Positions 1 to 64,000 of a stretch of 64,000 nt of DNA are shown here, piece by piece; positions within the stretch are counted from its first letter, which is position 1, and the number at the start of each line of letters is the position of its first letter. The translations under genes were made by a program, and so were the position numbers. Origin of the DNA: Sphingobacteriaceae bacterium (GTDB lineage: Bacteria; Bacteroidota; Bacteroidia; B-17B0; Aurantibacillaceae); contig NVQB01000001.1 in assembly GCA_002319075.1 (NCBI GenBank), positions 806,001 through 870,000 of the forward strand, in the 5' to 3' direction. The notes below the pieces were generated by a model. That model was not told the origin of the DNA, did not search any database, and was given only the letters and a program-made list of their open reading frames with translations.

Positions 1-1
1 T

Positions 2-559
2 ATGAAAACGTCTAAAAAAGAATCAAACTATTCAGACCTATTGCAAGTTCTAAAAAACCGTTTTGAAAAAAACATGAACCGTCATAAAGGCCTTGATTGG
101 GCCAAGGTACAAGCAAGACTGGAAGCTCATCCTGAAAAACTCTGGTCGATCGACCAAATGGAATTAACCGAAGGGGAACCGGATGTTGTGGGCTATGATA
201 AAAAAACGGGTGAATTTATTTTTTATGATTGTTCAGAAGAAAGTCCGAAAGGACGAAGAAGTTTATGTTATGATCACGAGGCCCATTCATCGCGTAAAGA
301 AAACAAACCAAAAAACAGCGTTATGGCCATGGCGGAAGAAATGGGCGTTGAACTTTTAACAGAAGAAGAATACAGAGAGTTACAGGAGCTTGGAAATTTC
401 GACAGGAAAACATCGAGTTGGCTTGTTACCCCTGCTAACATTCGCAAGTTAGGCGGCGCGCTGTTTGGAGATCGTCGCTACGATACTATTTTTGTTTACC
501 ATAATGGGGCTGAATCCTATTATGCGGCACGCGGATTCCGCGGTTCTGTAAAAGTTTAA
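2..559 (+). CDS. DUF4256 family protein
   Basis: This 185-residue soluble protein matches the DUF4256 family, whose function is unknown. Features seen are an N-terminal helical segment, a central stretch with DVVGYDKKTGEF and FYDCSEESPKGRRSLCYD, and a C-terminal FGDRRYDTIFVYHNGAESYYAARGF-type ending, all typical of full-length members. The ATG lies at base 2, so anything upstream is outside the window; the length fits a complete protein. There is no signal peptide or membrane segment. It is followed by about 185 bases without a gene before the histidine kinase. The family call rests on recall of conserved motifs and no role is inferred. Confidence 0.85.
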   Translation: MKTSKKESNYSDLLQVLKNRFEKNMNRHKGLDWAKVQARLEAHPEKLWSIDQMELTEGEPDVVGYDKKTGEFIFYDCSEESPKGRRSLCYDHEAHSSRKENKPKNSVMAMAEEMGVELLTEEEYRELQELGNFDRKTSSWLVTPANIRKLGGALFGDRRYDTIFVYHNGAESYYAARGFRGSVKV

Positions 560-744
560 GGAGCGTTAAACAGACTACATTTTAGATCACGCCTACACAG
601 GCCTTTTCTTTTACAATTTCCCGCAAATAGAATTCCGATGTAAGTTTTTCCATCATTTTGGGTAGAAAATGTGGTTATTTTTTTGTCTATTTGAAAAAAC
701 AGACAACAGAGTAATTCCGGATTAAACGAAGCTTACCCAAATTT

Positions 745-3354
745 TTGATAAAAAGGAAATACATATATTTTTATGTTTTTGCGTTTGCACTGCTAGTGTC
801 AAGCATCCTGTTTTTTTTCAAAGCGTACCGCCAATTAGAAGAATACATCGACTTAAGTGCGAGGGCAAATAAGGTACATAATAGCTTTAACAACCTTTCC
901 CGACATGTTAACAACGCCGCGGTAATTTTCCCTGAAGTGCTTGCGGTAGCTAACCAGTTTCAACCTCATTTTTTTTATACGGATAGTCAAACGGTGATAG
1001 TTGAGCTTGAGAAATTACAAGGCCTGGTGGCAGATTCGATGAATAGAAGAATAGCCAAATCAGTTGATGTTTTGATTCGTTCTGAACTAGCTTGGCTAAC
1101 AAGAAGCAATGTGATTGATTCTATTGTAAATCGCCGGGCGCAGGCCCACCTTCATGCTCTGCGTTCTATAAACACGCTATTAGAACAAGGTGTTCAGCGA
1201 ACAAATTTTTTAGTGGAGCATCGCAAAGAAAACTTAAATAAGGCCTTAAAAGAGGATGGTATTGCCCTACTCATCTTTATTTTGCTCTTCGGTGTTGTGC
1301 TTATTTCCACTACAACAGGTTTGTTTGATCAACGTTCAAAAAGAAAAAACAAAGAACAGGAACTTTCAGAGAAAGAAGATCGTTTCAGTAAAACACTTGA
1401 CGGCCTTTTAGAAGGTGTACAGATACACGATTTTAACTGGAGATACATATACGCCAACGACACCCTTGAAAGGTATAGTATGGGTTCTAAGGAAGAACTT
1501 ATAGGCCTGACATTGATGGAAAAATATCCAGGCATAGAACATCTGGAAGTTTTTAAAATCCTGGAGGAATGCATGGTAAAAAGAATAAGCCGCCAGTTTG
1601 AAACAACATTTATTTTTCCAGATGGCAGAAGGGCAGACTTTGAACTGAGTGCGCACCCCGTGCCAGAAGGTTTGTTTATTCTGTCGATGGACATTACGGC
1701 GCGTAAAAAAACAGAATTAAAACTAAAAGAGGTAAACCGTCTTTATGCCTTTATAAGTGCCATTAATCAAAATATAGTACATGTAAACACCAGAGAAAAA
1801 CTTCTTTACAATGCCTGCAATATCGCTGTAACTATTGGCGAATTTAAAACCGCCTGGATAGGATGGTTAAACGCTGAAAATAAAATTGACATGATTGAAG
1901 TGTGCGGCGATCACCCTACTACCGACGGTGGCAAACATCTTAATCTCGATTATACAACAGATTTACTTAAAGATACTCCAACGGGCAGAGCTTTGAGAAC
2001 AGGCGAACACGCTGTATGCAACGATGTAGAAAATGATCCTTGCATGCTACCCTGGAAAGATGAATTTGTGACAACAGGTTTAAGGTCAAATAGTACCTTC
2101 CCGATTAAAAAATTTGGAAAGGTGGTTGGCGTGTTTGCTTTTACATCCGGAACAAAAGATTTTTTTGACACACAAGAAGTGGCCTTGCTGCAAGAAGCTG
2201 TGGGGGATGTTTCTTTTGCTCTTGAAATTATGGACAAAACAAAAAAACATGAAGAAACTGAAAAATTAATTGTCCAGAATGAAAAACGTTTCCGCGCCCT
2301 CATCGAAAAAAGTACAGATGTAAAAGTACTTACAAGCCTGAATGCTACGATCATTTACTGCAGTCCTTCGATCACTAAAGTATTGGGATATAGCGAAGAG
2401 GAATTTGTACATAAATCTGCGGCTCTATTTTTTCACCCGGATGATCTTGCCGCTTTTGCTGACAAAAGAAGTCAACTATTAAATCAGCCCGGAGAATCAC
2501 TTTCTTTTTTGCACCGGTTTTTACATAAGAATGGAACATGGCGCTGGTGCGAAGGCATGGTGACCAACATGTTTCACGAACCGGCCATTAATGCATTTGT
2601 CACTAATTTTAGCGATATAACCGAAAAAAAACTCATTGAGGAAGAACGTGAAAAAATGAGTCGCGATATTACCGACAGGAATAAACACCTTGAACAATTT
2701 GCTTACATCATTTCACATAATCTTCGCTCTCCGGTTGCGAACATCCTGGGCTTAAGCAATCTTATAAAAAACAGTACTTCTCCCGAAGAAAAAGAAGTGA
2801 TGCAGAACTATTTATTTACCGCAGTGCAAAAGCTGGACACAGTCGTAATGGACTTAAATAAAATACTGGAGTTAAGGTCTGTTCTTGGTATGGAGAAAGA
2901 GCAGATCAGTTTAGAAAATCTTGTAAGTGATATAGAGGCCAGTATTCAAACTTATATAATGGATGAAAGCGTTACTATACTCACCGATTTCTCAGAAATA
3001 GAGCACATTACTTCTGTTAGAAGTTACATTCACAGTATCTTTTACAATTTAATTTCAAACAGTATCAAATATAAAAAAACCGGACTCAACGTTACAATTA
3101 CTATAAAAAGTAGCCTGGAAAAAGAAAAAATAAAACTGTCTTTTAACGATAATGGGATAGGTATGGACCTGAATCGCTATGGAGACAAAGTGTTTAAGCT
3201 CTATCAAAGATTTGAACGCCACATAGAAGGCAAAGGAATGGGGTTGTTTATGGTTAAGTCGCAGGTAGAAACCCTGGGCGGAACAATAAGAGTAGCTAGT
3301 AAGCCAGGATATGGTACCGAATTTATTATTGAATTACCCCTGCAAGATGATTAG
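745..3354 (+). CDS. Membrane sensor histidine kinase with PAS-GAF-PAS input
   Basis: This is a large (869 aa) sensor kinase. A transmembrane helix at about residues 6-25 and a second near 173-192 bracket a roughly 145-residue extracytoplasmic sensor. Then follow a PAS domain (about 210-320), a GAF domain (about 335-495), a second PAS (about 510-630), a HisKA dimerisation domain with the phospho-acceptor in SHNLRSP (His about 657), and a HATPase_c domain with the N box (NLISNSIKY), DNGIGMD and GKGMGLFM. No receiver domain is attached and no response regulator lies next to it, so it is an orphan whose signal is unknown. The start appears to be TTG at 745, because no ATG fits before the first membrane helix. 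It is convergent with nothing; a WYL regulator follows downstream. Confidence 0.9.
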   Translation: MIKRKYIYFYVFAFALLVSSILFFFKAYRQLEEYIDLSARANKVHNSFNNLSRHVNNAAVIFPEVLAVANQFQPHFFYTDSQTVIVELEKLQGLVADSMNRRIAKSVDVLIRSELAWLTRSNVIDSIVNRRAQAHLHALRSINTLLEQGVQRTNFLVEHRKENLNKALKEDGIALLIFILLFGVVLISTTTGLFDQRSKRKNKEQELSEKEDRFSKTLDGLLEGVQIHDFNWRYIYANDTLERYSMGSKEELIGLTLMEKYPGIEHLEVFKILEECMVKRISRQFETTFIFPDGRRADFELSAHPVPEGLFILSMDITARKKTELKLKEVNRLYAFISAINQNIVHVNTREKLLYNACNIAVTIGEFKTAWIGWLNAENKIDMIEVCGDHPTTDGGKHLNLDYTTDLLKDTPTGRALRTGEHAVCNDVENDPCMLPWKDEFVTTGLRSNSTFPIKKFGKVVGVFAFTSGTKDFFDTQEVALLQEAVGDVSFALEIMDKTKKHEETEKLIVQNEKRFRALIEKSTDVKVLTSLNATIIYCSPSITKVLGYSEEEFVHKSAALFFHPDDLAAFADKRSQLLNQPGESLSFLHRFLHKNGTWRWCEGMVTNMFHEPAINAFVTNFSDITEKKLIEEEREKMSRDITDRNKHLEQFAYIISHNLRSPVANILGLSNLIKNSTSPEEKEVMQNYLFTAVQKLDTVVMDLNKILELRSVLGMEKEQISLENLVSDIEASIQTYIMDESVTILTDFSEIEHITSVRSYIHSIFYNLISNSIKYKKTGLNVTITIKSSLEKEKIKLSFNDNGIGMDLNRYGDKVFKLYQRFERHIEGKGMGLFMVKSQVETLGGTIRVASKPGYGTEFIIELPLQDD

Positions 3355-3474
3355 GCAACTTTTAAAATTTAACTACTACAAACTACTTCACAAATCGGAT
3401 TTTTTCTGCCAGGACAGATAAGTCTTTTCCGTTCAGGAGCCCTATATTTGCTTTTCCGCAACTACTGCCGAACC

Positions 3475-4167
3475 ATGAACCAGAAAGATACAAAGCGACT
3501 TCCCAGGTTAACTGCCATTTTAAACCAGCTGCAAACCAAGCGGCTTTTAACGGCAACGGAACTGGCTGAGAAATATTCTGTAAGTGTAAGAACTATTTAC
3601 AGAGATATGCGGTCGCTAGAACAATCGGGAGTTCCCATTGTTACCGAAGAAGGAAAAGGTTATAGCTTAATGGAAGGTTATAGAATTCCGCCTGTAATGT
3701 TTACTGAAAGTCAGGCAAACGCACTGATCATTGCAGAACAATTAGTTTTAAAAAATAAAGATGCCTCTTTCGTAAAAGAGTATTCTGAAGCAATAGACAA
3801 AATTAAAGCCGTTCTGGGGCACGCTGTAAAAGACAAAGCCAATCTTTTAGCACAGAGAACACGCTTTAGTCAGAATACAAACAGCGAAAAAAACAGTAAT
3901 AATTTATCTGACCTTCAGTATGCCCTTACAAATTTTTATGTAATAAAGGTTGACTACACCAACGAATCAAAAAAAAGCACAAGCCGTCTCATCGAACCCT
4001 TTGCTTTATTAAGTACCCAGGAAAACTGGCTGTTAGTGGCCTGGTGCAGGATGCGCAACGAGTTCAGATATTTCCGGCTCGACCGGATTAAAAAACTGGA
4101 AGTCCTTTCAGAAAAATTTAAGCCACAAAAAATGAGTCTTCAGGATTTTTTTGACAAAAATTATTAG
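3475..4167 (+). CDS. WYL-domain transcriptional regulator (YafY-like)
   Basis: An N-terminal winged helix-turn-helix of the HTH_11 type (about residues 9-60, with LLTATELAEKYSVSVRTIYRD) is followed by a WYL domain (about 130-215, with ENWLLVAWCRMRNEFRYFRLDRI). WYL domains sense small ligands or nucleic acids in several bacterial regulators; here the ligand is unknown. A -7 box TATATTTG at 3443-3450 would put the transcript start near 3457, so the ATG at 3475 is chosen over an in-frame TTG at 3448 that sits inside the promoter. The DUF1761 membrane protein downstream has its own -7 box (4209-4216) but could be a target. Confidence 0.88.
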   Translation: MNQKDTKRLPRLTAILNQLQTKRLLTATELAEKYSVSVRTIYRDMRSLEQSGVPIVTEEGKGYSLMEGYRIPPVMFTESQANALIIAEQLVLKNKDASFVKEYSEAIDKIKAVLGHAVKDKANLLAQRTRFSQNTNSEKNSNNLSDLQYALTNFYVIKVDYTNESKKSTSRLIEPFALLSTQENWLLVAWCRMRNEFRYFRLDRIKKLEVLSEKFKPQKMSLQDFFDKNY

Positions 4168-4238
4168 GTCATTTTAACCCCTGACATACCTCTGTCGCCA
4201 ACGGAATTTACTTTTGTTTAAACTTTAAAATTAAACAT

Positions 4239-4655
4239 ATGATAAATTCTTTTTCGGCCATCAAGTGGCTCGGTGTTCTTGCGGCCTTTGTTCCCTACTT
4301 TATGCTGGGGGCTTTGTGGTTTACGGTCTTCTTTAAAAAACAGTATTTAATTTCTTTAGGAAAAGAGAATGCACCTCAGCAAAAACCAGCGGCTATTTTT
4401 ATTATTGGTCCTGCTATTTGTTGTTTAGTGATAACAGTTGCCACTGCTCTACTCCTTTATGCCCTTGAGGTTTCCTCTTATTCTTTATCCATTGAATTAG
4501 CACTAGTAGTAGGTATTGGATTTTTGGTTGCGAATACAGTGAACATTGCCATCAATCCAAATATTCCGAAACCTCTTTTGTACGGTTTTATAAGTGGAAC
4601 TTACCATTTAGCTGGTATACTACTTGTGTGCGTTGTTTTGTTTGCGATGAAATAA
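4239..4655 (+). CDS. DUF1761 family membrane protein
   Basis: This 138-residue integral membrane protein of the DUF1761 family has about four hydrophobic helices (near residues 8-28, 52-74, 82-100 and 115-136). The first helix carries the family-like stretch GALWFTVFFKKQY. Function is unknown. A -7 box TACTTTTG at 4209-4216 lies 23 bases before the ATG. The gene ends just before a strong bidirectional terminator at 4684-4721. Its neighbour upstream is a WYL regulator on the same strand, which may control it; this is inference from position only. Confidence 0.82.
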   Translation: MINSFSAIKWLGVLAAFVPYFMLGALWFTVFFKKQYLISLGKENAPQQKPAAIFIIGPAICCLVITVATALLLYALEVSSYSLSIELALVVGIGFLVANTVNIAINPNIPKPLLYGFISGTYHLAGILLVCVVLFAMK

Positions 4656-4683
4656 TTTAAGAAAACTCTATTGAAAGTAACTG

Positions 4684-4721
4684 AACACTAAAGCCTCACG
4701 AATGAGGCTTTAGTGTTTTTT
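4684..4721. terminator. Bidirectional intrinsic terminator
   Basis: A perfect 15-bp stem (AACACTAAAGCCTCA and its complement) closes on a CGAA loop and has a T run on the plus side. On the minus strand the As also give a T run. It sits between convergent genes (the DUF1761 gene on plus and the SRPBCC gene on minus) and can end both transcripts. Confidence 0.92.
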
Positions 4722-4739
4722 CAATCTTTTCGACCTAAA

Positions 4740-5237
4740 CTATTTTGCCGATAACGTTACAAGCACAGCATCCAGGTTTACTAATGACATCGTCATTCCA
4801 GCTTTAAAGCCTTCCATGATACCTTCCATGCGTTCAAGAGATTCGTTGTAGATGGTAATTTTCACTTTTGTGATGCCATTCTCTTCACTGAATGTATAAT
4901 CCCAATCAGAACCGTTGGGATCGGGATTTTCATCTTTATCTGTAAAGACATTAAACATTTTAAAATTTGTTTTAGGACTTATGGACGTGTAAGTCTGCAA
5001 GGCCCAACGTTCCATGCCTTCAGGACTTACCATAGCGTAAAATCTTTTCCCGCCCACTTTAAAATCCATGTATTTTGTTTTGGCGGTAAATGGCTTGGGT
5101 GCCACCCATTGGTCGAGGATTTCTTTTTTTGTAAATGCATCCCATACCAGTGAAAGTTCAGCATCGAACTCTCTGGTTATATACACGGTTTTAGCTGCTT
5201 TGTCGACAGTGAAATCAAATAGCAAATTGTTGTTCAT
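4740..5237 (-). CDS. SRPBCC / AHSA1-type ligand-binding protein
   Basis: This 165-residue protein has the START-like helix-grip fold of the AHSA1 family. The characteristic motifs are [19 protein letters not shown] near residue 20 and [10 protein letters not shown] near 42, with a C-terminal long helix [22 protein letters not shown]. Such proteins bind small hydrophobic ligands or act in stress adaptation, and they very often pair with an ArsR repressor, as here. The ATG overlaps the stop of the upstream ArsR gene by 4 bp, so the two are translationally coupled in one operon driven from the promoter at 5589-5619. The ligand is unknown. Confidence 0.88.
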
Positions 5238-5554
5238 TTTTTCTGTTTTTTAAGAGTTAATAATACTTTATCGAGTTGATTAAATTGCGTTTCCCAAATA
5301 CTTCTGTATTGCTCAAGCCATTTGTCTATCTCCTTAAGTTTTTTCACTTCCAGCTTGTAATAAATTTCACGGCCTTGTTGCTCTTGTTTAACAAGCTCAC
5401 ACTCGGTTAAAATCTTTATATGGTTTGACACACCCTGACGCGATATGTCAAAATACTCTGCAAGAGCATTTGGCGTCATTGCCTGTACCGCTATGAGGCC
5501 GATAATAGCGCGCCTCGTAGGGTCGGCTATAGCCTGAAATACATCTCTTCTCAT
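5234..5554 (-). CDS. ArsR-family winged-helix repressor
   Basis: This 106-residue ArsR-type regulator has the winged helix at about residues 5-85: [20 protein letters not shown], then the recognition helix in [15 protein letters not shown] and the wing around [11 protein letters not shown]. No CxC-type metal site is seen, so it is unlikely to be a classical arsenic sensor. It belongs to the subgroup usually coupled to SRPBCC proteins, and the downstream gene is exactly that. Two 16-bp copies of an imperfect palindrome (GCAA..TTGC) flank its -7 box, so autorepression is likely. Confidence 0.92.
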
Positions 5555-5573
5555 TCTAAATCATTTTTATTAT

Positions 5574-5619
5574 GCAAGCAATCGTTTGCAAATATAAACG
5601 CAAACAATCACTTGCGCAA
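5574..5619 (-). promoter_or_regulatory. Promoter and likely ArsR operator of the ArsR-SRPBCC operon
   Basis: Read on the minus strand, TTG (5617-5619), a 20-base spacer and TATATTTG (5589-5596) form a textbook Bacteroidota promoter. Two related 16-mers, GCAAGCAATCGTTTGC at 5574-5589 and GCAAACAATCACTTGC at 5600-5615, each with GCAA..TTGC dyad symmetry, start 26 bp apart; one covers the transcription start side and the other the spacer. Bound repressor would block RNA polymerase. The promoter is read directly; the identity of the binder is inferred from the adjacent ArsR gene. Confidence 0.75.
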
Positions 5620-5836
5620 TTTTTTTTGTAGTTTTTTTCTGAGAACTAAAAATGGTAGGAATTGGGCTGCGATTCAATATAATCTTGAACTTAAATGCGC
5701 GCTGCTATTTTAGTAGTTGGTTACAGGAGTAAAGAGCCGCGATCGACGAATACTTTCTCGCTTAATTGCCAAATAAACGGGTGAAACTGTGGCGACCTAA
5801 GGGCCGAAAAAAAAATAAAATTCTTCAAAAAAAGTT

Positions 5837-5865
5837 TTGTCAACCAAAAACTTTAAGTACATTTG
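5837..5865 (+). promoter_or_regulatory. Promoter of tRNA-Gly
   Basis: TTG at 5837-5839 (within TTTTG), an 18-base spacer and TACATTTG at 5858-5865 match the Bacteroidota sigma-A promoter. The tRNA gene starts 47 bases downstream. Confidence 0.8.
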
Positions 5866-5912
5866 CATCCCGATCGAAAGAACGCCTTTTGGTTCAGAGA
5901 TCAGGACACCAA

Positions 5913-5985
5913 GCGAAAGTAGCTCAGTTGGTAGAGCGTAACCTTGCCAAGGTTAAGGTCGCGGGTTCGAGACCCGTCTTTCGCT
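5913..5985 (+). tRNA. tRNA-Gly(GCC)
   Basis: This is a complete cloverleaf of 73 bases. The acceptor stem GCGAAAG pairs with CTTTCGC, the D arm reads AGCTCAGTTGGTAGAGC, the anticodon stem TAACC/GGTTA encloses the loop TTGCCAA with anticodon GCC, and the T arm is GCGGGTTCGAGACCCGT. The 3' CCA is not encoded. It has its own promoter at 5837-5865 and a terminator directly after it. Confidence 0.97.
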
Positions 5986-5986
5986 C

Positions 5987-6014
5987 AAAAAAAGAGCTGA
6001 AAAGCTCTTTTTTT
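5987..6014 (+). terminator. Intrinsic terminator after tRNA-Gly
   Basis: A 12-bp stem (AAAAAAAGAGCT with AGCTCTTTTTTT) on a GAAA tetraloop ends in a long T run, 2 bases after the tRNA-Gly 3' end. The symmetry means it would also work on the opposite strand. Confidence 0.9.
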
Positions 6015-6068
6015 AATCATTTTACAGGTTGTTCTCGACTACGCTCGAACTGACAATACGTAAAATGG

Positions 6069-6207
6069 TACGTTGCAGGATTTAAAAAAGCAACGAATAT
6101 CACCTGCCTGGGTGGAGATCCCGATAGCTATCGGGAGGTAGACCGCAGGACTTAAAATCCTACGTTGCAGGATTTAAAAAAGCAACGAATATCACCTGCC
6201 TGGGTGG
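6069..6207 (+). repeat. 47-bp direct repeat spanning the tRNA-Leu 5' end
   Basis: An identical 47-bp sequence occurs at 6069-6115 and 6161-6207. It starts with TACGTTGCAGG and ends with the first 10 bases of tRNA-Leu (GCCTGGGTGG). Between the copies lies a D-arm replacement containing the 18-bp perfect palindrome TCCCGATAGCTATCGGGA (6119-6136). The upstream copy therefore belongs to a broken tRNA-Leu and the downstream copy to the intact one. This looks like a local tandem duplication followed by insertion of the palindrome. Confidence 0.9.
6106..6161 (+). pseudogene. Truncated tRNA-Leu copy
   Basis: The segment begins like the intact tRNA-Leu (GCCTGGGTGG), loses the normal D arm to a sequence with an 18-bp palindrome, regains GGTAGAC and then the anticodon-stem region GCAGGACTTAAAATCCT, and stops there. 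The variable arm, T arm and 3' acceptor strand are missing, so it cannot fold as a tRNA. It is an incomplete duplicate of the gene at 6198-6281. Confidence 0.8.
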
Positions 6208-6281
6208 TGGAATTGGTAGACACGCAGGACTTAAAATCCTGTATCCTTACAGATGTACGGGTTCAAGTCCCGTCCCGGGTA
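6198..6281 (+). tRNA. tRNA-Leu(UAA)
   Basis: This is an 84-base class II tRNA. The acceptor stem GCCTGGG pairs with CCCGGGT with two G-U pairs, the D arm is TGGAATTGGTAGACAC-like, the anticodon stem CAGGA/TCCTG encloses the loop CTTAAAA (anticodon TAA), a long variable arm follows, and the T arm is CGGGTTCAAGTCCCG. CCA is not encoded. Its 3' 35 bases are also the 3' end of the convergent recombinase gene, marking the tRNA as the probable insertion target of the neighbouring element. Confidence 0.96.
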
Positions 6282-7845
6282 CTAGACCGGACTTCTCTTC
6301 AGAATTTAGAGAAGTCCGGTTTTTAATTTGTGCTAAATCCTTTGAAAGATCAGCGATGTGATTGAACACTGAATTTATTTCAGCGGTTCGATAATGGTCA
6401 ATTTTTGCATCGTAACCCAAACCGGCAGGAAATATGGTATTCTGGAATATCTGTTTTTGATAGAAGTCTCCTGAATCCCACATTTTGCCTAAGTTGCAGG
6501 CCATTTTGCAAGTGTAATTTATCAGCTCTTTTGGGTTCGATAAGTTTTGCTCCAATTCTGCTAATTTTTCGGAAATGGCTTTGATCTTCTTTTCCATTTC
6601 TTCGGCAAATTCAGTGTAAACATCTAAACTTACCTGTCCTAAAGCATGTCTTTTACGTAAAACTTTGAACTCCTCTTCGGCAGAATTTAGTTGAAAGGAT
6701 AATCCCTTCTTTTCCCCCACATTGGTTTCGGTCAGGTTTTCCCAGGTGTAGCCCAATTGAACTTTTAGAGGCTCCATAAAGACGCTGCTAATCTCGAAGC
6801 GGGATAATAGTTCCTGAAACTTAGAGTGCATAACCTTAACGCTTCGGTTTAATTTAACTCCCACCTTGTTTGCCTTGTAATAATACAGCCCTTTCTTTTT
6901 AGCAAGATAACCTGTAAATGGCACTCCGGTTTCAGCATCCTTTACAAAGATTTTGAGCGGCAGGTTATCATTTACCCTGTTACTTTTAAAGCCTTCTGTT
7001 TTCTTTAGCTCGTTCACCCTGAAAAACAACTCCTCACTGATCAGTTCAGGATGTTTCCCTTTTACTAGCTCGCCATTCAAGAAATTGTGCGAAAGATAGC
7101 CACAGTAAAATGGGTTCCTGAAAGTATCGGTAAGTCTTTGTTTTGGCAGTGTCATACCATAGTCTATCAGCTTCTCTACAATGTGATCGTAGGTCATGCC
7201 ATTGGCACGCCATTCAAATGCTTGCCGGACTAACTCACCCTGCTCATTAATGATAATGGTTTGTTTTTCAGCTCCCTTCACATAGGAATAACCTTTGGGC
7301 GCAACGCCTATCCATTCGCCTCGGAGCAGCTTTTCGCGCATGCCATCAATGGTTTTCTGCCTGCGCAGGTCATTGTCGTACTTGCTAAAAATAAACTGTA
7401 TGTTCTGCTGTAAAGCTCCTGCATGTGAATTGGTGTCAATGGGTTGTGTTACTGCTAAAATGTTAACGCCCACGTTCTTTAATTCACCGGCAATATAAAT
7501 TGCGCTATCGCCCGTGCGGCTGAACCTATCAAGACTGTAAACAAGAATGTAAGAGATCTCTTCTTTACTCGCCTTTACAAATTTCAGCATTCGGTTAAAT
7601 TCCTTGCGCTCGTCGCTTTTGGCGCTCTCATAAGTTCCGCCGAAGTGGCCTTTAATGTTGAATTTATTTTTAACTGCGTATTCCTCGCAATATTTTTTCT
7701 GCCATTCAAGGCTTTGGTTGGTTTCCATCTGCTCTTTCGAGCTTACACGGGTATAAATGACGCAATTTAATATTCCCGTGATAATTGTTTCTGGCTGCTT
7801 GCCTTTTGCAAATTGCTTAAGCAGCAGGTCGGTGTTTGGTTTCAT
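6247..7845 (-). CDS. Large serine recombinase (integrase) ending in tRNA-Leu
   Basis: This 532-residue serine recombinase has an N-terminal resolvase catalytic domain (about 27-170) with the nucleophile in YTRVSSKEQ (Ser35), the SLDRFSRTG motif near 105 and FSKYDNDLRRQKTIDGM in helix E. A recombinase domain (about 180-290, PKGYSYVKG onward, with FRNPFYCGYL) and a C-terminal coiled coil (about 385-445) follow. Enzymes of this class integrate and excise mobile elements at att sites. No zinc-ribbon CxxC pair is visible, which is atypical. The last codons read through the tRNA-Leu terminator and into the tRNA itself, giving the tail SGLVPGTGLEPVHL. The upstream small gene overlaps its start by 29 bp. 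Confidence 0.92.
   Translation of the reverse strand: MKPNTDLLLKQFAKGKQPETIITGILNCVIYTRVSSKEQMETNQSLEWQKKYCEEYAVKNKFNIKGHFGGTYESAKSDERKEFNRMLKFVKASKEEISYILVYSLDRFSRTGDSAIYIAGELKNVGVNILAVTQPIDTNSHAGALQQNIQFIFSKYDNDLRRQKTIDGMREKLLRGEWIGVAPKGYSYVKGAEKQTIIINEQGELVRQAFEWRANGMTYDHIVEKLIDYGMTLPKQRLTDTFRNPFYCGYLSHNFLNGELVKGKHPELISEELFFRVNELKKTEGFKSNRVNDNLPLKIFVKDAETGVPFTGYLAKKKGLYYYKANKVGVKLNRSVKVMHSKFQELLSRFEISSVFMEPLKVQLGYTWENLTETNVGEKKGLSFQLNSAEEEFKVLRKRHALGQVSLDVYTEFAEEMEKKIKAISEKLAELEQNLSNPKELINYTCKMACNLGKMWDSGDFYQKQIFQNTIFPAGLGYDAKIDHYRTAEINSVFNHIADLSKDLAQIKNRTSLNSEEKSGLVPGTGLEPVHL
6286..6325 (+). terminator. Intrinsic terminator after tRNA-Leu
   Basis: A perfect 13-bp stem (ACCGGACTTCTCT / AGAGAAGTCCGGT) with a 9-base loop is followed by a T run. 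It starts 5 bases after the tRNA-Leu gene. It also lies inside the last codons of the recombinase gene on the other strand. Confidence 0.85.
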
Positions 7846-8026
7846 GATTTTCTTCTTGGTTTAATTGTTTTACATTTTCATATTTCTCTTTCATGAACAG
7901 TTCGTAAAACAGAATAGAAAGTCCTTCTATTGTTTTGATGGCCTGCTCCGCTTCTTCTTCAGTAAAACTCTCAAAGCCAGGAAAATTCCTCAACTCATCT
8001 ACGCCTAGTTTTTTGTGTTTTTTCAT
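7817..8026 (-). CDS. Small element-associated protein, unknown function
   Basis: About 69 residues, charged, with a predicted long helix (EEEAEQAIKTIEGLSILFYELFMKEKYE) and no recognised domain. The ATG at 8026 is preferred over an earlier in-frame start at 8056 because a strong Shine-Dalgarno GGAGGTG (complement at 8030-8036) stands immediately before it, unusual in this AT-rich genome. The 3' end overlaps the start of the serine recombinase by 29 bp, so the two are probably co-translated. It may be an accessory or control factor of the recombinase, by position only. Confidence 0.65.
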   Translation of the reverse strand: MKKHKKLGVDELRNFPGFESFTEEEAEQAIKTIEGLSILFYELFMKEKYENVKQLNQEENHETKHRPAA

Positions 8027-8308
8027 TTTCACCTCCCAGCATGTCAAAGAACTCATGTGCTAAACCCAATGAAATCGGGTTTCCAGTCTAAGATACTCAA
8101 ATCTTTCCACACACAAAAGTTCTTTTATTCACAGCCATAAGGGCTGTGAGTACTGCTATTATTTTAAGTTATATTCATAAATATTTAATTCAAGATTGCA
8201 CTGACTGAACTTTTCTTTTCTGAAGAGCTCGCCAATCCGTAAAGGGTTACTATCTGATTCATCTCTTGTTTTCATCTTGAGTTTGTTCGGCCTTTTTGGC
8301 TTAGGTTT

Positions 8309-8560
8309 TCATGTTAAGGCTAATTTGAGATTTTCCAGATATTTGGTTTTCCAGGCTTTGTGTCGACAAGTAGACGAACAGTAAAGTGAATCGTTCCTTT
8401 TTGCAGTATAAGATTTGTCACACAGAAAACAAGTTACCTGGTAAGAAACGTAGTGTCTTCTCCGCCAACCTTTGTTGCGGCAAGATGGTGAACAATACAT
8501 GGCATCGTTACGGTTGGCTTTGAAAGTATCACCACATATGGTACAGTTTAATTCATGCAT
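8309..8560 (-). CDS. Small protein with two tandem zinc-ribbon-like repeats
   Basis: The 83-residue protein consists almost wholly of two copies of a C-x2-C-x13-C-x3-C module: residues 6-35 (CTICGDTFKANRNDAMYCSPSCRNKGW) and 44-73 (CFLCDKSYTAKRNDSLYCSSTCRHKAW). Each copy ends in basic residues, suggesting zinc-bound, nucleic-acid-contacting fingers. Both copies share the KRND/NRNDxxYCSxxCR core, so the gene arose by internal duplication. It lies upstream of the recombinase on the same strand, about 280 bases away, within the probable mobile element. A DNA-binding or regulatory role is inference. Confidence 0.75.
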   Translation of the reverse strand: MHELNCTICGDTFKANRNDAMYCSPSCRNKGWRRRHYVSYQVTCFLCDKSYTAKRNDSLYCSSTCRHKAWKTKYLENLKLALT

Positions 8561-8677
8561 GTTGATTGTGTTTTAAATGTTATTGGCTTTTAGGGCTTAC
8601 TTAGTGTTCAGGTTAAAATCCGTCGTCTCTGGTTTCTGTTTTTCTTTTTTCTACGATGATTTTTTCTTTTTATTTTA

Positions 8678-8797
8678 TTACAGTTCAGGCATGGAGCTTC
8701 CTTTCCACCTTTCGGTAGTTTTTCGCTTTCCTTTTTGTTTCAGGTGAAAGTTTTGGAATCCTTCTTCAAAGGTGTTTTTAAACACGGGCTTCCCCAT
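8678..8797 (-). CDS. Possible short ORF or gene remnant
   Basis: A 39-codon frame from an ATG at 8797 gives a basic peptide (MGKPVFKNTFEEGFQNFHLK and on to KGSSMPEL). The same frame stays open upstream to 8845 and encodes a cysteine cluster CKSCTKGGCSDCKCEG, but no start codon lies there before a TGA at 8846-8848. Composition (Cys spacing, charged residues) looks protein-like rather than random. It is either a tiny gene or the frameshifted end of a larger one from the mobile element. Confidence is low. Confidence 0.3.
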   Translation of the reverse strand: MGKPVFKNTFEEGFQNFHLKQKGKRKTTERWKGSSMPEL

Positions 8798-9299
8798 ACC
8801 TTCACACTTGCAGTCGCTACACCCGCCTTTGGTGCAACTCTTGCATCATAAAACTCCAAACGCATACATTAGTTTGTCGACCAGAATATTTAACGGAAGA
8901 ACTTTTTAAAGCCTATTTACCCATATAAAACTCCAGACACATTTTTAAATGTTACCGACTATTTCTCTTTTGTATAGTTTAGAACGTAATGACAGGACGA
9001 ATTTAACTTGAAAGCTGAAAAAAACCTCGTCGGTACTTTGTAGGTTGCGACAATTTCTAAATTAACCTCGCGTAAAATGAAGGTTTCAGAGCTTTGTTTG
9101 CCTACAAAGATTTTTTTGAGTTACTTTTGTTATAGATATTTTCGCCTCTTTGGTTGGATTATTCCAGAAATATGGAAAAGAAAACAGACTAAATTCGTCA
9201 AATTAAAAGGATGAATTGTTGGGTATAAATGTATTTCTGAAAATACGTGAGCCAATTACTTTTAAGGACTGGATTAGAAAATGTTCTTAAACATAATTC

Positions 9300-9655
9300 T
9301 GACGTTACCCATTTTAGTTTATTTCATTAGCGATTACTTAATAAATGTTTAGTTCAAGATCTGTATTTTTAATTGTGAGTGTCAAACGTTTGTTTCCGGG
9401 GCACTATTTAATTAACGATAATGGAATAAATGTTTAGGTTAAGACTGGCGTTTTTTGTCATTAACAAAACGTTTGTTTCCAGAGCGCTATTTAATTAGTA
9501 ATTACGCAATAAATGTTTAGATTAAGACTGATATTTTTACTCGTCGTTAGCAAACGTTTGTTTCCAGAACCTTATTTAATTAACGATCACGGAATAGATG
9601 TTTAGATTAAGACTAGTGTTTTTACCTGTCATCAACAAACGTTTGTTTTGACGAA
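9300..9655. repeat. Tandem array of about 84-bp repeats with CAAACGTTTG palindromes
   Basis: The core AAACGTTT recurs at 9384, 9467, 9552 and 9637, giving periods of 83, 85 and 85 bp. Each unit carries AACGTTTGTTTCC, then TATTTAATTA, then AATAAATGTTTAG, then TTAAGACT. A further, more diverged unit precedes the first (AATAAATGTTTAG near 9350), and the last is cut short after GTTTGTTTTG. In most copies the core extends to the perfect palindrome CAAACGTTTG. Units differ at many positions, so the array is not recent. The arrangement resembles protein-binding iterons, but no replication or partition gene is seen nearby. Confidence 0.9.
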
Positions 9656-10079
9656 GTAGAAAAAATAGTTACCCAAAAGAAAACGTTTAGTGCTGATCGA
9701 AAGGCATTGGATTATGATCTTTGATCGGGTAACCCTGCCTGTGAATTTTTCCAGGTGGCCGGCTTTCTCCTTATACTCAAGGTTTTTATGCAAAGCGGAC
9801 ATTTCCAATCCGGTACCTGTTTTCCTTACTTTATACTACTCGTTTGTTGGTTAGAATTACTCGGGTAAATTATTTTACCTGTGTAATTTTTACTTGAGTA
9901 ATTCTGATTTTAGTGCGAAAGTAGATTCTTATAAAAGCATAAAAAAGATCTCAAATTACCCGGAGGAAAGCATTTAAATCCTATTCAATCATATTATGGT
10001 AGTGTTAAGCGCCTTATTTGGCGTTGGCATGATCCACTTTGCACCAGGGTAATAGCTATCTTTACCCTAAAAAAAGGCG

Positions 10080-11429
10080 ATGATGCGATACCTTATACCG
10101 ATTCTTTTATATTCCGGCTGCCTGATCAGCCAGACAGATACTTTACCGAAAATCCCTTTCGACGGTATGGACCTTACCTGGATCAACGGGCAAAGTCGTA
10201 TCAGCAATCCCATCCTGGTTTTAAGGGACAAAAAAACGGGCGAAGCGATTATAACAGGAACGGGTTATTTGGATGCGGATTACAATTATAATTTTGCAAA
10301 TCCTATTGATAACACGCACACGATCTCCTCTACAATTGGGCGTCATAACGAGGTGCATATTAACCTGGCCAGTGTTGGCGTCGATGTGGCCTATAAAAAT
10401 ATGATTGGCAGGATACTTCTGCAATATGGAGCTATGCAGCACATTGTACAAGAATTGGACGAAAGCGTAACCCGGGGAAGAAATACCGGCACCGGCAACC
10501 TGAAATTTATACGCGAGGGTGCTGCGGGTTATCATTTTAATAAATGGTACGGCATTAACCTGGAAGCTGGCATTTTTATGAGCTACATGGGCTTAGAGAG
10601 TTATATGGTGCAGGATAACTGGTGTTTTCAGCGCAGCCTTGTGTGTGAGTTTACACCGTTTTACTTTCAGGGTGCGCGTTTGCAAATATATCCTTCGAAA
10701 AAGGTAAAGCAGGAGATCTGGTTATTGAACGGCTGGCAATCCTATAACAGCTTTGGAAATTCCCCAGGTGTAGGGAGTTCTACCTATTGGAGGCCAAATG
10801 ATAATTTACAGTTGGTTGCCAACTTTTATTATGGACACGATACTAAGAATCCCGACACTTTGGGGCATCAGTCAAAACGTGCCCGTTTTCACCATGACAA
10901 CAGTATTGTGCTGAGATATTACAAAAGGCGTGATTCTAAAGGGATTTCTCAAATGGCCTTAAGTCTTAATTCACACTACGGCTTTCAAAATGGTGTTGAT
11001 AAAGGCGACAGCATTACGCCAAAAGATCATTTCATGTATGGCACGTCGCTTTGTAACCGTATCTGGTTTTATAAAAACAAGTGGGCCGTTACGTTACGTG
11101 GCGATGTAGTGTCCAATGGAGGCGCCTACCTTGCCTTCTCCCCTTCGCCAGTTGCACCAAATGGCTATACAGATGAACTGGCTAAAAATCCTTCAAAGCC
11201 TTTAAATATCGCTCAGGGTACTGTCACATTTGATTACATGCCTACAGAGTATACTACTTTTCGTTTGGAATTTGGGTATCGCCAGGCCAATATGCCTTAT
11301 TTTGCCGGACATGGTGGTACAACCTCGCCTTCAGGATGGACAAATGGCCCTACTACCACAATCCCCTGGAGACCTGACCTTCAAAAATCAGACAGCCGGA
11401 TTACCGCGGTCATAAATTTCAGGTTCTGA
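10080..11429 (+). CDS. Outer-membrane beta-barrel porin (BBP2/OmpL-like)
   Basis: A short signal peptide (MMRYLIPILLYSGCLISQ) is followed by a 430-residue all-beta protein. Features match the putative beta-barrel porin-2 family: an early GYLDADYNYNF strand, GRHNEVHINLASVGVDVAY, repeated amphipathic strands with aromatic girdles, and the C-terminal strand SRITAVINFRF ending in Phe, the outer-membrane insertion signal. It would form a passive channel; the solute is unknown. An ATG at 10083 is an alternative start. Its stop codon TGA directly abuts a dehydrogenase remnant, so the 3' flank is a rearrangement junction. Confidence 0.85.
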   Translation: MMRYLIPILLYSGCLISQTDTLPKIPFDGMDLTWINGQSRISNPILVLRDKKTGEAIITGTGYLDADYNYNFANPIDNTHTISSTIGRHNEVHINLASVGVDVAYKNMIGRILLQYGAMQHIVQELDESVTRGRNTGTGNLKFIREGAAGYHFNKWYGINLEAGIFMSYMGLESYMVQDNWCFQRSLVCEFTPFYFQGARLQIYPSKKVKQEIWLLNGWQSYNSFGNSPGVGSSTYWRPNDNLQLVANFYYGHDTKNPDTLGHQSKRARFHHDNSIVLRYYKRRDSKGISQMALSLNSHYGFQNGVDKGDSITPKDHFMYGTSLCNRIWFYKNKWAVTLRGDVVSNGGAYLAFSPSPVAPNGYTDELAKNPSKPLNIAQGTVTFDYMPTEYTTFRLEFGYRQANMPYFAGHGGTTSPSGWTNGPTTTIPWRPDLQKSDSRITAVINFRF

Positions 11430-11775
11430 TATACTCTTTAAGCCTGGTGGTACACTTGTAAGTTATGCTATTGCTTTTGCATTGAACATTAACAAATCGG
11501 CGGTAATGTTGTTACTTGCTTTGAAAGCAAAATTACTTTGGTTGAATTATTTGTCAAATGACCGCAAGGCAGGGTTTTATAATATTTGGTCGGGTAAAGG
11601 AAGTGATAAATTCAGAAGAGAAATAAAAGAAGATTTTGCAGAGTTAATGAAGCTATTGGAAAACGGAATTATTAAGCAGCAAATAGCAGCAAAATTTCCT
11701 TTAGAAAAAATTACCGAAGCAGTGGAATTAGCCGATTCTAGAAACATTTATGGGAAGGCAATACTCATCACATAA
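11428..11775 (+). pseudogene. C-terminal remnant of an MDR-family alcohol dehydrogenase / quinone reductase
   Basis: A frame that opens at the very end of the porin gene encodes ILFKPGGTLVSYAIAF and continues through DFAELMKLLENGIIKQQIA to ITEAVELADSRNIYGKAILIT. That is the end of a medium-chain zinc-type dehydrogenase: the loop after the cofactor domain, then the last helix and strand. The catalytic and NAD(P)-binding parts are gone, as is a start codon; an internal TTG at 11482 is not a credible start. The break is exactly at the porin stop, pointing to a deletion or insertion event. Confidence 0.8.
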
Positions 11776-11908
11776 GTACTTTTTAGTCAAAGTGAAATCT
11801 CTTAAAGAATCATACTGCCAAAAAAATTTAATATTGAGATTGTATTAAAATACGCTGAAAGGTAGTCATATGGCTTAAAATTTGCTACTTTGCGCCACTT
11901 TAGCGTTT

Positions 11909-12256
11909 ATGGAAAATACAATTATCAACCGCAAGCAAATTAGCCTGGAAAAAAATAAAGAAGTAGCTTTTAAGATCCCCTATTTAATTAATCCGTCTGA
12001 ATGTACTTTTCATGTTGAAACGGCCCCAAATTCACTGACTCGGGATTGTATTATTCAGTTTCTATTACGAAGTACAAAAATTGGCGCAGAACGTAAAAAA
12101 GTGGTAGTGTCGATACAGATTAACGAAATGGGAGAAGCAAAGTTATTTAAAGATACAAATATGCAAGGCGATCATATCCTTTTAGGCTGTATTTCAAATG
12201 AAAACATCAACTTTGCTCTGACCATCAGCAAAAAATCCTCAAGTTTGATCCGTTAA
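11909..12256 (+). CDS. Hypothetical protein
   Basis: 115 residues from the ATG at 11909 (an in-frame TTG at 11882 lies in the promoter-like AATTTGCTACTTTG). The protein looks like an all-beta domain: alternating strands such as CTFHVETAPNSL, CIIQFLLRSTKIG, KKVVVSIQINEMGEAKLF and DHILLGCISNENINFALTI. No signal peptide, membrane helix or known motif is seen. It is probably monocistronic; the DUF3050 gene 80 bases downstream has its own -7 box. Function is unknown. Confidence 0.65.
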   Translation: MENTIINRKQISLEKNKEVAFKIPYLINPSECTFHVETAPNSLTRDCIIQFLLRSTKIGAERKKVVVSIQINEMGEAKLFKDTNMQGDHILLGCISNENINFALTISKKSSSLIR

Positions 12257-12336
12257 ATGGAATTGAGGACAGCGTTGCAGTGAGTACTTCTCTAATTCTC
12301 ACAGTTTTCGTATTTTTGCGGCCTTTAACGAGAAAA

Positions 12337-13119
12337 ATGAACCCCTACTTAGAAAAGCTAAAATCCGAGATTGAGCCCGTAAGAAAACAACTGATTGATC
12401 ACCCGGTCTATTCTGGTATAAGATCTATTGCACATCTAAACGTTTTTATGGAACATCACGTTTACGCGGTATGGGATTTTATGTCCTTATTAAAATCATT
12501 ACAGAGAAATCTTACTTGCGTTGAGCTACCTTGGTTGCCCGTGGGAAGCCCCGAAACAAGATATCTGATAAATGAAATTGTATTAGGGGAAGAGTCCGAT
12601 GTAGATGAGGCAGGAAATCGTGCAAATCACTTTGAATTATACTTAAGAGCAATGGAACAAAGCGGTTGTAATATGAGTACGATTCATGCGTTCATCAAAA
12701 GCATTAGCAAGAAAATCCCGCTCACAGAAAGTATTTCTATTGCAAATGTTCCGAGTGAAGCGGGAGAATTTATTCGTAACACCTTTTCGGTTGTAAATGC
12801 TAATATCCCACACATTCAAGCGGCTGTTTTTACGTTTGGAAGGGAGGATCTTATTCCCGGAATGTTTGTCAGTTTTGTCAACGAACTGAATAAACAAACA
12901 GATAATAAAATGAGTATTCTTAAATATTATCTTGAAAGACATATTGAAGTTGATGGAGAACACCATTCGCATTTGGCGTATCAAATGACAGAGGAACTTT
13001 GCGGTACTGATTTAAAAAAATGGGAAGAGGCAACAGCAGCGGCTAAAAATGCTTTGTACCAGCGTATTAAATTATGGGACTTTATTCTGCATAGAATTAA
13101 AGTTTCTGTAACAGTATAA
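12337..13119 (+). CDS. DUF3050 family protein (heme-oxygenase-like fold)
   Basis: A 260-residue protein of the DUF3050 family, which is related to TenA/heme-oxygenase helical bundles. Conserved stretches seen: LIDHPVYSGIRSIAHLNVFMEHHVYAVWDFMSLLKSLQ, then WLPVGSPETRYLINEIVLGEESD, AVFTFGREDLIPGMF, and YLERHIEVDGEHHSHLAYQM, whose His/Glu residues could bind a metal. The ATG at 12337 is chosen because TATTTTTG at 12311-12318 is a good -7 box; an upstream in-frame start at 12280 would lie before the promoter. Substrate and reaction are unknown. Confidence 0.88.
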   Translation: MNPYLEKLKSEIEPVRKQLIDHPVYSGIRSIAHLNVFMEHHVYAVWDFMSLLKSLQRNLTCVELPWLPVGSPETRYLINEIVLGEESDVDEAGNRANHFELYLRAMEQSGCNMSTIHAFIKSISKKIPLTESISIANVPSEAGEFIRNTFSVVNANIPHIQAAVFTFGREDLIPGMFVSFVNELNKQTDNKMSILKYYLERHIEVDGEHHSHLAYQMTEELCGTDLKKWEEATAAAKNALYQRIKLWDFILHRIKVSVTV

Positions 13120-13213
13120 AAATAGTGCGATGCGAGATAAGGTTACTTTCGTTAGCATGTGTTATTATTCTGTAATCTTGGCCGGTGTTTCACTAAAACA
13201 CGCTACCTACATC

Positions 13214-14362
13214 CTAATTTAATACAAATTCATAAAAATTATTGTCAAAATCAGGAAATTTCGCAATAAGATCTATATCCTCAGCTAAGTCCTTTATTAG
13301 TGGCAGCCCTAGGCTATTCTTCTTAAGTTTTTCTTTAAAATCAAAACCCTTCCCATTGTCCCCTATTTTTATAACAACTCCCCCATTTTCTGATTTCTTA
13401 ACATCGATTGTAAATAAATAGTTGCTATTGCCTGGATAAGCATATTTGTATGAGTTAATAAATACTTCTGTAATAATTAAGCCGAGGTGCAAAGCACTTT
13501 TTGTTGGCAGATACCAATCTAATTGAACAATCCGAGGAATAATATTGTCGGCAACTTCTGGATGAGACCTTTTAAATTCCATCACCAACTCTTGCGAATA
13601 ATCACAAAGGTTGACTTCGGTATAGTTTTTGGTCTGATACAATAGTTCTTGAATTTTAAGCATTGAGAAAATACGCTGTTCATATTCCTCAAATATGAGT
13701 GCGGGATCAATAGATTTACCTTGATGCTTACCCAATCGCAGCAGACTTATCAGTATAGCAAAATTATTTTTCACCCGGTGGTTTATTTCCTGAATCAACA
13801 GATCTTTTTCCTTTAACGCGCCGTCAAGCTTAGCCTGGGCAGCTCTGCGATAACGAGCCTCCAGATTGGATGCCAGAACCATAGAAACACTAAGCGCAAA
13901 GGTTTGTTCTTCGGGGGTAAATTCACGCTCCTTTGATCCAGTCTTTTCAAAACAAATAACACCTACTAATTGCGCTTCAATCCTTAATGGAATATCCATT
14001 AGGGAAATGATATCGTTTGGTTTCGAGTAAATTTCATTAAACTGTTCTGTCAATTTATTATTGTAAACATTAGGAATCAAAAGGATCTTGTCAGTTTGTA
14101 AAGCCTCAAAATAATCAGGAAACCTTCTTTTTTTAAGGACGCTATCCTTTTTAAAAAATTTAGATCGGTGGTCGTATTCACCAATAGATATTAATGCATC
14201 TTTTTTGGGATTAAACAACCAAACATTTATTCGCTCAATTCTAAGACTATGAACCAGCTTACGACCAAATTCCAACATTAACAAATCAATATCATCCCTA
14301 TCTAAGACATGAATTTTCGAAACATTATCTAGTTCTTCTAAAAGATTAATTGACTCGTTCAA
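13214..14362 (-). CDS. GAF-HisKA_2 sensor histidine kinase
   Basis: A 382-residue soluble kinase. A GAF domain (about 20-175) is followed by a HisKA_2 dimerisation domain with the phospho-acceptor motif EINHRVKNNFAIL (His near 197), and a HATPase_c domain (about 290-380) with EVFINSYKYAYPG, IGDNGKGFDF and SLGLPLIKDLAEDI. This is the kinase class common in Bacteroidota two-component systems with GAF or PAS sensors. No response regulator lies next to it. There is no membrane segment, so the signal is cytoplasmic. It is convergent with the DUF3050 gene and divergent from the small gene at 14550. Confidence 0.9.
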   Translation of the reverse strand: MNESINLLEELDNVSKIHVLDRDDIDLLMLEFGRKLVHSLRIERINVWLFNPKKDALISIGEYDHRSKFFKKDSVLKKRRFPDYFEALQTDKILLIPNVYNNKLTEQFNEIYSKPNDIISLMDIPLRIEAQLVGVICFEKTGSKEREFTPEEQTFALSVSMVLASNLEARYRRAAQAKLDGALKEKDLLIQEINHRVKNNFAILISLLRLGKHQGKSIDPALIFEEYEQRIFSMLKIQELLYQTKNYTEVNLCDYSQELVMEFKRSHPEVADNIIPRIVQLDWYLPTKSALHLGLIITEVFINSYKYAYPGNSNYLFTIDVKKSENGGVVIKIGDNGKGFDFKEKLKKNSLGLPLIKDLAEDIDLIAKFPDFDNNFYEFVLN

Positions 14363-14549
14363 CTTACTAAACTTTTAATAAATATAGTACTTTAGGCGCC
14401 AAAATGAAATAGGTGATTAAAATAGCTTATCCTAGTTGTTTTCTTCGATAGCACACATCTAAGAAGTTGTGATATCGTAATTTCAAACTGAAGAGTTTTT
14501 CTCCTATATTCGCCTGGTTTTTTTTAAGTAACGTTTGTTACCTAAGCTT

Positions 14550-14750
14550 ATGGTCTCAGTAAGAAATATAAGATGGCATAACACCAAAAAGAATAAGCTT
14601 CCAAAAGATGGACAAGAAGTGTCAATTATCGCTGATGGAATAAGTTATATCGCTGTTTACAATGAGGTAGAGCGATGTTTTGCGATAAAGGATTACATGA
14701 ATGCAAAGCTCAGTGTTGAAGGCGTAGTGATTTTTTGGTCTGAGAATTAA
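14550..14750 (+). CDS. Small hypothetical protein
   Basis: 66 residues from the ATG at 14550. The text RWHNTKKNKLPKDGQEVSIIADGISYIAVYNEVERCF resembles the DUF551-like pattern (W-H then LP..GQEV) seen in short phage-borne and accessory proteins, but the match is weak. A box TATATTCG at 14505-14512 fits a variant -7 element. It stands alone between divergent and convergent genes. Function is unknown. Confidence 0.55.
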   Translation: MVSVRNIRWHNTKKNKLPKDGQEVSIIADGISYIAVYNEVERCFAIKDYMNAKLSVEGVVIFWSEN

Positions 14751-14828
14751 CAACTAAATTGAAATTTCCATCTGAAAGACACTTTTTAACTATGATATTA
14801 CCAAGACCATTGTATGAATAATGACTGA

Positions 14829-15554
14829 CTATAAACCAATCTTACCTTCCACCCAATAAGGCTGTGTTATTATATTTCTACTGCTTATTCCTTTCTCTTT
14901 TAAGGCTTTTCTAAAATTCTGAATAGATTTGGCATTCCCCATTAAGTAAAAAACTCCAGTCTTCCATAAAGCCCATACAGATTCATCCAGACTTTCTAAA
15001 GAATGAATCGCATTTTCTGCTTTGTTTGCTGAAATAGGAACGACATCCAACATACATTCTAAATTCATTTCTGAATGGAACGAATCATTATTCACCTCTA
15101 ACACACCAATATAATTTTGTCCGTTTTCGTCTATTGCATTCTTTAAACTTTTAAAGAATCCTATCGTTGTTTCATCGCCAAAAAAGAAATGGTATTTGTA
15201 ATCCTTTTTATAAAAATCAAAGCCTCTTGGTAAACCAATTCGAAGTGTATCGTTTAACTTCAAATTCGCAATATAATGACTGCCCGGGCCATTTCCATGT
15301 AAATGGAAGATTACTTCGCAAATTTCTTCAGAACTATTCCAATAGGATGGTGTATAATTTCTGAAGTTGGTATCATCTACACGTACGACTATGGCCTGAC
15401 CAACTTTAAATTTCACATTTGTAAAATCACCTTTAAATGTAATTTTCTTTATGTACGGATTTATATAGGTAATATCAGAAACAACTACTTGTCGGGATTT
15501 GCCACTAAAAATGCTTTCCATTGCATCGGCTGCCCATTTAGGTACTTTTGGCAT
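14829..15554 (-). CDS. Siderophore-interacting FAD-binding reductase
   Basis: About 241 residues of the siderophore-interacting protein family. FAD-binding motif RNYTPSYW lies near residue 65, followed by FHLHGNGPGSHYIANLKLNDTLRIGLPRG, and a C-terminal NAD(P)H-binding lobe with FFGDETTIGFFKSL, WALWKTGVFYLMGNAKSIQNFRKAL and PYWVEGKIG. Such proteins reduce ferric siderophores in the cytoplasm to release iron, or act as general flavin reductases. The start at 15554 (MPKVPKWAADAM) is preferred to 15587 because a promoter-like GGTATTTTGC lies between them. An AraC regulator is encoded immediately upstream on the same strand. Confidence 0.88.
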   Translation of the reverse strand: MPKVPKWAADAMESIFSGKSRQVVVSDITYINPYIKKITFKGDFTNVKFKVGQAIVVRVDDTNFRNYTPSYWNSSEEICEVIFHLHGNGPGSHYIANLKLNDTLRIGLPRGFDFYKKDYKYHFFFGDETTIGFFKSLKNAIDENGQNYIGVLEVNNDSFHSEMNLECMLDVVPISANKAENAIHSLESLDESVWALWKTGVFYLMGNAKSIQNFRKALKEKGISSRNIITQPYWVEGKIGL

Positions 15555-15629
15555 ATATAATTTATTTTGCCTGCAAAATACCGCCAAAAAAATTAGTTGT
15601 TGATTTGAGAGGTAGAGGATATGATTGGA

Positions 15630-16490
15630 CTATTCACGGAATTTGTTCCTGAATAACAAGGGTGTTTCTTTGGTCAACTTCTTGAATAACCTTGAAAAAT
15701 AAGCATGGTCTTCGAAGCCAAGTGTGAAAGCAACGGTTTTTACATCATCGTTTGTGTAGTATAAATTTCTTTTTGCTTCTAGTAGCATCGCATTCTGTAA
15801 ATAATTTGTTACTGACATACCAGTTGTAGCTTTGACGCTATCATTTAAATGGGAAGTTGTTATGCTTAATTTTTCAGAAAAAAAAGAAGGGAGATTCAGG
15901 AATGAAAATTCAGAAACAAGCTGCTTAAACTTTTGTGTTATTAAATAGGCTTGGTTCTTTGGGCTAACAGATTTCTTTTCGGCATCGACAAAAATTGCTG
16001 TTACTCGATTTATCAAAGCATTAAACAAGCTATGTATTATAAATGTTTTATGTGTATTATTCTCGGCAAATGCCTTATGTAATAATGAAACAGTAGCGAG
16101 TAAACTATTTTTTTCTTTGGCCGGAATTTTTAAATATTGCTGTGAGGTTGTTAAACTTTGAAATGTATTTGCACAATGATCAGGCATTAAAAAGGGTGCG
16201 ATACTAATGAAATAAGCTTCTGCATCAGTACTGATTTTTCCCGCAGAATGAACCTGATAGGGCTTAATCAAAAAAACACCTTTTGATTCAACCGTCATCT
16301 TTTCCATGTCACATTGTATCGTTCCTTTTCCTTTTGTAAGAATTACTAGAACATAATAATCATCACGATGATCCTTTAAAGTATGCAAGTATTTTAAGCT
16401 TTCTTCATAAACTATATTGCTAATATCCAAACCACCAATGGCTCTGGCATTTTGTTTATTAAGCGGAATTTTATGTAAGACTTGCGACAT
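15630..16490 (-). CDS. AraC-family transcriptional regulator
   Basis: 286 residues: an N-terminal cupin-like sensor domain (about 30-130, with KGKGTIQCDMEKMTVESKGVFLIKPYQVHSAG) and a C-terminal AraC double HTH (about 185-285) with LSITTSHLNDSVKATTGMSVTNYL and DVKTVAFTLGFEDHAYFSRLFKKLTKETPLLFR. It lies 75 bases upstream of the siderophore-interacting reductase on the same strand, so control of that gene is likely. Its sequence is not close to the AraC family at 22158-43454. Confidence 0.92.
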   Translation of the reverse strand: MSQVLHKIPLNKQNARAIGGLDISNIVYEESLKYLHTLKDHRDDYYVLVILTKGKGTIQCDMEKMTVESKGVFLIKPYQVHSAGKISTDAEAYFISIAPFLMPDHCANTFQSLTTSQQYLKIPAKEKNSLLATVSLLHKAFAENNTHKTFIIHSLFNALINRVTAIFVDAEKKSVSPKNQAYLITQKFKQLVSEFSFLNLPSFFSEKLSITTSHLNDSVKATTGMSVTNYLQNAMLLEAKRNLYYTNDDVKTVAFTLGFEDHAYFSRLFKKLTKETPLLFRNKFRE

Positions 16491-16637
16491 TATTTATTAT
16501 AATGTAAAAGTAGTGAAATAAGATCTGGCAAAGCGCTCTTTCATCCTTATAGTTTAGGACTTCATTTAACTAAGTTAGTTGTCATTTCTTGGTTAGAATA
16601 AGTAACTTTACTCAATATATTATCTACTCAAAAACAG

Positions 16638-17201
16638 GTGGCTGACTTTCTTCAATTCTGTAATCAATTCTCTCCGCTTACTGAAGAAGCGACAGATGAA
16701 TTATTTAGAAATCTAAAAACGAAAACTTTTAAAAAAGGTGAATATTTATTGAAAACAGACGAAGTTTGTAAGCATCTAATTTTTATAAACGAAGGGCTTG
16801 CAAAATTATTTTTCATTAAAGATGGCAAAGAGTTCATAAATGTTTTTGCTGTAGAAAACAGGTTATTTAGCGCCTTTGAAAGCTATCTCACCCAAACGCC
16901 TTCTAATTTTATGCTACTTGCTTTGGAGGAAACAACGGTAACGCTTATCAGTTATGAAGAAATGGAGAGACTGTGCAAAAAACATCATTGTATGGAAACA
17001 TTCTTCCGAAAATTAGTCTCTGTTGCTGCTACTAAAATGACCAGGAGAATAAGTGAGATGCTTGAAGAAAATGCTACTAACCGTTACAACCAGTTTATAA
17101 AAGAAAATAGTGGAATCGTTCAACGTATCAGTCTGGGTGATTTAGCCAGCTATCTTGGTATTACACAACAATCATTAAGTAGAATTAGAGCCAAGAAGTG
17201 A
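16638..17201 (+). CDS. Crp/Fnr-family regulator
   Basis: 187 residues: a cyclic-nucleotide-binding-like beta roll (about 15-115, with KKGEYLLKTDEVCKHLIFINEGLAKLFF) and a C-terminal winged helix with RISLGDLASYLGITQQSLSRIRAKK. The canonical cAMP-contact residues are not evident, which is usual in Bacteroidota members. The start is GTG at 16638. The gene is followed at once by a YceI-family gene whose own -7 box lies just after the Crp stop, so they may be regulator and target. Confidence 0.92.
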   Translation: MADFLQFCNQFSPLTEEATDELFRNLKTKTFKKGEYLLKTDEVCKHLIFINEGLAKLFFIKDGKEFINVFAVENRLFSAFESYLTQTPSNFMLLALEETTVTLISYEEMERLCKKHHCMETFFRKLVSVAATKMTRRISEMLEENATNRYNQFIKENSGIVQRISLGDLASYLGITQQSLSRIRAKK

Positions 17202-17263
17202 TTTTTTACCATTTGGTAAAAGATAGTTCGTTTGCTGTGTGTAGGTTTGTAAAAAATATAATC

Positions 17264-17803
17264 ATGGCAGAAAATACAAATTCAAAATGGGTAATTGATC
17301 TTAATCATTCCGAGGTTCAATTCAAAGTAAAGCATCTAATGATCTCAAATGTTTCAGGCACTTTTAAATTATTTAATGGCGAAGTTCAAAGTGAAATCGA
17401 AGATTTTAATAATGCGAAAGTTAGTTTTGAAATTGACACGAACAGCATTGATACGAATCAGACAGAGCGTGATACACACCTCAAATCAACGCTTTTTTTG
17501 GATACGGAAAAATTTCCAAAAATAATTTTTGATGGATCTCTGCAAAAGAAAGATGCCGATTATGAGCTTATTGGTGACTTAACAATATGCGCAGTAAAGA
17601 AGCGTATTAAAATGGAAGTTGAACACACTGGAATCGGAAAAGGTAGGTTTAATGATACAAGAGCTGGATTTGAGGTAAATGGAAAAATCAATCGCAAAGA
17701 CTTTGGGCTTAATTTTGCATTGCTTACAGAAGCAGGAAGCATGGTTGTAGGTGAAGAAATAAAACTCCATTTTGATATACAACTTATAAAACAATCAACT
17801 TAA
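17264..17803 (+). CDS. YceI family lipid-binding protein
   Basis: 179 residues of the YceI lipocalin-like family: WVIDLNHSEVQFKVKHLMISNVSGTF at the N-terminus, then FEIDTNSIDTNQTERDTHLKSTLFLDTEKFPKIIF and DLTICAVKKRIKMEVEHTGIGKG. Members bind isoprenoid-type lipids; this one lacks a signal peptide and is presumably cytoplasmic, as in several Bacteroidota. The ATG at 17264 is chosen because TAGGTTTG at 17242-17249 is a -7 box that an earlier in-frame start (17198) would precede. A terminator follows at 17855. Confidence 0.92.
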   Translation: MAENTNSKWVIDLNHSEVQFKVKHLMISNVSGTFKLFNGEVQSEIEDFNNAKVSFEIDTNSIDTNQTERDTHLKSTLFLDTEKFPKIIFDGSLQKKDADYELIGDLTICAVKKRIKMEVEHTGIGKGRFNDTRAGFEVNGKINRKDFGLNFALLTEAGSMVVGEEIKLHFDIQLIKQST

Positions 17804-17854
17804 TTTTTGACTAATTATATTAAAACACATACATTACACTAAGCGATGTTCAAC

Positions 17855-17887
17855 AAAAAGTGCCGCCCTTGACAGGCAGCACTTTTT
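17855..17887. terminator. Intrinsic terminator after the YceI gene
   Basis: AAAAAGTGC (17855-17863) pairs with GCACTTTTT (17879-17887), with an inner GCC/GGC extension across one mismatch and a short loop. T runs occur on both strands, so it can also end the convergent NTF2-like transcript. Confidence 0.8.
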
Positions 17888-17994
17888 GAAAAAAATTCTA
17901 AAACTTTACAACCAAGGTAACCGCTAATTATACCGGCAATGTGATATCTTCTCTATCTGTAACACATGGTGATATAGCATTTGCAAGTGGTTTA

Positions 17995-18432
17995 CTATTT
18001 GACTTCGTTTTTTTCTTGCCAATTGAAATTTCCTATTCGCTTTGCGATAAGCCACCGGTTCTCAATACGAACATAATCGTCCTTGTAAATTGCCCCGATA
18101 GTGGTCTTCATTTTTTTGCCTTCCTCCCTGCCGATTAAGGTTATCAGGCAATAACAAGTTCCAGTAGCGTTATTACCATCTATAGTAACCACTTGCTGAC
18201 CGTTAAAATGGTAAACGGTTTCAAAGTCGTTAAGAAATTTGCCAAAGGCTTCTTCCATTTCTTTTCGGCCTTCCAGTTTTAAGATCGAAATCTCTCCAGC
18301 TAAAGTTTCTGCCACTGCATTTTCGGTAAATAGCTGCACTTGCTTGTTAAAATCTTTTTTATCTCCCAATATCGAAATGTTATCAATAAGTTCTTTGAGA
18401 GATATTTTATCCTCTATGTCTTTAAGATTCAT
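17995..18432 (-). CDS. NTF2-like / SnoaL-family protein
   Basis: 145 residues with the cone-shaped NTF2 fold pattern: two N-terminal helices (LKELIDNISILGDKKDFNKQVQLFTENAVAE), a helix around GRKEMEEAFGKFLNDF, and long C-terminal strands (VVTIDGNNATGTCYCLITLIGREEGKKMKTTIGAIYKDDYVRIENRWLIAKR). Such proteins are small-molecule isomerases, dehydratases or binding proteins. It precedes the MDR oxidoreductase gene in the opposite reading order (same strand, downstream of it), so the two could be co-transcribed across a weak hairpin at 18501-18526. Confidence 0.85.
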   Translation of the reverse strand: MNLKDIEDKISLKELIDNISILGDKKDFNKQVQLFTENAVAETLAGEISILKLEGRKEMEEAFGKFLNDFETVYHFNGQQVVTIDGNNATGTCYCLITLIGREEGKKMKTTIGAIYKDDYVRIENRWLIAKRIGNFNWQEKNEVK

Positions 18433-18500
18433 AATATTTTTTTTAATTATTGAAGCACAATAGCGATTTAGGTCGCGATTGTCCTATGAAATTGATAAAC

Positions 18501-18526
18501 AAAGGCTATCTCAAAACTGAGACAGC
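18501..18526 (-). terminator. Weak hairpin between MDR and NTF2-like genes
   Basis: GGCTATCTCA and TGAGACAGC form a stem with one mismatch and an AAAC loop just past the MDR oxidoreductase stop on the minus strand; a short T-rich tail follows in that direction. It is a possible weak terminator. Confidence 0.4.
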
Positions 18527-18545
18527 ATTGTAATAAAATAAATAA

Positions 18546-19595
18546 CTAGTCAACAACAGTAAGCACTATCTTGCCCTGAGTGTTGCCAAGGGCAGCTCTT
18601 TCGTGCGCTTTGCGAGCATCAGCCAGCTTAAACTCACTGTCAATGGCTACACGAATCGTTCCATCACTTAGCAAACGAGCGACCTCCGCAAGTTGAGCTC
18701 CGTTCGAACGCACCTGAGTTGCCGAGACTATTACACCTAGCTTCTTTGCCTCTTCGCTACCAGTGAAGCCTAATGGAAAAATGGGGAACAAAGCGCCTCC
18801 AGGCTTAAGTGTAAGTAAGAAACGACCCGTTGTAGGGCCACCAACTGCATCGATAACAAGATCAATATCATGCGTTACTTCATGGGCATTGGTTTTGGTA
18901 TAATCGATAAATTGGTCTATACCGAGCTCACGCAAGAACGCCTCTTGCTCACCAGAAGCCACCGCTATTACCTTAGCACCCTTCCACTTGGCCAATTGTA
19001 CTGCAAAATGCCCAACACCACCTGCTGCTCCGTTCACAAGTACTGTCTTGCCTTCTAGCGGCACAGGTTCATGTTTGTTTGGCTGTAGCGGATTCGGTTC
19101 ATTGTGACCTAGCTCTATCATAAACTGCCAAGCGGTAAGAAGCGACATTGGAACTCCTGCTGCATGTCTATGGTCTATTCCGGTTGGTTTAAGAGCAAGT
19201 TGTGACGCTGGAACGCTCACGTACTCCGCATATGCCTGGCTCTCGCCATAACTGGGGAAACGCACCATCGAATACACTTCGTCTCCAACAGAAAAGTCTT
19301 TGATATCATCAGCAACCGCCTCTACTACTCCCGAAATATCTGTCCCCAAGATTATAGGGAACGGAACCACTGGTTGCCATTCAGGAGGTAGCATCTTATA
19401 TCCGTCACGCAGATACCAATCGGGGGGATTGAGGCCAACAGCGTGAACGCGTACACGAACCTCACCTTGCTTCAACCCTGGAATCGGTGCATCTTCATAA
19501 CGCAGCACCTCAGGGCCACCGAACTCGTGCTGCCGAATCGCCTTCATTACCATTGTATTTTTAGTCTTATCTGCTTTGTTTTCAAATTTTTCCAT
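18546..19595 (-). CDS. MDR-family NADP-dependent oxidoreductase (quinone reductase type)
   Basis: 349 residues of the zinc-lacking medium-chain dehydrogenase/reductase group: MKAIRQHEFGGPEVLRYEDAPIP at the start, VHAVGLNPPDWYLRDG, the core ILGTDISGVVEAV, and the NADPH site VLVNGAAGGVGHFAVQLAKWKGAKVIAVAS. The usual Cys/His zinc ligands are absent, fitting a quinone or enone reductase. It is divergent from an HxlR regulator, and its promoter (TTG 19647-19649, 20-base spacer, TAACTTTG 19619-19626) interleaves with that gene's -7 box, so HxlR control is likely. An internal ATG about 16 codons in is an alternative start. Confidence 0.92.
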   Translation of the reverse strand: MEKFENKADKTKNTMVMKAIRQHEFGGPEVLRYEDAPIPGLKQGEVRVRVHAVGLNPPDWYLRDGYKMLPPEWQPVVPFPIILGTDISGVVEAVADDIKDFSVGDEVYSMVRFPSYGESQAYAEYVSVPASQLALKPTGIDHRHAAGVPMSLLTAWQFMIELGHNEPNPLQPNKHEPVPLEGKTVLVNGAAGGVGHFAVQLAKWKGAKVIAVASGEQEAFLRELGIDQFIDYTKTNAHEVTHDIDLVIDAVGGPTTGRFLLTLKPGGALFPIFPLGFTGSEEAKKLGVIVSATQVRSNGAQLAEVARLLSDGTIRVAIDSEFKLADARKAHERAALGNTQGKIVLTVVD

Positions 19596-19618
19596 TTTAT
19601 TTTATTTTTAATGAGGTG

Positions 19619-19676
19619 CAAAGTTAAATCATTAGTATCTTTGTGGCAAGTATGTACTTATTTGTACCCTATATAC
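19619..19676. promoter_or_regulatory. Interleaved divergent promoters and likely HxlR operator
   Basis: On the minus strand TTG (19647-19649), 20 bases and TAACTTTG (19619-19626) drive the oxidoreductase. On the plus strand TATCTTTG (19636-19643) lies inside that spacer and would drive the HxlR gene. Adjacent bases hold dyads GTACTTATTTGTAC (19654-19667) and a TATAC/GTATG-rich stretch, plausible HxlR sites. The promoters overlap, so only one can be occupied at a time. Confidence 0.65.
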
Positions 19677-19723
19677 TAAAAGGTATGTAATGCTGATTAC
19701 CAAGTAGATAAATTAGTATAAAA

Positions 19724-20065
19724 ATGAAAAATAAATTAGAAATTTCAACAACGCCACAAATGTGTGGTGTTGATTATGCTTTTAAACGCATCGGTGGAAA
19801 ATATAAAGGACGAATTCTGTGGCATTTGAAATCAAAAGCTGTACTTAGATATGGTGAGTTGAAGAGGACTATACCTGATATTACTACTAAAATGCTTACC
19901 CAAACTTTGCGAGAATTGGAAGACGATAAATTAATAATTCGAAAAGTATTTCACGAAGTCCCGCCCAAAGTAGAATATTCCTTGAGCGACACAGGGCGTG
20001 AATTAATTCCGTTTATAAAACATCTACATAATTGGGGCAATAAACAATTAGAAAAAGGATTGTAA
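19724..20065 (+). CDS. HxlR-family regulator
   Basis: 113 residues forming one HxlR winged helix: CGVDYAFKRIGGKYKGRILWHL, then RYGELKRTIPDITTKMLTQTLRELEDDKLIIRKVFHEVPPKVEYSLSDTG, the standard family core. HxlR proteins respond to aldehydes, quinones or disulfide stress in characterised cases. It is divergent from the MDR oxidoreductase and shares an overlapping promoter region with it, so that gene is the probable target. Confidence 0.93.
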   Translation: MKNKLEISTTPQMCGVDYAFKRIGGKYKGRILWHLKSKAVLRYGELKRTIPDITTKMLTQTLRELEDDKLIIRKVFHEVPPKVEYSLSDTGRELIPFIKHLHNWGNKQLEKGL

Positions 20066-20115
20066 AAAATAATAGTTTGCTTTATCCTGAAAGGTATTGT
20101 ATAGACTTTATTTTT

Positions 20116-20171
20116 GAACACAACAAACGTGGATTTGGATACAACCCTATAATCCTACGACTATAAATTTG
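20116..20171 (+). promoter_or_regulatory. AraC-type direct-repeat operator and -7 box, operon at 20197
   Basis: GAACACAAC (20116-20124) and GGATACAAC (20137-20145) are direct repeats whose starts are 21 bp apart. TAAATTTG at 20164-20171 is the -7 box; its final G is 34 bp after the start of the second repeat. The same geometry recurs at 35320, 37604, 39868 and 41758, each before an operon that ends with a paralogous AraC gene. Confidence 0.7.
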
Positions 20172-20196
20172 CATCATAAAATTTTAAATAAATTAA

Positions 20197-20610
20197 ATGA
20201 TGAAAAAAACAATTCTAGCAATCTTGATGCTATATGCATCAATACTTTCTGCACAACAATTCAAACTCGAAATCGTTGTAACTGGTTTCAAAAACGATAA
20301 AGGAAACGCATTTATTGGATTATACAATACAAAAGAAAGTTTCATGAAGGAAGGTTTTAAATCTGCTACAACTATTGTGAAAAACAAAATAACGTATGCA
20401 GTTTTTAACGATTTGCCAAAAGGAGTTTACGCAGTATCGTTGATTCATGACGAAAATTCAAACGGAAAACTAGAAACTAATTTCTTTGGAATACCCAAGG
20501 AGGGCTTCGGTATATCAAACGATGCAAAAGGTTTTATGGGACCTCCAAAATACGAAGATGCCAAATTTGAGCTTACATCTGATAAGCGAATATCAATAAA
20601 AATTCAATAG
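20197..20610 (+). CDS. DUF2141 family exported protein
   Basis: 137 residues with a signal peptide (MKKTILAILMLYASILSAQQ) and a DUF2141 domain: FKLEIVVTGFKNDKGNAFIGLYN, ESFMKEGFKSATTIVKN, then GVYAVSLIHDENSNGKLETNFFGIPKEGFGISNDAKGFMGPPKYEDAKF. This is an extracytoplasmic beta-sandwich family of unknown function. ATG codons at 20197 and 20200 are both possible. It opens the first of the AraC-terminated operons (DUF2141, NAD(P)-binding, DUF2147, AraC). Confidence 0.88.
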   Translation: MMKKTILAILMLYASILSAQQFKLEIVVTGFKNDKGNAFIGLYNTKESFMKEGFKSATTIVKNKITYAVFNDLPKGVYAVSLIHDENSNGKLETNFFGIPKEGFGISNDAKGFMGPPKYEDAKFELTSDKRISIKIQ

Positions 20611-20694
20611 CATTATTGAATTTAAAAAAATGGTGTTTGCCTTTTATTCATTAAACACAATACTCCTAATATTAATAAACTTAAATAAAAAAAG

Positions 20695-21675
20695 ATGAAA
20701 ATAGTTGTAACAGGTTCAGTAGGTAATATAAGTAAGCCACTAATTATTCAATTAGTCAAACAAGGTCATACGGTAACTGTAATAAGCAGTTCTAATGATA
20801 GAAAAAATGAAATCGAAGCATTAGGCGCAAATGCTTCAATAGGTAAGATCGAAGATGTAAATTTTTTAATACAAACATTTTCAGGCCATGATGCTGTATA
20901 TTGTATGCTTCCTCCATTCAACTTTTTTGGAAATAAAAATCTTGATTACAAAAAAGACGCTTTATTGATTGCGAATAACTATGCACAAGCTATTCAAAAA
21001 GCTGATATAAAAAAGGTAGTTCATCTTAGCAGTGTTGGTGCGGAAAAAGAAACAGGGACAGGTCTTTTGGTTTTTCATAATATTGTTGAGAATGTATTAA
21101 AAAAATTGCCTTCAGATATTTCTATTACACACATACGTCCAGTTTCTTTTGATTATAATGTGTATTCCTTTATGGATATGATAAAAGGAAGAGGTTTTTT
21201 AGCGGGTTTTGTGGGGAAAATAATTTACTTACAGCATTACGGAATTAAAGGATTATTAAAAGGCTATTCAGGAATTATTTTATCTAATTATGGAGCTAAT
21301 GACATGATTCCTTGGGTTTCTCCTATTGATATTGCTTCTGCAATAGCAGAAGAATTTTCATTAACACAATCCGGACGTAAAATTAGATATGTAGTAAGTG
21401 AAGAGCTAACGTGTCAGCAAGTAGCAACTATTTTAGGTAATGCAGTTGGTAAGCCTTATTTAAAATGGGTTCTTATAAGCGATAAGCAAATGACAAGTGC
21501 AATAAAACAATTTGGCGCATCCGATGTTATAGCCAATGAACTTACTGAAATGAATATTACTATGCACAATGGCAATTTGTTTGAAGATTACTATAAAAAT
21601 AAACCGAAAACGTTGGGGAAAGTAAAAATGAAAGACTTTGCTAAAGAGTTCGCAACAAAATATAAAAACTCATGA
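20695..21675 (+). CDS. NmrA-like NAD(P)-binding protein
   Basis: 326-residue atypical short-chain dehydrogenase of the NmrA/NAD(P)H-binding type. Nucleotide motif VVTGSVGNISKPLI is at the start, followed by HTVTVISSSNDRKNEIEALGANASIGKIEDVNFL. VVHLSSVGAEKETGTG and SDISITHIRPVSF are further family signatures. There is no SDR Tyr-x3-Lys catalytic pair in the usual place, so it may be a redox sensor or a quinone reductase. It is a clear paralog of the protein at 35415, and the next gene overlaps its stop by 4 bp. Confidence 0.88.
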   Translation: MKIVVTGSVGNISKPLIIQLVKQGHTVTVISSSNDRKNEIEALGANASIGKIEDVNFLIQTFSGHDAVYCMLPPFNFFGNKNLDYKKDALLIANNYAQAIQKADIKKVVHLSSVGAEKETGTGLLVFHNIVENVLKKLPSDISITHIRPVSFDYNVYSFMDMIKGRGFLAGFVGKIIYLQHYGIKGLLKGYSGIILSNYGANDMIPWVSPIDIASAIAEEFSLTQSGRKIRYVVSEELTCQQVATILGNAVGKPYLKWVLISDKQMTSAIKQFGASDVIANELTEMNITMHNGNLFEDYYKNKPKTLGKVKMKDFAKEFATKYKNS

Positions 21676-22127
21676 AGCATATTCTAATAGTAATATCAAT
21701 TTTAAATATGACATATAGTTCACTTGCACAAGAAAATGCAGATAAAATCATTGGCACTTGGTTTAGCAAAGTAAAAGAAGGTAAAGTATTGATTTATAAA
21801 AACGGGGATGAGTATTTCGGAAAATTGATCTATTTGAAAAACTCAATGGATAGCAATGGAAACCCTGTTTTAGATAGTAATAATCCCGATAGTATAAAAC
21901 GAAAACTACCGTTAGTCGGCGTTGTATTTTTGACTAATTTCATTTACGATGCCAAAACAAATAGATGGAAAGGTAAATTGTATGACTATGATGGTGCAAA
22001 TGGTAACACCTACGATTCATTTATAACAATTGAAAAGGATGACACATTAAATATAAAAGGTTTTTGGGGATTGTCATTTTTCGGGTTGAATCGCGGCCTT
22101 ACACTATCGAAAGTTAAAGAAGATTGA
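21672..22127 (+). CDS. DUF2147 family exported protein
   Basis: 151 residues with signal peptide (MKHILIVISILNMTYSSLAQ) and a DUF2147 domain: IIGTWFSKVKEGKVLIYKNGDEYFGKLIYLKN, then KLPLVGVVFLTNFIYDAKTNRWKGKLYDYDGANGNTYDSFITIEKDDTLNIKGFWGLSFFGLNRGLTL. Periplasmic or outer-membrane lipocalin-like protein of unknown role. The ATG overlaps the stop of the upstream NAD(P)-binding gene, showing translational coupling. A related DUF2147 protein occurs at 33307. Confidence 0.88.
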   Translation: MKHILIVISILNMTYSSLAQENADKIIGTWFSKVKEGKVLIYKNGDEYFGKLIYLKNSMDSNGNPVLDSNNPDSIKRKLPLVGVVFLTNFIYDAKTNRWKGKLYDYDGANGNTYDSFITIEKDDTLNIKGFWGLSFFGLNRGLTLSKVKED

Positions 22128-22157
22128 TTTACCTTTACTTAAAATAGATTATTTAAT

Positions 22158-23078
22158 ATGGAAAACCTACCACCTTATCGCATTAAATCTATAAAAGACT
22201 ATCATCAAATACTTGGGCTGTCAAAACCTGAACACCCTTTGGTAAGTGTTGTAAATCTTGAAGAAATAAAACCATATATAGGCGAAGAAAAAGTAAAAGT
22301 TGTTTTCGACTTTTATATGATTTCACTAAAAAAAATAGTGAATGGAAATGTGAAATACAGTTATGGTCAGCAACAGTATGATTTTGATGAAGGAATTTTA
22401 TTTTATATAGCACCAGATCAAGTGTTTTCTTTCCAGGCAGATGATGATTTTAAAAGTAGCGGCTTTGTGTTACTTGTGCATCCTGATTTCTTATGGGGGA
22501 CTTCACTAGCTAAGCTCATTAAAAATTATGAATTTTTTAATTATTCTGCAAATGAAGCTCTATTTGTATCAGAGAAAGAAGAAACTATTCTAAACAACAT
22601 TATTAAAAATATTGAGCAGGAGTATCATTCTAATATTGACAAGTTTAGTGAAAGCATTATTATTTCGCAATTAGAATCCTTGTTCAATTATTCAGACCGA
22701 TTTTACCAACGGCAATTTCTTACTCGTAAAATAAGTAATCATCAGATCCTTGACCGATTAGAAAAGTTGCTTGATGATTATTTCAAAAATGATGATTTAC
22801 TTAAAAGTGGTTTACCTACCGTACAGTTTTTAGCTAATCAATTAAGCACTTCTCCAAACTACCTAAGTGGTGTTCTTAAAACACTCACCGGGCAAAATAC
22901 ACAACAACTCATTCATTCCAAATTAATAGAAAAAGCTAAGGAAAAATTGTCAACTACAAACTTAACTGTAAGTGAAATTGCTTATGAATTGGGATTTGAG
23001 TATTCGCAATCCTTTAGCAAATTATTTAAAACAAAAACTAAACTTTCTCCTTTGGAGTTTAGGGCGAAATTTAACTAA
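22158..23078 (+). CDS. AraC-family regulator, paralog family member 1
   Basis: 306 residues. N-terminal half begins YRIKSIKDYHQILGLSKPEHPLVSVVN, the signature of a five-member paralog family in this window (also 36615, 38852, 40817, 42531). The C-terminal double HTH reads LPTVQFLANQLSTSPNYLSGVLKTLTGQNTQQLIHSKLIEKAKEKL and LTVSEIAYELGFEYSQSFSKLFKTKTKLSPLEFR. It is the last gene of the operon begun at 20197, whose promoter carries 21-bp-spaced direct repeats, so it probably controls its own operon. Its 3' end overlaps a convergent AraC gene by 8 bp. Confidence 0.93.
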   Translation: MENLPPYRIKSIKDYHQILGLSKPEHPLVSVVNLEEIKPYIGEEKVKVVFDFYMISLKKIVNGNVKYSYGQQQYDFDEGILFYIAPDQVFSFQADDDFKSSGFVLLVHPDFLWGTSLAKLIKNYEFFNYSANEALFVSEKEETILNNIIKNIEQEYHSNIDKFSESIIISQLESLFNYSDRFYQRQFLTRKISNHQILDRLEKLLDDYFKNDDLLKSGLPTVQFLANQLSTSPNYLSGVLKTLTGQNTQQLIHSKLIEKAKEKLSTTNLTVSEIAYELGFEYSQSFSKLFKTKTKLSPLEFRAKFN

Positions 23079-24036
23079 TCATCAAACTACCCTGATACTT
23101 CTTGGGCTTCACACCTATATGTTTCTCAAATTCCCTACTAAAATGACTAAGATTGGTAAATCCTAAATCATAACCCACTTCTGATACATTTTTGCCCGCT
23201 TCTTTCAACAATCTTGCGGCTTCCTTCATACGTACAAGTTGGAAATAGTCGTAAATGCTCATGCCAAAAACTTGAGTAAATAGTTTCCTAAGTTTTATTT
23301 CATTCATGCAGGCAATGGCTTTTAACTCCGTAAGAGAAGGTGCTATATCAAGATGAGCTATCAATCTATCTCTTACTTTATATAGGTTCTCAATTTCAAT
23401 GGGTTTCAGACTTTGAAATGAAACTTGTTCTCTTTTGTCAAGACTGCGAAAAAGTAAATACAGGAGTTCAATGGCTTTTAATTTAAAATGAAATTTTGAT
23501 AGACTTTCATCTTTTTTAGAGTTTACCATTTCATTTATTATTCGTAACACATCATCAGACATAAACTCTTCCATAACAAAACTATCCTTACTTGACAACA
23601 GGTACGCGAATTTTTCCGCATCTTCTTTTAAAAAAGCCTTGAGATAATCAGTACAAATAAGTATCCCTACATGTTTCATGTGAGTATTTTTATGGAAAGT
23701 ATGTTCTTGGGTACTATTCATTGGGATTACTTTCACATGTGGTAATTCTTCCTTAATTCTAATAGAAGAGTTTTGATCCAGTTCATCTTTAAAAAAATTA
23801 TGAAAAGAAAAAAAAATTCCATTTTTAATTGTCTTAATATTTTCAAAACGATGTTTGAAATTTTTCTTTACAATATATGACCTTATGGTTAATAATAAAT
23901 CCGGTACAAAATCATAGACTTCAAAAACTTTTATTTCAAATTTTTTAAATTCTGCGGTCAATTCTTGGGGAGTATCTTTGCCTAATGCATTGACAAATTT
24001 AATGATTGAATTATCTATATTTGACGGCTTCTTCAT
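23071..24036 (-). CDS. AraC-family regulator of a different subfamily
   Basis: 321 residues with an N-terminal effector region (about 30-200) and a C-terminal AraC HTH: IAHLDIAPSLTELKAIACMNEIKLRKLFTQVFGMSIYDYFQLVRMKEAARLLKEAGKNVSEVGYDLGFTNLSHFSREFEKHIGVKPKKY. This C-terminal form resembles the PchR/iron-type regulators more than the paralog family next to it. It is divergent from the flavin monooxygenase at 24125, its probable target; the intervening 88 bases hold direct repeats 21 bp apart. Its stop overlaps the convergent AraC gene. Confidence 0.92.
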   Translation of the reverse strand: MKKPSNIDNSIIKFVNALGKDTPQELTAEFKKFEIKVFEVYDFVPDLLLTIRSYIVKKNFKHRFENIKTIKNGIFFSFHNFFKDELDQNSSIRIKEELPHVKVIPMNSTQEHTFHKNTHMKHVGILICTDYLKAFLKEDAEKFAYLLSSKDSFVMEEFMSDDVLRIINEMVNSKKDESLSKFHFKLKAIELLYLLFRSLDKREQVSFQSLKPIEIENLYKVRDRLIAHLDIAPSLTELKAIACMNEIKLRKLFTQVFGMSIYDYFQLVRMKEAARLLKEAGKNVSEVGYDLGFTNLSHFSREFEKHIGVKPKKYQGSLMIS

Positions 24037-24046
24037 TTCGTTTTAC

Positions 24047-24101
24047 GACTATTTTATTATTTTTTAAGGTTATTTTATACGCAAAAATACAAATAATTTT
24101 G
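24047..24101. promoter_or_regulatory. Divergent promoter region with 21-bp-spaced repeats
   Basis: GACTATTTT (24047-24055) and GGTTATTTT (24068-24076) are direct repeats with starts 21 bp apart, resembling the AraC sites elsewhere. The plus-strand -7 box TAATTTTG ends in G at 24101, 33 bp after the second repeat starts. On the minus strand TATTTTTG (complement at 24082-24089) can serve the AraC gene. Confidence 0.5.
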
Positions 24102-24124
24102 TGTTATAATAAAAACAAACAAAA

Positions 24125-25225
24125 ATGAAAAAAACAGTATTGATATCAGGAGCAAGCATTGCAGGGCTAACAATGGCGTATTGGATGAATAAATATGGTT
24201 ACAAAGTAGCCGTAGTAGAAATTGGCTCAGCACCGCGTATGGGTGGAACACCCATAGATGTGAGAGGCGATTCATTGGATACCGCCATGCGCATGGGGAT
24301 AATCGATGAGCTAAAAGCTGCAAAACTTCCTACAATGGGTATGGAATTCATGAACGCAGAGAGTTTAGTAGAGGGAAGGATGCTTGTCGATGAAATATCT
24401 ATTAGACCGGGTGAAGATATTGAAATCAGACGAGATGATTTAGTGAATATCATATATGCAAATACACAAGAAGGTATTGAGTATAAGTTTAGTAATCAAA
24501 TAAAAAAGATTGAACAAAGTAATGATGCAGTTATAGTTACGTTTAATGATGAAAAGTGTGAATCTTATGATCTTTTAATAGGTGCTGATGGGCTTCACTC
24601 AGGCGTAAGAAAATTAGTTTTTGGGCCTGAGGAGCAGTTTACCAATTTCTTAAATTTCTATTTTACAATTATGCAGGTGGACGAAAGTTTTGGTAAAATA
24701 AACACAGGGCAAGTGTTCAATACCCCAAATCACATGGCAACAATATACTTTTATAATAGAGGTTTTGCTGACGCTCTATTAGCTTTTAAATCACCTCATA
24801 AAATTGCTTATGATTTTAGAGATACCGAAGCACAAAAAAAAATAGTTATAGATGCTTTTAAAAACGTAGGGTGGAAAGTGCCACAACTTCTTGAGGTAAT
24901 TAAAAACGCCAAAAACTTTTATTTCGACCAAGGTTGTCAAATAAAAATGCCAACCTGGACGAATGGAAGGGTCGCATTAATTGGTGACGCAGGTTATGCC
25001 CCCGCATTCCCCACTGGTATGGGAGTGACTTTAGCTATGCAAGGAGCAACGGCTCTGGCAGATGCAATTGCTAGTAGTGATGATTATAAAATTGCATTTC
25101 AGAAATACAACGAATCATTTAGGCCATTCGTTGATTCTTTGCAGGCAACAGTCTATAAAGGCATTGAATTTCTTTTGCCCGAAACACAAGAAGCAATAGA
25201 CGCAAGGAATAAAGCAATGAATTAA
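24125..25225 (+). CDS. FAD-dependent monooxygenase
   Basis: 366-residue class A flavoprotein hydroxylase. FAD-binding dinucleotide motif SGASIAGLTMAYWMNKYGYKVAVVE lies at the N-terminus, DG-type motif YDLLIGADGLHSGVRKL near residue 155, and the second FAD motif GRVALIGDAGYAPAFPTGMGVTLAMQGATALADAI near 280. Such enzymes hydroxylate aromatic or polyketide-like compounds with NAD(P)H and oxygen; the substrate is unknown. It is divergent from an AraC regulator. The small membrane protein at 25274 follows 48 bases later and may be co-transcribed. Confidence 0.92.
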   Translation: MKKTVLISGASIAGLTMAYWMNKYGYKVAVVEIGSAPRMGGTPIDVRGDSLDTAMRMGIIDELKAAKLPTMGMEFMNAESLVEGRMLVDEISIRPGEDIEIRRDDLVNIIYANTQEGIEYKFSNQIKKIEQSNDAVIVTFNDEKCESYDLLIGADGLHSGVRKLVFGPEEQFTNFLNFYFTIMQVDESFGKINTGQVFNTPNHMATIYFYNRGFADALLAFKSPHKIAYDFRDTEAQKKIVIDAFKNVGWKVPQLLEVIKNAKNFYFDQGCQIKMPTWTNGRVALIGDAGYAPAFPTGMGVTLAMQGATALADAIASSDDYKIAFQKYNESFRPFVDSLQATVYKGIEFLLPETQEAIDARNKAMN

Positions 25226-25273
25226 AAGAGTGTATTCAGTTAAATCATAATTAAATTATTAAAAATAAATAGG

Positions 25274-25681
25274 ATGAAATCATTATTAACAGGTATAGTT
25301 GGTGCAATAACAACAATTGCTACTATCATTTTAGTTACACTCATTACACAATACTTCTTCCCTCCGCCTGCAATCCCATCGTTAGTAGACAATGTAGATT
25401 CTGTAAAGTATATTTTTATACACTCATCAACAGGTCTGCTGGTTGGTAAATTGTTCGCGGGTATTCTAGGTGGATTGTTAAGTGGTTTCGTTATTTCACG
25501 AATGAAAGGGAGTAAGAAAACTGCTACAATTGTTGGGTTATTATTTTCTGTATTAGCGGGATGTTATCTGGTAATGGTAATAGAACCACTTTGGTTTTGG
25601 TTGTTACTTGTGTTCAGTTTCTTTCCGTGTTCCCGCATGGGATACTCATTTGGGTCTCGCAGAAATAGGATAAATGATTAA
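25274..25681 (+). CDS. Hypothetical membrane protein
   Basis: 135 residues with about three or four hydrophobic helices: near residues 5-30 (GIVGAITTIATIILVTLITQYFF), 52-76 (TGLLVGKLFAGILGGLLSGFVIS) and 84-118. The loop after helix 1 is PPPAIPSLVDNVDSV. No family was recognised. It follows the flavin monooxygenase at a 48-base distance on the same strand. A scar of an aldo-keto reductase gene lies directly after it. Confidence 0.7.
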   Translation: MKSLLTGIVGAITTIATIILVTLITQYFFPPPAIPSLVDNVDSVKYIFIHSSTGLLVGKLFAGILGGLLSGFVISRMKGSKKTATIVGLLFSVLAGCYLVMVIEPLWFWLLLVFSFFPCSRMGYSFGSRRNRIND

Positions 25682-25745
25682 TCAGGCTTAACCTTATAAA
25701 AGGCTTTCGATGACTTGTTCCTTTATTAATTTTAAACTAAAAATC

Positions 25746-25808
25746 ATGAACAGAAAAAATGAGACAAATTTCCCTCTCGTTTCAGCAATAGGTTTGGGAT
25801 CTATAGAA
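25746..25808 (+). pseudogene. N-terminal stub of an aldo-keto reductase gene
   Basis: An ATG at 25746 opens a frame reading NFPLVSAIGLGSIEMSAAYY, which matches the start of aldo-keto reductases (the VSALGLGCMGMS-type barrel strand 1). After about 20 codons the similarity stops where the 3' end of the convergent minus-strand gene (25823) begins. The remaining roughly 300 codons are absent. The junction near 25808 is a recombination break. Confidence 0.6.
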
Positions 25809-25822
25809 ATGTCTGCCGCATA

Positions 25823-26113
25823 CTACTTACATTTTAATCTTTCCTTTTCTATTTCAATTTGCTCCATGCGCCACTCAAAATGTTGAATTGAAGCTTTACA
25901 GGATTCCATTTCTCCATTTAACACCTTACATGGATTTGTATCATGCATTATGCTATGCAACCTAGTAATAAAAAGACTTCCCCCAACTTCAACTATTTCT
26001 TTTGCATGTTCATGAGCAGGGTCAGTATAAAGAGCAGGTAATAAAAGTCCCAAATGACTTTTAAATTTAACATGTTTGTCTTCGAGCCACTTTTTTGTTT
26101 CTTCTTGTGTCAT
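25823..26113 (-). CDS. Hypothetical protein
   Basis: 96 residues, soluble, mostly helical, starting MTQEETKKWLEDKHVKFKSH. A central segment AHEHAKEIVEVGGSLFITRLHSIMHD and a charged C-terminal helix FEWRMEQIEIEKERLKC stand out; no known domain. It lies downstream of the methyltransferase gene on the same strand, with 65 bases between. No function is proposed. Confidence 0.6.
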   Translation of the reverse strand: MTQEETKKWLEDKHVKFKSHLGLLLPALYTDPAHEHAKEIVEVGGSLFITRLHSIMHDTNPCKVLNGEMESCKASIQHFEWRMEQIEIEKERLKCK

Positions 26114-26178
26114 AGTTAATTAATTTAAAATGTTTGTTAGTGTAATTGTTTTTAGTTGATTAGTGCTTTTTATCCACT

Positions 26179-26805
26179 TTACTTTTTGCATATTATATAC
26201 CAAAAGTTTTGTTTGGGTTTATCACTCAAATCCTTTATTGGTTCATTAATTTCTTCAGCATCTATCAAACCATAGTTACCAAATTCTGTTTTAATTGAAT
26301 CCGAATCATAAAAAAACAAAGTTACACCTGGCCAAGTTTCAAATGAGTCTTTGCTTGTTTCTTTTCCTTGTCCATATCTAAAATCCAATTTTGAAATTGA
26401 AACAAAAACCATGTATCCATTAGGTCTAAGTTGATTATAACAATTAGCAATCAGTTTTATTCGTTCATTCTCATTTAATAAATGGATTAAAGCATAACAA
26501 AAAATTCCATCGTAAACTTCCTGGTCATACGGCATTGAATTAACAGAACCATGATATACTTTTATACCATCTCCAAAATGTTTTTTTGCTAAATCAATTG
26601 CTGTTTCAGAAATCTCAATTCCGGTTACCTTGAAACCATTATCTGTAAAATTCTTGGCATTTCTACCGTAACCAAATCCGGGAATTAGGATCTTCTTTAA
26701 TCCATATTTTTTAAATAATTGAGATGCTTCTATAGCGGAATCCGCGGGCTTCCATCCCCACATCTCTTGTTTATCTCTAAAACTTTCCTCCCAAAATTCT
26801 GGCAT
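26179..26805 (-). CDS. Class I SAM-dependent methyltransferase
   Basis: 208 residues. SAM-binding motif I is KILIPGFGYGRNAKNFTDNGFKVTGIEIS near residue 35, motif II lies around GSVNSMPYDQEVYDGIFCYALIHLLNENER, and a C-terminal strand pair ends FWYIICKK. The proline-rich N-terminal WEESFRDKQEMWGWKPADSAI resembles thiopurine/tellurite-resistance-like methyltransferases. The substrate is unknown. It lies one base after the stop of the upstream methyltransferase gene (26807), so these genes form one operon. Confidence 0.88.
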   Translation of the reverse strand: MPEFWEESFRDKQEMWGWKPADSAIEASQLFKKYGLKKILIPGFGYGRNAKNFTDNGFKVTGIEISETAIDLAKKHFGDGIKVYHGSVNSMPYDQEVYDGIFCYALIHLLNENERIKLIANCYNQLRPNGYMVFVSISKLDFRYGQGKETSKDSFETWPGVTLFFYDSDSIKTEFGNYGLIDAEEINEPIKDLSDKPKQNFWYIICKK

Positions 26806-26806
26806 A

Positions 26807-27538
26807 TTATTTTGCTTTAATAATATATTGATAAGGCAACAGGTTCACTTCAACTTCAAAGGAAGTAAAACCCGCTTTCTTTAGCTCAAACACAACTTGG
26901 TCAACAGATGCTCTTATTTCCATAGGAGGCGCTGTTATTTCCTTCGGTAATTCAGTATTAAAGTAATCAACAACTATTAATTCTCCAGTCGGTTTAAGTC
27001 CCTTTTTAACTTTACTAAAATAGTCTGTTCGGTTTTCAATATGATGATACGTATTTGCAATAAAAACAATATCCGCTTCGCCATCCTTTAATAAAGGGTT
27101 GTCATAAGGTGTTTTTCTTAGTTCAATGTTTTTAATGTTATTTTTTTCAATACGTTCCTTTAAATAATTCTGAAACTCTTCGCTTACATCCGCAGCAATA
27201 ACATTTGCGCCTTTATCAGCAAATTTTACCGAAAAATAACCAGTTGCAGCCCCAATATCCATAAGGGTATTCCCTTTTATATCTCCAATATACTGCAATA
27301 TCTTTTGAGGCTGCTGCATTGAATCTCTTTCAGGTGATTCAAATTTTTTTGCCATTTCTTCTACAGCTTTTTTATCTGTAAACCCATGCCCTGCATGAGA
27401 ATGTTTTCCGTGGTTGTGTTCTTTATGTTCCATATTGTTTTCTTTAGAGTTTGATTGATCATTACTATTGCATGAAGTCATTAAAGTGGCTACAAATAAT
27501 ACCCTACAAATCTGAATTGATAAATTGCTTTCCTTCAT
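26807..27538 (-). CDS. Class I methyltransferase with lipoprotein-like leader and His-rich stretch
   Basis: 243 residues. The N-terminal hydrophobic segment RVLFVATLMTSCNSND resembles a lipoprotein signal with Cys at about 23. Then comes a His-rich linker (HKEHNHGKHSHAGHG, about residues 38-52) that could bind metal, and a class I SAM methyltransferase with motif LMDIGAATGYFSVKFADKGANVIAADVS and the motif DIVFIANTYHHIENR. An exported methyltransferase would lack SAM, so the leader may instead be vestigial or a membrane anchor. It sits in a tight minus-strand operon with another methyltransferase and the 81-residue protein. Confidence 0.85.
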   Translation of the reverse strand: MKESNLSIQICRVLFVATLMTSCNSNDQSNSKENNMEHKEHNHGKHSHAGHGFTDKKAVEEMAKKFESPERDSMQQPQKILQYIGDIKGNTLMDIGAATGYFSVKFADKGANVIAADVSEEFQNYLKERIEKNNIKNIELRKTPYDNPLLKDGEADIVFIANTYHHIENRTDYFSKVKKGLKPTGELIVVDYFNTELPKEITAPPMEIRASVDQVVFELKKAGFTSFEVEVNLLPYQYIIKAK

Positions 27539-27545
27539 GTTATAA

Positions 27546-27791
27546 TTATTTACAAATTTTATCTTCTAAAATAGTGCATTTAAATCCAGCTTGATTTACC
27601 AGCGCTATTATTTTCTCTGAATTAATTGTCGCTCCCTCTACCCGAAGGATGTTATGACAAAAAGGAATTTGAGAATCTGAGTCATCTAAATCAAAATTGA
27701 ATTCCAATTCAGAAAAATAATTTTCAAGTAATTTCAGAATGGGTTCTGCTTGAATTTTGGTTCGGACATTTGTTGTAAAAACTTCTACCAT
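27546..27791 (-). CDS. Small ferredoxin-fold-like protein, paralog of the one at 34960
   Basis: 81 residues with a beta-alpha-beta pattern as in HMA domains but without the CxxC metal site: MVEVFTTNV, then FNFDLDDSDSQIPFCHNILRVEGATINSEKIIALVNQAGFKCTIL. The protein at 34960-35175 has the same arrangement (VEVFKTNV, INFDLEDCDKILRIEGVEIDKERIISILINQGFQCEAL). The family seems to be a metal-free relative of HMA domains in small operons; function is unknown. It is the second gene of the minus-strand operon 28809 to 26179. Confidence 0.7.
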   Translation of the reverse strand: MVEVFTTNVRTKIQAEPILKLLENYFSELEFNFDLDDSDSQIPFCHNILRVEGATINSEKIIALVNQAGFKCTILEDKICK

Positions 27792-27807
27792 TATTTGTGG
27801 CTTTATA

Positions 27808-28809
27808 TTAAAATTTCTCTTCTACTAATTTACCGTTCACCACAGCCCCGGTTAGGTTCCCGGTATAAACGGCATTAGCTACCGATCGCATCATACTACT
27901 ATTATCACCACAGGCAAACACACCAGTGATATTGGTTTCTTGAAATGGACTCACTTTTAAATACCCAAGCTCTGTAAGTTCACAGCCAAGTGATGTGGGA
28001 ATATCAGAATGTTGTGTAAATGGCAACGCAGCATAAAGTCCATCAAATGCTTTTTTACTGCCATCTGAGAAAATTACATTATTCATTATTCCATTTTTGT
28101 GTTCAATTTCTTTAATGGTAGTTTCAATAATGGCTATATCATGCTTATTTAACTTTACTCTTTGTTCTTCCGTGAAATCCGCCTTGCTATTTGTAAGGAG
28201 TGTAAGTTTATTCGTAAGATTATTAACCATAGACGCTAAATGAAAACCCTTAACACCATCGGCAATTATGCCGGTGTTTTTATTCCGTAATTCGTAACCA
28301 TGACAATAAGGGCAATGCACTACCGAAATCCCCCAACACTCAGCAAGGCCTTTTATGTCAGGCATAGTGTCTTTTATACCCGTAGCAAAAACTAATTTCT
28401 TCGCCTCAATCTCTTCTCCTTTTTGTGTTGTGATCACAAAACCATTTTCAATTTTCTTTCCGCTTACAGCAACGTCATTCAAAAATTTTACCGTGCTATA
28501 ATTTAAAACCTGGCTTTTAGCCTTTTCCGCTATTATACTCGGCTTTTCTCCATCATGAGTAATGAAGTTATGCGAATGTGGTGTTTGGCGGTTGCAGGGT
28601 AATCCACTATCTATAATTAGAACATTCCTTAACGAACGTCCCAATGCCATTGCCGCAGATAGCCCCGAATAGCTTCCGCCAATAATGATCACATCAAATT
28701 TTTTACTGTCTATCATAGGATTATACTTTATAAGCGCAGTTAATGAACGAGGTATAGCAAGTGCTAATGCAGCCAGCCCACCTTGCTTTATAACATCTCT
28801 TCTGTTCAT
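27808..28809 (-). CDS. Thioredoxin-reductase-like FAD oxidoreductase with Tat-like leader
   Basis: 333 residues. The leader MNRRDVIKQGGLAALALAIP has a twin arginine and a hydrophobic stretch, as in Tat substrates. Then follow the FAD motif VIIIGGSYSGLSAAMALGRSLRNVLIIDSG, the motif KLVFATGIKD, the redox pair in VVHCPYCHGYE (near residue 168), and the C-terminal GVFACGDNSSMMRSVANAVYTGNLTG. It belongs to the small thioredoxin-reductase-like group. It is divergent from a Fur-family gene, with a perfect Fur-type palindrome over its -33 element, so metal or peroxide control is likely. Confidence 0.9.
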   Translation of the reverse strand: MNRRDVIKQGGLAALALAIPRSLTALIKYNPMIDSKKFDVIIIGGSYSGLSAAMALGRSLRNVLIIDSGLPCNRQTPHSHNFITHDGEKPSIIAEKAKSQVLNYSTVKFLNDVAVSGKKIENGFVITTQKGEEIEAKKLVFATGIKDTMPDIKGLAECWGISVVHCPYCHGYELRNKNTGIIADGVKGFHLASMVNNLTNKLTLLTNSKADFTEEQRVKLNKHDIAIIETTIKEIEHKNGIMNNVIFSDGSKKAFDGLYAALPFTQHSDIPTSLGCELTELGYLKVSPFQETNITGVFACGDNSSMMRSVANAVYTGNLTGAVVNGKLVEEKF

Positions 28810-28826
28810 TTCTGTTAAACTTTCGA

Positions 28827-28912
28827 CAAATGTAGTTATAATTTCATTTAATGCAACAATGTTGCATTAATTTATTGCAATTTTGTTGCATTAACATTAT
28901 TTGTTAAATTTG
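28827..28912. promoter_or_regulatory. Divergent promoters with two adjoining Fur-type boxes
   Basis: Minus strand: TTG (complement of 28854-28856), 19 bases, TACATTTG (28827-28834). Plus strand: TTG (28883-28885), 19 bases, TAAATTTG (28905-28912). A perfect 23-bp dyad at 28848-28870 with core TGCAACAATGTTGCA (7-1-7) covers the first -33, and a related dyad at 28872-28894 with core TGCAATTTTGTTGCA covers the second. This predicts joint repression by the adjacent Fur-family protein. Confidence 0.85.
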
Positions 28913-28919
28913 TAGCTAG

Positions 28920-29297
28920 ATGAAAAGAAGAAATACTGAATCACAAGACGCTGTATTATCTATATTAACAGCTTCAAGAAAAGCAATGAGCCAGCATGCT
29001 ATTGAAAACAAAATGGATGTAGAGGCAGACAGAGTTACGGTGTATAGAATCCTCAATCGCTTTGTTGAAGATGGAATAGTGCATAAAATAGTAGCAGATG
29101 ATGGAAAGCAATATTTTGCCGTTTGTGTTAAATGTGATGACAAGAAGAAACTGCCTGATAATCATTTTCACTTCCGCTGTACAAAATGCGAAACAATACA
29201 ATGTATGCCAACATTAGTAAACTTTTCAGTTCCTAGAGGCTATAAGGTAGAAAAATTAAATTGTGTGCTTGTTGGGGTTTGTAAGGATTGTGCTTAA
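28920..29297 (+). CDS. Fur-family metalloregulator
   Basis: 125 residues. The N-terminal winged helix (SQDAVLSILTASRKAMSQHAIENKMDVEADRVTVYRILNRFVEDGIVHKI) is typical of Fur/Zur/PerR. The C-terminal part contains CVKCDDKKKLPDNHFHFRCTKCETIQCMP with histidines for the regulatory site and the CxxC structural zinc pair, and it ends KDCA. Which metal it senses cannot be read. The -7 box ends only 8 bases before the ATG, so the mRNA is nearly leaderless. Two Fur-type boxes sit on the shared divergent promoter. Confidence 0.93.
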   Translation: MKRRNTESQDAVLSILTASRKAMSQHAIENKMDVEADRVTVYRILNRFVEDGIVHKIVADDGKQYFAVCVKCDDKKKLPDNHFHFRCTKCETIQCMPTLVNFSVPRGYKVEKLNCVLVGVCKDCA

Positions 29298-29436
29298 TAA
29301 TATTGAAATTAGTAATTTTGAGAGTAACCTACTAATTATATTTATGTTTACAAACGAGAACAAATACTTAATAATCGGATAAGTAGCGCATATCCACAAG
29401 TTAGCTGTCAGGCTATGACGACACCCAACAGACAAA

Positions 29437-30453
29437 ATGAGCAGTTCAAAAATATCAATTAGACCCGCCTTACTTAGTGACTTGGCAGAAATGCAAACCT
29501 TGTTCGTGGAAACCATAGAAACTGTTTGTAAAAAGGACTATTCGCCTGAACAAATTAAGGTTTGGACTTCATCAATTGAGCATACCAATCGTTGGACAGA
29601 CAGATTACAAAAACAATATTTTTTAATAGCACACATGGAAAATAAAATAGTAGGATATTCTTCATTACAAGACAAAGACTATTTGGACTTTTTATATGTA
29701 CACAAAGATTTTCAACGGCAAGGAATTGCAGACAGACTTTATAACGAAATTGAAATCGAAGCAATTAAAAGAGGCTCGACAATCCTTAACTCTGACGTAA
29801 GTATTACTGCCAAACCATTTTTTGAAAAAAAAGAATTTAAGATATTATTGGAACAAAAGAATACAATAAATGGAGTAGAAATTGTAAATTATAGAATGAC
29901 AAAAGACTTACCAGCCACTGACATTAAAAAAAATGGATTAAAAATAACGCAGGAAAATAACTTAGACTATATAGAAATTTATGAAACAAATACACTTGCA
30001 TTCGGAAAGGAGAACGAAGCAAAACTTGTTAATCTATTGCGTGAAAGTAAAGCATTTATTCCAGAACTTTCATTAGTGGCTACAATTGACAACAAAATTG
30101 TAGGACATATTTTATTTTCAAGGATTGTAATTATTGACAATAACCAAAACGAATTCGAAAGTTTAGCACTTGCACCAATTGCAGTTAGACCTGAATTTCA
30201 ACAAAAAGGAATTGGCGGACAATTAATAAGAACAGGACTTGACAAAGCCAGAGAATTAAATTTTAAATCTGTTATTGTATTAGGACACGAACATTATTAT
30301 CCAAAATTTGGATTTGTGCCTGCAAATAAGTGGAATATTAAATCATCATTTGACGTTCCAACAAATATATTTATGGGACTTGAACTTATGGAGGGCGGAC
30401 TTAAAAATGTTAGTGGGACAGTTAAATACCCAAAAGAATTTGATACTGTATGA
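29437..30453 (+). CDS. Tandem GNAT acetyltransferase fusion
   Basis: 338 residues containing two GNAT domains. The first (about 1-155) has SIRPALLSDLAEMQTLFVETI and the acetyl-CoA loop LYVHKDFQRQGIADRLYNEIE. The second (about 170-335) has ALAPIAVRPEFQQKGIGGQLIRTGLDKA and GHEHYYPKFGFVPANKW. Both retain the R/Q-x-x-G-x-G/A loop, so both may be active. Substrates are unknown. The gene is flanked by related non-coding sequences at about 29385 and 30460 that resemble cassette boundaries. Confidence 0.9.
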   Translation: MSSSKISIRPALLSDLAEMQTLFVETIETVCKKDYSPEQIKVWTSSIEHTNRWTDRLQKQYFLIAHMENKIVGYSSLQDKDYLDFLYVHKDFQRQGIADRLYNEIEIEAIKRGSTILNSDVSITAKPFFEKKEFKILLEQKNTINGVEIVNYRMTKDLPATDIKKNGLKITQENNLDYIEIYETNTLAFGKENEAKLVNLLRESKAFIPELSLVATIDNKIVGHILFSRIVIIDNNQNEFESLALAPIAVRPEFQQKGIGGQLIRTGLDKARELNFKSVIVLGHEHYYPKFGFVPANKWNIKSSFDVPTNIFMGLELMEGGLKNVSGTVKYPKEFDTV

Positions 30454-30707
30454 CAAGCGAGAAAAGCAACGAACCGCTAACAGCAAACAAACTCCATTTT
30501 TTGTGGGTTCGCGCTCAAATGCGTAACTTGACACAGCAAAAAACTGCAAGTAGCTGCAAAACTTTACCTGCAAGGTTAGCAGACCGAACCTAACGACAAT
30601 GACTGGCAAAAAATGCAACAACGAATAATAGGATTTGATTTAGGCGAGTTTCAATTGACAAATAAGTGTTCTATCTTTGACGTGGTTAACCCTCACTTAA
30701 TTTAATC
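30454..30707. other. Non-coding segment with cassette-like inverted elements
   Basis: No gene is supported. CCGCTAACAGC (about 30470-30482) and GGTTAGCAG (about 30572-30582) are an inverted pair about 100 bp apart, with ACCTAAC just after. The interval holds further short self-complementary parts. Upstream of the neighbouring acetyltransferase gene a GTTAGCTGTC motif stands in similar context. A -7 box TATCTTTG at 30672-30679 serves the AraC gene at 30708. Confidence 0.4.
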
Positions 30708-31472
30708 ATGCAATTGGCGATCAAGTCATCTTTACCTGATAACTCCATTTCTCATTTCGTTCATAGTTTTTGGATGCTGGAAAACAATACTGGCAAGGAG
30801 ATACCTTCAACTTTGCTCCCTAATGGAATGGTTGATTTAACTTTTATGAAAAGAGGCTCTGAGAATTGGGAAGCGGTTGTTAGAGGCATTGATACTGTAC
30901 CAAGCCAGGTTGTTATTCCTGTAGGTACAAAAATGTTTTCTGTAGGGCTTAAATTATTAGCTGTGGAATATCTTTTAAGCGATTCTATTAAAGATGTATT
31001 AAACTATGGTAAACGCCTTGAAAAGGATTTTTGGGAATTTAAAGACAGCGATCTAAATAATTTGAAGAGTTTTTCTAAAAAAGTAACATCGAAAATAGAA
31101 TTCATGTCAATTAAGGATCTTGACAGCCGGAAAAAAAAGTTATTTGAACTTATATATTCTTCACAAGGTTCAATAACAGTAAAAGAGCTTTCTGAAAAGG
31201 TTTACTGGAGTAGCCGTCAGATAAATCGCTACTTCAATCAACAGTTTGGTCTTTCACTCAAAGCATATTGTAATATTCTTCGGTTCAGCGCCTCGTTCAA
31301 ACACATCAGCGAAGGCAACCTTTTCCCTGAACAAAATTTTACCGACCAAAATCATTTCATTAAAGAAACAAAGAAGTACTCAGGAGTAACACCAAAAGAA
31401 TTGAGTAAAAACAAAAATGATCGTTTTATTGATATTACTGCTATCAAAAAACTCCTGGTAAAAAACGGCTGA
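30708..31472 (+). CDS. AraC-family regulator
   Basis: 254 residues with an N-terminal domain of the DUF6597 type (SISHFVHSFWMLENNTGKEIPSTLLPNGMVDLTFM) and a C-terminal AraC HTH: SITVKELSEKVYWSSRQINRYFNQQFGLSLKAYCNILRFSASF, then FTDQNHFIKETKKYSGVTPKELSKN. It is not a member of the five-paralog family. It lies 62 bases upstream of the TetX-like monooxygenase on the same strand, which is its likely target. Promoter -7 box at 30672-30679. Confidence 0.92.
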   Translation: MQLAIKSSLPDNSISHFVHSFWMLENNTGKEIPSTLLPNGMVDLTFMKRGSENWEAVVRGIDTVPSQVVIPVGTKMFSVGLKLLAVEYLLSDSIKDVLNYGKRLEKDFWEFKDSDLNNLKSFSKKVTSKIEFMSIKDLDSRKKKLFELIYSSQGSITVKELSEKVYWSSRQINRYFNQQFGLSLKAYCNILRFSASFKHISEGNLFPEQNFTDQNHFIKETKKYSGVTPKELSKNKNDRFIDITAIKKLLVKNG

Positions 31473-31534
31473 TTTATACTATTTCATTTCAGGCTACTTT
31501 AGCAATTTTGTATTGTAATTAAACAATATAAATT

Positions 31535-32682
31535 ATGTTATTAGAAAATAGAAAAATAGCTATAGTAGGTGGTGGCCCGGGTGGCTTAACATTAGCAAGA
31601 CTCCTGCAAATGAAAGGAGTTGATGTAAAAGTATATGAAAGAGATCTCAATAAAGATGCCCGTGTGCAAGGCACAACACTAGATTTGCACCACGAATCAG
31701 GATTGGCGGCTTTGTGGGAAGCAAACTTATTGAATGAGTTTAAAAAGAACTATCGTCCTGGGGCGGATAGAATGATCATTGCAAATGAAAATGCTAAGGT
31801 GTTTTTTTCTGACCATCAGGAAAAGCCGAAAGAAGATTTTGGTAATCCTCATTTTCGCCCTGAAATTGACAGAGGGCCGCTTAGAAAAATGTTGTTAGAG
31901 TCTTTGCAACCAAATACGGTGGTTTGGAATAGTCAGTTTAGTTCAATGGAGAAACAAAATGAAGGCTGGTTGCTCCATTTTAAAAATGGAGCAACTGCGT
32001 ATGCGGATATTGTAATTGGTGCTGATGGAGCTAACTCTAAAATTCGCCCATACATTACTGATATAAAATCGTTTTACTCTGGAATATCAGGTATTTAGGA
32101 AGTGTACATGATCCTTCAACAATACCAAATATCAACGAAATTCTTAAAGGCGGAAAAATAATGGCGTTTGGAAGCAGTAAATGTTTTATTACCGCTTCAA
32201 AAGGTGATGGTAGTGTTTCTTTTTATCTCTCTTATAAAACAGGCGAGAATCAATTAAAGCAATTGGATTTAGCAGATAAAGCTAAAGTGCTTTCATGGTT
32301 TAAGAATGATTTTCCTGAATGGAGCAATGTGTGGCACGAGTTACTTGAAAATGCCGAAACACCTTTTCTGCCAATCCCTATTTATTGTATGCCTTTAGAG
32401 CAAACATGGAAAGCCCTACCAAATCTTACGATGATTGGCGATGCCGCACACGTAATGCCGCCATTTGCTGGGGAGGGTGTGAATATGGCCATGCTTGACG
32501 CCTTGGAATTGAGTGATTGTTTAACTTCTAATATACATAATACTTTAGAGGAAGCTATTTCGGTTTTTGAAATCAATATGCGAAAAAGAGCATCAGCTGC
32601 TGCGAAGGAATCGCTCGAAAATGGTGAAATAATGCATGGTCCCAAAGGATTGCAAAGTATGCTCGACTTTTTTGCAGGTTAG
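31535..32682 (+). pseudogene. TetX-like FAD monooxygenase, frameshifted
   Basis: Two adjacent frames (31535-32098 and 32099-32682, read in different phases) together encode one class A flavin monooxygenase related to TetX. Part one has KIAIVGGGPGGLTLARLLQMKGVDVKVYERD and TTLDLHHESG, ending at a TAG near 32096. Part two picks up with YLGSVHDPSTIPNINEILKGGKIMAFGSS and reaches the second FAD motif LTMIGDAAHVMPPFAGEGVNMAMLDALELSD. The shift lies at about 32085-32100. Either the gene is inactive or there is a base error. Homology does not show tetracycline inactivation. An AraC gene precedes it. Confidence 0.85.
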
Positions 32683-32757
32683 ACTATGTATCTGGAATTA
32701 AGCAGGAAGAAACAGACATTGAGTTAGCCTAAATGAAAAAAAGTTCCAATTAAGTCC

Positions 32758-33141
32758 TTACTTCTTTTTCGCTTTCTTTCTATGTCTTAAGCCCCACTCA
32801 ACAAACTGCTTAAATGTTGGTAGAAGCTCCCTGGCAGAATCTGTAAGTCCATATTGAATTAATACTGGTATTTCATCATAAACATGTCGTTTTACAATGC
32901 CACTCATTTCTAAATCCTTTAATTCCTTTGAGAGCATTCGAGGGGTTATATTTGGAATGTATTGTTGAAGTTCCTTAAATCTCATATCCTCCATATATAA
33001 AGTTGCAAAAATTATCATTCGCCATTTACCAGCAAATAAATTTACCACTTCCAATAAAGCCATACCAACATCCGGATCACAATTCTTAAAATCTATTTCA
33101 GTTTTTTTAAGATCCATAAGAGTTTTTATGTTTTTATACAT
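32758..33141 (-). CDS. HxlR-family regulator
   Basis: 127 residues with the HxlR core: VVNLFAGKWRMIIFATLYMEDMRFKELQQYIPNITPRMLSKELKDLEMSGIVKRHVYDEIPVLIQYGLTDSARELLP. It is divergent from the DUF2147 gene at 33307 and shares a 165-base intergenic region rich in TATAC dyads resembling those at the other HxlR locus (19650). Control of the 33307-35175 operon is the natural inference. Confidence 0.92.
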   Translation of the reverse strand: MYKNIKTLMDLKKTEIDFKNCDPDVGMALLEVVNLFAGKWRMIIFATLYMEDMRFKELQQYIPNITPRMLSKELKDLEMSGIVKRHVYDEIPVLIQYGLTDSARELLPTFKQFVEWGLRHRKKAKKK

Positions 33142-33184
33142 GTTCTAAAATTAATTGATTTACCAAAAGGGTCACCTTTCCATT

Positions 33185-33275
33185 CAAAGTTAGCAATCAT
33201 TTACCTCTAAATAAAACTATCTCACTATACTAAAGTATACAAGTGTATTTTATATAGTAAGCGTAGATAACTTTG
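33185..33275. promoter_or_regulatory. Divergent -7 boxes and HxlR-type dyads
   Basis: TAACTTTG occurs on both strands: plus at 33268-33275 for the DUF2147 operon and minus (complement at 33185-33192) for HxlR. Between them are CTATACTAAAGTATAC-like and GTATACAAGTGTATTTTATATAG-like dyads. Similar TATAC-rich dyads flank the other HxlR gene at 19650-19676. Confidence 0.6.
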
Positions 33276-33306
33276 CTCAATATTTTATTAAAACCTGATT
33301 TAGAAA

Positions 33307-33780
33307 ATGAAAAGCATGGTAACACCCCACATGAGCAAAGCCATTCCAACCACATTGTCACTACTATTACTTACAGGGATGATTGTTTCTTTAACCAGTA
33401 TGACATCAGTTCCTGATAGCATTGTTGGCAAATGGGAATCTGCAGACAAGGAATATACTTGGGAATTTTTTAAAGGCGGAGAGTCATATTTTGCTAAACT
33501 CATAACAAGTAATGATGCTCTTGAACCCGATGGAAAAACATTCAAAAAGGACGTGAAAAATTCCGACCAAAAACTAAAAAACCGAAGTTTGCAAGGTATC
33601 ATTTTTGTATTCAGCTTAAAGTATAATGATGGCGCATATACAGATGGAAAAATATATGCATTTAGCGATGGTAATTTATACGATTGTAAGGCAACCGTAG
33701 AAGGGAACAAACTTTATTTTAGAGCTTATAAAGGCGTTTCCATCTTAGGAAAAACTATTGAGTTTAATCATGTGAAGTAA
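33307..33780 (+). CDS. DUF2147 family exported protein
   Basis: 157 residues with an N-terminal hydrophobic signal (LSLLLLTGMIVSLTSMTS) and a DUF2147 domain (SIVGKWESADKEYTWEFFKGGESYFAKLITSND, then LQGIIFVFSLKYNDGAYTDGKIYAFSDGNLYDCKATVEGNKLYFRAYKGVSILGKTIEF). It leads an operon with a ketopantoate-reductase-like gene, a small membrane protein and a ferredoxin-fold protein. An ATG at residue 4 or 9 is also a possible start. Confidence 0.85.
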   Translation: MKSMVTPHMSKAIPTTLSLLLLTGMIVSLTSMTSVPDSIVGKWESADKEYTWEFFKGGESYFAKLITSNDALEPDGKTFKKDVKNSDQKLKNRSLQGIIFVFSLKYNDGAYTDGKIYAFSDGNLYDCKATVEGNKLYFRAYKGVSILGKTIEFNHVK

Positions 33781-33805
33781 AACAATACAAACTAATTTAA
33801 AAAAA

Positions 33806-34738
33806 ATGAAAATATTGATGTTTGGCAGAGGGGTTATTTCAACACAATACGCTTGGGCACTTGAAAAAGCAGGGCACACCGTTGAGTTTTATGTAAGACC
33901 TGGTAGAAAAGCTGAATTCGGTTCTACCGTAACATTAAACCTTTTAGATGCTCGAAAGAAAATAAGAGGTATACCTGTGAAAGAAAATTGGCCTGTTACC
34001 TTGATAGAAGATTTTAATGCAGATCATAGTTACGATTTGATATTTGTAAGCGTACAGCATTATCATTTTAAGAAAGTAGCAGAGCACTTGTCAGACAAAG
34101 TTGGTAAAGCAACTGTATTACTCTTTAATAATTTCTGGGAAGAACCTTTAGAACAAGTGGCAAGTTTGCCTGTTAAGCAATTAGTATGGGGCTTTCCGCA
34201 AGCCGGTGGAGGCTTTGATAGTAAAGGGGTCTTGAACGGCTCTATTTTAGGAGGTATTACAATTGGCACTTTTCATTCAGAATTAACCGATAGAGATTTA
34301 GCAGTAATAGAGTTGTTCAGATCAGCAGGTATCAAAAGCACAATAAGTAAAGATTTTCGGTCATGGCTTTTCGGTCATTTTGCGATGAATGCCGCAATGC
34401 TTATAGAAATTTTAAAAGCTAAGACCACCATGCTTGTGGCATTCCAAACAACCAAACACTGGAAGAATGCAATAGCAAACGGAAAGGGCTTATTGCCCTT
34501 GCTAAAAGCCCGAAATGTAGATATTACAAAAAGTCCGGTTCTTAAAATATTTGGCGTACCACCTTGGCTGATAAGTTTTGGAATGAAACTGGCAATTAGA
34601 TTTTTACCCCCCTTAAAGCATAGTTTTTCCAATCATTCAAATCAGGAGGAAATTGATTCTTATGCTAAAGATGTGATGGCTATGGCAGAAAAATTAAAAA
34701 TTAGTTTGCCAAGGTATGAATCACGCGTAAAATACTAA
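33806..34738 (+). CDS. Ketopantoate reductase family protein (ApbA/PanE-like)
   Basis: 310 residues. The N-terminal Rossmann motif ILMFGRGVISTQYAWALEKAGHTVEFYVRPG and QHYHFKKVAEHLSDKVGKATVLLFNNFWEE match the ApbA N-terminal domain; the C-terminal helical domain has FRSWLFGHFAMNAAMLIEILKAKT. The usual ketopantoate catalytic Lys-Asn-Ser arrangement is not clearly present, so a role in pantothenate synthesis is doubtful, and 2-ketoacid or unknown reductase activity is as likely. The next gene starts 4 bases after its stop. Confidence 0.85.
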   Translation: MKILMFGRGVISTQYAWALEKAGHTVEFYVRPGRKAEFGSTVTLNLLDARKKIRGIPVKENWPVTLIEDFNADHSYDLIFVSVQHYHFKKVAEHLSDKVGKATVLLFNNFWEEPLEQVASLPVKQLVWGFPQAGGGFDSKGVLNGSILGGITIGTFHSELTDRDLAVIELFRSAGIKSTISKDFRSWLFGHFAMNAAMLIEILKAKTTMLVAFQTTKHWKNAIANGKGLLPLLKARNVDITKSPVLKIFGVPPWLISFGMKLAIRFLPPLKHSFSNHSNQEEIDSYAKDVMAMAEKLKISLPRYESRVKY

Positions 34739-34742
34739 TCAA

Positions 34743-34946
34743 ATGAAACAAAGCGAAAAAATAGACAAACTCCCAATAATTTGGTTAATGCTGTCAAATA
34801 TGTTTCCTCCAATAGGATTTGTCCTATACTTTAAACATAAAGATCAATCACCAAAAAAAGCCAAAAAATCCTTGATAGGCGCGTTAATTGGTATTCCAAT
34901 GGGCATAATGATGAGCTACATATTTAATAATTACATATTTGTATAG
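34743..34946 (+). CDS. Small membrane protein
   Basis: 67 residues with two hydrophobic helices (about 11-29, LPIIWLMLSNMFPPIGFVLYF, and about 43-66, SLIGALIGIPMGIMMSYIFNNYIFV) joined by a basic loop KHKDQSPKKAKK. It is tightly spaced within the HxlR-linked operon (4 bases after the upstream stop). No family recognised. Confidence 0.7.
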   Translation: MKQSEKIDKLPIIWLMLSNMFPPIGFVLYFKHKDQSPKKAKKSLIGALIGIPMGIMMSYIFNNYIFV

Positions 34947-34959
34947 GAAGATTCAGTTA

Positions 34960-35175
34960 ATGAATAACGTAGAAGTATTTAAAACAAATGTTTTTGAAAT
35001 ATCAGATGCAAAAAATATTTTAAGGGCATTAACTCGCATGGATTCTAATCTTATTATAAATTTTGATCTCGAAGACTGTGATAAAATATTGAGAATAGAA
35101 GGTGTTGAAATAGATAAAGAACGAATAATAAGTATTTTAATTAATCAAGGATTTCAATGTGAGGCTTTAATTTGA
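34960..35175 (+). CDS. Small ferredoxin-fold-like protein, paralog of the one at 27546
   Basis: 71 residues from the ATG at 34960; an upstream in-frame start at 34939 is inside the preceding gene and less likely. Sequence MNNVEVFKTNVFEISDAKNIL and INFDLEDCDKILRIEGVEIDKERIISILINQGFQCEAL give the beta-alpha-beta order of HMA-like domains without CxxC. It parallels the 81-residue protein of the operon at 27546. Last gene of the HxlR-linked operon. Confidence 0.7.
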   Translation: MNNVEVFKTNVFEISDAKNILRALTRMDSNLIINFDLEDCDKILRIEGVEIDKERIISILINQGFQCEALI

Positions 35176-35319
35176 TAGTCTAAATAAAAACAGAATTGTT
35201 GAATTTAGTTATTAGAACTACGTTGATACTTCTTTGGTTTTATAACAATATGCTTTTCACTATAAATAAAATACGAAACAGCAAACCCTGAAAACGGAGG
35301 TGTTTGTCTTCCCTCTTTC

Positions 35320-35375
35320 GACTACAACATTCAGAGATTTGGCTACATTAACTAGTTCTATTATACTCACTTTTG
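35320..35375 (+). promoter_or_regulatory. AraC-type direct-repeat operator and -7 box, operon at 35415
   Basis: GACTACAAC (35320-35328) and GGCTACATT (35341-35349) are direct repeats 21 bp apart. The -7-like box CACTTTTG (35368-35375) ends in G exactly 34 bp after the second repeat starts, the same as in the four other operons. Confidence 0.75.
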
Positions 35376-35414
35376 CACCATAAATTATTTAACAAAAATA
35401 AAATAACAGCAAAA

Positions 35415-36317
35415 ATGAAAATCGTATTAACAGGTTCACTTGGAAACATCGGAAAGCCACTCACGCAGGATTTGGTGCAAAAAGGACATTCAGTAACAGT
35501 TATCAGCAGTAATGCAGAAAGACAAAAAGATATAGAAGCATTGGGCGCAAAAGCCGCTATCGGCAATATATTTGACGTTGATTTTTTAATAACATCTTTC
35601 AAAGATGCTGACATCGTTTACTTAATGGAAACAATGGAAGCAGCAGGCGATATGTTTGATAAAGAAGTCGATTTTATAGAAACGATCAATAAAATTGGTA
35701 ACAACTATAAAAAGGCAGTTGAACAATCAGGCGTAAAACAAGTGGTGCATTTGAGCAGCGTTGGCGCGCATACTGACAAAGGAACCGGTATTTTGATTTT
35801 TCATTACAATGTAGAAACCCTTTTAAGACAGTTGCCTGATAACATTTCTATTAAATTCGTTCGCCCAGTTGGTTTTTACATCAATATGTTTTCGTTCGTG
35901 CAAACAATAAAACATAAAGGTGCAATCATTTCCAATTATGGTGGCAACAGCAAAGAACCTTGGGTTTCTCCTTTGGATATTGCGACTGTGATTTCTGAGG
36001 AAATGGAAAAGCCATTTGCAGGCCGAACCGTTCGTTATGTGGCAAGCGATGAACTTTCTCCAAACGAAATTGCAAAAGCACTTGGAGAAGCAATCGGTAA
36101 GCCCGATTTACAGTGGCAGGTTATTTCTGACGAACAACTTTTGACAAATTGGTTAAACATAGGCTTCAACGAGCAAATAGCCAAAGGGTTTGTGGAAATG
36201 CAAGCAAGTCAAGGCACTGGTGCGATATATGAAGATTATTACCGGAACAAACCAACATTGGGCAAAGTGAAACTGGCTGATTTTGCGAAAGAATTTGCCA
36301 TTGTTTACAATGCTTAA
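35415..36317 (+). CDS. NmrA-like NAD(P)-binding protein
   Basis: 300 residues from the ATG at 35415; the in-frame start at 35373 lies on the -7 box and is rejected. Nucleotide motif IVLTGSLGNIGKPLTQDLVQKGHSVTVISS and VVHLSSVGAHTDKGTGILIFHYNVE closely match the protein at 20695, and the two are plainly duplicates. The next motifs are KFVRPVGFYINMFSF and VSPLDIATVISEEM. Substrate unknown; probably an NAD(P)H-dependent reductase or redox sensor. It leads an operon with a small membrane protein and an AraC paralog. Confidence 0.9.
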   Translation: MKIVLTGSLGNIGKPLTQDLVQKGHSVTVISSNAERQKDIEALGAKAAIGNIFDVDFLITSFKDADIVYLMETMEAAGDMFDKEVDFIETINKIGNNYKKAVEQSGVKQVVHLSSVGAHTDKGTGILIFHYNVETLLRQLPDNISIKFVRPVGFYINMFSFVQTIKHKGAIISNYGGNSKEPWVSPLDIATVISEEMEKPFAGRTVRYVASDELSPNEIAKALGEAIGKPDLQWQVISDEQLLTNWLNIGFNEQIAKGFVEMQASQGTGAIYEDYYRNKPTLGKVKLADFAKEFAIVYNA

Positions 36318-36377
36318 TGTCAAAAAACAACATTCTAATAAATTAAAATAACAATTAAATAAAATATCTTTACAAAT

Positions 36378-36593
36378 ATGAAACCACCTAAAAAATGGAA
36401 AATGGCAATCGTTATTTGGCTTGCCATCTATCCTTTAATAACAGCAGTATTTATGATCTTTGGTAAATACTTAATGCAAATAGAATTTGTACCGCTTCGT
36501 ACTTTAGTTATGACACTTATTTTAGTGCCAACAATGGTATTTATTTTAATGCCTTTTGTAATGAAGTTGTTAGGTGACTGGATAAAAAAATAA
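36378..36593 (+). CDS. Small membrane protein
   Basis: 71 residues with two hydrophobic helices (about 8-28, WKMAIVIWLAIYPLITAVFMI, and about 41-66, RTLVMTLILVPTMVFILMPFVM). The pattern W-K-A-x-x-x-W-x-x-I-Y-P-L-I and VPTM-F-LMP is the membrane part found at the end of antibiotic-biosynthesis-monooxygenase-like proteins; here it stands alone. It sits between the NAD(P)-binding gene and the AraC paralog. Confidence 0.75.
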   Translation: MKPPKKWKMAIVIWLAIYPLITAVFMIFGKYLMQIEFVPLRTLVMTLILVPTMVFILMPFVMKLLGDWIKK

Positions 36594-36614
36594 TATATTT
36601 TTTAAATTTGCAGT

Positions 36615-37535
36615 ATGGAACACAAACGAACAAAACGAATAAAAACCATTAGCGAATTTCATCGTTTAAGGGGCTTACCACAACCCGAACACCCACTGAT
36701 TAGTGTGGTAGATTATAGTGCCGTTCAGCGACCTGCCGATATTGCCGAAACAAATTGGGTATTTGATTTTTATCAAATTTCCATAAAGCGAGGAATAAAT
36801 GCCAAACTCAAATATGGACAACAAGAATACGATTTTGACGAGGGGATTATGTTTTTCATTTCGCCCAATCAGATTTTAAGGATTGAACCCGATAGTAAAA
36901 CAAAAGAAAAAAAATCAGGCTTTATGTTGCTTATCCACCCCGATTTTTTTTGGAATACACCACTTGCCAAAATTATTAAGCAATATGACTTTTTTAATTA
37001 TTCGGTAAATGAAGCCTTGTTTGTTTCTGGAAAAGAAGAAACAACTATTAACGGAATCATAGCAAACATTGAACAAGAGTACCATGCTAACATTGACAAG
37101 TTTAGCCAAAGCATTATCATTTCGCATATTGAGGCACTACTCAATTATTCAGAACGGTTTTATGAAAGACAATTTATCACCAGAAAAATTACCAATCACA
37201 AAATTCTTAATCGCTTAGAGGAACTATTGAATGACTATTTCAATAGCGATAATTTGATTTCAAAGGGGTTGCCAACCGTTCAATTCATTGCCGATAAACT
37301 TAATATATCGCCAAACTATTTAAGTGATCTGCTAAAAGTATTAACCGGGCAAAGTACACAGCAACATATTCACGACAAGCTAATTGAAAAAGCGAAGGAA
37401 AAATTATCTACAAGTAATTTATCAGTCAGCGAAATCGCTTATGAATTAGGCTTTGAACATTCTCAGTCTTTTAGTAAGTTGTTCAAAGTAAAAACTAATC
37501 AAAGCCCTTTGGAGTTTAGATCCTCATTTAACTGA
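36615..37535 (+). CDS. AraC-family regulator, paralog family member 2
   Basis: 306 residues. Begins TKRIKTISEFHRLRGLPQPEHPLISVVDY, with FYQISIKRGINAKLKYGQQEYDFDEGIMFFISPNQILRIE in the sensor half. The HTH half has LPTVQFIADKLNISPNYLSDLLKVLTGQSTQQHIHDKL and LSVSEIAYELGFEHSQSFSKLFKVKTNQSPLEFR. It is the last gene of the operon at 35415 and is highly similar to the regulators at 22158, 38852, 40817 and 42531. Confidence 0.93.
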   Translation: MEHKRTKRIKTISEFHRLRGLPQPEHPLISVVDYSAVQRPADIAETNWVFDFYQISIKRGINAKLKYGQQEYDFDEGIMFFISPNQILRIEPDSKTKEKKSGFMLLIHPDFFWNTPLAKIIKQYDFFNYSVNEALFVSGKEETTINGIIANIEQEYHANIDKFSQSIIISHIEALLNYSERFYERQFITRKITNHKILNRLEELLNDYFNSDNLISKGLPTVQFIADKLNISPNYLSDLLKVLTGQSTQQHIHDKLIEKAKEKLSTSNLSVSEIAYELGFEHSQSFSKLFKVKTNQSPLEFRSSFN

Positions 37536-37603
37536 CACTCAGTATTTGAGAAGTAATATGGCGAAAATTAGCGCCATTACATTGCCTATAAAATTCACGA
37601 TTT

Positions 37604-37659
37604 AGATACACTATTCATTGATTGGGCTAATTATACTATTTCGTTTCCAGCGATCTTTG
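37604..37659 (+). promoter_or_regulatory. AraC-type direct-repeat operator and -7 box, operon at 37688
   Basis: AGATACACT (37604-37612) and GGCTAATTA (37625-37633) are imperfect direct repeats 21 bp apart. GATCTTTG (37652-37659) is the -7 box, whose G is 34 bp after the second repeat starts. This is the most diverged of the five sites, but the geometry is exact. Confidence 0.6.
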
Positions 37660-37687
37660 TTCTATTATTTTAAAAATTTAGAAAAAA

Positions 37688-38527
37688 ATGGAAACAAAAA
37701 AAGTATGGCTTGTTACAGGGGCTTCAAAAGGTTTAGGGCTTAGTTTGGTGAAAAAATTATTACAAAATGACTATTGCGTGGTGGCAACAACACGGAATTC
37801 AAAATCTTTGATTGAAGAAATCAGCAACACTTCAGGAGTTTTTTTACCGTTAGAGGTGAACTTAACCGATAACATTGATGTCAAAAAAGCTATTGAAAAA
37901 AGCATTGCACATTTCGGGAAAATTGATGTAGTGGTAAACAATGCAGGCTACGGACAAATAGGAACATTGGAGGAATTAAGCGATGAAGAAGCAAGGGAAA
38001 ATTTTGATGTCAATGTTTTTGGTGCCCTGAATGTAATAAGAAATGCAATGCCTTATTTACGAAGGCAAAAGTCGGGCAATATCTTCAACGTTTCATCGGC
38101 AGGTGGATTTTTAGGAAGCTTTGCCGGTTGGGGCATTTATTGTTCTACAAAATTTGCAATGGCAGGGTTTACTGAAGCATTGGCAGAAGAGGTGAGAGAG
38201 TTTGGTATTAAAGTTTCTGTTGTTTATCCTGGGTATTTTCGCACCGATTTTCTTACCCAGGGTTCAGTAAGAACACCAAAGCAACCCATTCAGGACTATA
38301 AAGCTGCCCGACAATCCGAACAGGCACACCTTAAAAGCATTAGCGGTAATCAGCCAAACGATCCCGAAAAAGCGGCTGATGTTTTAATTGCCATTAGCAA
38401 AGAAGGAAATCCGCCTGTTCATTTGTTATTGGGCAATGATTCGTATGAAATTCTAAAAAATAAAATAGATATCATAACAGAGGATGCAGAAAAATGGAAA
38501 AGCTACACGTTATCCACCGCCTTTTGA
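37688..38527 (+). CDS. SDR-family oxidoreductase
   Basis: 279-residue classical short-chain dehydrogenase. TGASKGLGLSLVKKLL is the NAD(P) motif, VVNNAGYGQIG follows, then the catalytic Ser in IFNVSSAGGFLG and the Tyr-x3-Lys pair in IYCSTKFAMAGFTEAL. PGYFRTDF lies near the C-terminal third. Substrate unknown. It leads the third AraC-terminated operon, whose next gene overlaps it by 34 bp. Confidence 0.93.
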   Translation: METKKVWLVTGASKGLGLSLVKKLLQNDYCVVATTRNSKSLIEEISNTSGVFLPLEVNLTDNIDVKKAIEKSIAHFGKIDVVVNNAGYGQIGTLEELSDEEARENFDVNVFGALNVIRNAMPYLRRQKSGNIFNVSSAGGFLGSFAGWGIYCSTKFAMAGFTEALAEEVREFGIKVSVVYPGYFRTDFLTQGSVRTPKQPIQDYKAARQSEQAHLKSISGNQPNDPEKAADVLIAISKEGNPPVHLLLGNDSYEILKNKIDIITEDAEKWKSYTLSTAF

Positions 38528-38841
38528 TGGTGATAACATTTTTAAGTATAGGTTGTGTAAACAATAAAAATACAACAATGGAAAAAAGTAAAACAATAGA
38601 AGAAACCAAAGATTATATTGGTATGTGGGTAACAAAGGATGGTTACATTCGCCACGAACTATTACCCAATAACCGGTACGATGAGGCTCGTGGCAATCAA
38701 CAAAGTGCCTATCAGGGAGGTTTCAAGATCACCAAAAACCATATTGACTATAAAGACGACACAGGATTTACAGCAGACGGTGAATTTAAAGATGGTATCC
38801 TGTATCATGGAGGAATGATTTTGTACAAAGAAAAAAAGTAA
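38494..38841 (+). CDS. Atu4866-family lipoprotein
   Basis: 115 residues. The N-terminal segment MEKLHVIHRLLMVITFLSIGC has a charged head, a hydrophobic core and a lipobox-like LSIGC. The mature part matches the Atu4866 family: YIGMWVTKDGYIRHELLPNNRYDEARGNQQSAYQGGFKITKNHIDYKDDTGFTADGEF. The first ATG at 38494 overlaps the SDR gene by 34 bp; the alternative ATG at 38527 overlaps the SDR stop by one base but would remove the charged head. The function of this family is unknown. It is commonly placed beside SDR genes, as here. Confidence 0.85.
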   Translation: MEKLHVIHRLLMVITFLSIGCVNNKNTTMEKSKTIEETKDYIGMWVTKDGYIRHELLPNNRYDEARGNQQSAYQGGFKITKNHIDYKDDTGFTADGEFKDGILYHGGMILYKEKK

Positions 38842-38851
38842 ATTAGCATCT

Positions 38852-39766
38852 ATGGAAAAGACATATCGCTTTAATTCAATAGCTGAGTTTCATGCTTTTT
38901 GTAACCTCTCCAATCCAGAGCACCCACTAATCAGCTTGATTGATTACAGTAAGGTTTCTTACCCTATCAATGAAAGCAAGTTAAAATGGGTTCAGAATTT
39001 TTATTCTGTTGGATTAAAGCGGAATGTCAGCCATAAATTTAATTACGGACAACAAGAAATTGATTTTAATTCTGGAGTGCTGACCTTTGTTTCACCGCTC
39101 CAATTTCTAAAAGTGGAAATTAACCAGGATGTTGTAATTGAGCCAACAGGTTGTCTATTACTCATTCACCCCGATTTTTTATGGAATACCACATTAACAA
39201 AGAAGATAAAGTCTTATGACTTTTTTCAGTATGCTGTAAACGAAGCACTTTTCTTGTCTGACAAAGAAGAAAAGGTTATTGTGGATATTCTTCAAAATAT
39301 TGAAAAGGAATATCAGTCCAATATTGACAAATTCAGTCAGGATCTTATTGTTGCACAAATAGAATTGTTGCTTATTTATTCAGAGCGATTTTATGAACGT
39401 CAGTTTCTCACCCGGAAAAAATCCAATCACGAAATATTAATTAGTTTTGAAGAAGTGCTCTCGAAGAGCTTTGAAAGCGGAAAACTATCGGAAAATGGTA
39501 TTCCAACGGTAACATCTCTTGCTGCGCAGCTAAACATTTCACCTAACTACCTTGGGAGTTTATTGCGAATACATACTAGTCAAAACACACAACAACACAT
39601 TCAAAGCAAACTTATTGAATATGCAAAAGAGCGATTAAGCACAACCAATTTATCAGTGAGTGAAATTGCTTATGAATTAGGTTTTGAGCATCCTCAATCG
39701 TTCAGCAAATTATTTAAAAGTAAAAGTGGTGTGAGCCCTTTGGAGTTTAGAGCGAGTTTTAATTAA
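38852..39766 (+). CDS. AraC-family regulator, paralog family member 3
   Basis: 304 residues. It begins TYRFNSIAEFHAFCNLSNPEHPLISLIDYSK, the most diverged N-terminus in the family, and its HTH half has IPTVTSLAAQLNISPNYLGSLLRIHTSQNTQQHIQSKLI and LSVSEIAYELGFEHPQSFSKLFKSKSGVSPLEFR. The different sensor region suggests a different ligand from its paralogs. Last gene of the operon at 37688. Confidence 0.93.
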   Translation: MEKTYRFNSIAEFHAFCNLSNPEHPLISLIDYSKVSYPINESKLKWVQNFYSVGLKRNVSHKFNYGQQEIDFNSGVLTFVSPLQFLKVEINQDVVIEPTGCLLLIHPDFLWNTTLTKKIKSYDFFQYAVNEALFLSDKEEKVIVDILQNIEKEYQSNIDKFSQDLIVAQIELLLIYSERFYERQFLTRKKSNHEILISFEEVLSKSFESGKLSENGIPTVTSLAAQLNISPNYLGSLLRIHTSQNTQQHIQSKLIEYAKERLSTTNLSVSEIAYELGFEHPQSFSKLFKSKSGVSPLEFRASFN

Positions 39767-39867
39767 GTAGCTTTTACACATAGTACAGGAAAGAACATAG
39801 AACAACAAAAGCCTAAGTCCACCCACCGTCCCAAACGATTTGACTTTTAACAAAGACACATCATTTT

Positions 39868-39923
39868 GACTACAACGACAGCCGTTTTGGCTACATCTGT
39901 TTTTTGATATCGTTGCACTTTTG
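39868..39923 (+). promoter_or_regulatory. AraC-type direct-repeat operator and -7 box, operon at 39979
   Basis: GACTACAAC (39868-39876) and GGCTACATC (39889-39897), each preceded by TTTT, are 21 bp apart. CACTTTTG (39916-39923) ends in G 34 bp after the second repeat starts. Repeat 1 is identical to that at 35320. Confidence 0.78.
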
Positions 39924-39978
39924 CATCGCTTTGCAAAAAATTTGCAGTAGTATTAATCAACAAAAAAAACAATAAAAG

Positions 39979-40794
39979 ATGAAAACAGTATTGGTTACAG
40001 GAGCTTCGGCTGGAATAGGAAAAGCAACCGCAATTTTATTGGCACAGAACGGCTATAATGTTTATGGTGCTGCACGCAGAACAGAGAAAATGAAAGAGCT
40101 GAAAAATTTCGGAATTAAGCCAATTTCATTGGACGTTACCAAAGAAGAAAGTCTTGTTGCGTGTGTTGAACAAATTTTGAAAGAAGCAGGAAGCATAGAC
40201 ATTTTAATTAATAATGCAGGATCGAGCAATTTCGGTGCATTGGAAGATGTGCCCATTTCCGATGCAAGATATCTATTGGATTTAAACTTGTTTGGTGTGG
40301 CTCGTTTAATACAATTAGTGTTGCCTAATATGCGTAAAAATAACTACGGAAAAATTGTAAATATTTCATCTGTCAACGGTAAATTTAGTTTCCCAATGGC
40401 AGGCTGGTATGTGGCGAGTAAATTTGCCATAGAGGGTTTAAGCGATGCCCTTCGCTATGAAGTGAAGCAATTTGGTATTGACGTAATTGTTGTTGAGCCG
40501 GGCGGCACTAAAACAGACATAGCAGCAATATCAAGTGAATATTTAATGCGTATATCTGGTAAAACAGTTTACAAGGGATTGGCCAAAAGTGTAAATAATG
40601 CAATTTATGACCCAAAAATTGTAGCAGGTTATCCCGAACCTATTTCAATTGCGAAACTCGTAAAACAAGGCATAGATGCAAGTAAACCCAAAACAAGATA
40701 CGTAAACGGTGCTTTGATGAAATTTACCTTGTTTTTAAGAAGACTGCTGTCAGACAAAATGTTTGATAAAATGATAATTAGTCAACTTAAATAA
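39979..40794 (+). CDS. SDR-family oxidoreductase
   Basis: 271-residue short-chain dehydrogenase: TGASAGIGKATAILLAQNGYNVYGAARR, DILINNAGSSNFG, the catalytic Ser in IVNISSVNGKFS, and the Tyr-x3-Lys pair in WYVASKFAIEGLSDALR, followed by VEPGGTKTDI. Related to, but clearly distinct from, the SDR at 37688. Substrate unknown. It is the only enzyme of the fourth AraC-terminated operon. Confidence 0.93.
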   Translation: MKTVLVTGASAGIGKATAILLAQNGYNVYGAARRTEKMKELKNFGIKPISLDVTKEESLVACVEQILKEAGSIDILINNAGSSNFGALEDVPISDARYLLDLNLFGVARLIQLVLPNMRKNNYGKIVNISSVNGKFSFPMAGWYVASKFAIEGLSDALRYEVKQFGIDVIVVEPGGTKTDIAAISSEYLMRISGKTVYKGLAKSVNNAIYDPKIVAGYPEPISIAKLVKQGIDASKPKTRYVNGALMKFTLFLRRLLSDKMFDKMIISQLK

Positions 40795-40816
40795 ATTTCA
40801 TACAAAATTAGTATCA

Positions 40817-41746
40817 TTGTTTATGGCAAATACAATACCCACTAGAATAAAATCAATCAGTGAGTTTCATCGGCTGAGAGGCTTGCCAAAGCCTGAACAT
40901 CCTTTGATTAGTATAATAGTTATGGACGATACTCACCAGCCCAACTACAATCCTATGGATGCGGTGTTTGATTTTTATTTTATTGCATTGAAACGTATGA
41001 AAGGCGTAAAGTATAAATACGGGCAAAGCCACTACGATTTTGAAGAGGAGGGTGTACTGTTTTTTATGTCGCCTAATCAGGTTCTTAAATTTGAAATTAC
41101 TGAAAAAGAATTTACCGAAAAACCGTCAGGTTGGATTTTGCTCATACACTCCGATTTTATTTGGAATACGTCACTTGCAAAAACAATTAAGCAATACGAT
41201 TTTTTTGATTATTCAGTAAATGAAGCGTTGCAGTTATCAGAAAAAGAAGAAGTAACGCTAAACGGCACTATACAAAATATCAAACAAGAGTACCATTCAA
41301 ACATTGACAAATTCAGCAAAAAAATTGTCATTTCGTATATAGAGACGTTACTCAACTATTCAGAGCGGTTTTACAATCGTCAGATCATCACAAGAGAAAA
41401 AGCCAATCATCAAATACTTGACCGTTTGGAAAAATTATTGACAGATTACTTTAATAGTGATGATTTGATTTCAAAAGGTTTGCCAACAGTTCAATATGTT
41501 GCAGACAACCTAAATGTTTCACCAAGTTATTTAGGCAGTTTACTTAGAGTACTGACAGGGCAAAACACACAGCAACACATTCATGACAAGTTAATAGAAA
41601 AAGCTAAAGAAAAATTATCTACAACAAGCCTTTCAATAAGCGAAATTGCTTATGAATTAGGCTTTGAACATTCGCAATCATTCAGTAAATTATTTAAAAG
41701 CAAAAGTGGTATAAGCCCTTTGGTTTTTAGAGCTAGTTTTAATTAA
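40817..41746 (+). CDS. AraC-family regulator, paralog family member 4
   Basis: 309 residues. It starts TRIKSISEFHRLRGLPKPEHPLISIIVMDD, with FYFIALKRMKGVKYKYGQSHYDFEEEGVLFFMSPNQVLKFE in the sensor half and LPTVQYVADNLNVSPSYLGSLLRVLTGQNTQQHIHDKLIEKAKEKL plus LSISEIAYELGFEHSQSFSKLFKSKSGISPLVFR in the HTH half. Lies 22 bases after the SDR gene in the same operon. Confidence 0.93.
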   Translation: MFMANTIPTRIKSISEFHRLRGLPKPEHPLISIIVMDDTHQPNYNPMDAVFDFYFIALKRMKGVKYKYGQSHYDFEEEGVLFFMSPNQVLKFEITEKEFTEKPSGWILLIHSDFIWNTSLAKTIKQYDFFDYSVNEALQLSEKEEVTLNGTIQNIKQEYHSNIDKFSKKIVISYIETLLNYSERFYNRQIITREKANHQILDRLEKLLTDYFNSDDLISKGLPTVQYVADNLNVSPSYLGSLLRVLTGQNTQQHIHDKLIEKAKEKLSTTSLSISEIAYELGFEHSQSFSKLFKSKSGISPLVFRASFN

Positions 41747-41757
41747 GAGTCACTTTT

Positions 41758-41813
41758 GACTAAACAAAAGTCATTTTTGGCTAAACTTTTCTCTCGCAAT
41801 CGTTGCAATTTTG
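41758..41813 (+). promoter_or_regulatory. AraC-type direct-repeat operator and -7 box, operon at 41910
   Basis: GACTAAACA (41758-41766) and GGCTAAACT (41779-41787), both preceded by TTTT, are 21 bp apart. CAATTTTG (41806-41813) ends in G 34 bp after the second repeat starts. The first repeat begins only 12 bases after the stop of the preceding AraC gene. Confidence 0.75.
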
Positions 41814-41909
41814 CATAAACAAATAAATGATTTATGAATAGGTGCAGTCGTTGCCAAAATAAATCTAAAATTTTATTGAAACAAAATCATTTGAACACAA
41901 TATATTCCC

Positions 41910-42482
41910 ATGATCATCGCATTAATCTTATCAACAATAGCCATGTCAAATAGCACTCCAACCATTTCAATTCAGTCCAAATTAGCAGTGGCGCAAGAAT
42001 TTATCAGAGCTGTTGAGTCCAAGAATTTAGATTCTGTTGCCGCCACTCTTGCACCAGACGCGCAACAGTTTTTCATGCACACAAAAAGAACGAAAACAAA
42101 TGAAAGCCGTAATGATGTGATCTCCGGACTAAATAGAAAGGCCTTTTGCGTAGCGCTTCTTAAAAACAGAGAAGAAATTCTTGCCTATACTAAAGGTCTG
42201 TTCGGCAAGTTTACTCCATTAGTCTGGCTTAACCATGAATGGTCTACTTCATCAGACTCCAACCAAGTTATCTTTTCTGGAAAAGGGGGAATGATTGTTG
42301 AAAAAAATGGAAGGCCTTATAATAACGATTATGTTACGGTATTTGAGTTTGAGGGTGATAAAATTATTCGAATGTATGAGTATGGAGATGCGTTTTTGTA
42401 TTTTGGTCTCAGGATTTTACCAAACCGTATAGAACGTAAATCCTTTGTTCATGCATTTCAACATCTATTATCTTCAAAATAG
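41910..42482 (+). CDS. NTF2/SnoaL-like protein
   Basis: 190 residues. The hydrophobic N-terminus MIIALILSTIAMSNS is a weak signal-like segment. The rest has the SnoaL/NTF2 pattern: KLAVAQEFIRAVESKNLDSVAATLAPDAQQFFMHTK, then LVWLNHEWSTSSDSNQVIFSGKGGMIVEKNGRPYNNDYVTVFEFEGDKIIRMYEYGD, the end of the conical fold. Possible isomerase or small-molecule binder. It is the sole enzyme-like gene in the fifth AraC-terminated operon. Confidence 0.85.
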   Translation: MIIALILSTIAMSNSTPTISIQSKLAVAQEFIRAVESKNLDSVAATLAPDAQQFFMHTKRTKTNESRNDVISGLNRKAFCVALLKNREEILAYTKGLFGKFTPLVWLNHEWSTSSDSNQVIFSGKGGMIVEKNGRPYNNDYVTVFEFEGDKIIRMYEYGDAFLYFGLRILPNRIERKSFVHAFQHLLSSK

Positions 42483-42530
42483 TGTCGATAAGCTATAAGA
42501 TATTCATTTTTTACTTTTTATCTTTACAAT

Positions 42531-43454
42531 ATGGCAACACCGAAACTCATAAAGATAAATACAATATCAGAAGCACATCAATTTTTAGGATTGCCTAAAC
42601 CTGAAAATCCACTCATAAGTATTGTGAATTATGCTGAGTTTCAAATTCCAGAAGCTACCACAGAATTTAGAGCAACATTTGAGTTTTATTCCATTTCAAT
42701 AAAAAAGAATGTGAGAAATAAATTATATTACGGGCAACAACGATGTGATTTTGATGGAGGAATTATGTTTTTTATGTCTCCAAATCAAGTTTTGAGGGCT
42801 GAAATAGAATCTACCACAACAGTTGAAGAACCGTCAGGTTGGGTATTGCTCATTCATATTGATTTTTTGTGGAATACAACACTTGCTCAAAAAATGAAGC
42901 AATACGACTTTTTTAACTATGCTGCAAATGAAGCATTGTTTCTATCAGAAAAAGAGGAAGTTATCATTAACGGAATTATTCAAAATATTCAAAATGAATA
43001 TCAAAGAAACATTGATAAGTTCAGTAAACAGATCATCATTTCGCATATTGAAAATTTACTGAGTTATGCAGAACGATTTTACAATCGCCAGTTCATTACA
43101 AGAGAAATAAATAATCATCACATTTTAGAACATTTGGAAGTGTTGCTTAATGATTATTTTGCCGATAGTGATTTGATTTCAAAAGGACTGCCTACTGTTC
43201 AATTCATTGCTATAAAACTAAACATTTCATCCAATTATTTGAGGCGGCTTTTAAAAACGCTGACAGGACAAAGTACTCAACAATTTATCCACGCAAAACT
43301 GATAGAGAAAGCTAAGGAAAAACTATCTACAACAGACTTATCTGTGAGCGAAATTGCTTTTGAATTAGGCTTTGAGCATTTGCAATCGTTCAGCAAGTTG
43401 TTTAAAACGAAAAGTGGTATTTCTCCTTTAGAGTTTAGGCAGTCGTTTAATTAA
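42531..43454 (+). CDS. AraC-family regulator, paralog family member 5
   Basis: 307 residues. It starts LIKINTISEAHQFLGLPKPENPLISIVNYAE, with FYSISIKKNVRNKLYYGQQRCDFDGGIMFFMSPNQVLRAE, and its HTH half has LPTVQFIAIKLNISSNYLRRLLKTLTGQSTQQFIHAKLIEKAKEKL and LSVSEIAFELGFEHLQSFSKLFKTKSGISPLEFR. Fifth and last member of the family in the window, following the SnoaL-like gene by 48 bases. Confidence 0.93.
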   Translation: MATPKLIKINTISEAHQFLGLPKPENPLISIVNYAEFQIPEATTEFRATFEFYSISIKKNVRNKLYYGQQRCDFDGGIMFFMSPNQVLRAEIESTTTVEEPSGWVLLIHIDFLWNTTLAQKMKQYDFFNYAANEALFLSEKEEVIINGIIQNIQNEYQRNIDKFSKQIIISHIENLLSYAERFYNRQFITREINNHHILEHLEVLLNDYFADSDLISKGLPTVQFIAIKLNISSNYLRRLLKTLTGQSTQQFIHAKLIEKAKEKLSTTDLSVSEIAFELGFEHLQSFSKLFKTKSGISPLEFRQSFN

Positions 43455-43587
43455 AAGCACATAGATTCATAAAAACTGTAAATGTTTCGAAGTAAATCTC
43501 ACTGTTGCTTCTAATGAATCCTTAGTGGCAAGTCCAAAATAATAAATGGTTTTTTATTACTTTTATCGTAAATCTATTTAAGTTCTT

Positions 43588-44580
43588 ATGAGGGTAAAAA
43601 TATTTAAAGCAATACTGTTTTGCTTGATTTCATTTATTCATTTCCGGTTAGTTTCGCAAACCGATACAGCTTATATTCAATCATATTACAATAAATTTGT
43701 TCCCCGATTACTATCTGCATTTAAGCTACATGAAATTATTTTAGATAATTATGCAGATGCTAATGTCAATTCGAGTGAAGAATTTAGCACCAATGATCAA
43801 TATTTTATAGGGGGAGATCTGAGTTATAAATGGATTACCGTGGGTTATAGTTATGGAATTAATCTCGAAAATACCAGGAAAAACTTAGACTTAAGATTTG
43901 CCACCACTTATAAGGCGCTTAATTTTCAAGCTAATTATACGAGACTAAATAATCTAACATATTCATACTTTGATAATACATCATTTATCGAGAAGCAACA
44001 GTTCAAACCTTTAAATAGTGAATTTTATAATTATGGATTTAAGGTTGATTACATTTTTAATTATAAAAAATTTTGTTATTCGGCTGGTTATACCCAAGGA
44101 GGGAGACAGATAAAAACAAAGGGTTCATTTGTAGCTACCATTGCATTTTCTAAAAATAAATTTTCGACAGGGGATATTCCGAGTAGTTTAAATAGGGATA
44201 GTGTTTTGTTTAACGAATTAAAGCTAAATGCTATTGAAGACTGGTTAGGTGAAGTTGGTTTGGGTTATTCGTACAATTGGGTCATAAAGAAACATTTACT
44301 GATTGCAGTTACAGAACTGCCGTGTATGGGTTTTCAGCAATTAACATTAAGTCGATATAATGATAAGACTAAATCGTATTTTAGAGCGCCATTTGTTAAT
44401 CATTTTAAACTAGGTGTCGTTTGGCATAATAGATGTTTTTTCACTGGCGTTTCATCCAATGTCATTTGGCGCGCTAGTGTCGTGGATAAGTTTGATTATA
44501 GTCAATTAAATGTTGCTGCAAATATTTACATGGGTTGGGTATTTTCAAATGTAAAACGGAAACGCTTAATGGGTGCGTGA
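43588..44580 (+). CDS. DUF4421-type outer-membrane protein
   Basis: 330 residues with a signal peptide (FKAILFCLISFIHFRLVSQ) and a beta-barrel-like body of amphipathic strands (YFIGGDLSYKWITVGYSYGINL, LNFQANYTRLNNLTYSYFD, NYGFKVDYIFNYKKFCYSAGYTQGGRQIKTKGSFV, and a C-terminal strand FDYSQLNVAANIYMGWVF). These match the Bacteroidota DUF4421 family, probably outer-membrane barrels of unknown function. It stands alone, just past the AraC operons. Confidence 0.78.
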   Translation: MRVKIFKAILFCLISFIHFRLVSQTDTAYIQSYYNKFVPRLLSAFKLHEIILDNYADANVNSSEEFSTNDQYFIGGDLSYKWITVGYSYGINLENTRKNLDLRFATTYKALNFQANYTRLNNLTYSYFDNTSFIEKQQFKPLNSEFYNYGFKVDYIFNYKKFCYSAGYTQGGRQIKTKGSFVATIAFSKNKFSTGDIPSSLNRDSVLFNELKLNAIEDWLGEVGLGYSYNWVIKKHLLIAVTELPCMGFQQLTLSRYNDKTKSYFRAPFVNHFKLGVVWHNRCFFTGVSSNVIWRASVVDKFDYSQLNVAANIYMGWVFSNVKRKRLMGA

Positions 44581-45180
44581 TGATGGTTATTTGAATTCCT
44601 ACGCTATCAAAACGATCATAATGTAAATTACAATGCCTTAATATGTAGACACAGTTCAAAATAATATGATCTCTATTAAGGTTTTATATTATCATCGACT
44701 ACCTCTAAATCAAAAAAGCACTTAGCAAACCAGCCAAGCTTAAATTTTCAGTAAAAAAATATTTTTTTAGCACTAGGGGTAAACTCTTTTTAGGTTGTCT
44801 CATAGTTATTAGAGGCGTATTGTTTTATCTAATATGGCTGTAAAGGAAATTCTGAAGACCAGGAACATATTTATAATACGAATGTCTCAAAATTTAATAT
44901 TCAGCTTCTCCTTTATTCTTGCTTTGTAAACAAATATGTTTGGGAAGGACAATCCTTTAGCATTATTAAAAATTTAGGCAGATAAAGCACTTCTTGTTGC
45001 AGGTGCAAACATAAGCTGCTGCTGATCCCTACATACACAGGCAGCTAAAATTTAATCAGCATTTAGAAGCAAACAATATAAAACAAAACATAGTAAAGCA
45101 AATCCTTAATTGGGATATGAAATTCAAATTCCGTTTATCTCCGAACTTAATCAAAGTCTTTTGCTACAATTAATTTAGAA
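44581..45180. other. 600-base AT-rich spacer without a gene
   Basis: No coding frame, tRNA or clear terminator is seen. The stretch is AT-rich. Its end passes into a duplicated leader sequence (45183-45270). Confidence 0.5.
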
Positions 45181-45435
45181 ATGAATAGGGGTAAATTTAA
45201 AATGAATTGTCTCTACCATATAACAGTGAAAATAAATAAAATGAAGGTATTTAGAATTTTGATCCTAGCTGTAATTGCTCTTTTAAACGCAGAGGCTTTT
45301 AATAAAGTAAGGATCCGGGGTATTTTGGGAAAAAACAGTAATATTTTAGTGCTTGGCGTTTATTTTGAAGAATATGTACCGTTTCAATTAGTCGGCCAAT
45401 GCAAAGCTTCTAAAACGATAGTACGACTGAGCTAA
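45181..45435 (+). pseudogene. Short frame with signal-like peptide; probable gene remnant
   Basis: 84 codons containing a signal-peptide-like part (MKVFRILILAVIALLNAEAF from an internal ATG at 45241) and a short tail without recognisable domain. The first 88 bases (45183-45270) match 47647-47734, the leader just before the truncated TonB receptor, at an estimated three quarters or more of positions. The frame is most likely what remains of a gene of the same type that lost its body. Confidence 0.5.
45183..45270 (+). repeat. Duplicated leader, copy 1
   Basis: A diverged 88-bp direct repeat of 47647-47734, including TGAATTG, CTCTA, ATATAACAGT and AAAATGAA elements. The two copies bracket the sigma factor and its partner. 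Confidence 0.7.
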
Positions 45436-45529
45436 ACACAGAATTCCTTTAGAACTCGGGAGCCATTCTCATTAACTTCAATTATTTTTAGAAGCGTACC
45501 CAACCTTTTTATCATTACACCTATCTATA

Positions 45530-46105
45530 TTGTTAGAAGAAAGTAAAATACTATTGAAAAACGACGAAATTGAGCTCGTAAGGGGTTGTATCAATAATGA
45601 TAGGCATTCTCAAAATCTATTGTTTCATAAATACTCAAAAAGAATGATGTCGGTTTGTTTTAGATATAGTAGAAATAGAGAAGATGCTGAAGATGTATTA
45701 AATGAAGGTTTTATGCGGGTATATGAAAAACTACATACTTTTAATGCTACTGGCTCTTTGGAAGGATGGATTAGAAAGGTTATAGTAAACGTAGCTATCG
45801 CAAAGTATAATGCTGGCAGTAAGTTGTATCATTTTGTTGATATAGATACCGTTGAGATTATGGACCATAGTAGTAATGATTTATACACAGATTTAAATGC
45901 AAAAGAATTAATCCTGCAAATTCAAAAACTACCACCAGTATATCAAATGATTTTTAATTTATATGTTTTTGAAGGATTAAAGCACAAAGAGATAGCGGAG
46001 CAACTTAATATAAGTGAAGGAACATCAAAATCAAATCTATCAGATGCCCGATCATGGCTTAAAAAACGAATAGAAGATTTATCAGTAGAAAAGAAAGCAA
46101 TTTAA
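45530..46105 (+). CDS. ECF-type RNA polymerase sigma factor
   Basis: About 191 residues with sigma region 2 (NLLFHKYSKRMMSVCFRYSRNREDAEDVLNEGFMRVYEKL) and region 4 (LPPVYQMIFNLYVFEGLKHKEIAEQLNISEGTSKSNLSDARSWLKKRI). No ATG exists near the expected start. TTG at 45530 or, equally well, TTG at 45554 (giving MKNDEIELVRGC) is the initiator. It is followed after 6 bases by a membrane protein gene that also starts with TTG, its likely anti-sigma-type partner. Confidence 0.9.
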   Translation: MLEESKILLKNDEIELVRGCINNDRHSQNLLFHKYSKRMMSVCFRYSRNREDAEDVLNEGFMRVYEKLHTFNATGSLEGWIRKVIVNVAIAKYNAGSKLYHFVDIDTVEIMDHSSNDLYTDLNAKELILQIQKLPPVYQMIFNLYVFEGLKHKEIAEQLNISEGTSKSNLSDARSWLKKRIEDLSVEKKAI

Positions 46106-46111
46106 AATTTA

Positions 46112-47581
46112 TTGGAAAATAATAATGACATAGACGATTTATTTAAAGACTTGATTGAGTCTTATGAAATGAACCATTCAGAAACAGTATGGGCTTCATT
46201 AGATAAGCAATTGGACAAAAAAGCAAACGATAGAAATAGAGTAATTATTTTCCGTTTAAAAATGACACTGAGCATTGTTGCATTTTTATTCAGTTCTTTT
46301 GGAATCTTCTATTACTTTAATGATTCAAAAGATAAAAACGCATTTCTAATATCAGAAAAACAAAGGGATAGTACCGAAAATATACAACAACAAAATACTG
46401 CCATAGCGAAAGTAAATGCAAAAATTGCATCGTCAGTACATGAAACACAAAAGTTTGAAAATAGATTAACTTTAAAAGAAAGTGCTGTAAATACTACTTC
46501 GTCAAATAGTACACCTAGTACATTACTAAATAAAGTATCAAAGATAAAATCAAAAACAGTTGTGAATTATGCTTCTAATGCTGACACAATTGTGCAAGAC
46601 ACCATTACAAAGGCTATCAGTTCAACAAACAGTAATCAAGCTTTGTTATTAGGTAGTCAGAAGATAGTAGCAGAAATGAGTATTGATACAATAAACCATA
46701 TTGTTTTAAATGATATTAAGCCAGTGGAACCCTTAATTGACAGTTCTATTGTTTATGAAAACAATAAGGATACAACAACTTATAATAGAGATACAATAAC
46801 GGATATTATAACTAACCCAAGACTGCCGATAATATTTACATCAAATAAAAAGTTAGATAGTATGCTAAAACAGCAATTCAAAAATCGGTTTTCAGTCATT
46901 ACTTATTTCTCCCCCGACTTGAGAAAAAGTTACATAGAAGAAGATGATGATGAAAGTAAAAAAGATTACAAGCAAGAAGAAGCTCCCGACTTTTCGTTTA
47001 ATACAGGACTTCTACTTGCTTATGATTTAACAAAAAGTTGGAGTGTTAAAGTTGGCGGAACTTATAATTTTTTAGCGCAAACCATCAATCCAAAAACAAT
47101 TTATGCAAAAAATGGGACAGGAGGCTTGGCACACTATCAGTTTAATACGAGTTATGGAAGTGCAGAAATACCAAATGATTTAGGCGTAGCCCCTGTTGTA
47201 GGAGATAGTTTAATTATTAACTCTAAATCAACCCAAGTGCTTCATATTATTGGAATACCCATTATGGCAAAATATCAAATAACCCGAAATAAATTTAGTT
47301 ACTACGCGCAGTTAGGCGGTAGTATTAATTTTATGATGGGGGGAAAATTAATTGTTGAAACACCAACTAAAACTGAAACAATTAGAAAAATAGAAGGGTT
47401 GAATGAATATTATTTCGGAGGTATGGTTGGCTTGGGTGTTTCATACAGTCCAGTTAAAAAACTATCTATCTTGTTTGAACCTACCGTAAATGGAGCAATT
47501 ACACCTATAAACAAAAATACCTCAGTTGCAACTCGTCCTGTTTCATTAGGCTTGGCTTTAGGAATTAGTTGGCATTTTTAA
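46112..47581 (+). CDS. Membrane-anchored sigma-partner with outer-membrane-like domain
   Basis: 489 residues starting at a TTG. A cytoplasmic N-terminus (about 1-50, DIDDLFKDLIESYEMNHSETVWASLDKQL) precedes one transmembrane helix (about 50-70, MTLSIVAFLFSSFGIFYYF), a low-complexity periplasmic linker (about 80-230) and a C-terminal beta-rich PorT-like domain (about 290-489, FNTGLLLAYDLTKSWSVKVGGTYNF on to GLALGISWHF). This arrangement is common beside Bacteroidota ECF factors and suggests an anti-sigma role for the N-terminus. Confidence 0.82.
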   Translation: MENNNDIDDLFKDLIESYEMNHSETVWASLDKQLDKKANDRNRVIIFRLKMTLSIVAFLFSSFGIFYYFNDSKDKNAFLISEKQRDSTENIQQQNTAIAKVNAKIASSVHETQKFENRLTLKESAVNTTSSNSTPSTLLNKVSKIKSKTVVNYASNADTIVQDTITKAISSTNSNQALLLGSQKIVAEMSIDTINHIVLNDIKPVEPLIDSSIVYENNKDTTTYNRDTITDIITNPRLPIIFTSNKKLDSMLKQQFKNRFSVITYFSPDLRKSYIEEDDDESKKDYKQEEAPDFSFNTGLLLAYDLTKSWSVKVGGTYNFLAQTINPKTIYAKNGTGGLAHYQFNTSYGSAEIPNDLGVAPVVGDSLIINSKSTQVLHIIGIPIMAKYQITRNKFSYYAQLGGSINFMMGGKLIVETPTKTETIRKIEGLNEYYFGGMVGLGVSYSPVKKLSILFEPTVNGAITPINKNTSVATRPVSLGLALGISWHF

Positions 47582-47646
47582 GATCGGGTTATTGCACAAA
47601 AAAACAGGTAAGATATAAAATTTCAGAAGCAGCAAAAATACGGAAG

Positions 47647-47734
47647 GAATAGGGCTAAGCATAAAGTGAATTGCCTCTATTATATAACAGTAAAAACAAA
47701 CAAAATGAAAATATTAAAACTTTTAATCCCGGCA
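47647..47734 (+). repeat. Duplicated leader, copy 2
   Basis: Diverged copy of 45183-45270. Here it precedes the truncated TonB receptor by about 50 bases, and its internal ATG (about 47704) starts only a short signal-like frame ending near 47750. Confidence 0.7.
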
Positions 47735-47785
47735 ATTTTAAAATTTAATTAAACCCATTTAAAATAGCAATATAAAAAAACAGAT

Positions 47786-48616
47786 ATGATAAAATCAAAA
47801 ACAGTAACACAAATCAAATTATCATTTTTAAGTATATTAATGACTTTGGCTGTAAATGCTCAAACAAAGTATACAATAAGTGGTACAGTAAAAGATAAAA
47901 AAACTGGCGAACAAATGATAGGCACAGTTATTAAAGTTGAAGAATTAAAAGGAACCGGAGTAGCTTGTAACGAGTACGGTTTTTATTCGTTGACTCTGCC
48001 TGAGGGAAACTATACTCTAAAAGCATCAATGTTAGGTTACGCTGATTTTGTATTAAAAATAAATTTGAACAAAAATACAAAGCAAGAAATTTTATTAGAA
48101 GACGCTGCTAAAATAATGGATGAAGTTGTTGTTAGTGCAGAGAAAAAAGACCAAAATGTTACTCAGGCACAAATGGGCGTAGAAACTATTGATATAAAGG
48201 AAATAAATAAAATACCTGTTTTAATGGGAGAAAAAGATGTTTTAAAAACTATACAACTTATACCGGGCATTAAATCGGCTGGAGAAGGAAATACAGGTTT
48301 TTATGTACGAGGTGGAGGCGCCGACCAAAATTTGATTTTGTTGGATGAAGCACCCGTTTATAACGCTTCCCACTTATTAGGCTTCTTTTCTACTTTTAAT
48401 TCAGATGCTATAAAAGATGTAGCAATTTATAAAGGTACTATGCCTGCTCAGTATGGTGGAAGACTATCATCTGCATTAGATGTTAAAATGAATAACGGAG
48501 ATGATCAAAAATTTCATGTAAAAGGAGGGCTTGGTATTATTGCATCAAAATTGGCTATTGAAGGGCCAATAGTAAAAAATAAAGGCTCGTTTTTTATAGC
48601 CATATTTGGAACTTAA
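47786..48616 (+). pseudogene. TonB-dependent receptor truncated after the plug domain
   Basis: 276 codons: signal peptide (about 1-30), carboxypeptidase-like regulatory domain (about 32-115: KYTISGTVKDKKTGEQMIGTVIKVEEL, then NEYGFYSLTLPEGNYTLKASMLGYADFVL), and the start of the plug (VLKTIQLIPGIKSAGEGNTGFYVRGGGADQNLILLDEAPVYNASHLLGFFSTFNSDAIKDVAIYKGTMPAQYGGRLSS). It ends at KNKGSFFIAIFGT, where a full receptor would run on for some 450-500 residues of beta barrel. The barrel is absent, and an invertase-type recombinase gene begins 18 bases later. Confidence 0.85.
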
Positions 48617-48633
48617 CCAAAAAACTATATTTT

Positions 48634-49227
48634 ATGAATTATGGGTATATCCGGGTAAGCACAGACAAACAAACAACAGAAAACCAACGTTTTGAAATTG
48701 AAAGGTATTGTCAGGGGCTAAACATAGTAATTGATGAGTGGATTGAAGAAACCATTAGCGCAACAAAAAAACTTGATGATCGAAAATTTGGCCAACTCTT
48801 AAAAAGAATGAAAAAAGAAGATCAGTTAATTGTGACAGAACTTTCCAGACTAGGGAGAAACCTTATGCAAATTATGAGCATTTTACACGGATGTATGGAG
48901 CGTGATATCAAAGTCTCAACAATAAAGGAACATTACGAATTGGGAAATAATATAAATTCCAAAGTGCTGGCTTTTGCCTTTGGCTTGTCAGCGGAAATCG
49001 AAAGAAACCTGATTTCTCAGCGTACAAAAGAAGCTTTGGCCAGACGGAGATCTGAAGGTGTTATTTTGGGCCGGCCTAAGGGTAGAAAATCCAATAACCT
49101 GAAATTAACCGGTAAAGAAGAGGAAATTAATACTTTACTCAAAAAGAAAGTGTCTTACAGCGCAATAGCCAGGATTATTGGGGTTCACAGGCTGACTGTA
49201 TCTACCTTTGTGAAAAACAAACTGTAG
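48634..49227 (+). CDS. Mpi-type serine recombinase (DNA invertase family)
   Basis: 197 residues. The catalytic resolvase domain has YIRVSTDKQT (Ser9), ELSRLGRNLMQIMSILHG and FAFGLSAEIERNLISQRTKEALARRRSEG, followed by a Hin-type HTH (INTLLKKKVSYSAIARIIGVHRLTVSTFV). It is closest in type to Mpi of Bacteroides fragilis, the master invertase that flips promoters of capsule loci. It begins 18 bases after the broken end of a TonB receptor gene. Similar imperfect sequences (TAGCC..ATATTTGGAA near 48597 and its complement-like AATTCCAATATTTTTGGCTA near 49242) border it. Confidence 0.9.
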   Translation: MNYGYIRVSTDKQTTENQRFEIERYCQGLNIVIDEWIEETISATKKLDDRKFGQLLKRMKKEDQLIVTELSRLGRNLMQIMSILHGCMERDIKVSTIKEHYELGNNINSKVLAFAFGLSAEIERNLISQRTKEALARRRSEGVILGRPKGRKSNNLKLTGKEEEINTLLKKKVSYSAIARIIGVHRLTVSTFVKNKL

Positions 49228-49589
49228 AATAGTTAAATTAAAAATTCCAATATTTTTGGCTAAAATCCATAAAACCGTGTGTCGCTGCTGCGATGTCTTC
49301 ACCTTCCATCTTTCCATTGCTGTGTACAAAGCAAAGTTACGCTGGGGTTAATCGGAGTGAAGGCGTAAGAATTTCTATTAAAACGGAGCTGGAGTTATAG
49401 ACATGAGCCGTATTTTACGTCAATTGAGAAATGAAAGGAAGCACAAAACCGGCATAAATGGCTTGAGTTTAATCCTGGCAATGGTAATTTTACGTCTTAA
49501 AACTGTTTCAATTCCATGAAAGCTCTTAACTTTCTGATACGGTTAAAATCTTCGATAAAATTCGATAATTTCAACGTGCAGGGTACAAT
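49228..49589. other. Non-coding flank of the recombinase
   Basis: No gene is supported. It contains a short inverted pair GTTACGC...GCGTAAG around 49336-49372 and an imperfect complement of the sequence that precedes the recombinase, at about 49242-49262. The invertible or insertion boundary may lie here. Confidence 0.4.
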
Positions 49590-49619
49590 AAAAAACCCGC
49601 TGTTTTCAGCGGGTTTTTT
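49590..49619. terminator. Intrinsic terminator
   Basis: Thirteen-bp perfect stem AAAAAACCCGCTG / CAGCGGGTTTTTT on a TTTT loop. T runs on both sides make it bidirectional. Confidence 0.9.
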
Positions 49620-49796
49620 AATTAAGCCCTATTTATTCTTTTGAATTCAGTGGTTTGAAGTTCGGGTTTCTTCTTCTTTTTTATGACGGTTTCTTCGAAG
49701 ATTTAAGAAATAGCGGTAAGTAAAGATTGATTAATCCGATGGAGCTTTTCACTTTATAGTGGAAATACTTAAGTGAATTTTTTTTATTCAACACTG

Positions 49797-50852
49797 TCAA
49801 TTATCCTCGTTCTCAAAAATATACAAATTATGTTTCAGGTCTTTTACTCCAAATTTTGTACGATCACCTTTAATTTCAAGTAACCCAGGTAACTTTCCAG
49901 ATTGGCTTTTTTCTTCAAATGTATAGTGCCAATCCAGCTTTTGGGTTTCTCTATTAAAACATACCACTTTTGAACTTGTATCGCACACAAAAAAGATCAA
50001 TTCTTTGTCCAGAATATAGAGCTCTCGATCGTTGCGAATATTATTGTCTTTGAAATATTCGGTATGATCCTCGAGATTTATCGATCCGGTTTTCGGGTCT
50101 ATTTCCCAGTAAAATTCCCACATTAAACCAGCAAGTTTATTATCAGTCAGGGAAATCTTCGTAGCTTCCGGTAATGGAATTGCCGATGGCAGCCATGGAC
50201 AATGAAATCCCGGTATTTCATTTATGAAATGTGCCAATGTACCATCCTTCATCGAAAGCGCTATGATTGTATGGTGATTCAAGGCGACCCAGAGTTTTTC
50301 CTCCAGCACACCAATACAGTTTTTTACTGTCCATGGAGCATCTTTCTGATAGTTATCAGTCTTTGGTACAGGAGTTAATGAGTCGAACGAAAAGGTCCAT
50401 AGAATATGATTGGTGTCATTCGCTATTTTGTACATATCTCCAATCCCATATGCCAGATAAAAATCTTCAAAACAAATAGCTGGTGTAAATGTCTTATTGA
50501 TATTCCAATATTCCTTTTCAGAGACCAAGTCTAGTTTTCGCAGTCTCAACTCAGTAAAACTATCATTCCAGTAGGATTGAAAGATAGTTGTTTCATCGAA
50601 AAACGAAGAAAGGCTGTTAACCGAATCGATGATCTTGTCTATGCCCAATTTACGATTGATCCACCGGCTTCTCTTGAACTCATCCATTATTACCAGGTAA
50701 CTGTTCGCAAAGAAGTAAACTTCGTTCGCTTCATTTAACAGAATAGTTTCTGATTCTGTTTTAACAGCAGATTCATGCCAAATGATTATTTCGCCCTCAT
50801 TGAAATAGAATTTACCGACTAGTTTTAGTTCTGATGTTTTAATGTAATTCAT
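49797..50852 (-). CDS. Beta-propeller-like hypothetical protein
   Basis: 351 residues, no signal peptide. Repeating strand motifs such as YKIANDTNHILWTFSFDSLTPVPK, NCIGVLEEKLWVALNHHTIIALSMKDGTLAHFI, and CFNRETQKLDWHYTFEE (the last a W-H-pattern as in PQQ-like repeats) suggest a small quinoprotein-type beta-propeller. No catalytic motif is seen. It lies alone between two terminators. Similar orphan propellers occur as immunity proteins of polymorphic toxins, but nothing else supports that here. Confidence 0.65.
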   Translation of the reverse strand: MNYIKTSELKLVGKFYFNEGEIIIWHESAVKTESETILLNEANEVYFFANSYLVIMDEFKRSRWINRKLGIDKIIDSVNSLSSFFDETTIFQSYWNDSFTELRLRKLDLVSEKEYWNINKTFTPAICFEDFYLAYGIGDMYKIANDTNHILWTFSFDSLTPVPKTDNYQKDAPWTVKNCIGVLEEKLWVALNHHTIIALSMKDGTLAHFINEIPGFHCPWLPSAIPLPEATKISLTDNKLAGLMWEFYWEIDPKTGSINLEDHTEYFKDNNIRNDRELYILDKELIFFVCDTSSKVVCFNRETQKLDWHYTFEEKSQSGKLPGLLEIKGDRTKFGVKDLKHNLYIFENEDN

Positions 50853-51026
50853 TGAGCGTTTTAAATTATGAATTGGAATGACTTTAAATGTAGGGATTGT
50901 TCTGTAAAAAGTTTAGATTTCTATATTATAAATCTGAGTCAATAGGAAAACTGCATCCATACAAGTCCGAAATCTGAGCAAGAACAAATGTGTCGTTTAG
51001 GTGTCGTGTATGGGTGGAAAAAAATG

Positions 51027-51060
51027 AAAAAGATCAAAGCTCTGCTTTGATCTTTTTTTC
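51027..51060. terminator. Intrinsic terminator
   Basis: AAAAAGATCAAAGC (51027-51040) and GCTTTGATCTTTTT (51044-51057) form a perfect 14-bp stem on a TCT loop with a T run; it is bidirectional. Confidence 0.88.
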
Positions 51061-51542
51061 ATTGATAGTAAAAAACTTCAACGCTATTACCATAAAAAAA
51101 TTAAGCGACTATAACGATTGGAAATTTAAGAGTAGTGCTGATCAAAAAATCATCCTTCCTCAAAACCTTGGTTCTTACTTTGTGATTCAATTACACTGCA
51201 GATCTTCAATGAGTTTGAAGTTACAGAGCCTTGGAAGGCTTTTTGACCTCTACATACTCAATTTTATTATCCCAGTCACGTCCCCTCCCATGCATAACAA
51301 AATCCCATATCTAGCCTGGTTCTACTATCATCGTTTTAATAGTTAGAGAAAAACCATTCGGACCTCACCATTCTTTTATGTGATCAGGATTGGTCCATAC
51401 TTAAATCTATGTTCCTACTTTTCTATTAGAAATCACCTCGCAAAGGTCACACCTTGCAGCAATATGGGGGCCTGCGGTGTCCTTTTGTTTTTCATAAAAT
51501 GATTTTAATTTCTAACTACTTTTGTACATTAACTTTATTAAA

Positions 51543-51576
51543 AAAAAGGCCGTCTCACTTTTGAGACAGCCTTTTT
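51543..51576. terminator. Intrinsic terminator downstream of the HMA gene
   Basis: AAAAAGGC..GTCTCA pairs with TGAGAC..GCCTTTTT around a short loop, with one mismatch. It lies 11 bases past the stop of the minus-strand HMA gene and supplies a T run in its direction. Confidence 0.85.
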
Positions 51577-51586
51577 ATGTTCTTTA

Positions 51587-51799
51587 TTAGTCCTTTATTT
51601 CCGCCTTAAACCCCGCCTTCTCCACTTCCTTCTGAATATCCTCAGCGGACAGGTTTTCGGTTTCCACTGTTAAAGTTTTTTCGGGTGTGTAAATATCCAC
51701 TTCCCATTTATTGATTCCTTCTTTAGCGTCTAAAAAGGGAGTTACCTTTCCAACGCATCCCATGCATTTAATATTGGATTTAAATTTTAGTGTTTTCAT
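51587..51799 (-). CDS. HMA-domain metallochaperone-like protein
   Basis: 70 residues forming one heavy-metal-associated domain. Start MKTLKFKSNIKCMGCVGKVTPFLDAKEGINKWEVD with CxxC at about residues 12-15, then YTPEKTLTVETENLSAEDIQKEVEKAGFKAEI. It likely carries copper or a related ion, in keeping with the copper cluster 2 kb away. A -7 box TAACTTTG (complement at 51906-51913) puts about 100 bases of 5' leader ahead of it, containing a 12-bp hairpin. Confidence 0.9.
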   Translation of the reverse strand: MKTLKFKSNIKCMGCVGKVTPFLDAKEGINKWEVDIYTPEKTLTVETENLSAEDIQKEVEKAGFKAEIKD

Positions 51800-51833
51800 A
51801 TGTAGATTTTATTGTTTTTTAAGGTCTTATGGT

Positions 51834-51880
51834 ATAGCCATGTTAACTTCATTCCTTTTGCCTTTCGGTAACATGGCTAT
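51834..51880 (-). repeat. Inverted repeat in the leader of the HMA gene
   Basis: ATAGCCATGTTA (51834-51845) and TAACATGGCTAT (51869-51880) are exact complements with a 23-base loop. The element lies between the predicted -7 box (51906-51913) and the HMA start codon (51799), so it would form in the 5' leader. No T run follows directly. Role unknown; a leader control element or the terminator of the upstream MFS gene are options. Confidence 0.6.
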
Positions 51881-51968
51881 TTCATTTTTATGTTCTTTTG
51901 TTACACAAAGTTACTGCCACAGTATTCGCGGATTCTTATAGAATTCCAGGCAATCTGTATATAATTTT

Positions 51969-53360
51969 CTAGCCCAGTTTTTTTACGCGAACTACTCCGA
52001 TAATAACCGCCAGCGTACTAATAACGGCTGCCGCGATAAAAGCCACCTGGATGCCATGATTCATATTGGCGTTGCCCTTGATGGAAGCTGAGCTGATAGC
52101 TACAACGACAGCCAACCCTAAAGCCGAGCCGATTTGATAAGATGTATTCACTATTCCTGAAGCAAGGCCGGTTTCTTCTGGTTTGGCTCCCGACATGGAA
52201 GTTATAGTGCCGGGAATATAGGCCAGGGACATGCCAATGGCTCCTAAAATCGAAGCCGGAAGAACGTCTGTTGCAAAGCTTCCTGTCTCAGAAACATTGG
52301 CAAACAGCAGCAAGGATACGGTCAGGAACAAAAGTCCCAACACCAAAGTGCCTTTTACACCCATTTTTGCAATTACTTTGCCCGTTACGCTGGTCATCAT
52401 GATCATAATGACAATGGTCATAGGCAAAAGGGCCAAACCGCTCTTAAAGGCAGATAAATGAAGCACCTGCTGCAAGTAAATATTCAGGTAAAACCACAGC
52501 GGAATCCAGGCTGCCGCCAGGAGCATCATAACCAGGTTGCCGGTAGACAAATTAGGGATTTTAAATACCGATAAAGGCAATAAAGGGCTTGCCGACTTCT
52601 TTTGCAGCATGAAAAAGACCAAGAAAAGAATTACGGACACCGCGATCAGCGAAATGATTTTCACGCTACCCCAGCCTTCCGACTCAGCAGAAACAATTGC
52701 GTAAACCAAAGAAACTAAAGCAATGGTTGCCATCAGGGCGCCTGAGAGATCGAGACGACCTCTGTGAGTGTATCCTTTCACCAAGTATGTTTTGCTCACC
52801 ATCAACACAATTAATCCCAGGGGAATATTGATGAGGAATGTCCAGTGCCAGGAAAGCCATTCCGTTAATACACCGCCTAAAAAAACGCCTGCCGATCCTC
52901 CGGCAGCTGCCGAAGCGCCCCAAAAACCAAAAGCCTTTGCGAGCTCTTTGCCATCGGTAAAGATGGTCATGAGGAGTGTTAAAGCGGCTGGCGCAATTAA
53001 GGCCGATCCAACTCCTTGCAGTGCCCTGGCAACATTCATTGAAGTTTCAGACCAGGCCAGTCCTGCCAGCAGTGAAGCACCGGTCAAAACACCGAATCCC
53101 ATCATAAAAATCTTCCGGGGACCGAACAGGTCGGACAGTTTTCCGCCAAGAAGTAAGAGACCGCCCAAAAAGATCACATAGGCGTTAAAGATCCATTGGA
53201 GGTTGCTTGCTGAATAACCCAGGTCTTTTTGAATTGCAGGTAAAGCTACCCCTATTATAGAGGTATCCATAATAACCATGAACTGCGCGGTGCATAAAAC
53301 CGCTAATGCCGCCCAGCGCCTGGCGTTGGGAATGGCAATATGTGCTGTTGTTGTTTCCAT
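51969..53360 (-). CDS. MFS drug exporter, DHA2 (EmrB/QacA) type
   Basis: 463 residues and about 14 transmembrane helices. N-terminal motif RRWAALAVLCTAQFMVIMDTSIIGVALPAIQKDLGYS with the motif D1 region is diagnostic of the DHA2 family; GGKLSDLFGPRKIFMMGFGVL is motif A; a second symmetric half follows after TYLVKGYTHRGRLDL. It exports hydrophobic compounds using the proton gradient; the substrate is unknown. It is divergent from the first HMA-AraC hybrid gene at 53480, 119 bases away, and may be under its control. Confidence 0.92.
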   Translation of the reverse strand: METTTAHIAIPNARRWAALAVLCTAQFMVIMDTSIIGVALPAIQKDLGYSASNLQWIFNAYVIFLGGLLLLGGKLSDLFGPRKIFMMGFGVLTGASLLAGLAWSETSMNVARALQGVGSALIAPAALTLLMTIFTDGKELAKAFGFWGASAAAGGSAGVFLGGVLTEWLSWHWTFLINIPLGLIVLMVSKTYLVKGYTHRGRLDLSGALMATIALVSLVYAIVSAESEGWGSVKIISLIAVSVILFLVFFMLQKKSASPLLPLSVFKIPNLSTGNLVMMLLAAAWIPLWFYLNIYLQQVLHLSAFKSGLALLPMTIVIMIMMTSVTGKVIAKMGVKGTLVLGLLFLTVSLLLFANVSETGSFATDVLPASILGAIGMSLAYIPGTITSMSGAKPEETGLASGIVNTSYQIGSALGLAVVVAISSASIKGNANMNHGIQVAFIAAAVISTLAVIIGVVRVKKLG

Positions 53361-53479
53361 TGTTTTTTTCCTGCAAAACTATTGTGAGGAAGGCCTGGGG
53401 GTGTTGCACAATAACCGGTAAGTTGTACAAGATTTTAGATTTTTACACTTTAGATGCTTATGCGTATCTTAGCGGCACG

Positions 53480-54052
53480 ATGAAACTTGCTGTGAAAAAT
53501 ATGGTTTGTAACCGCTGCATCATGGTAGTGAAATCTATTTTTGAGAAGAATGGACATTCGCCCGCAACAATCACACTCGGCGAGGTGATCTTACAAGATG
53601 ATTCTATAACTGACTCCACTCTAAAAATTATTGACCAGGAATTATCTGACATGGGTTTTGAAAGAATAGACGATAAAAAAGTCAGGATCATTGAAAAATT
53701 GAAGAATATTATTGTGAGTAAAATTCATCATACCGATTATGTGGATGTGAAATTTAATTGGTCGGCTGTTTTATCTGATGAACTTCGCATCGATTATAAT
53801 TATCTCAGTACACTTTTTTCTTCCGTAGAAGGTATTACGCTGGAACACTATATTATTAAACAGAAAATTGAACGTGTAAAGGAACTATTATTCTACGACG
53901 AGTTAAACTTGAGTGAGATCGCCGACAAGCTGGGTTATAGCAGTGTGCAGCATTTATCAAGTCAGTTTAAGAAAATGACCGGTTTTACGCCGTCGCAGTT
54001 TAAAAAATCACATCCCTCTGAACATTCACGCAGAAGCCTGGATTCAATTTGA
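53480..54052 (+). CDS. HMA-AraC hybrid regulator 1
   Basis: 190 residues. The N-terminal part (about 1-70) has HMA-like beta-alpha-beta with CxxC in VKNMVCNRCIMVVKSIF (Cys10, Cys13). A middle helical segment leads to an AraC HTH at about 115-185: GITLEHYIIKQKIERVKELLFYDELNLSEIADKLGYSSVQHLSSQFKKMTGFTPSQFKK. A metal-binding sensor fused to an AraC DNA-binding domain suggests a copper-type regulator. The ATG at 53480 follows a variant -7 box (TATCTTAG, 53465-53472) and fits the CxxC position; an in-frame start at 53306 lies inside the divergent gene. Confidence 0.85.
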   Translation: MKLAVKNMVCNRCIMVVKSIFEKNGHSPATITLGEVILQDDSITDSTLKIIDQELSDMGFERIDDKKVRIIEKLKNIIVSKIHHTDYVDVKFNWSAVLSDELRIDYNYLSTLFSSVEGITLEHYIIKQKIERVKELLFYDELNLSEIADKLGYSSVQHLSSQFKKMTGFTPSQFKKSHPSEHSRRSLDSI

Positions 54053-54137
54053 CAAAAGAAATTATATAAACTTTTCCGGGAGTTATGTAATGAGATAAAC
54101 TTGCACCCCTTTTATTTTTGCCCTGTAAATCATTCAA

Positions 54138-54698
54138 ATGGAACAGGTAGAAACAATTTCAGTGAAAGGCATGGTGTGTAGTCGTTGCATCATTACGTTA
54201 AAACAAGCCATCACCGATAAAGGCATGCGTGTTGCATCCATTGAACTAGGAAAAATAAGCGTTTATAAAACCGCTGATTTCTCTTATTGCACCTTAACGA
54301 CGCTAATTTCAATACTTGGATTTGAGATCCTATTAGATAAACAAGTAAAAATAATTGAACGCATTAAGGAGTCTGTTGTGCGTTATGTTTCATCGGCTGA
54401 AAATAAACAGAAGTTCTCTGAAGTGTTAAGTGATGAACTGAATATGAACTTCGATCAATTGAGTGGTATTTTTTCAAGCAGAGAGGGAATGACACTGGAG
54501 CATTATATAATCAAACAAAAAATTGAAAAGGTGAAGGGCCTGCTCACCAGCACTGAAGATTCAGTAACGGATATTTCATACCAGGTAAATTATAGCAGCG
54601 TTCAGCATCTTTCGCGCCAGTTTAAGGAAATAATAGGCGTAAATCCCTCACGATACAGGGAATTGGCCCAACAGAAAAGATATAAAGTAAAACAGTAA
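54138..54698 (+). CDS. HMA-AraC hybrid regulator 2
   Basis: 186 residues, a paralog of the gene just before it: HMA-like MEQVETISVKGMVCSRCIITLKQAITDKGMRVASIE with CxxC at Cys14/Cys17, then AraC-like REGMTLEHYIIKQKIEKVKGLL and SVTDISYQVNYSSVQHLSRQFKEIIGVNPSRYR. A -7 box TATTTTTG lies at 54113-54120. It precedes the copper ATPase and is a probable copper-responsive activator or repressor. Confidence 0.87.
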   Translation: MEQVETISVKGMVCSRCIITLKQAITDKGMRVASIELGKISVYKTADFSYCTLTTLISILGFEILLDKQVKIIERIKESVVRYVSSAENKQKFSEVLSDELNMNFDQLSGIFSSREGMTLEHYIIKQKIEKVKGLLTSTEDSVTDISYQVNYSSVQHLSRQFKEIIGVNPSRYRELAQQKRYKVKQ

Positions 54699-54756
54699 TT
54701 CTATAAAATAGTCGCCTCTAAACAACCGTACCTTTGAATTGTTAAAACGAATTAAA

Positions 54757-56973
54757 ATGAGCACCACACTAAACAAACAAACTTTTCCCGTTCTCGAAAT
54801 GACTTGCGCCGCCTGTGCGGTAAGTGTTGAATCCATTCTAAAAAACACCAAGGGTGTAAAAAACGCAAGTGTCAACTATGCCAATCAACAGGCGCAGGTG
54901 GAATGGGATGAAAAACTGATCGACGTTAACGGAATTCAAAATGCTGTACGTTCTATCGGTTACGATTTATTGATTAACACCGAGAACGCCAGCGAAAAGC
55001 AGGAAGAAATACAACAGCAGAACTTCAAACAATTAAAATTAAGAACCATTTGGTCGGCGGTTTTGGCTGTACCGGTTGTTATCATCGGGATGTTCCTGAT
55101 GGATCTTCGCGGCGCGAACTGGATCTCTCTCACATTAACCGCACCAATCATATTTTATTTTGGCAAAAACTATTTTATCAGCGCTTTTAAGAAGCTGAAA
55201 CACCGCACGGCCAACATGGATACATTGGTTGCACTCAGCACCGGGATCGCTTTCCTATTCAGCACATTCAATACCATATATCCTGAATTCTGGCATTCCC
55301 GCGGATTACACGCCCATGTATATTTTGAGGCTGCTGCGGTAATTATCGTCTTTATATCCCTGGGGAAATTATTAGAAGAACGGGCTAAATCCAACACCTC
55401 GTCTGCGATTAAAAAGTTAATTGGCCTTCAACCAAAAACGGTAAAAGTTCTAAGGGAGAATAAAGAAATAGAAATACAGTTATCGGAAGTAACGGCAGGA
55501 GAAATTATTATTGTAAGGCCAGGAGAAAAAATTCCGGTAGACGGTCTTGTTCAAGAAGGAAAATCGTTCGTAGATGAAAGCATGATAAGTGGGGAACCTG
55601 TTGCGGTTGAAAAGACCCCAGGCAGTAAAGTTTTTGCAGGGACACTCAACCAAAAGGGTACTTTCAAATTCAAAGCAGAAAAGGTGGGAAGCGATACGTT
55701 ACTCGCACAAATAATCAAAATGGTTCAGGAAGCCCAGGGAAGCAAGGCGCCGGTTCAGAACCTGGTAGATAAGATAGCGGGAATCTTTGTACCGGCGGTT
55801 ATTGGCCTGGCAATTCTTACTTTCGTTGTTTGGATGGTTTTTGGTGGAGACAATGCTTTCACGCACGCACTCTTAAATTCTATTACCGTGTTGGTTATTG
55901 CATGTCCTTGTGCGCTTGGATTGGCTACTCCAACTGCTATTATGGTAGGTATTGGACGAGGCGCTGAAAATAATATCCTTGTAAAGGATGCCGAGAGTTT
56001 AGAAATTGGACATCAGGTGAATGCTTTAATCCTTGATAAAACCGGAACGATTACAGAAGGACACCCAGAAGTTACAAATCTTACCTGGCTCAAAGAAGAA
56101 AATAAAAAGGAAATGCAAAACGTTTTGTTCACCATGGAGTCCCGGTCTGAACACCCGCTTGCAGAAGCGGTTATTAAGCTTCTTAACAGCGATGAAGTTT
56201 CCCTCACCGGACTTCAGAATTTTGAAAGTCTAACGGGATTAGGAATTAAAGCGGAGTATAACGGATCTGTCTATTACGTAGGCAACAAAAAGCTGATGCA
56301 GCAGCAAGGAATCGCCAGCAGTAAAATTGATGATACTGTTTCAAAGTGGCAGGCAGAAGCGAAAACAGTTGTATTCTTCGCCAACAGTACCCAAGCGATC
56401 GCTTTGATAGCGATTGCCGACAAGGTGAAAGAAACGTCAAAGGCTGCCATCGCACAGTTACAAGAACGCGGCATTGAAGTATATATGTTAACCGGGGACA
56501 ACCACCTGACTGCTCAGTCAGTTGCAAAACAAGTCGGCATTCGCAGCTTTCAGGCAGATGCCCTTCCTTCAGATAAAGCCGCATTTGTAAAGAAGCTCCA
56601 GGCAGAAGGAAAAGTGGTTGCCATGGTTGGAGATGGGATCAACGACAGTCATGCTTTAGCTCAGGCGGACCTGAGTATTGCCATGGGTAAAGGCTCTGAC
56701 ATAGCGATAGATGTTGCAAAAATGACCCTGATTACCTCCGACCTTCAATCGATTCCTAAAGCTCTGAGATTGTCAAAGCTTATTGTGAGAGGAATAAGAC
56801 AAAACTTATTTTGGGCCTTCATCTACAACCTGGTAGGCATCCCGATTGCAGCTGGAATATTGTACCCGGTAAATGGCTTCTTACTGAATCCTATGATCGC
56901 CGGGGCGGCTATGGCACTTAGCTCTGTTTCAGTAGTTGCTAATAGCCTACGTTTAAAAATCGCAAAACTTTAA
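54757..56973 (+). CDS. P1B-type heavy-metal ATPase, probably copper
   Basis: 738 residues from the ATG at 54757 (an in-frame TTG at 54739 is rejected because of the -7 box TACCTTTG at 54729-54736). N-terminal HMA with [12 protein letters not shown] (Cys17/Cys20), about eight membrane helices, the A-domain motif SGEPVAVEK, the CPC metal site VIACPCALG (Cys383, Pro384, Cys385), the phosphorylated Asp in [11 protein letters not shown] (Asp427), SEHPLAEAV and [13 protein letters not shown] plus CAAC indicates Cu(I) export. It heads the operon ATPase, HMA-DUF3347, multicopper oxidase. Confidence 0.95.
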
Positions 56974-56994
56974 ATATATTAAACCAAGAGAAAA

Positions 56995-57846
56995 ATGAAA
57001 AACTGGAAAATAAAAATAACCACACTGCTTGCCGCAATTGGCTTAGTTTCAGTGTCAACACTACAAGCTCAAAATAAAAATGTAGTTAAAGAAACGTATA
57101 AGGTGTCGGGTAACTGCGGCATGTGTAAAAAAACGATTGAAACTGCGGCCACCAAAAAAGCAAGTGATGCAGAATGGAGCGAAGAGAAAAAAGAATTAAA
57201 AGTCAGTTACGATCCTGGAAAAACCAATGCTGATGAAATTCTCAAAGCCGTTGCATATTCTGGTTACGACAATGAAAAATACTTTGCTCCCCAAGCTGCA
57301 TATTCCAAATTGCCCGATTGTTGCCAATATGAAAGATCTGCGAAAGCTTTAGCATCCAATAAGAACGCATACAATAAAACCGATAAAGAACAATCACCAG
57401 GAAGTCAACAGGAAAAAGTCGCTTTAGAATCTGTTTACGCTTTGTATTTTTCCGTAAAAGACGCTCTGGTAAAAACAGATGCCAATACCGCTTCCTCAAA
57501 GAGTAAAGAACTTATGAACGCACTGAGCATGGTAAAAATGGAATCGTTGAATGCCGATCAACATAAAGTTTTTATGAAATACGTTTCTAACCTTAAAACA
57601 GATGCTGTGAGTATTGGTGAAAGTAAAGATATTAGCAAACAAAGAGAGCATTTTACTACTCTATCACAAAACATGTACGAAGTCATGAAAGGAATTAAAC
57701 CTTCATACACCGTTTATTTAGACCATTGTCCAATGTTTAATGATGGCAAAGGCGCGAACTGGGTGAGCAAGGAATCTGCAATTAAAAACCCTTATTACGG
57801 TTCGCAAATGATGACCTGCGGTAAAATTTCAGAAACGAGCAAATAA
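56995..57846 (+). CDS. HMA + DUF3347 exported protein
   Basis: 283 residues. Signal peptide (about 1-26, ITTLLAAIGLVSVSTLQAQ); an HMA domain with NCGMCKKTIETAATKK (CxxC) at about 40-95; a His/Cys linker (PDCCQYERS); then a DUF3347 domain (about 145-280) with YALYFSVKDALVKTDANTASSKSKELMNAL and ending with HCPMFNDGKGANWVSKESAIKNPYYGSQMMTCGK, the C-x-M and C-x-type copper-site pattern typical of DUF3347 and CusB-associated domains. It is an exported copper-binding protein between the ATPase and the multicopper oxidase. Confidence 0.88.
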   Translation: MKNWKIKITTLLAAIGLVSVSTLQAQNKNVVKETYKVSGNCGMCKKTIETAATKKASDAEWSEEKKELKVSYDPGKTNADEILKAVAYSGYDNEKYFAPQAAYSKLPDCCQYERSAKALASNKNAYNKTDKEQSPGSQQEKVALESVYALYFSVKDALVKTDANTASSKSKELMNALSMVKMESLNADQHKVFMKYVSNLKTDAVSIGESKDISKQREHFTTLSQNMYEVMKGIKPSYTVYLDHCPMFNDGKGANWVSKESAIKNPYYGSQMMTCGKISETSK

Positions 57847-57852
57847 ATTATT

Positions 57853-60072
57853 ATGAAGTCTTTCAGGATATTAATTTTATTCATGCTGTGCACTTTGAAC
57901 CAATTAGTGGCACAAAAAAAAGTGAGGTATGATTTGTACGTGCGCGATACATTGGTGAATTTTGCAGGCAAGGAAAAACACGCCTATGCGGTTAACGGCC
58001 AGATTCCAATGCCTGAACTGCATTTTACAGAAGGTGATACTGCTGAAATTTTTATTCATAACGAGCTAAGGACTGAAACATCCATCCACTGGCATGGACT
58101 AATTATACCCAACGAACAAGACGGTGTACCGTACCTCACAACCGCTCCAATAAAAGCAAAAACTACGCACCTCTATAAATTTCCCATTGTTCAGAGTGGC
58201 ACTTATTGGTATCACTCACATACCAAATTACAGGAGCAAAGCGGAATGTATGGTGCTTTTATAATTCATAAGCGCAACGCTCCGCCAATGAAAGAGTATA
58301 CGTTGATATTAAGCGATTGGACAAACATGAAGCCTTTTGAAGTTCACCGCAGGCTTCACATGGCAAACGATTGGTCTGCTATTAAAAAAGCGAAGATTCA
58401 AAAAGGGGCGGTACAAAGTTATGGCGATGCCATCGCAGCCGGAAGCCTGAAAACGAAATTTACCAACGAGTGGAAACGCATGTTAGCCATGGATGTGAGC
58501 GATGTGTATTACGATAAATTCCTGTCTAATGGAAAACCTGAAATCGAAGCGCCACAGTTTAAAGCAGGTGATAAAGTGAGGGTAAGGATTATCAACGGGA
58601 GTTCCTCTACTTATTTCTGGCTCAACTATGCCGGCGGACAAATGGAAGTCGCTGCGAGTGATGGCATGGACGTTGTTCCGGTGCCGGTTGACAGGATGAT
58701 CATAGCTGTAGCAGAAACATACGACGTTCTGCTAACGATACCGGAAGACAGCGTTGCCTATGAGTTTTTAGCCACTTCAGAGGATCGCATCAGAAACACT
58801 TCTCTATGGCTGGGCAGGGGCACAAAACAGCTCGCATCACCGTTAAAGCCTTTAAAGTATTTTGATGGAATGAAGATGATGAACGACATGATGAAAATGA
58901 ATGGTAACCTGGATGACATGGGCATGAACATGAGTCTTCAGCAAATGGATATGAATGTAGTGATGTATCCTGAGATCACCGGTGAAAAAGAAGAAAAAAA
59001 AGATCATGATCATGACTCCCGGCTGGATAACGACCGTTATAATAGCAACGCTCTGTCTGATATTGTTACTTTGAACTACGCGATGTTAAAGTCGCCGGTA
59101 AAAACGACATTGCCTGCCGGGCCAACCCGGGTTCTGAACTTTACGTTATCGGGAAATATGAACCGCTATGTTTGGAGCATTGATAACAAAACGGTTTCTG
59201 AAACGGATAAGATCTTAATCAAAAAGGGAGAAAACATACGCATTGTACTTTATAATAATTCTATGATGCGCCATCCCATGCATTTACACGGACATTTTTT
59301 TAGAATCGTAAATGGATATGGAGACTATTCGCCACTTAAAAATGTACTGGATATAATGCCCATGGAAACCGACACTATTGAATTTGCAGCTACGGAAAGT
59401 GGCGACTGGTTTTTCCACTGCCATATTTTATACCACATGATGAGTGGAATGGGAAGAATCTTCAGTTATGAAAATTCGCCGCCAAATCCGCAATTGCCAA
59501 ACCCTGAGAAGGCCATTAAAAAACTTTATAAGGACGACCGGGAATTTCACTTCATGGTTCAGAATGATTTTGCCAGCAATGGAAACGATGGTGAAATGAT
59601 GTACATGAACACTCGTTACAATCTTCAGGCTGAATGGCGATTGGGTTATAATGACATGCACGGTTATGAAGTTGAAACGCACTTTGGAAGGTACATTGGA
59701 AAAATGCAATGGCTGTTTCCATATGTCGGAATAGATTATCGTTACAGGAAAATGGGAATAGATGAAGTTGAAAAAAATATTTTCGGGCAGAAAAACACAA
59801 AAGACATTCGCCAGGCTCTGTGTTTTGGTGTGCAATACACTTTACCACTGCTGATTGTAGCGGATGCACGCTTCGATACAGATGGCAAGCTTAGGTTATC
59901 GCTGATGAGAGAAGACATTCCACTTACAAAGCGTTTACGCTTAAATTTTATGGGCAATAGCGATCTTGAATACATGGCCGGCTTCAAGTATGTCCTGGAT
60001 AAAAACTTTTCACTCTCGGCCCATTATGACAGTGACATGGGGCTTGGTGGTGGCTTTACGTTTACCTACTAG
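57853..60072 (+). CDS. Multicopper oxidase with C-terminal barrel-like extension
   Basis: 739 residues. Signal peptide (about 1-22), then the three cupredoxin domains of a CopA-type oxidase with ligand clusters HWHGLIIPNEQDG, YHSHTKLQEQSG, HPMHLHGHFF and FHCHILYHMMSGMG. A Met-rich segment (about 335-380, MKMMNDMMKMNGNLDDMGMNMSL and HDHDS) can bind copper. After the last ligands a further 190 residues (EWRLGYNDMHGYEVETHFGRYIGKMQ...FTFTY) look like a CopB-type beta-barrel piece. Likely a periplasmic Cu(I) oxidase with an outer-membrane anchor. It lies 6 bases after the DUF3347 gene. Confidence 0.92.
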   Translation: MKSFRILILFMLCTLNQLVAQKKVRYDLYVRDTLVNFAGKEKHAYAVNGQIPMPELHFTEGDTAEIFIHNELRTETSIHWHGLIIPNEQDGVPYLTTAPIKAKTTHLYKFPIVQSGTYWYHSHTKLQEQSGMYGAFIIHKRNAPPMKEYTLILSDWTNMKPFEVHRRLHMANDWSAIKKAKIQKGAVQSYGDAIAAGSLKTKFTNEWKRMLAMDVSDVYYDKFLSNGKPEIEAPQFKAGDKVRVRIINGSSSTYFWLNYAGGQMEVAASDGMDVVPVPVDRMIIAVAETYDVLLTIPEDSVAYEFLATSEDRIRNTSLWLGRGTKQLASPLKPLKYFDGMKMMNDMMKMNGNLDDMGMNMSLQQMDMNVVMYPEITGEKEEKKDHDHDSRLDNDRYNSNALSDIVTLNYAMLKSPVKTTLPAGPTRVLNFTLSGNMNRYVWSIDNKTVSETDKILIKKGENIRIVLYNNSMMRHPMHLHGHFFRIVNGYGDYSPLKNVLDIMPMETDTIEFAATESGDWFFHCHILYHMMSGMGRIFSYENSPPNPQLPNPEKAIKKLYKDDREFHFMVQNDFASNGNDGEMMYMNTRYNLQAEWRLGYNDMHGYEVETHFGRYIGKMQWLFPYVGIDYRYRKMGIDEVEKNIFGQKNTKDIRQALCFGVQYTLPLLIVADARFDTDGKLRLSLMREDIPLTKRLRLNFMGNSDLEYMAGFKYVLDKNFSLSAHYDSDMGLGGGFTFTY

Positions 60073-60242
60073 CATTTTTTTGGTTGTAGTTCCCCCGAAC
60101 CTCTTTTGCACAATTACTCTTGATACAGATCAAGTGAAATTCATATCATAACGCATTTCACTTCTCCTGGAGTAAGCAGAACTTTGTGAGCAAATACTAA
60201 AGCCCATTCTGATAAGAAGAACGGCTCCGAAAAAATTTAAAC

Positions 60243-60872
60243 ATGCTCACAAAGAGATTAATCGTATTCTGCCAGTTCATTTTAACTGGCTTCTATTTCC
60301 TAAACGCCCAGCCCATACCTATGGAGGTAGTACTCGGCAATAAATACACCTGGTACCAATACTCGGCCTCAAAAAAATTAAGCGAATCAAAATTCGGTGT
60401 TTTCGGAACCGGTTCGTTGATAGCCCCCTATAAAGAGAATAAAAAAGAAGAACTTATGAACCAGTTCTATCTTACCTATGAGCTTCTTAAAGGAATTAAA
60501 GCGTCGGTGGGCAGCTTTTATTCGACACAACCCGGTTTCCGGCCATCGGTTAACATTCAATTCTTTAAAGCTGTCAAAAATCTTACAGTACTCGCTGTGC
60601 CACGCATTGACATTTGCAAAAATCCTTCTTATGATCTGATGTTCCTCTTAGAATATAAACCGAAGATCGCCGGGCAACTACCATTGTATTCAAAATTTCA
60701 AAGTATGTTTAATTTTTCAGGAGACAAACACAATCGCAGCTACCAGTATCTGAGGCTTGGAATAAATCTCAAACACCTTCAAACAGGGATTGCCATCAAC
60801 TTCGACGCTTATGGACCGGCAATCACATACCGGCGCAATTACGGCCTATTTATCAGGAAGGACTTTCGGTAA
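60243..60872 (+). CDS. Outer-membrane-like hypothetical protein
   Basis: 209 residues with a signal peptide (LIVFCQFILTGFYFLNAQ) and alternating strands (KYTWYQYSASKKLSESKFGVFGTGSLIAPY, LMNQFYLTYELLKGIKASVGSFYSTQPGFRPSVNIQFFKAVKNLTVLAVPRIDI, ending NYGLFIRKDFR). Pattern fits a small barrel. It follows the copper oxidase after 170 bases and may belong to the same functional group, by position only. Confidence 0.7.
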   Translation: MLTKRLIVFCQFILTGFYFLNAQPIPMEVVLGNKYTWYQYSASKKLSESKFGVFGTGSLIAPYKENKKEELMNQFYLTYELLKGIKASVGSFYSTQPGFRPSVNIQFFKAVKNLTVLAVPRIDICKNPSYDLMFLLEYKPKIAGQLPLYSKFQSMFNFSGDKHNRSYQYLRLGINLKHLQTGIAINFDAYGPAITYRRNYGLFIRKDFR

Positions 60873-60991
60873 ACACAAGGCCAATTGTGTAGATTGCTTT
60901 AAGCAAAAACACTTAACATATATCAAGACGATTTCTTATCCCAGGAGATTATTTCCCGCACACCAAACACCCAATTTTGCATAAAAAAAAT

Positions 60992-61867
60992 ATGAAAAAA
61001 ATACCAATAACTATCGTCAATGCTTTTAGCATTGATAACCTTGGTGGTAACCCCGCCGCTATCGTATTTGATGCTGATCACTACACAATCGCTCAAAAAC
61101 AGGAAATTGCCACAAAAATAAATGTATCAGAAACGGCGTTTGTATCTAGTTCTGCCATTGCAGACTACAAACTTGAATTTTTTACCCCTTCAAAACAAAT
61201 CGCGCATTGTGGTCATGCGACCATTGCAACGTTCTCTTACATGAAACAAACCGGGGCTATCAAAAAGAAATTTGTGGTTAAAGAAACAATCGATGGTTTG
61301 CGCGAAATCCGGTTCGTCAGCAACAAGGCTTTCATGGAACAGAAGGCGCCGTTCTTTAGCCGACCCAATCGTAAGGATCTGGGTAAAATCCTTTTAAGCC
61401 TTAACCTCACTTCATCGGACATCCGACCTAACACGTTGCCTGTAATTGTAAACACGGGAACTTCATTTCTGCTAATCGAAACGGCTGATGAAATTGCGCT
61501 AAAAAACGCTGTTCCAGACCATAACTTAATTAGTGAACTTTCTACGCAATATGGGTTAATTGGATTTTATCTGTTTCATAGGAGAAGTGGTTTAACAGAA
61601 CACGCTACTACGCGAATGTTTGCACCCTTATATGGCATAGCCGAGGAGGCTGCAACTGGCATGGCGGCAGGACCCCTGGCTTGCCTGCTAAACTTGAGTT
61701 CAAGTGAACAGCTTTCAACCTACCTTATAGAACAAGGCCGTTACATGACTCCACCTTCGCGAAGTTCCATTGAAGTAAATCTCGTTGTTGAAAATGGAGC
61801 CATTGAGCGTCTATTCGTTGGCGGAATTGCATATTTAGCTGAAACCACGACGATCGACATCCGTTAG
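60992..61867 (+). CDS. PhzF family isomerase-like protein
   Basis: 291 residues from the ATG at 60992 (an in-frame start at 60977 overlaps the -7-like CAATTTTG). Family motifs: IVNAFSIDNLGGNPAAIVFD, the acidic residue in NVSETAFVSSS, FFTPSKQIAHCGHATIATFSYM, and the C-terminal RMFAPLYGIAEEAATGMAAGPLACLL with the EEAATG signature. PhzF folds as diaminopimelate-epimerase-like domain pairs and acts in isomerisation; in an isolated locus the substrate is unknown. Confidence 0.9.
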   Translation: MKKIPITIVNAFSIDNLGGNPAAIVFDADHYTIAQKQEIATKINVSETAFVSSSAIADYKLEFFTPSKQIAHCGHATIATFSYMKQTGAIKKKFVVKETIDGLREIRFVSNKAFMEQKAPFFSRPNRKDLGKILLSLNLTSSDIRPNTLPVIVNTGTSFLLIETADEIALKNAVPDHNLISELSTQYGLIGFYLFHRRSGLTEHATTRMFAPLYGIAEEAATGMAAGPLACLLNLSSSEQLSTYLIEQGRYMTPPSRSSIEVNLVVENGAIERLFVGGIAYLAETTTIDIR

Positions 61868-62022
61868 TAATTATATAAATCAGACAGGATTCTACAAACC
61901 TAATCCTCAGGCGGTAAATAATTTTACCCCAGATTTTTAAAGGCTTCGGAATACAGGGGCACCAGAGAGTTAAACACTAAACCAAATAAATAACAACCAA
62001 GGAGTCGTTTACTCGCTCACCA

Positions 62023-62477
62023 AAAAAAAGAAAAAAAATTACAATTTTAGTTCTGCTGCTTTTGACAGGAATATCAAAATCCCGGTTCAAGCACACAGTT
62101 AGCGGCCATGTGAAAGACAAAATCACTGGTGAACAACTGAAGGGTACTATCGTAAGTAGTTCTGAATTAAAAGGTGTTGCTATGCCTGCAAATGACTACA
62201 GCTTCTTTTGGTTAACGGTGCCTGAAGGAAAATACATTTTGCAAGTCAAATAGGTCAGGAAATAAACCATATTCCAAAAAAAAAAGACCTTTCGTCGAAC
62301 TTAACATTGAACATTTTTATAGAGGACAGTGCCGCCGAAATGAAAGAAGTAGTGATAACCGGCAACAAACAAGAAAACGTTGTTAAGCAAGCGCAGATGG
62401 CTCTACAGAAACTTGACGTTAAGGAAATAGTAGAATTCCGCTTCTTAACATGGATTGCGGAAATTATCCTAAGATAA
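62023..62477 (+). pseudogene. Degraded TonB-dependent receptor 5' fragment
   Basis: No initiator codon precedes the signal-like stretch KKITILVLLLLTGIS. The carboxypeptidase-like part HTVSGHVKDKITGEQLKGTIVSSSELKG...NDYSFFWLTVPEGKYILQVK ends at a TAG (62251-62253). A different frame then encodes IFIEDSAAEMKEVVITGNKQENVVKQAQMALQKLDVKEIV, which matches the connection to the plug in the receptor at 47786 (LLEDAAKIMDEVVVSAEKKDQNVTQAQMG). The rest is lost. At least two frame changes are present. Confidence 0.8.
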
Positions 62478-62579
62478 GACAATTACTTAACTCGTGTCAT
62501 TGGATTCAGTCTGCATCGTACGATAATTTTGCTCCATATTTTAAAATCAAATTAAAAAAAAACAAAAACAAAAATCACT

Positions 62580-63026
62580 ATGAAAACGCTATTATTAAAA
62601 ACAGAAAACAATTGGGGAGCAACGGTTAGCCGTCTCCTGTTAGGAATCGTATTATTTCCACATGGTGCGCAAAAACTACTCGGATGGTTTGGTGGCTATG
62701 GATTTACCGGCACAATGAATTTCTTTACCGAAACTATGTCCTTACCCTGGATCATTGCGTTTGCAGTGATCATTATCGAGTTCTTTGGCGCTCTTCTTTT
62801 GATAGTGGGTTATCACACACGGATAACCAGCTTTTCGATCTTCTCGCTTTTTATGGGGATCCTTCTCACCTCGCACATGGATTACGGTTTTTTTATGAAC
62901 TGGTTCGGAAATCAAAAAGGAGAAGGAGCTGAATACTTCCTCCTGATCTTTGGACTTAGTTTGTCTCTAGTTCTTAGCGGCGGGGGTAAACTGTCAATTG
63001 ATCATCATATAACCCAGCGTTCCTAA
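62580..63026 (+). CDS. DoxX family membrane protein
   Basis: 148 residues with four transmembrane helices. N-terminal motif LLLGIVLFPHGAQKLLGWFGGYGFTGTMNFFTE with FAVIIIEFFGALLLIVGYHTRITSF is diagnostic of DoxX/YphA-type proteins, which are membrane partners in redox or thiosulfate metabolism or oxidative-stress complexes. It lies between the receptor remnant and a Crp regulator. Confidence 0.93.
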   Translation: MKTLLLKTENNWGATVSRLLLGIVLFPHGAQKLLGWFGGYGFTGTMNFFTETMSLPWIIAFAVIIIEFFGALLLIVGYHTRITSFSIFSLFMGILLTSHMDYGFFMNWFGNQKGEGAEYFLLIFGLSLSLVLSGGGKLSIDHHITQRS

Positions 63027-63239
63027 GCTTCTGAAAAGCGTTGTTTTTTCATTGTCCCTGATCTAACTGTAATTTCTCTAAGTCAAATGAATGCAAGTCC
63101 TGGCAGGCCATATAACCAGTCAGGACTTGTGCGTTAAAGAAGATGTTGTTTCTTGTCGGGTATTCGAACCACCGAAGCCCTTACGGCACTTCATTCGTTG
63201 TTTACTTTTTTATTAAATTTGTCTTTTAGCGTAAAAGAA

Positions 63240-63821
63240 ATGCAGCATTCTCTTTTGAAAACTAGCCTGACAAAACACGTCGTAATCAGTGATGAACATT
63301 TTAGAGAATTTGTTTCACTTGCCACAGAACGCAGGTTTAAAAAAGGACAATTTTTAGTATCAGAGGGCAGTACACACCGGAAGACCTTTTTTATCAGGAA
63401 GGGAGCGATAATCGCGTTCTGGATTGATAATAGCGGAGTAGAACACACCGTTCAATTTGGAATAGAAGGTTGGTGGATCAGCGATGTTCATAGTTTCATT
63501 CATGGAGGCGAATCAAAATTGAACGTCCAGGCGATTGAAGATTGTGAAGTGTATGAGTTTACAAGAGAAAATATGGATAAGGCGTACGCTCTCAGTCCCG
63601 CTATCGTATTGTATTTTCTTAAAATTACACAAAATGCTTTTGCTACGTTTCAGGAGCGGGTACTTTCAGGTCTCAGCATGAGCGCTGAAGAACGCTATAA
63701 GATATTTTGTGCCAGGTATCCTAGCATCGAATTGCGGTTTCCACAAAAGCTTATAGCGTCTTATATAGGAGTAACGCCCGAGTCGCTGAGTCGTCTGAAG
63801 AAGTCGTTACTTGAAAAATAA
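63240..63821 (+). CDS. Crp/Fnr-family regulator
   Basis: 193 residues from the ATG at 63240 (an upstream in-frame start at 63153 precedes the -7 box TAAATTTG at 63214-63221). N-terminal cyclic-nucleotide-like roll (RRFKKGQFLVSEGSTHRKTFFIRKGAIIAFWI) and a short C-terminal HTH (FPQKLIASYIGVTPESLSRLKKSL). It follows DoxX on the same strand at 214 bases and may control it. Confidence 0.9.
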   Translation: MQHSLLKTSLTKHVVISDEHFREFVSLATERRFKKGQFLVSEGSTHRKTFFIRKGAIIAFWIDNSGVEHTVQFGIEGWWISDVHSFIHGGESKLNVQAIEDCEVYEFTRENMDKAYALSPAIVLYFLKITQNAFATFQERVLSGLSMSAEERYKIFCARYPSIELRFPQKLIASYIGVTPESLSRLKKSLLEK

Positions 63822-63825
63822 TCTT

Positions 63826-64000
63826 CTATCTCAGTTGTAACGATACAAAGTCTTCTGAGAAAAAGATATTATCCCATCTTATTGCCCTCTCATCAGTTCC
63901 ACAAGTTTGGAAGCCGAATTTTTCATACAGATTTTTTGAGCGACGGTTGGCCGAATTCAACCAAAGATGGATTTGTTCAATGGTGTGAATACAGATGTTT
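63826..64000 (-). CDS. GNAT acetyltransferase, C-terminal part
   Basis: The last 57 residues of a gene whose start lies beyond the window. Text IHLWLNSANRRSKNLYEKFGFQTCGTDERAIRW is the typical end of a GNAT acetyltransferase (V-x-x-x-N-x-R-A-x-x-x-Y-x-K-x-G-F). It is convergent with the Crp gene, 4 bases apart. Confidence 0.82.
   Translation of the reverse strand, partial: NICIHTIEQIHLWLNSANRRSKNLYEKFGFQTCGTDERAIRWDNIFFSEDFVSLQLR

Follow-up and report, generated by a model that had tools for sequence, protein, structure and literature searches.

Which protein reports cytosolic copper to the copper genes of Bacteroidota is the question raised by two tandem regulatory genes in the 64,000-nucleotide stretch of a Sphingobacteriaceae genome analysed here (hereafter the window). 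Genomic surveys recognise no one-component copper sensor in this phylum: one reports two-component and ECF homologues as the only copper systems there and no CueR outside Pseudomonadota (PMC10141476). In a Flavobacteriaceae species, candidate MerR and CopY proteins lack copper sites, and no copper regulator could be assigned to the copA genes, none adjoining them in the usual arrangement (PMC11213822). Our comparisons suggest that the two regulators belong to a family, here called HMA-AraC, which is probably the copper sensor that Bacteroidota were thought to lack. We consider it likely that both would act as one-component cytosolic Cu(I) sensors and class-II-type transcription activators.

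A preliminary description of the window had proposed two paralogs of 190 and 186 amino acids, each joining a CxxC ferredoxin-like metal-binding domain to an AraC helix-turn-helix (HTH) domain and unrelated to CueR, CopY or CsoR. Both open reading frames were found on the plus strand, REG1 at 53480–54052 (190 aa; C10-x-R12-C13) and REG2 at 54138–54698 (186 aa; GMVCSRC), and M-V-C-x-R-C is present in the N-terminal domain of each. The C-terminal domains match HTH_18/AraC with 62 and 63.8 bits (Pfam cut-off 33.6), and HTH_18 and HTH_AraC both exceed their Pfam cut-offs in the two proteins, which therefore carry the two-HTH arrangement of the AraC/XylS family. No CueR/MerR, CsoR or CopY family model appears among the NCBIfam or Pfam matches of REG1 and REG2, and the proposed lack of kinship with these regulators holds for both fold and family. 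The first 65 residues are less readily recognized: the Pfam HMA model gave no match at E ≤ 1 for either protein, hence none above its gathering cut-off, and the NCBIfam CopZ model matched REG2 only, and weakly (E 2.9e-4). We nevertheless assign this region, from the profile comparisons below, as a divergent HMA-like domain, the Pfam cut-off being a detection threshold.

We aligned 254 full-length members of the family, drawn from named genomes and from a sample of the phylum, with the three copies of the organism's own genome (257 rows). M8, C13 and G34 are present in 255–256 of the rows (C13 in 255), and R12 is present in 250, making the arginine of C-x-R-C nearly invariant; position 10 is a cysteine in 224 rows and a serine in 31. 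When the family profile was compared by hhalign with a CopZ-type HMA profile, the two matched at 98% (E 2.2e-13) over residues 3–63 with the CxxC in register, as against at most 1.2% for control profiles of unrelated families; the REG2-type clade alone still matched HMA at 97.6%. A profile search of the PDB with the N-domain returned nearly exclusively HMA proteins, led by Cu-ATPase 2 (E 2e-9); Cu-ATPases and CopZ scored between E 2e-9 and 1e-4, and Zn or Hg proteins trailed a long way behind (E > 0.5). The AlphaFold model (pLDDT 91) consists of a beta-alpha-beta-beta-alpha-beta unit followed by a helix and two HTHs; structural matches of the C-domain are AraT, MarA, SoxS and Rns (Z 12–15), and those of the N-domain, which is small, are GolB, Atx1 and CopZ (Foldseek E 5e-3). 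ACT-type domains reach similar Z values, so that the fold by itself is insufficient for HMA identity and the sequence decides. On that ground, the N-domain of the family is a CopZ/Atx1-like HMA domain predicted to bind Cu(I); the ferredoxin-like half of the earlier proposal is thereby borne out by hhalign, PDB profiles and AlphaFold.

The copper-cluster setting was likewise confirmed with Pfam and NCBIfam models. Downstream of REG2, after a gap of 58 bp, the plus strand encodes a CopA-type Cu(I) P-type ATPase (54757–56973; TIGR01511 609 bits, cut-off 397), a secreted HMA-like protein with DUF3347 (56995–57846) and a multicopper oxidase of the CopA/PcoA type (57853–60072). Divergent from the regulators lies the gene of a DHA2/EmrB-type MFS transporter (51969–53360, minus strand) with a predicted operator upstream; sites also precede genes of this transporter family in two of the three relatives scored. 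The next gene on the same strand (51587–51799) encodes a 70-aa CopZ-like HMA protein (Pfam HMA E 1.7e-7), a probable copper chaperone.

Is the combination of domains peculiar to this locus? Counterparts of the N-domain plus linker were detected in 138 of the 296 Bacteroidota genomes sampled, and with such recurrence across the phylum the combination is not a product of chance. Accordingly, the "distinct design" of the preliminary description stands as a metallochaperone-like domain on an AraC domain, by homology, gene order and operator, but not as a locus-specific invention. Existing annotation of the family reads just "AraC family transcriptional regulator", and copies on Bacteroidota plasmids are labelled AraC family, response regulator or HTH-domain protein; PHROGs and NCBIfam hold no dedicated family model, and a search of viral contigs returned no relatives. 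Our literature search, confined to open-access full text, turned up no account of a copper regulator of the HMA-AraC type, although one may be published elsewhere.

Among the best 80 named loci, the recurrent order is regulator, CopA and HMA chaperone, accompanied by DUF3347, multicopper oxidase or Cus genes. In the phylum sample, a P-type ATPase lies at most six ORFs away from 77 of 116 C-x-R-C members as against 2 of 26 members with S-x-R-C (Fisher p 2.6e-8, an optimistic value in that kindred genomes are counted as independent, though the contrast is large); about one-third of the sampled C-x-R-C members are without a nearby P-type ATPase. Homology, conserved gene order and the common operator described below strongly support the prediction that an HMA-AraC protein controls the copper cluster. 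Several soft metals can bind HMA domains, and the metal sensed might be mainly Ag(I), Zn(II) or another ion; one plasmid relative situated directly 5′ of an SO_0444-type Cu/Zn efflux gene would fit such a reading. We hold it to be very improbable, as the genes around these regulators encode Cu-type ATPases, multicopper oxidases, DUF3347 and a four-helix copper-binding protein.

The S-x-R-C members have PAS-kinase, response regulator and cupin genes as neighbours, and in this sister class evolution has in effect point-mutated the presumed Cu(I) ligand. One of them is the third paralog of the present organism (L226:5935–6630; about 431010–431534 on C1 of its own genome); beside it, at C1:431872–431933, the best operator match of the genome precedes an operon of three genes, one of them for a YceI protein. 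S-x-R-C members use the operator type of the C-x-R-C class without copper genes. Since C13 is retained even here, the N-domain could alternatively be a metal-fold relic in which thiol oxidation or another signal acts through the second cysteine, its place beside copper genes being explained by copper stress generating that signal. This seems to us quite improbable: virtually every member close to copper genes retains the first cysteine, whereas the class away from such genes has lost it, as expected of a two-thiolate Cu(I) site, and the profile matches of the N-domain are Cu-ATPases and CopZ. The two classes provide a natural C-to-S comparison for the gain or loss of metal sensing. At least three consecutive HMA-AraC genes of the S-x-R-C type were also seen in a genome of the same family (L290; G352:C259).

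Where might these proteins bind? An order-0 EM motif search of 180-bp upstream sequences drifted into GC-rich coding sequence and was discarded; the search that worked used intergenic DNA only and tested repeat periods. The predicted operator is the direct repeat TTnYRYAA-N13-TTnYRYAA with a period of 21 bp, the only prominent one among periods of 15–30 tested in upstream regions, mainly before CopZ, CopA and regulators. The −7 box of Bacteroidota is TAnnTTTG. When 30 distinct sites were aligned by the repeat alone, T was found at +55 in 29 and at +56 in 28; these positions, which had played no part in the search, belong to the TTTG of that box, so that the proximal half-site coincides with the expected position of the −33 element. 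TAnnTTTG follows the second half-site by 21–22 bp, which is the class II arrangement, a site over the −33/−35 element at a fixed distance.

A position weight matrix (PWM) trained on other loci, with the window held out, was used to score both strands of the 64 kb. The four top sites all fall within the copper cluster (next best score, 7.1), and in all of them the proximal half-site is followed, exactly 22 bp on, by a perfect TAnnTTTG. The best (PWM 29.7; whole-genome E 2.3e-4) precedes REG2 (54062–54120, plus strand), with half-sites TTATATAA (54062–54069) and TTATGTAA (54083–54090) and the −7 box TATTTTTG (54113–54120). The MFS site (53374–53432, minus strand; PWM 20.9, whole-genome E 0.0014) comprises the proximal half-site TTGTGCAA (53411–53404), the distal TTGTACAA (53430–53423) and the −7 box TAGTTTTG (53381–53374), and departs from the consensus in the 19-bp period of its half-sites. 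Before the 70-aa HMA gene (51906–51964, minus strand; PWM 17.1, whole-genome E 0.0078) lie TTATATAC / TTCTATAA and the −7 box TAACTTTG (51913–51906). The fourth site, before copA (54678–54736, plus strand; PWM 8.9), is weak and falls below threshold in the whole-genome search: its distal half is off consensus (AGATATAA / TTCTATAA, the latter at 54699–54706; −7 box TACCTTTG, 54729–54736). The TTG at 54739 stands directly behind this predicted −7 box, and ATG 54757 is therefore preferred as the copA start. Each of the binding regions proposed earlier (53361–53479, 54053–54137 and 54699–54756) thus contains a predicted operator, the site before the 70-aa HMA gene being additional. No predicted operator faces REG1's own gene, whose upstream region is common with the MFS site; REG2 and copA are probably both under the control of the strong site preceding REG2.

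Searching the whole genome (5.65 Mb) for the regulon with a sequence-only model gave four matches only at E < 0.01, namely the REG2, MFS and 70-aa HMA sites and the one at the third paralog's YceI operon; a fifth candidate (C1:2779701, E 0.14) was rejected for want of a convincing adjacent gene. Cross-validated PWM scores of at least 8 were obtained for 71% of 129 CopA and 79% of 33 CopZ upstream regions, as compared with 0 of 800 shuffles. The operator (E ≤ 0.001) occurs in 78 of 296 genomes, 75 of the 138 with the regulator and 3 of the 158 without (p 1.3e-27). Two of the three operator-only genomes have a regulator by family-profile search, giving 77 of 78, this deeper search having been applied to the exceptions only. 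Discovery of the operator began near the regulators' own loci, a biased start of which the window and whole-genome tests are independent.

The proximity of the predicted operator to the promoter would suit either mode of control. CopY and CsoR are repressors whose apo forms block promoters until Cu(I) releases them, and REG1 and REG2 might be copper-responsive repressors, or dual regulators, of this kind. We consider this unlikely: the proximal half-site stands in for the −33 element at a constant 22 bp from the −7 box, which is the geometry of a class II activator, and most AraC-family proteins are activators. It is from the position of the sites only that we infer activation rather than repression.

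Computation has established the homology of the domains, the conservation of the cysteines, the linkage to copper genes, the operator with its promoter geometry and the co-occurrence in genomes; the activator model starts from these. The C-x-R-C loop of the N-terminal HMA domain would bind Cu(I), perhaps supplied by a CopZ-type chaperone through HMA–HMA docking, and loading would reposition the HMA domain, linker helix (66–84) and HTHs relative to one another. Two protomers would then bind the 21-bp-period direct repeat, an operator defined by comparative genomics. With its proximal half-site in the −33 place, 22 bp from TAnnTTTG, a spacing seen directly in the sites, the bound protein would recruit RNA polymerase as a class-II-type activator and switch on REG2-copA-DUF3347-multicopper oxidase, the divergent MFS gene and the CopZ-like gene.

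Such a regulator would resemble CueR, the MerR-family Cu(I) activator of copA, as a cytosolic one-component activator of the CopA exporter with an expected two-cysteine metal site. Unlike the HMA-AraC proteins, however, CueR has an unrelated fold and DNA-binding domain and distorts a long promoter spacer, whereas HMA-AraC proteins are predicted to use a direct repeat that precedes the −7 box; none of 148 genomes contained CueR above the curated cut-off. With CopZ/Atx1 metallochaperones and the HMA domains of CopA the family shares the fold and the M-x-C-x-x-C loop, but it is fused to a DNA-binding domain, has C-x-R-C with the nearly invariant arginine and escapes Pfam HMA detection. Its two-HTH domain is that of AraC/XylS proteins (AraC, MarA, SoxS, Rns), with an HMA domain in place of their cupin-type ligand domain, and the 21-bp direct repeat resembles the I1-I2 sites of AraC. 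The CsoR and CopY repressors also control copper exporters but belong to unrelated families. CsoR was found in 44 of 148 genomes, mostly ones without HMA-AraC, a pattern resting largely on one family; mutual exclusion of the two was not retained (p 9e-8 overall, p 0.25 without that family). A CopA-type ATPase above cut-off is nearly universal (139 of 148 genomes). If the model is correct, Bacteroidota would have the one-component copper sensor missing so far, a chaperone-type domain wired to an AraC activator, and its defined operator would offer a testable regulon in many genomes.

Five other loci have two consecutive C-x-R-C copies in conserved order. In the tree, the first copies, including REG1, form one clade (100/98) and the second copies, including REG2, another (95/95), the latter being less certain owing to long branches. 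This split implies an old pair kept in several families rather than a local duplication, and the division of labour or heteromer proposed earlier for REG1 and REG2 is plausible. It is tempting to speculate, albeit with considerable doubt, that HMA-AraC is a general cytosolic Cu(I) sensor in much of Bacteroidota, loaded by chaperones from HMA to HMA, that REG1 and REG2 form a heteromer with one protomer per half-site, and that S-x-R-C proteins are derived sensors of another signal using the same operator type.

Further features of the window may be recorded. A strong hairpin with a 12-bp inverted repeat, ATAGCCATGTTA/TAACATGGCTAT (z −4.3), lies in the leader of the 70-aa HMA gene, downstream of its predicted promoter (51800–51905, minus strand), and is possibly an attenuator or RNA element. 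At 36615–43454, a series of four related AraC regulators, each about 305 aa long, alternates with short-chain dehydrogenases and small ORFs, and a fifth similar one lies at 22158. An FAD-dependent monooxygenase in two consecutive frames (31535–32682) is probably a broken gene. At 47786–49227, the frame of a TonB-dependent receptor stops after the plug domain (276 aa), with a serine resolvase gene 18 bp further on, a picture suggestive of a truncated receptor next to a mobile element.
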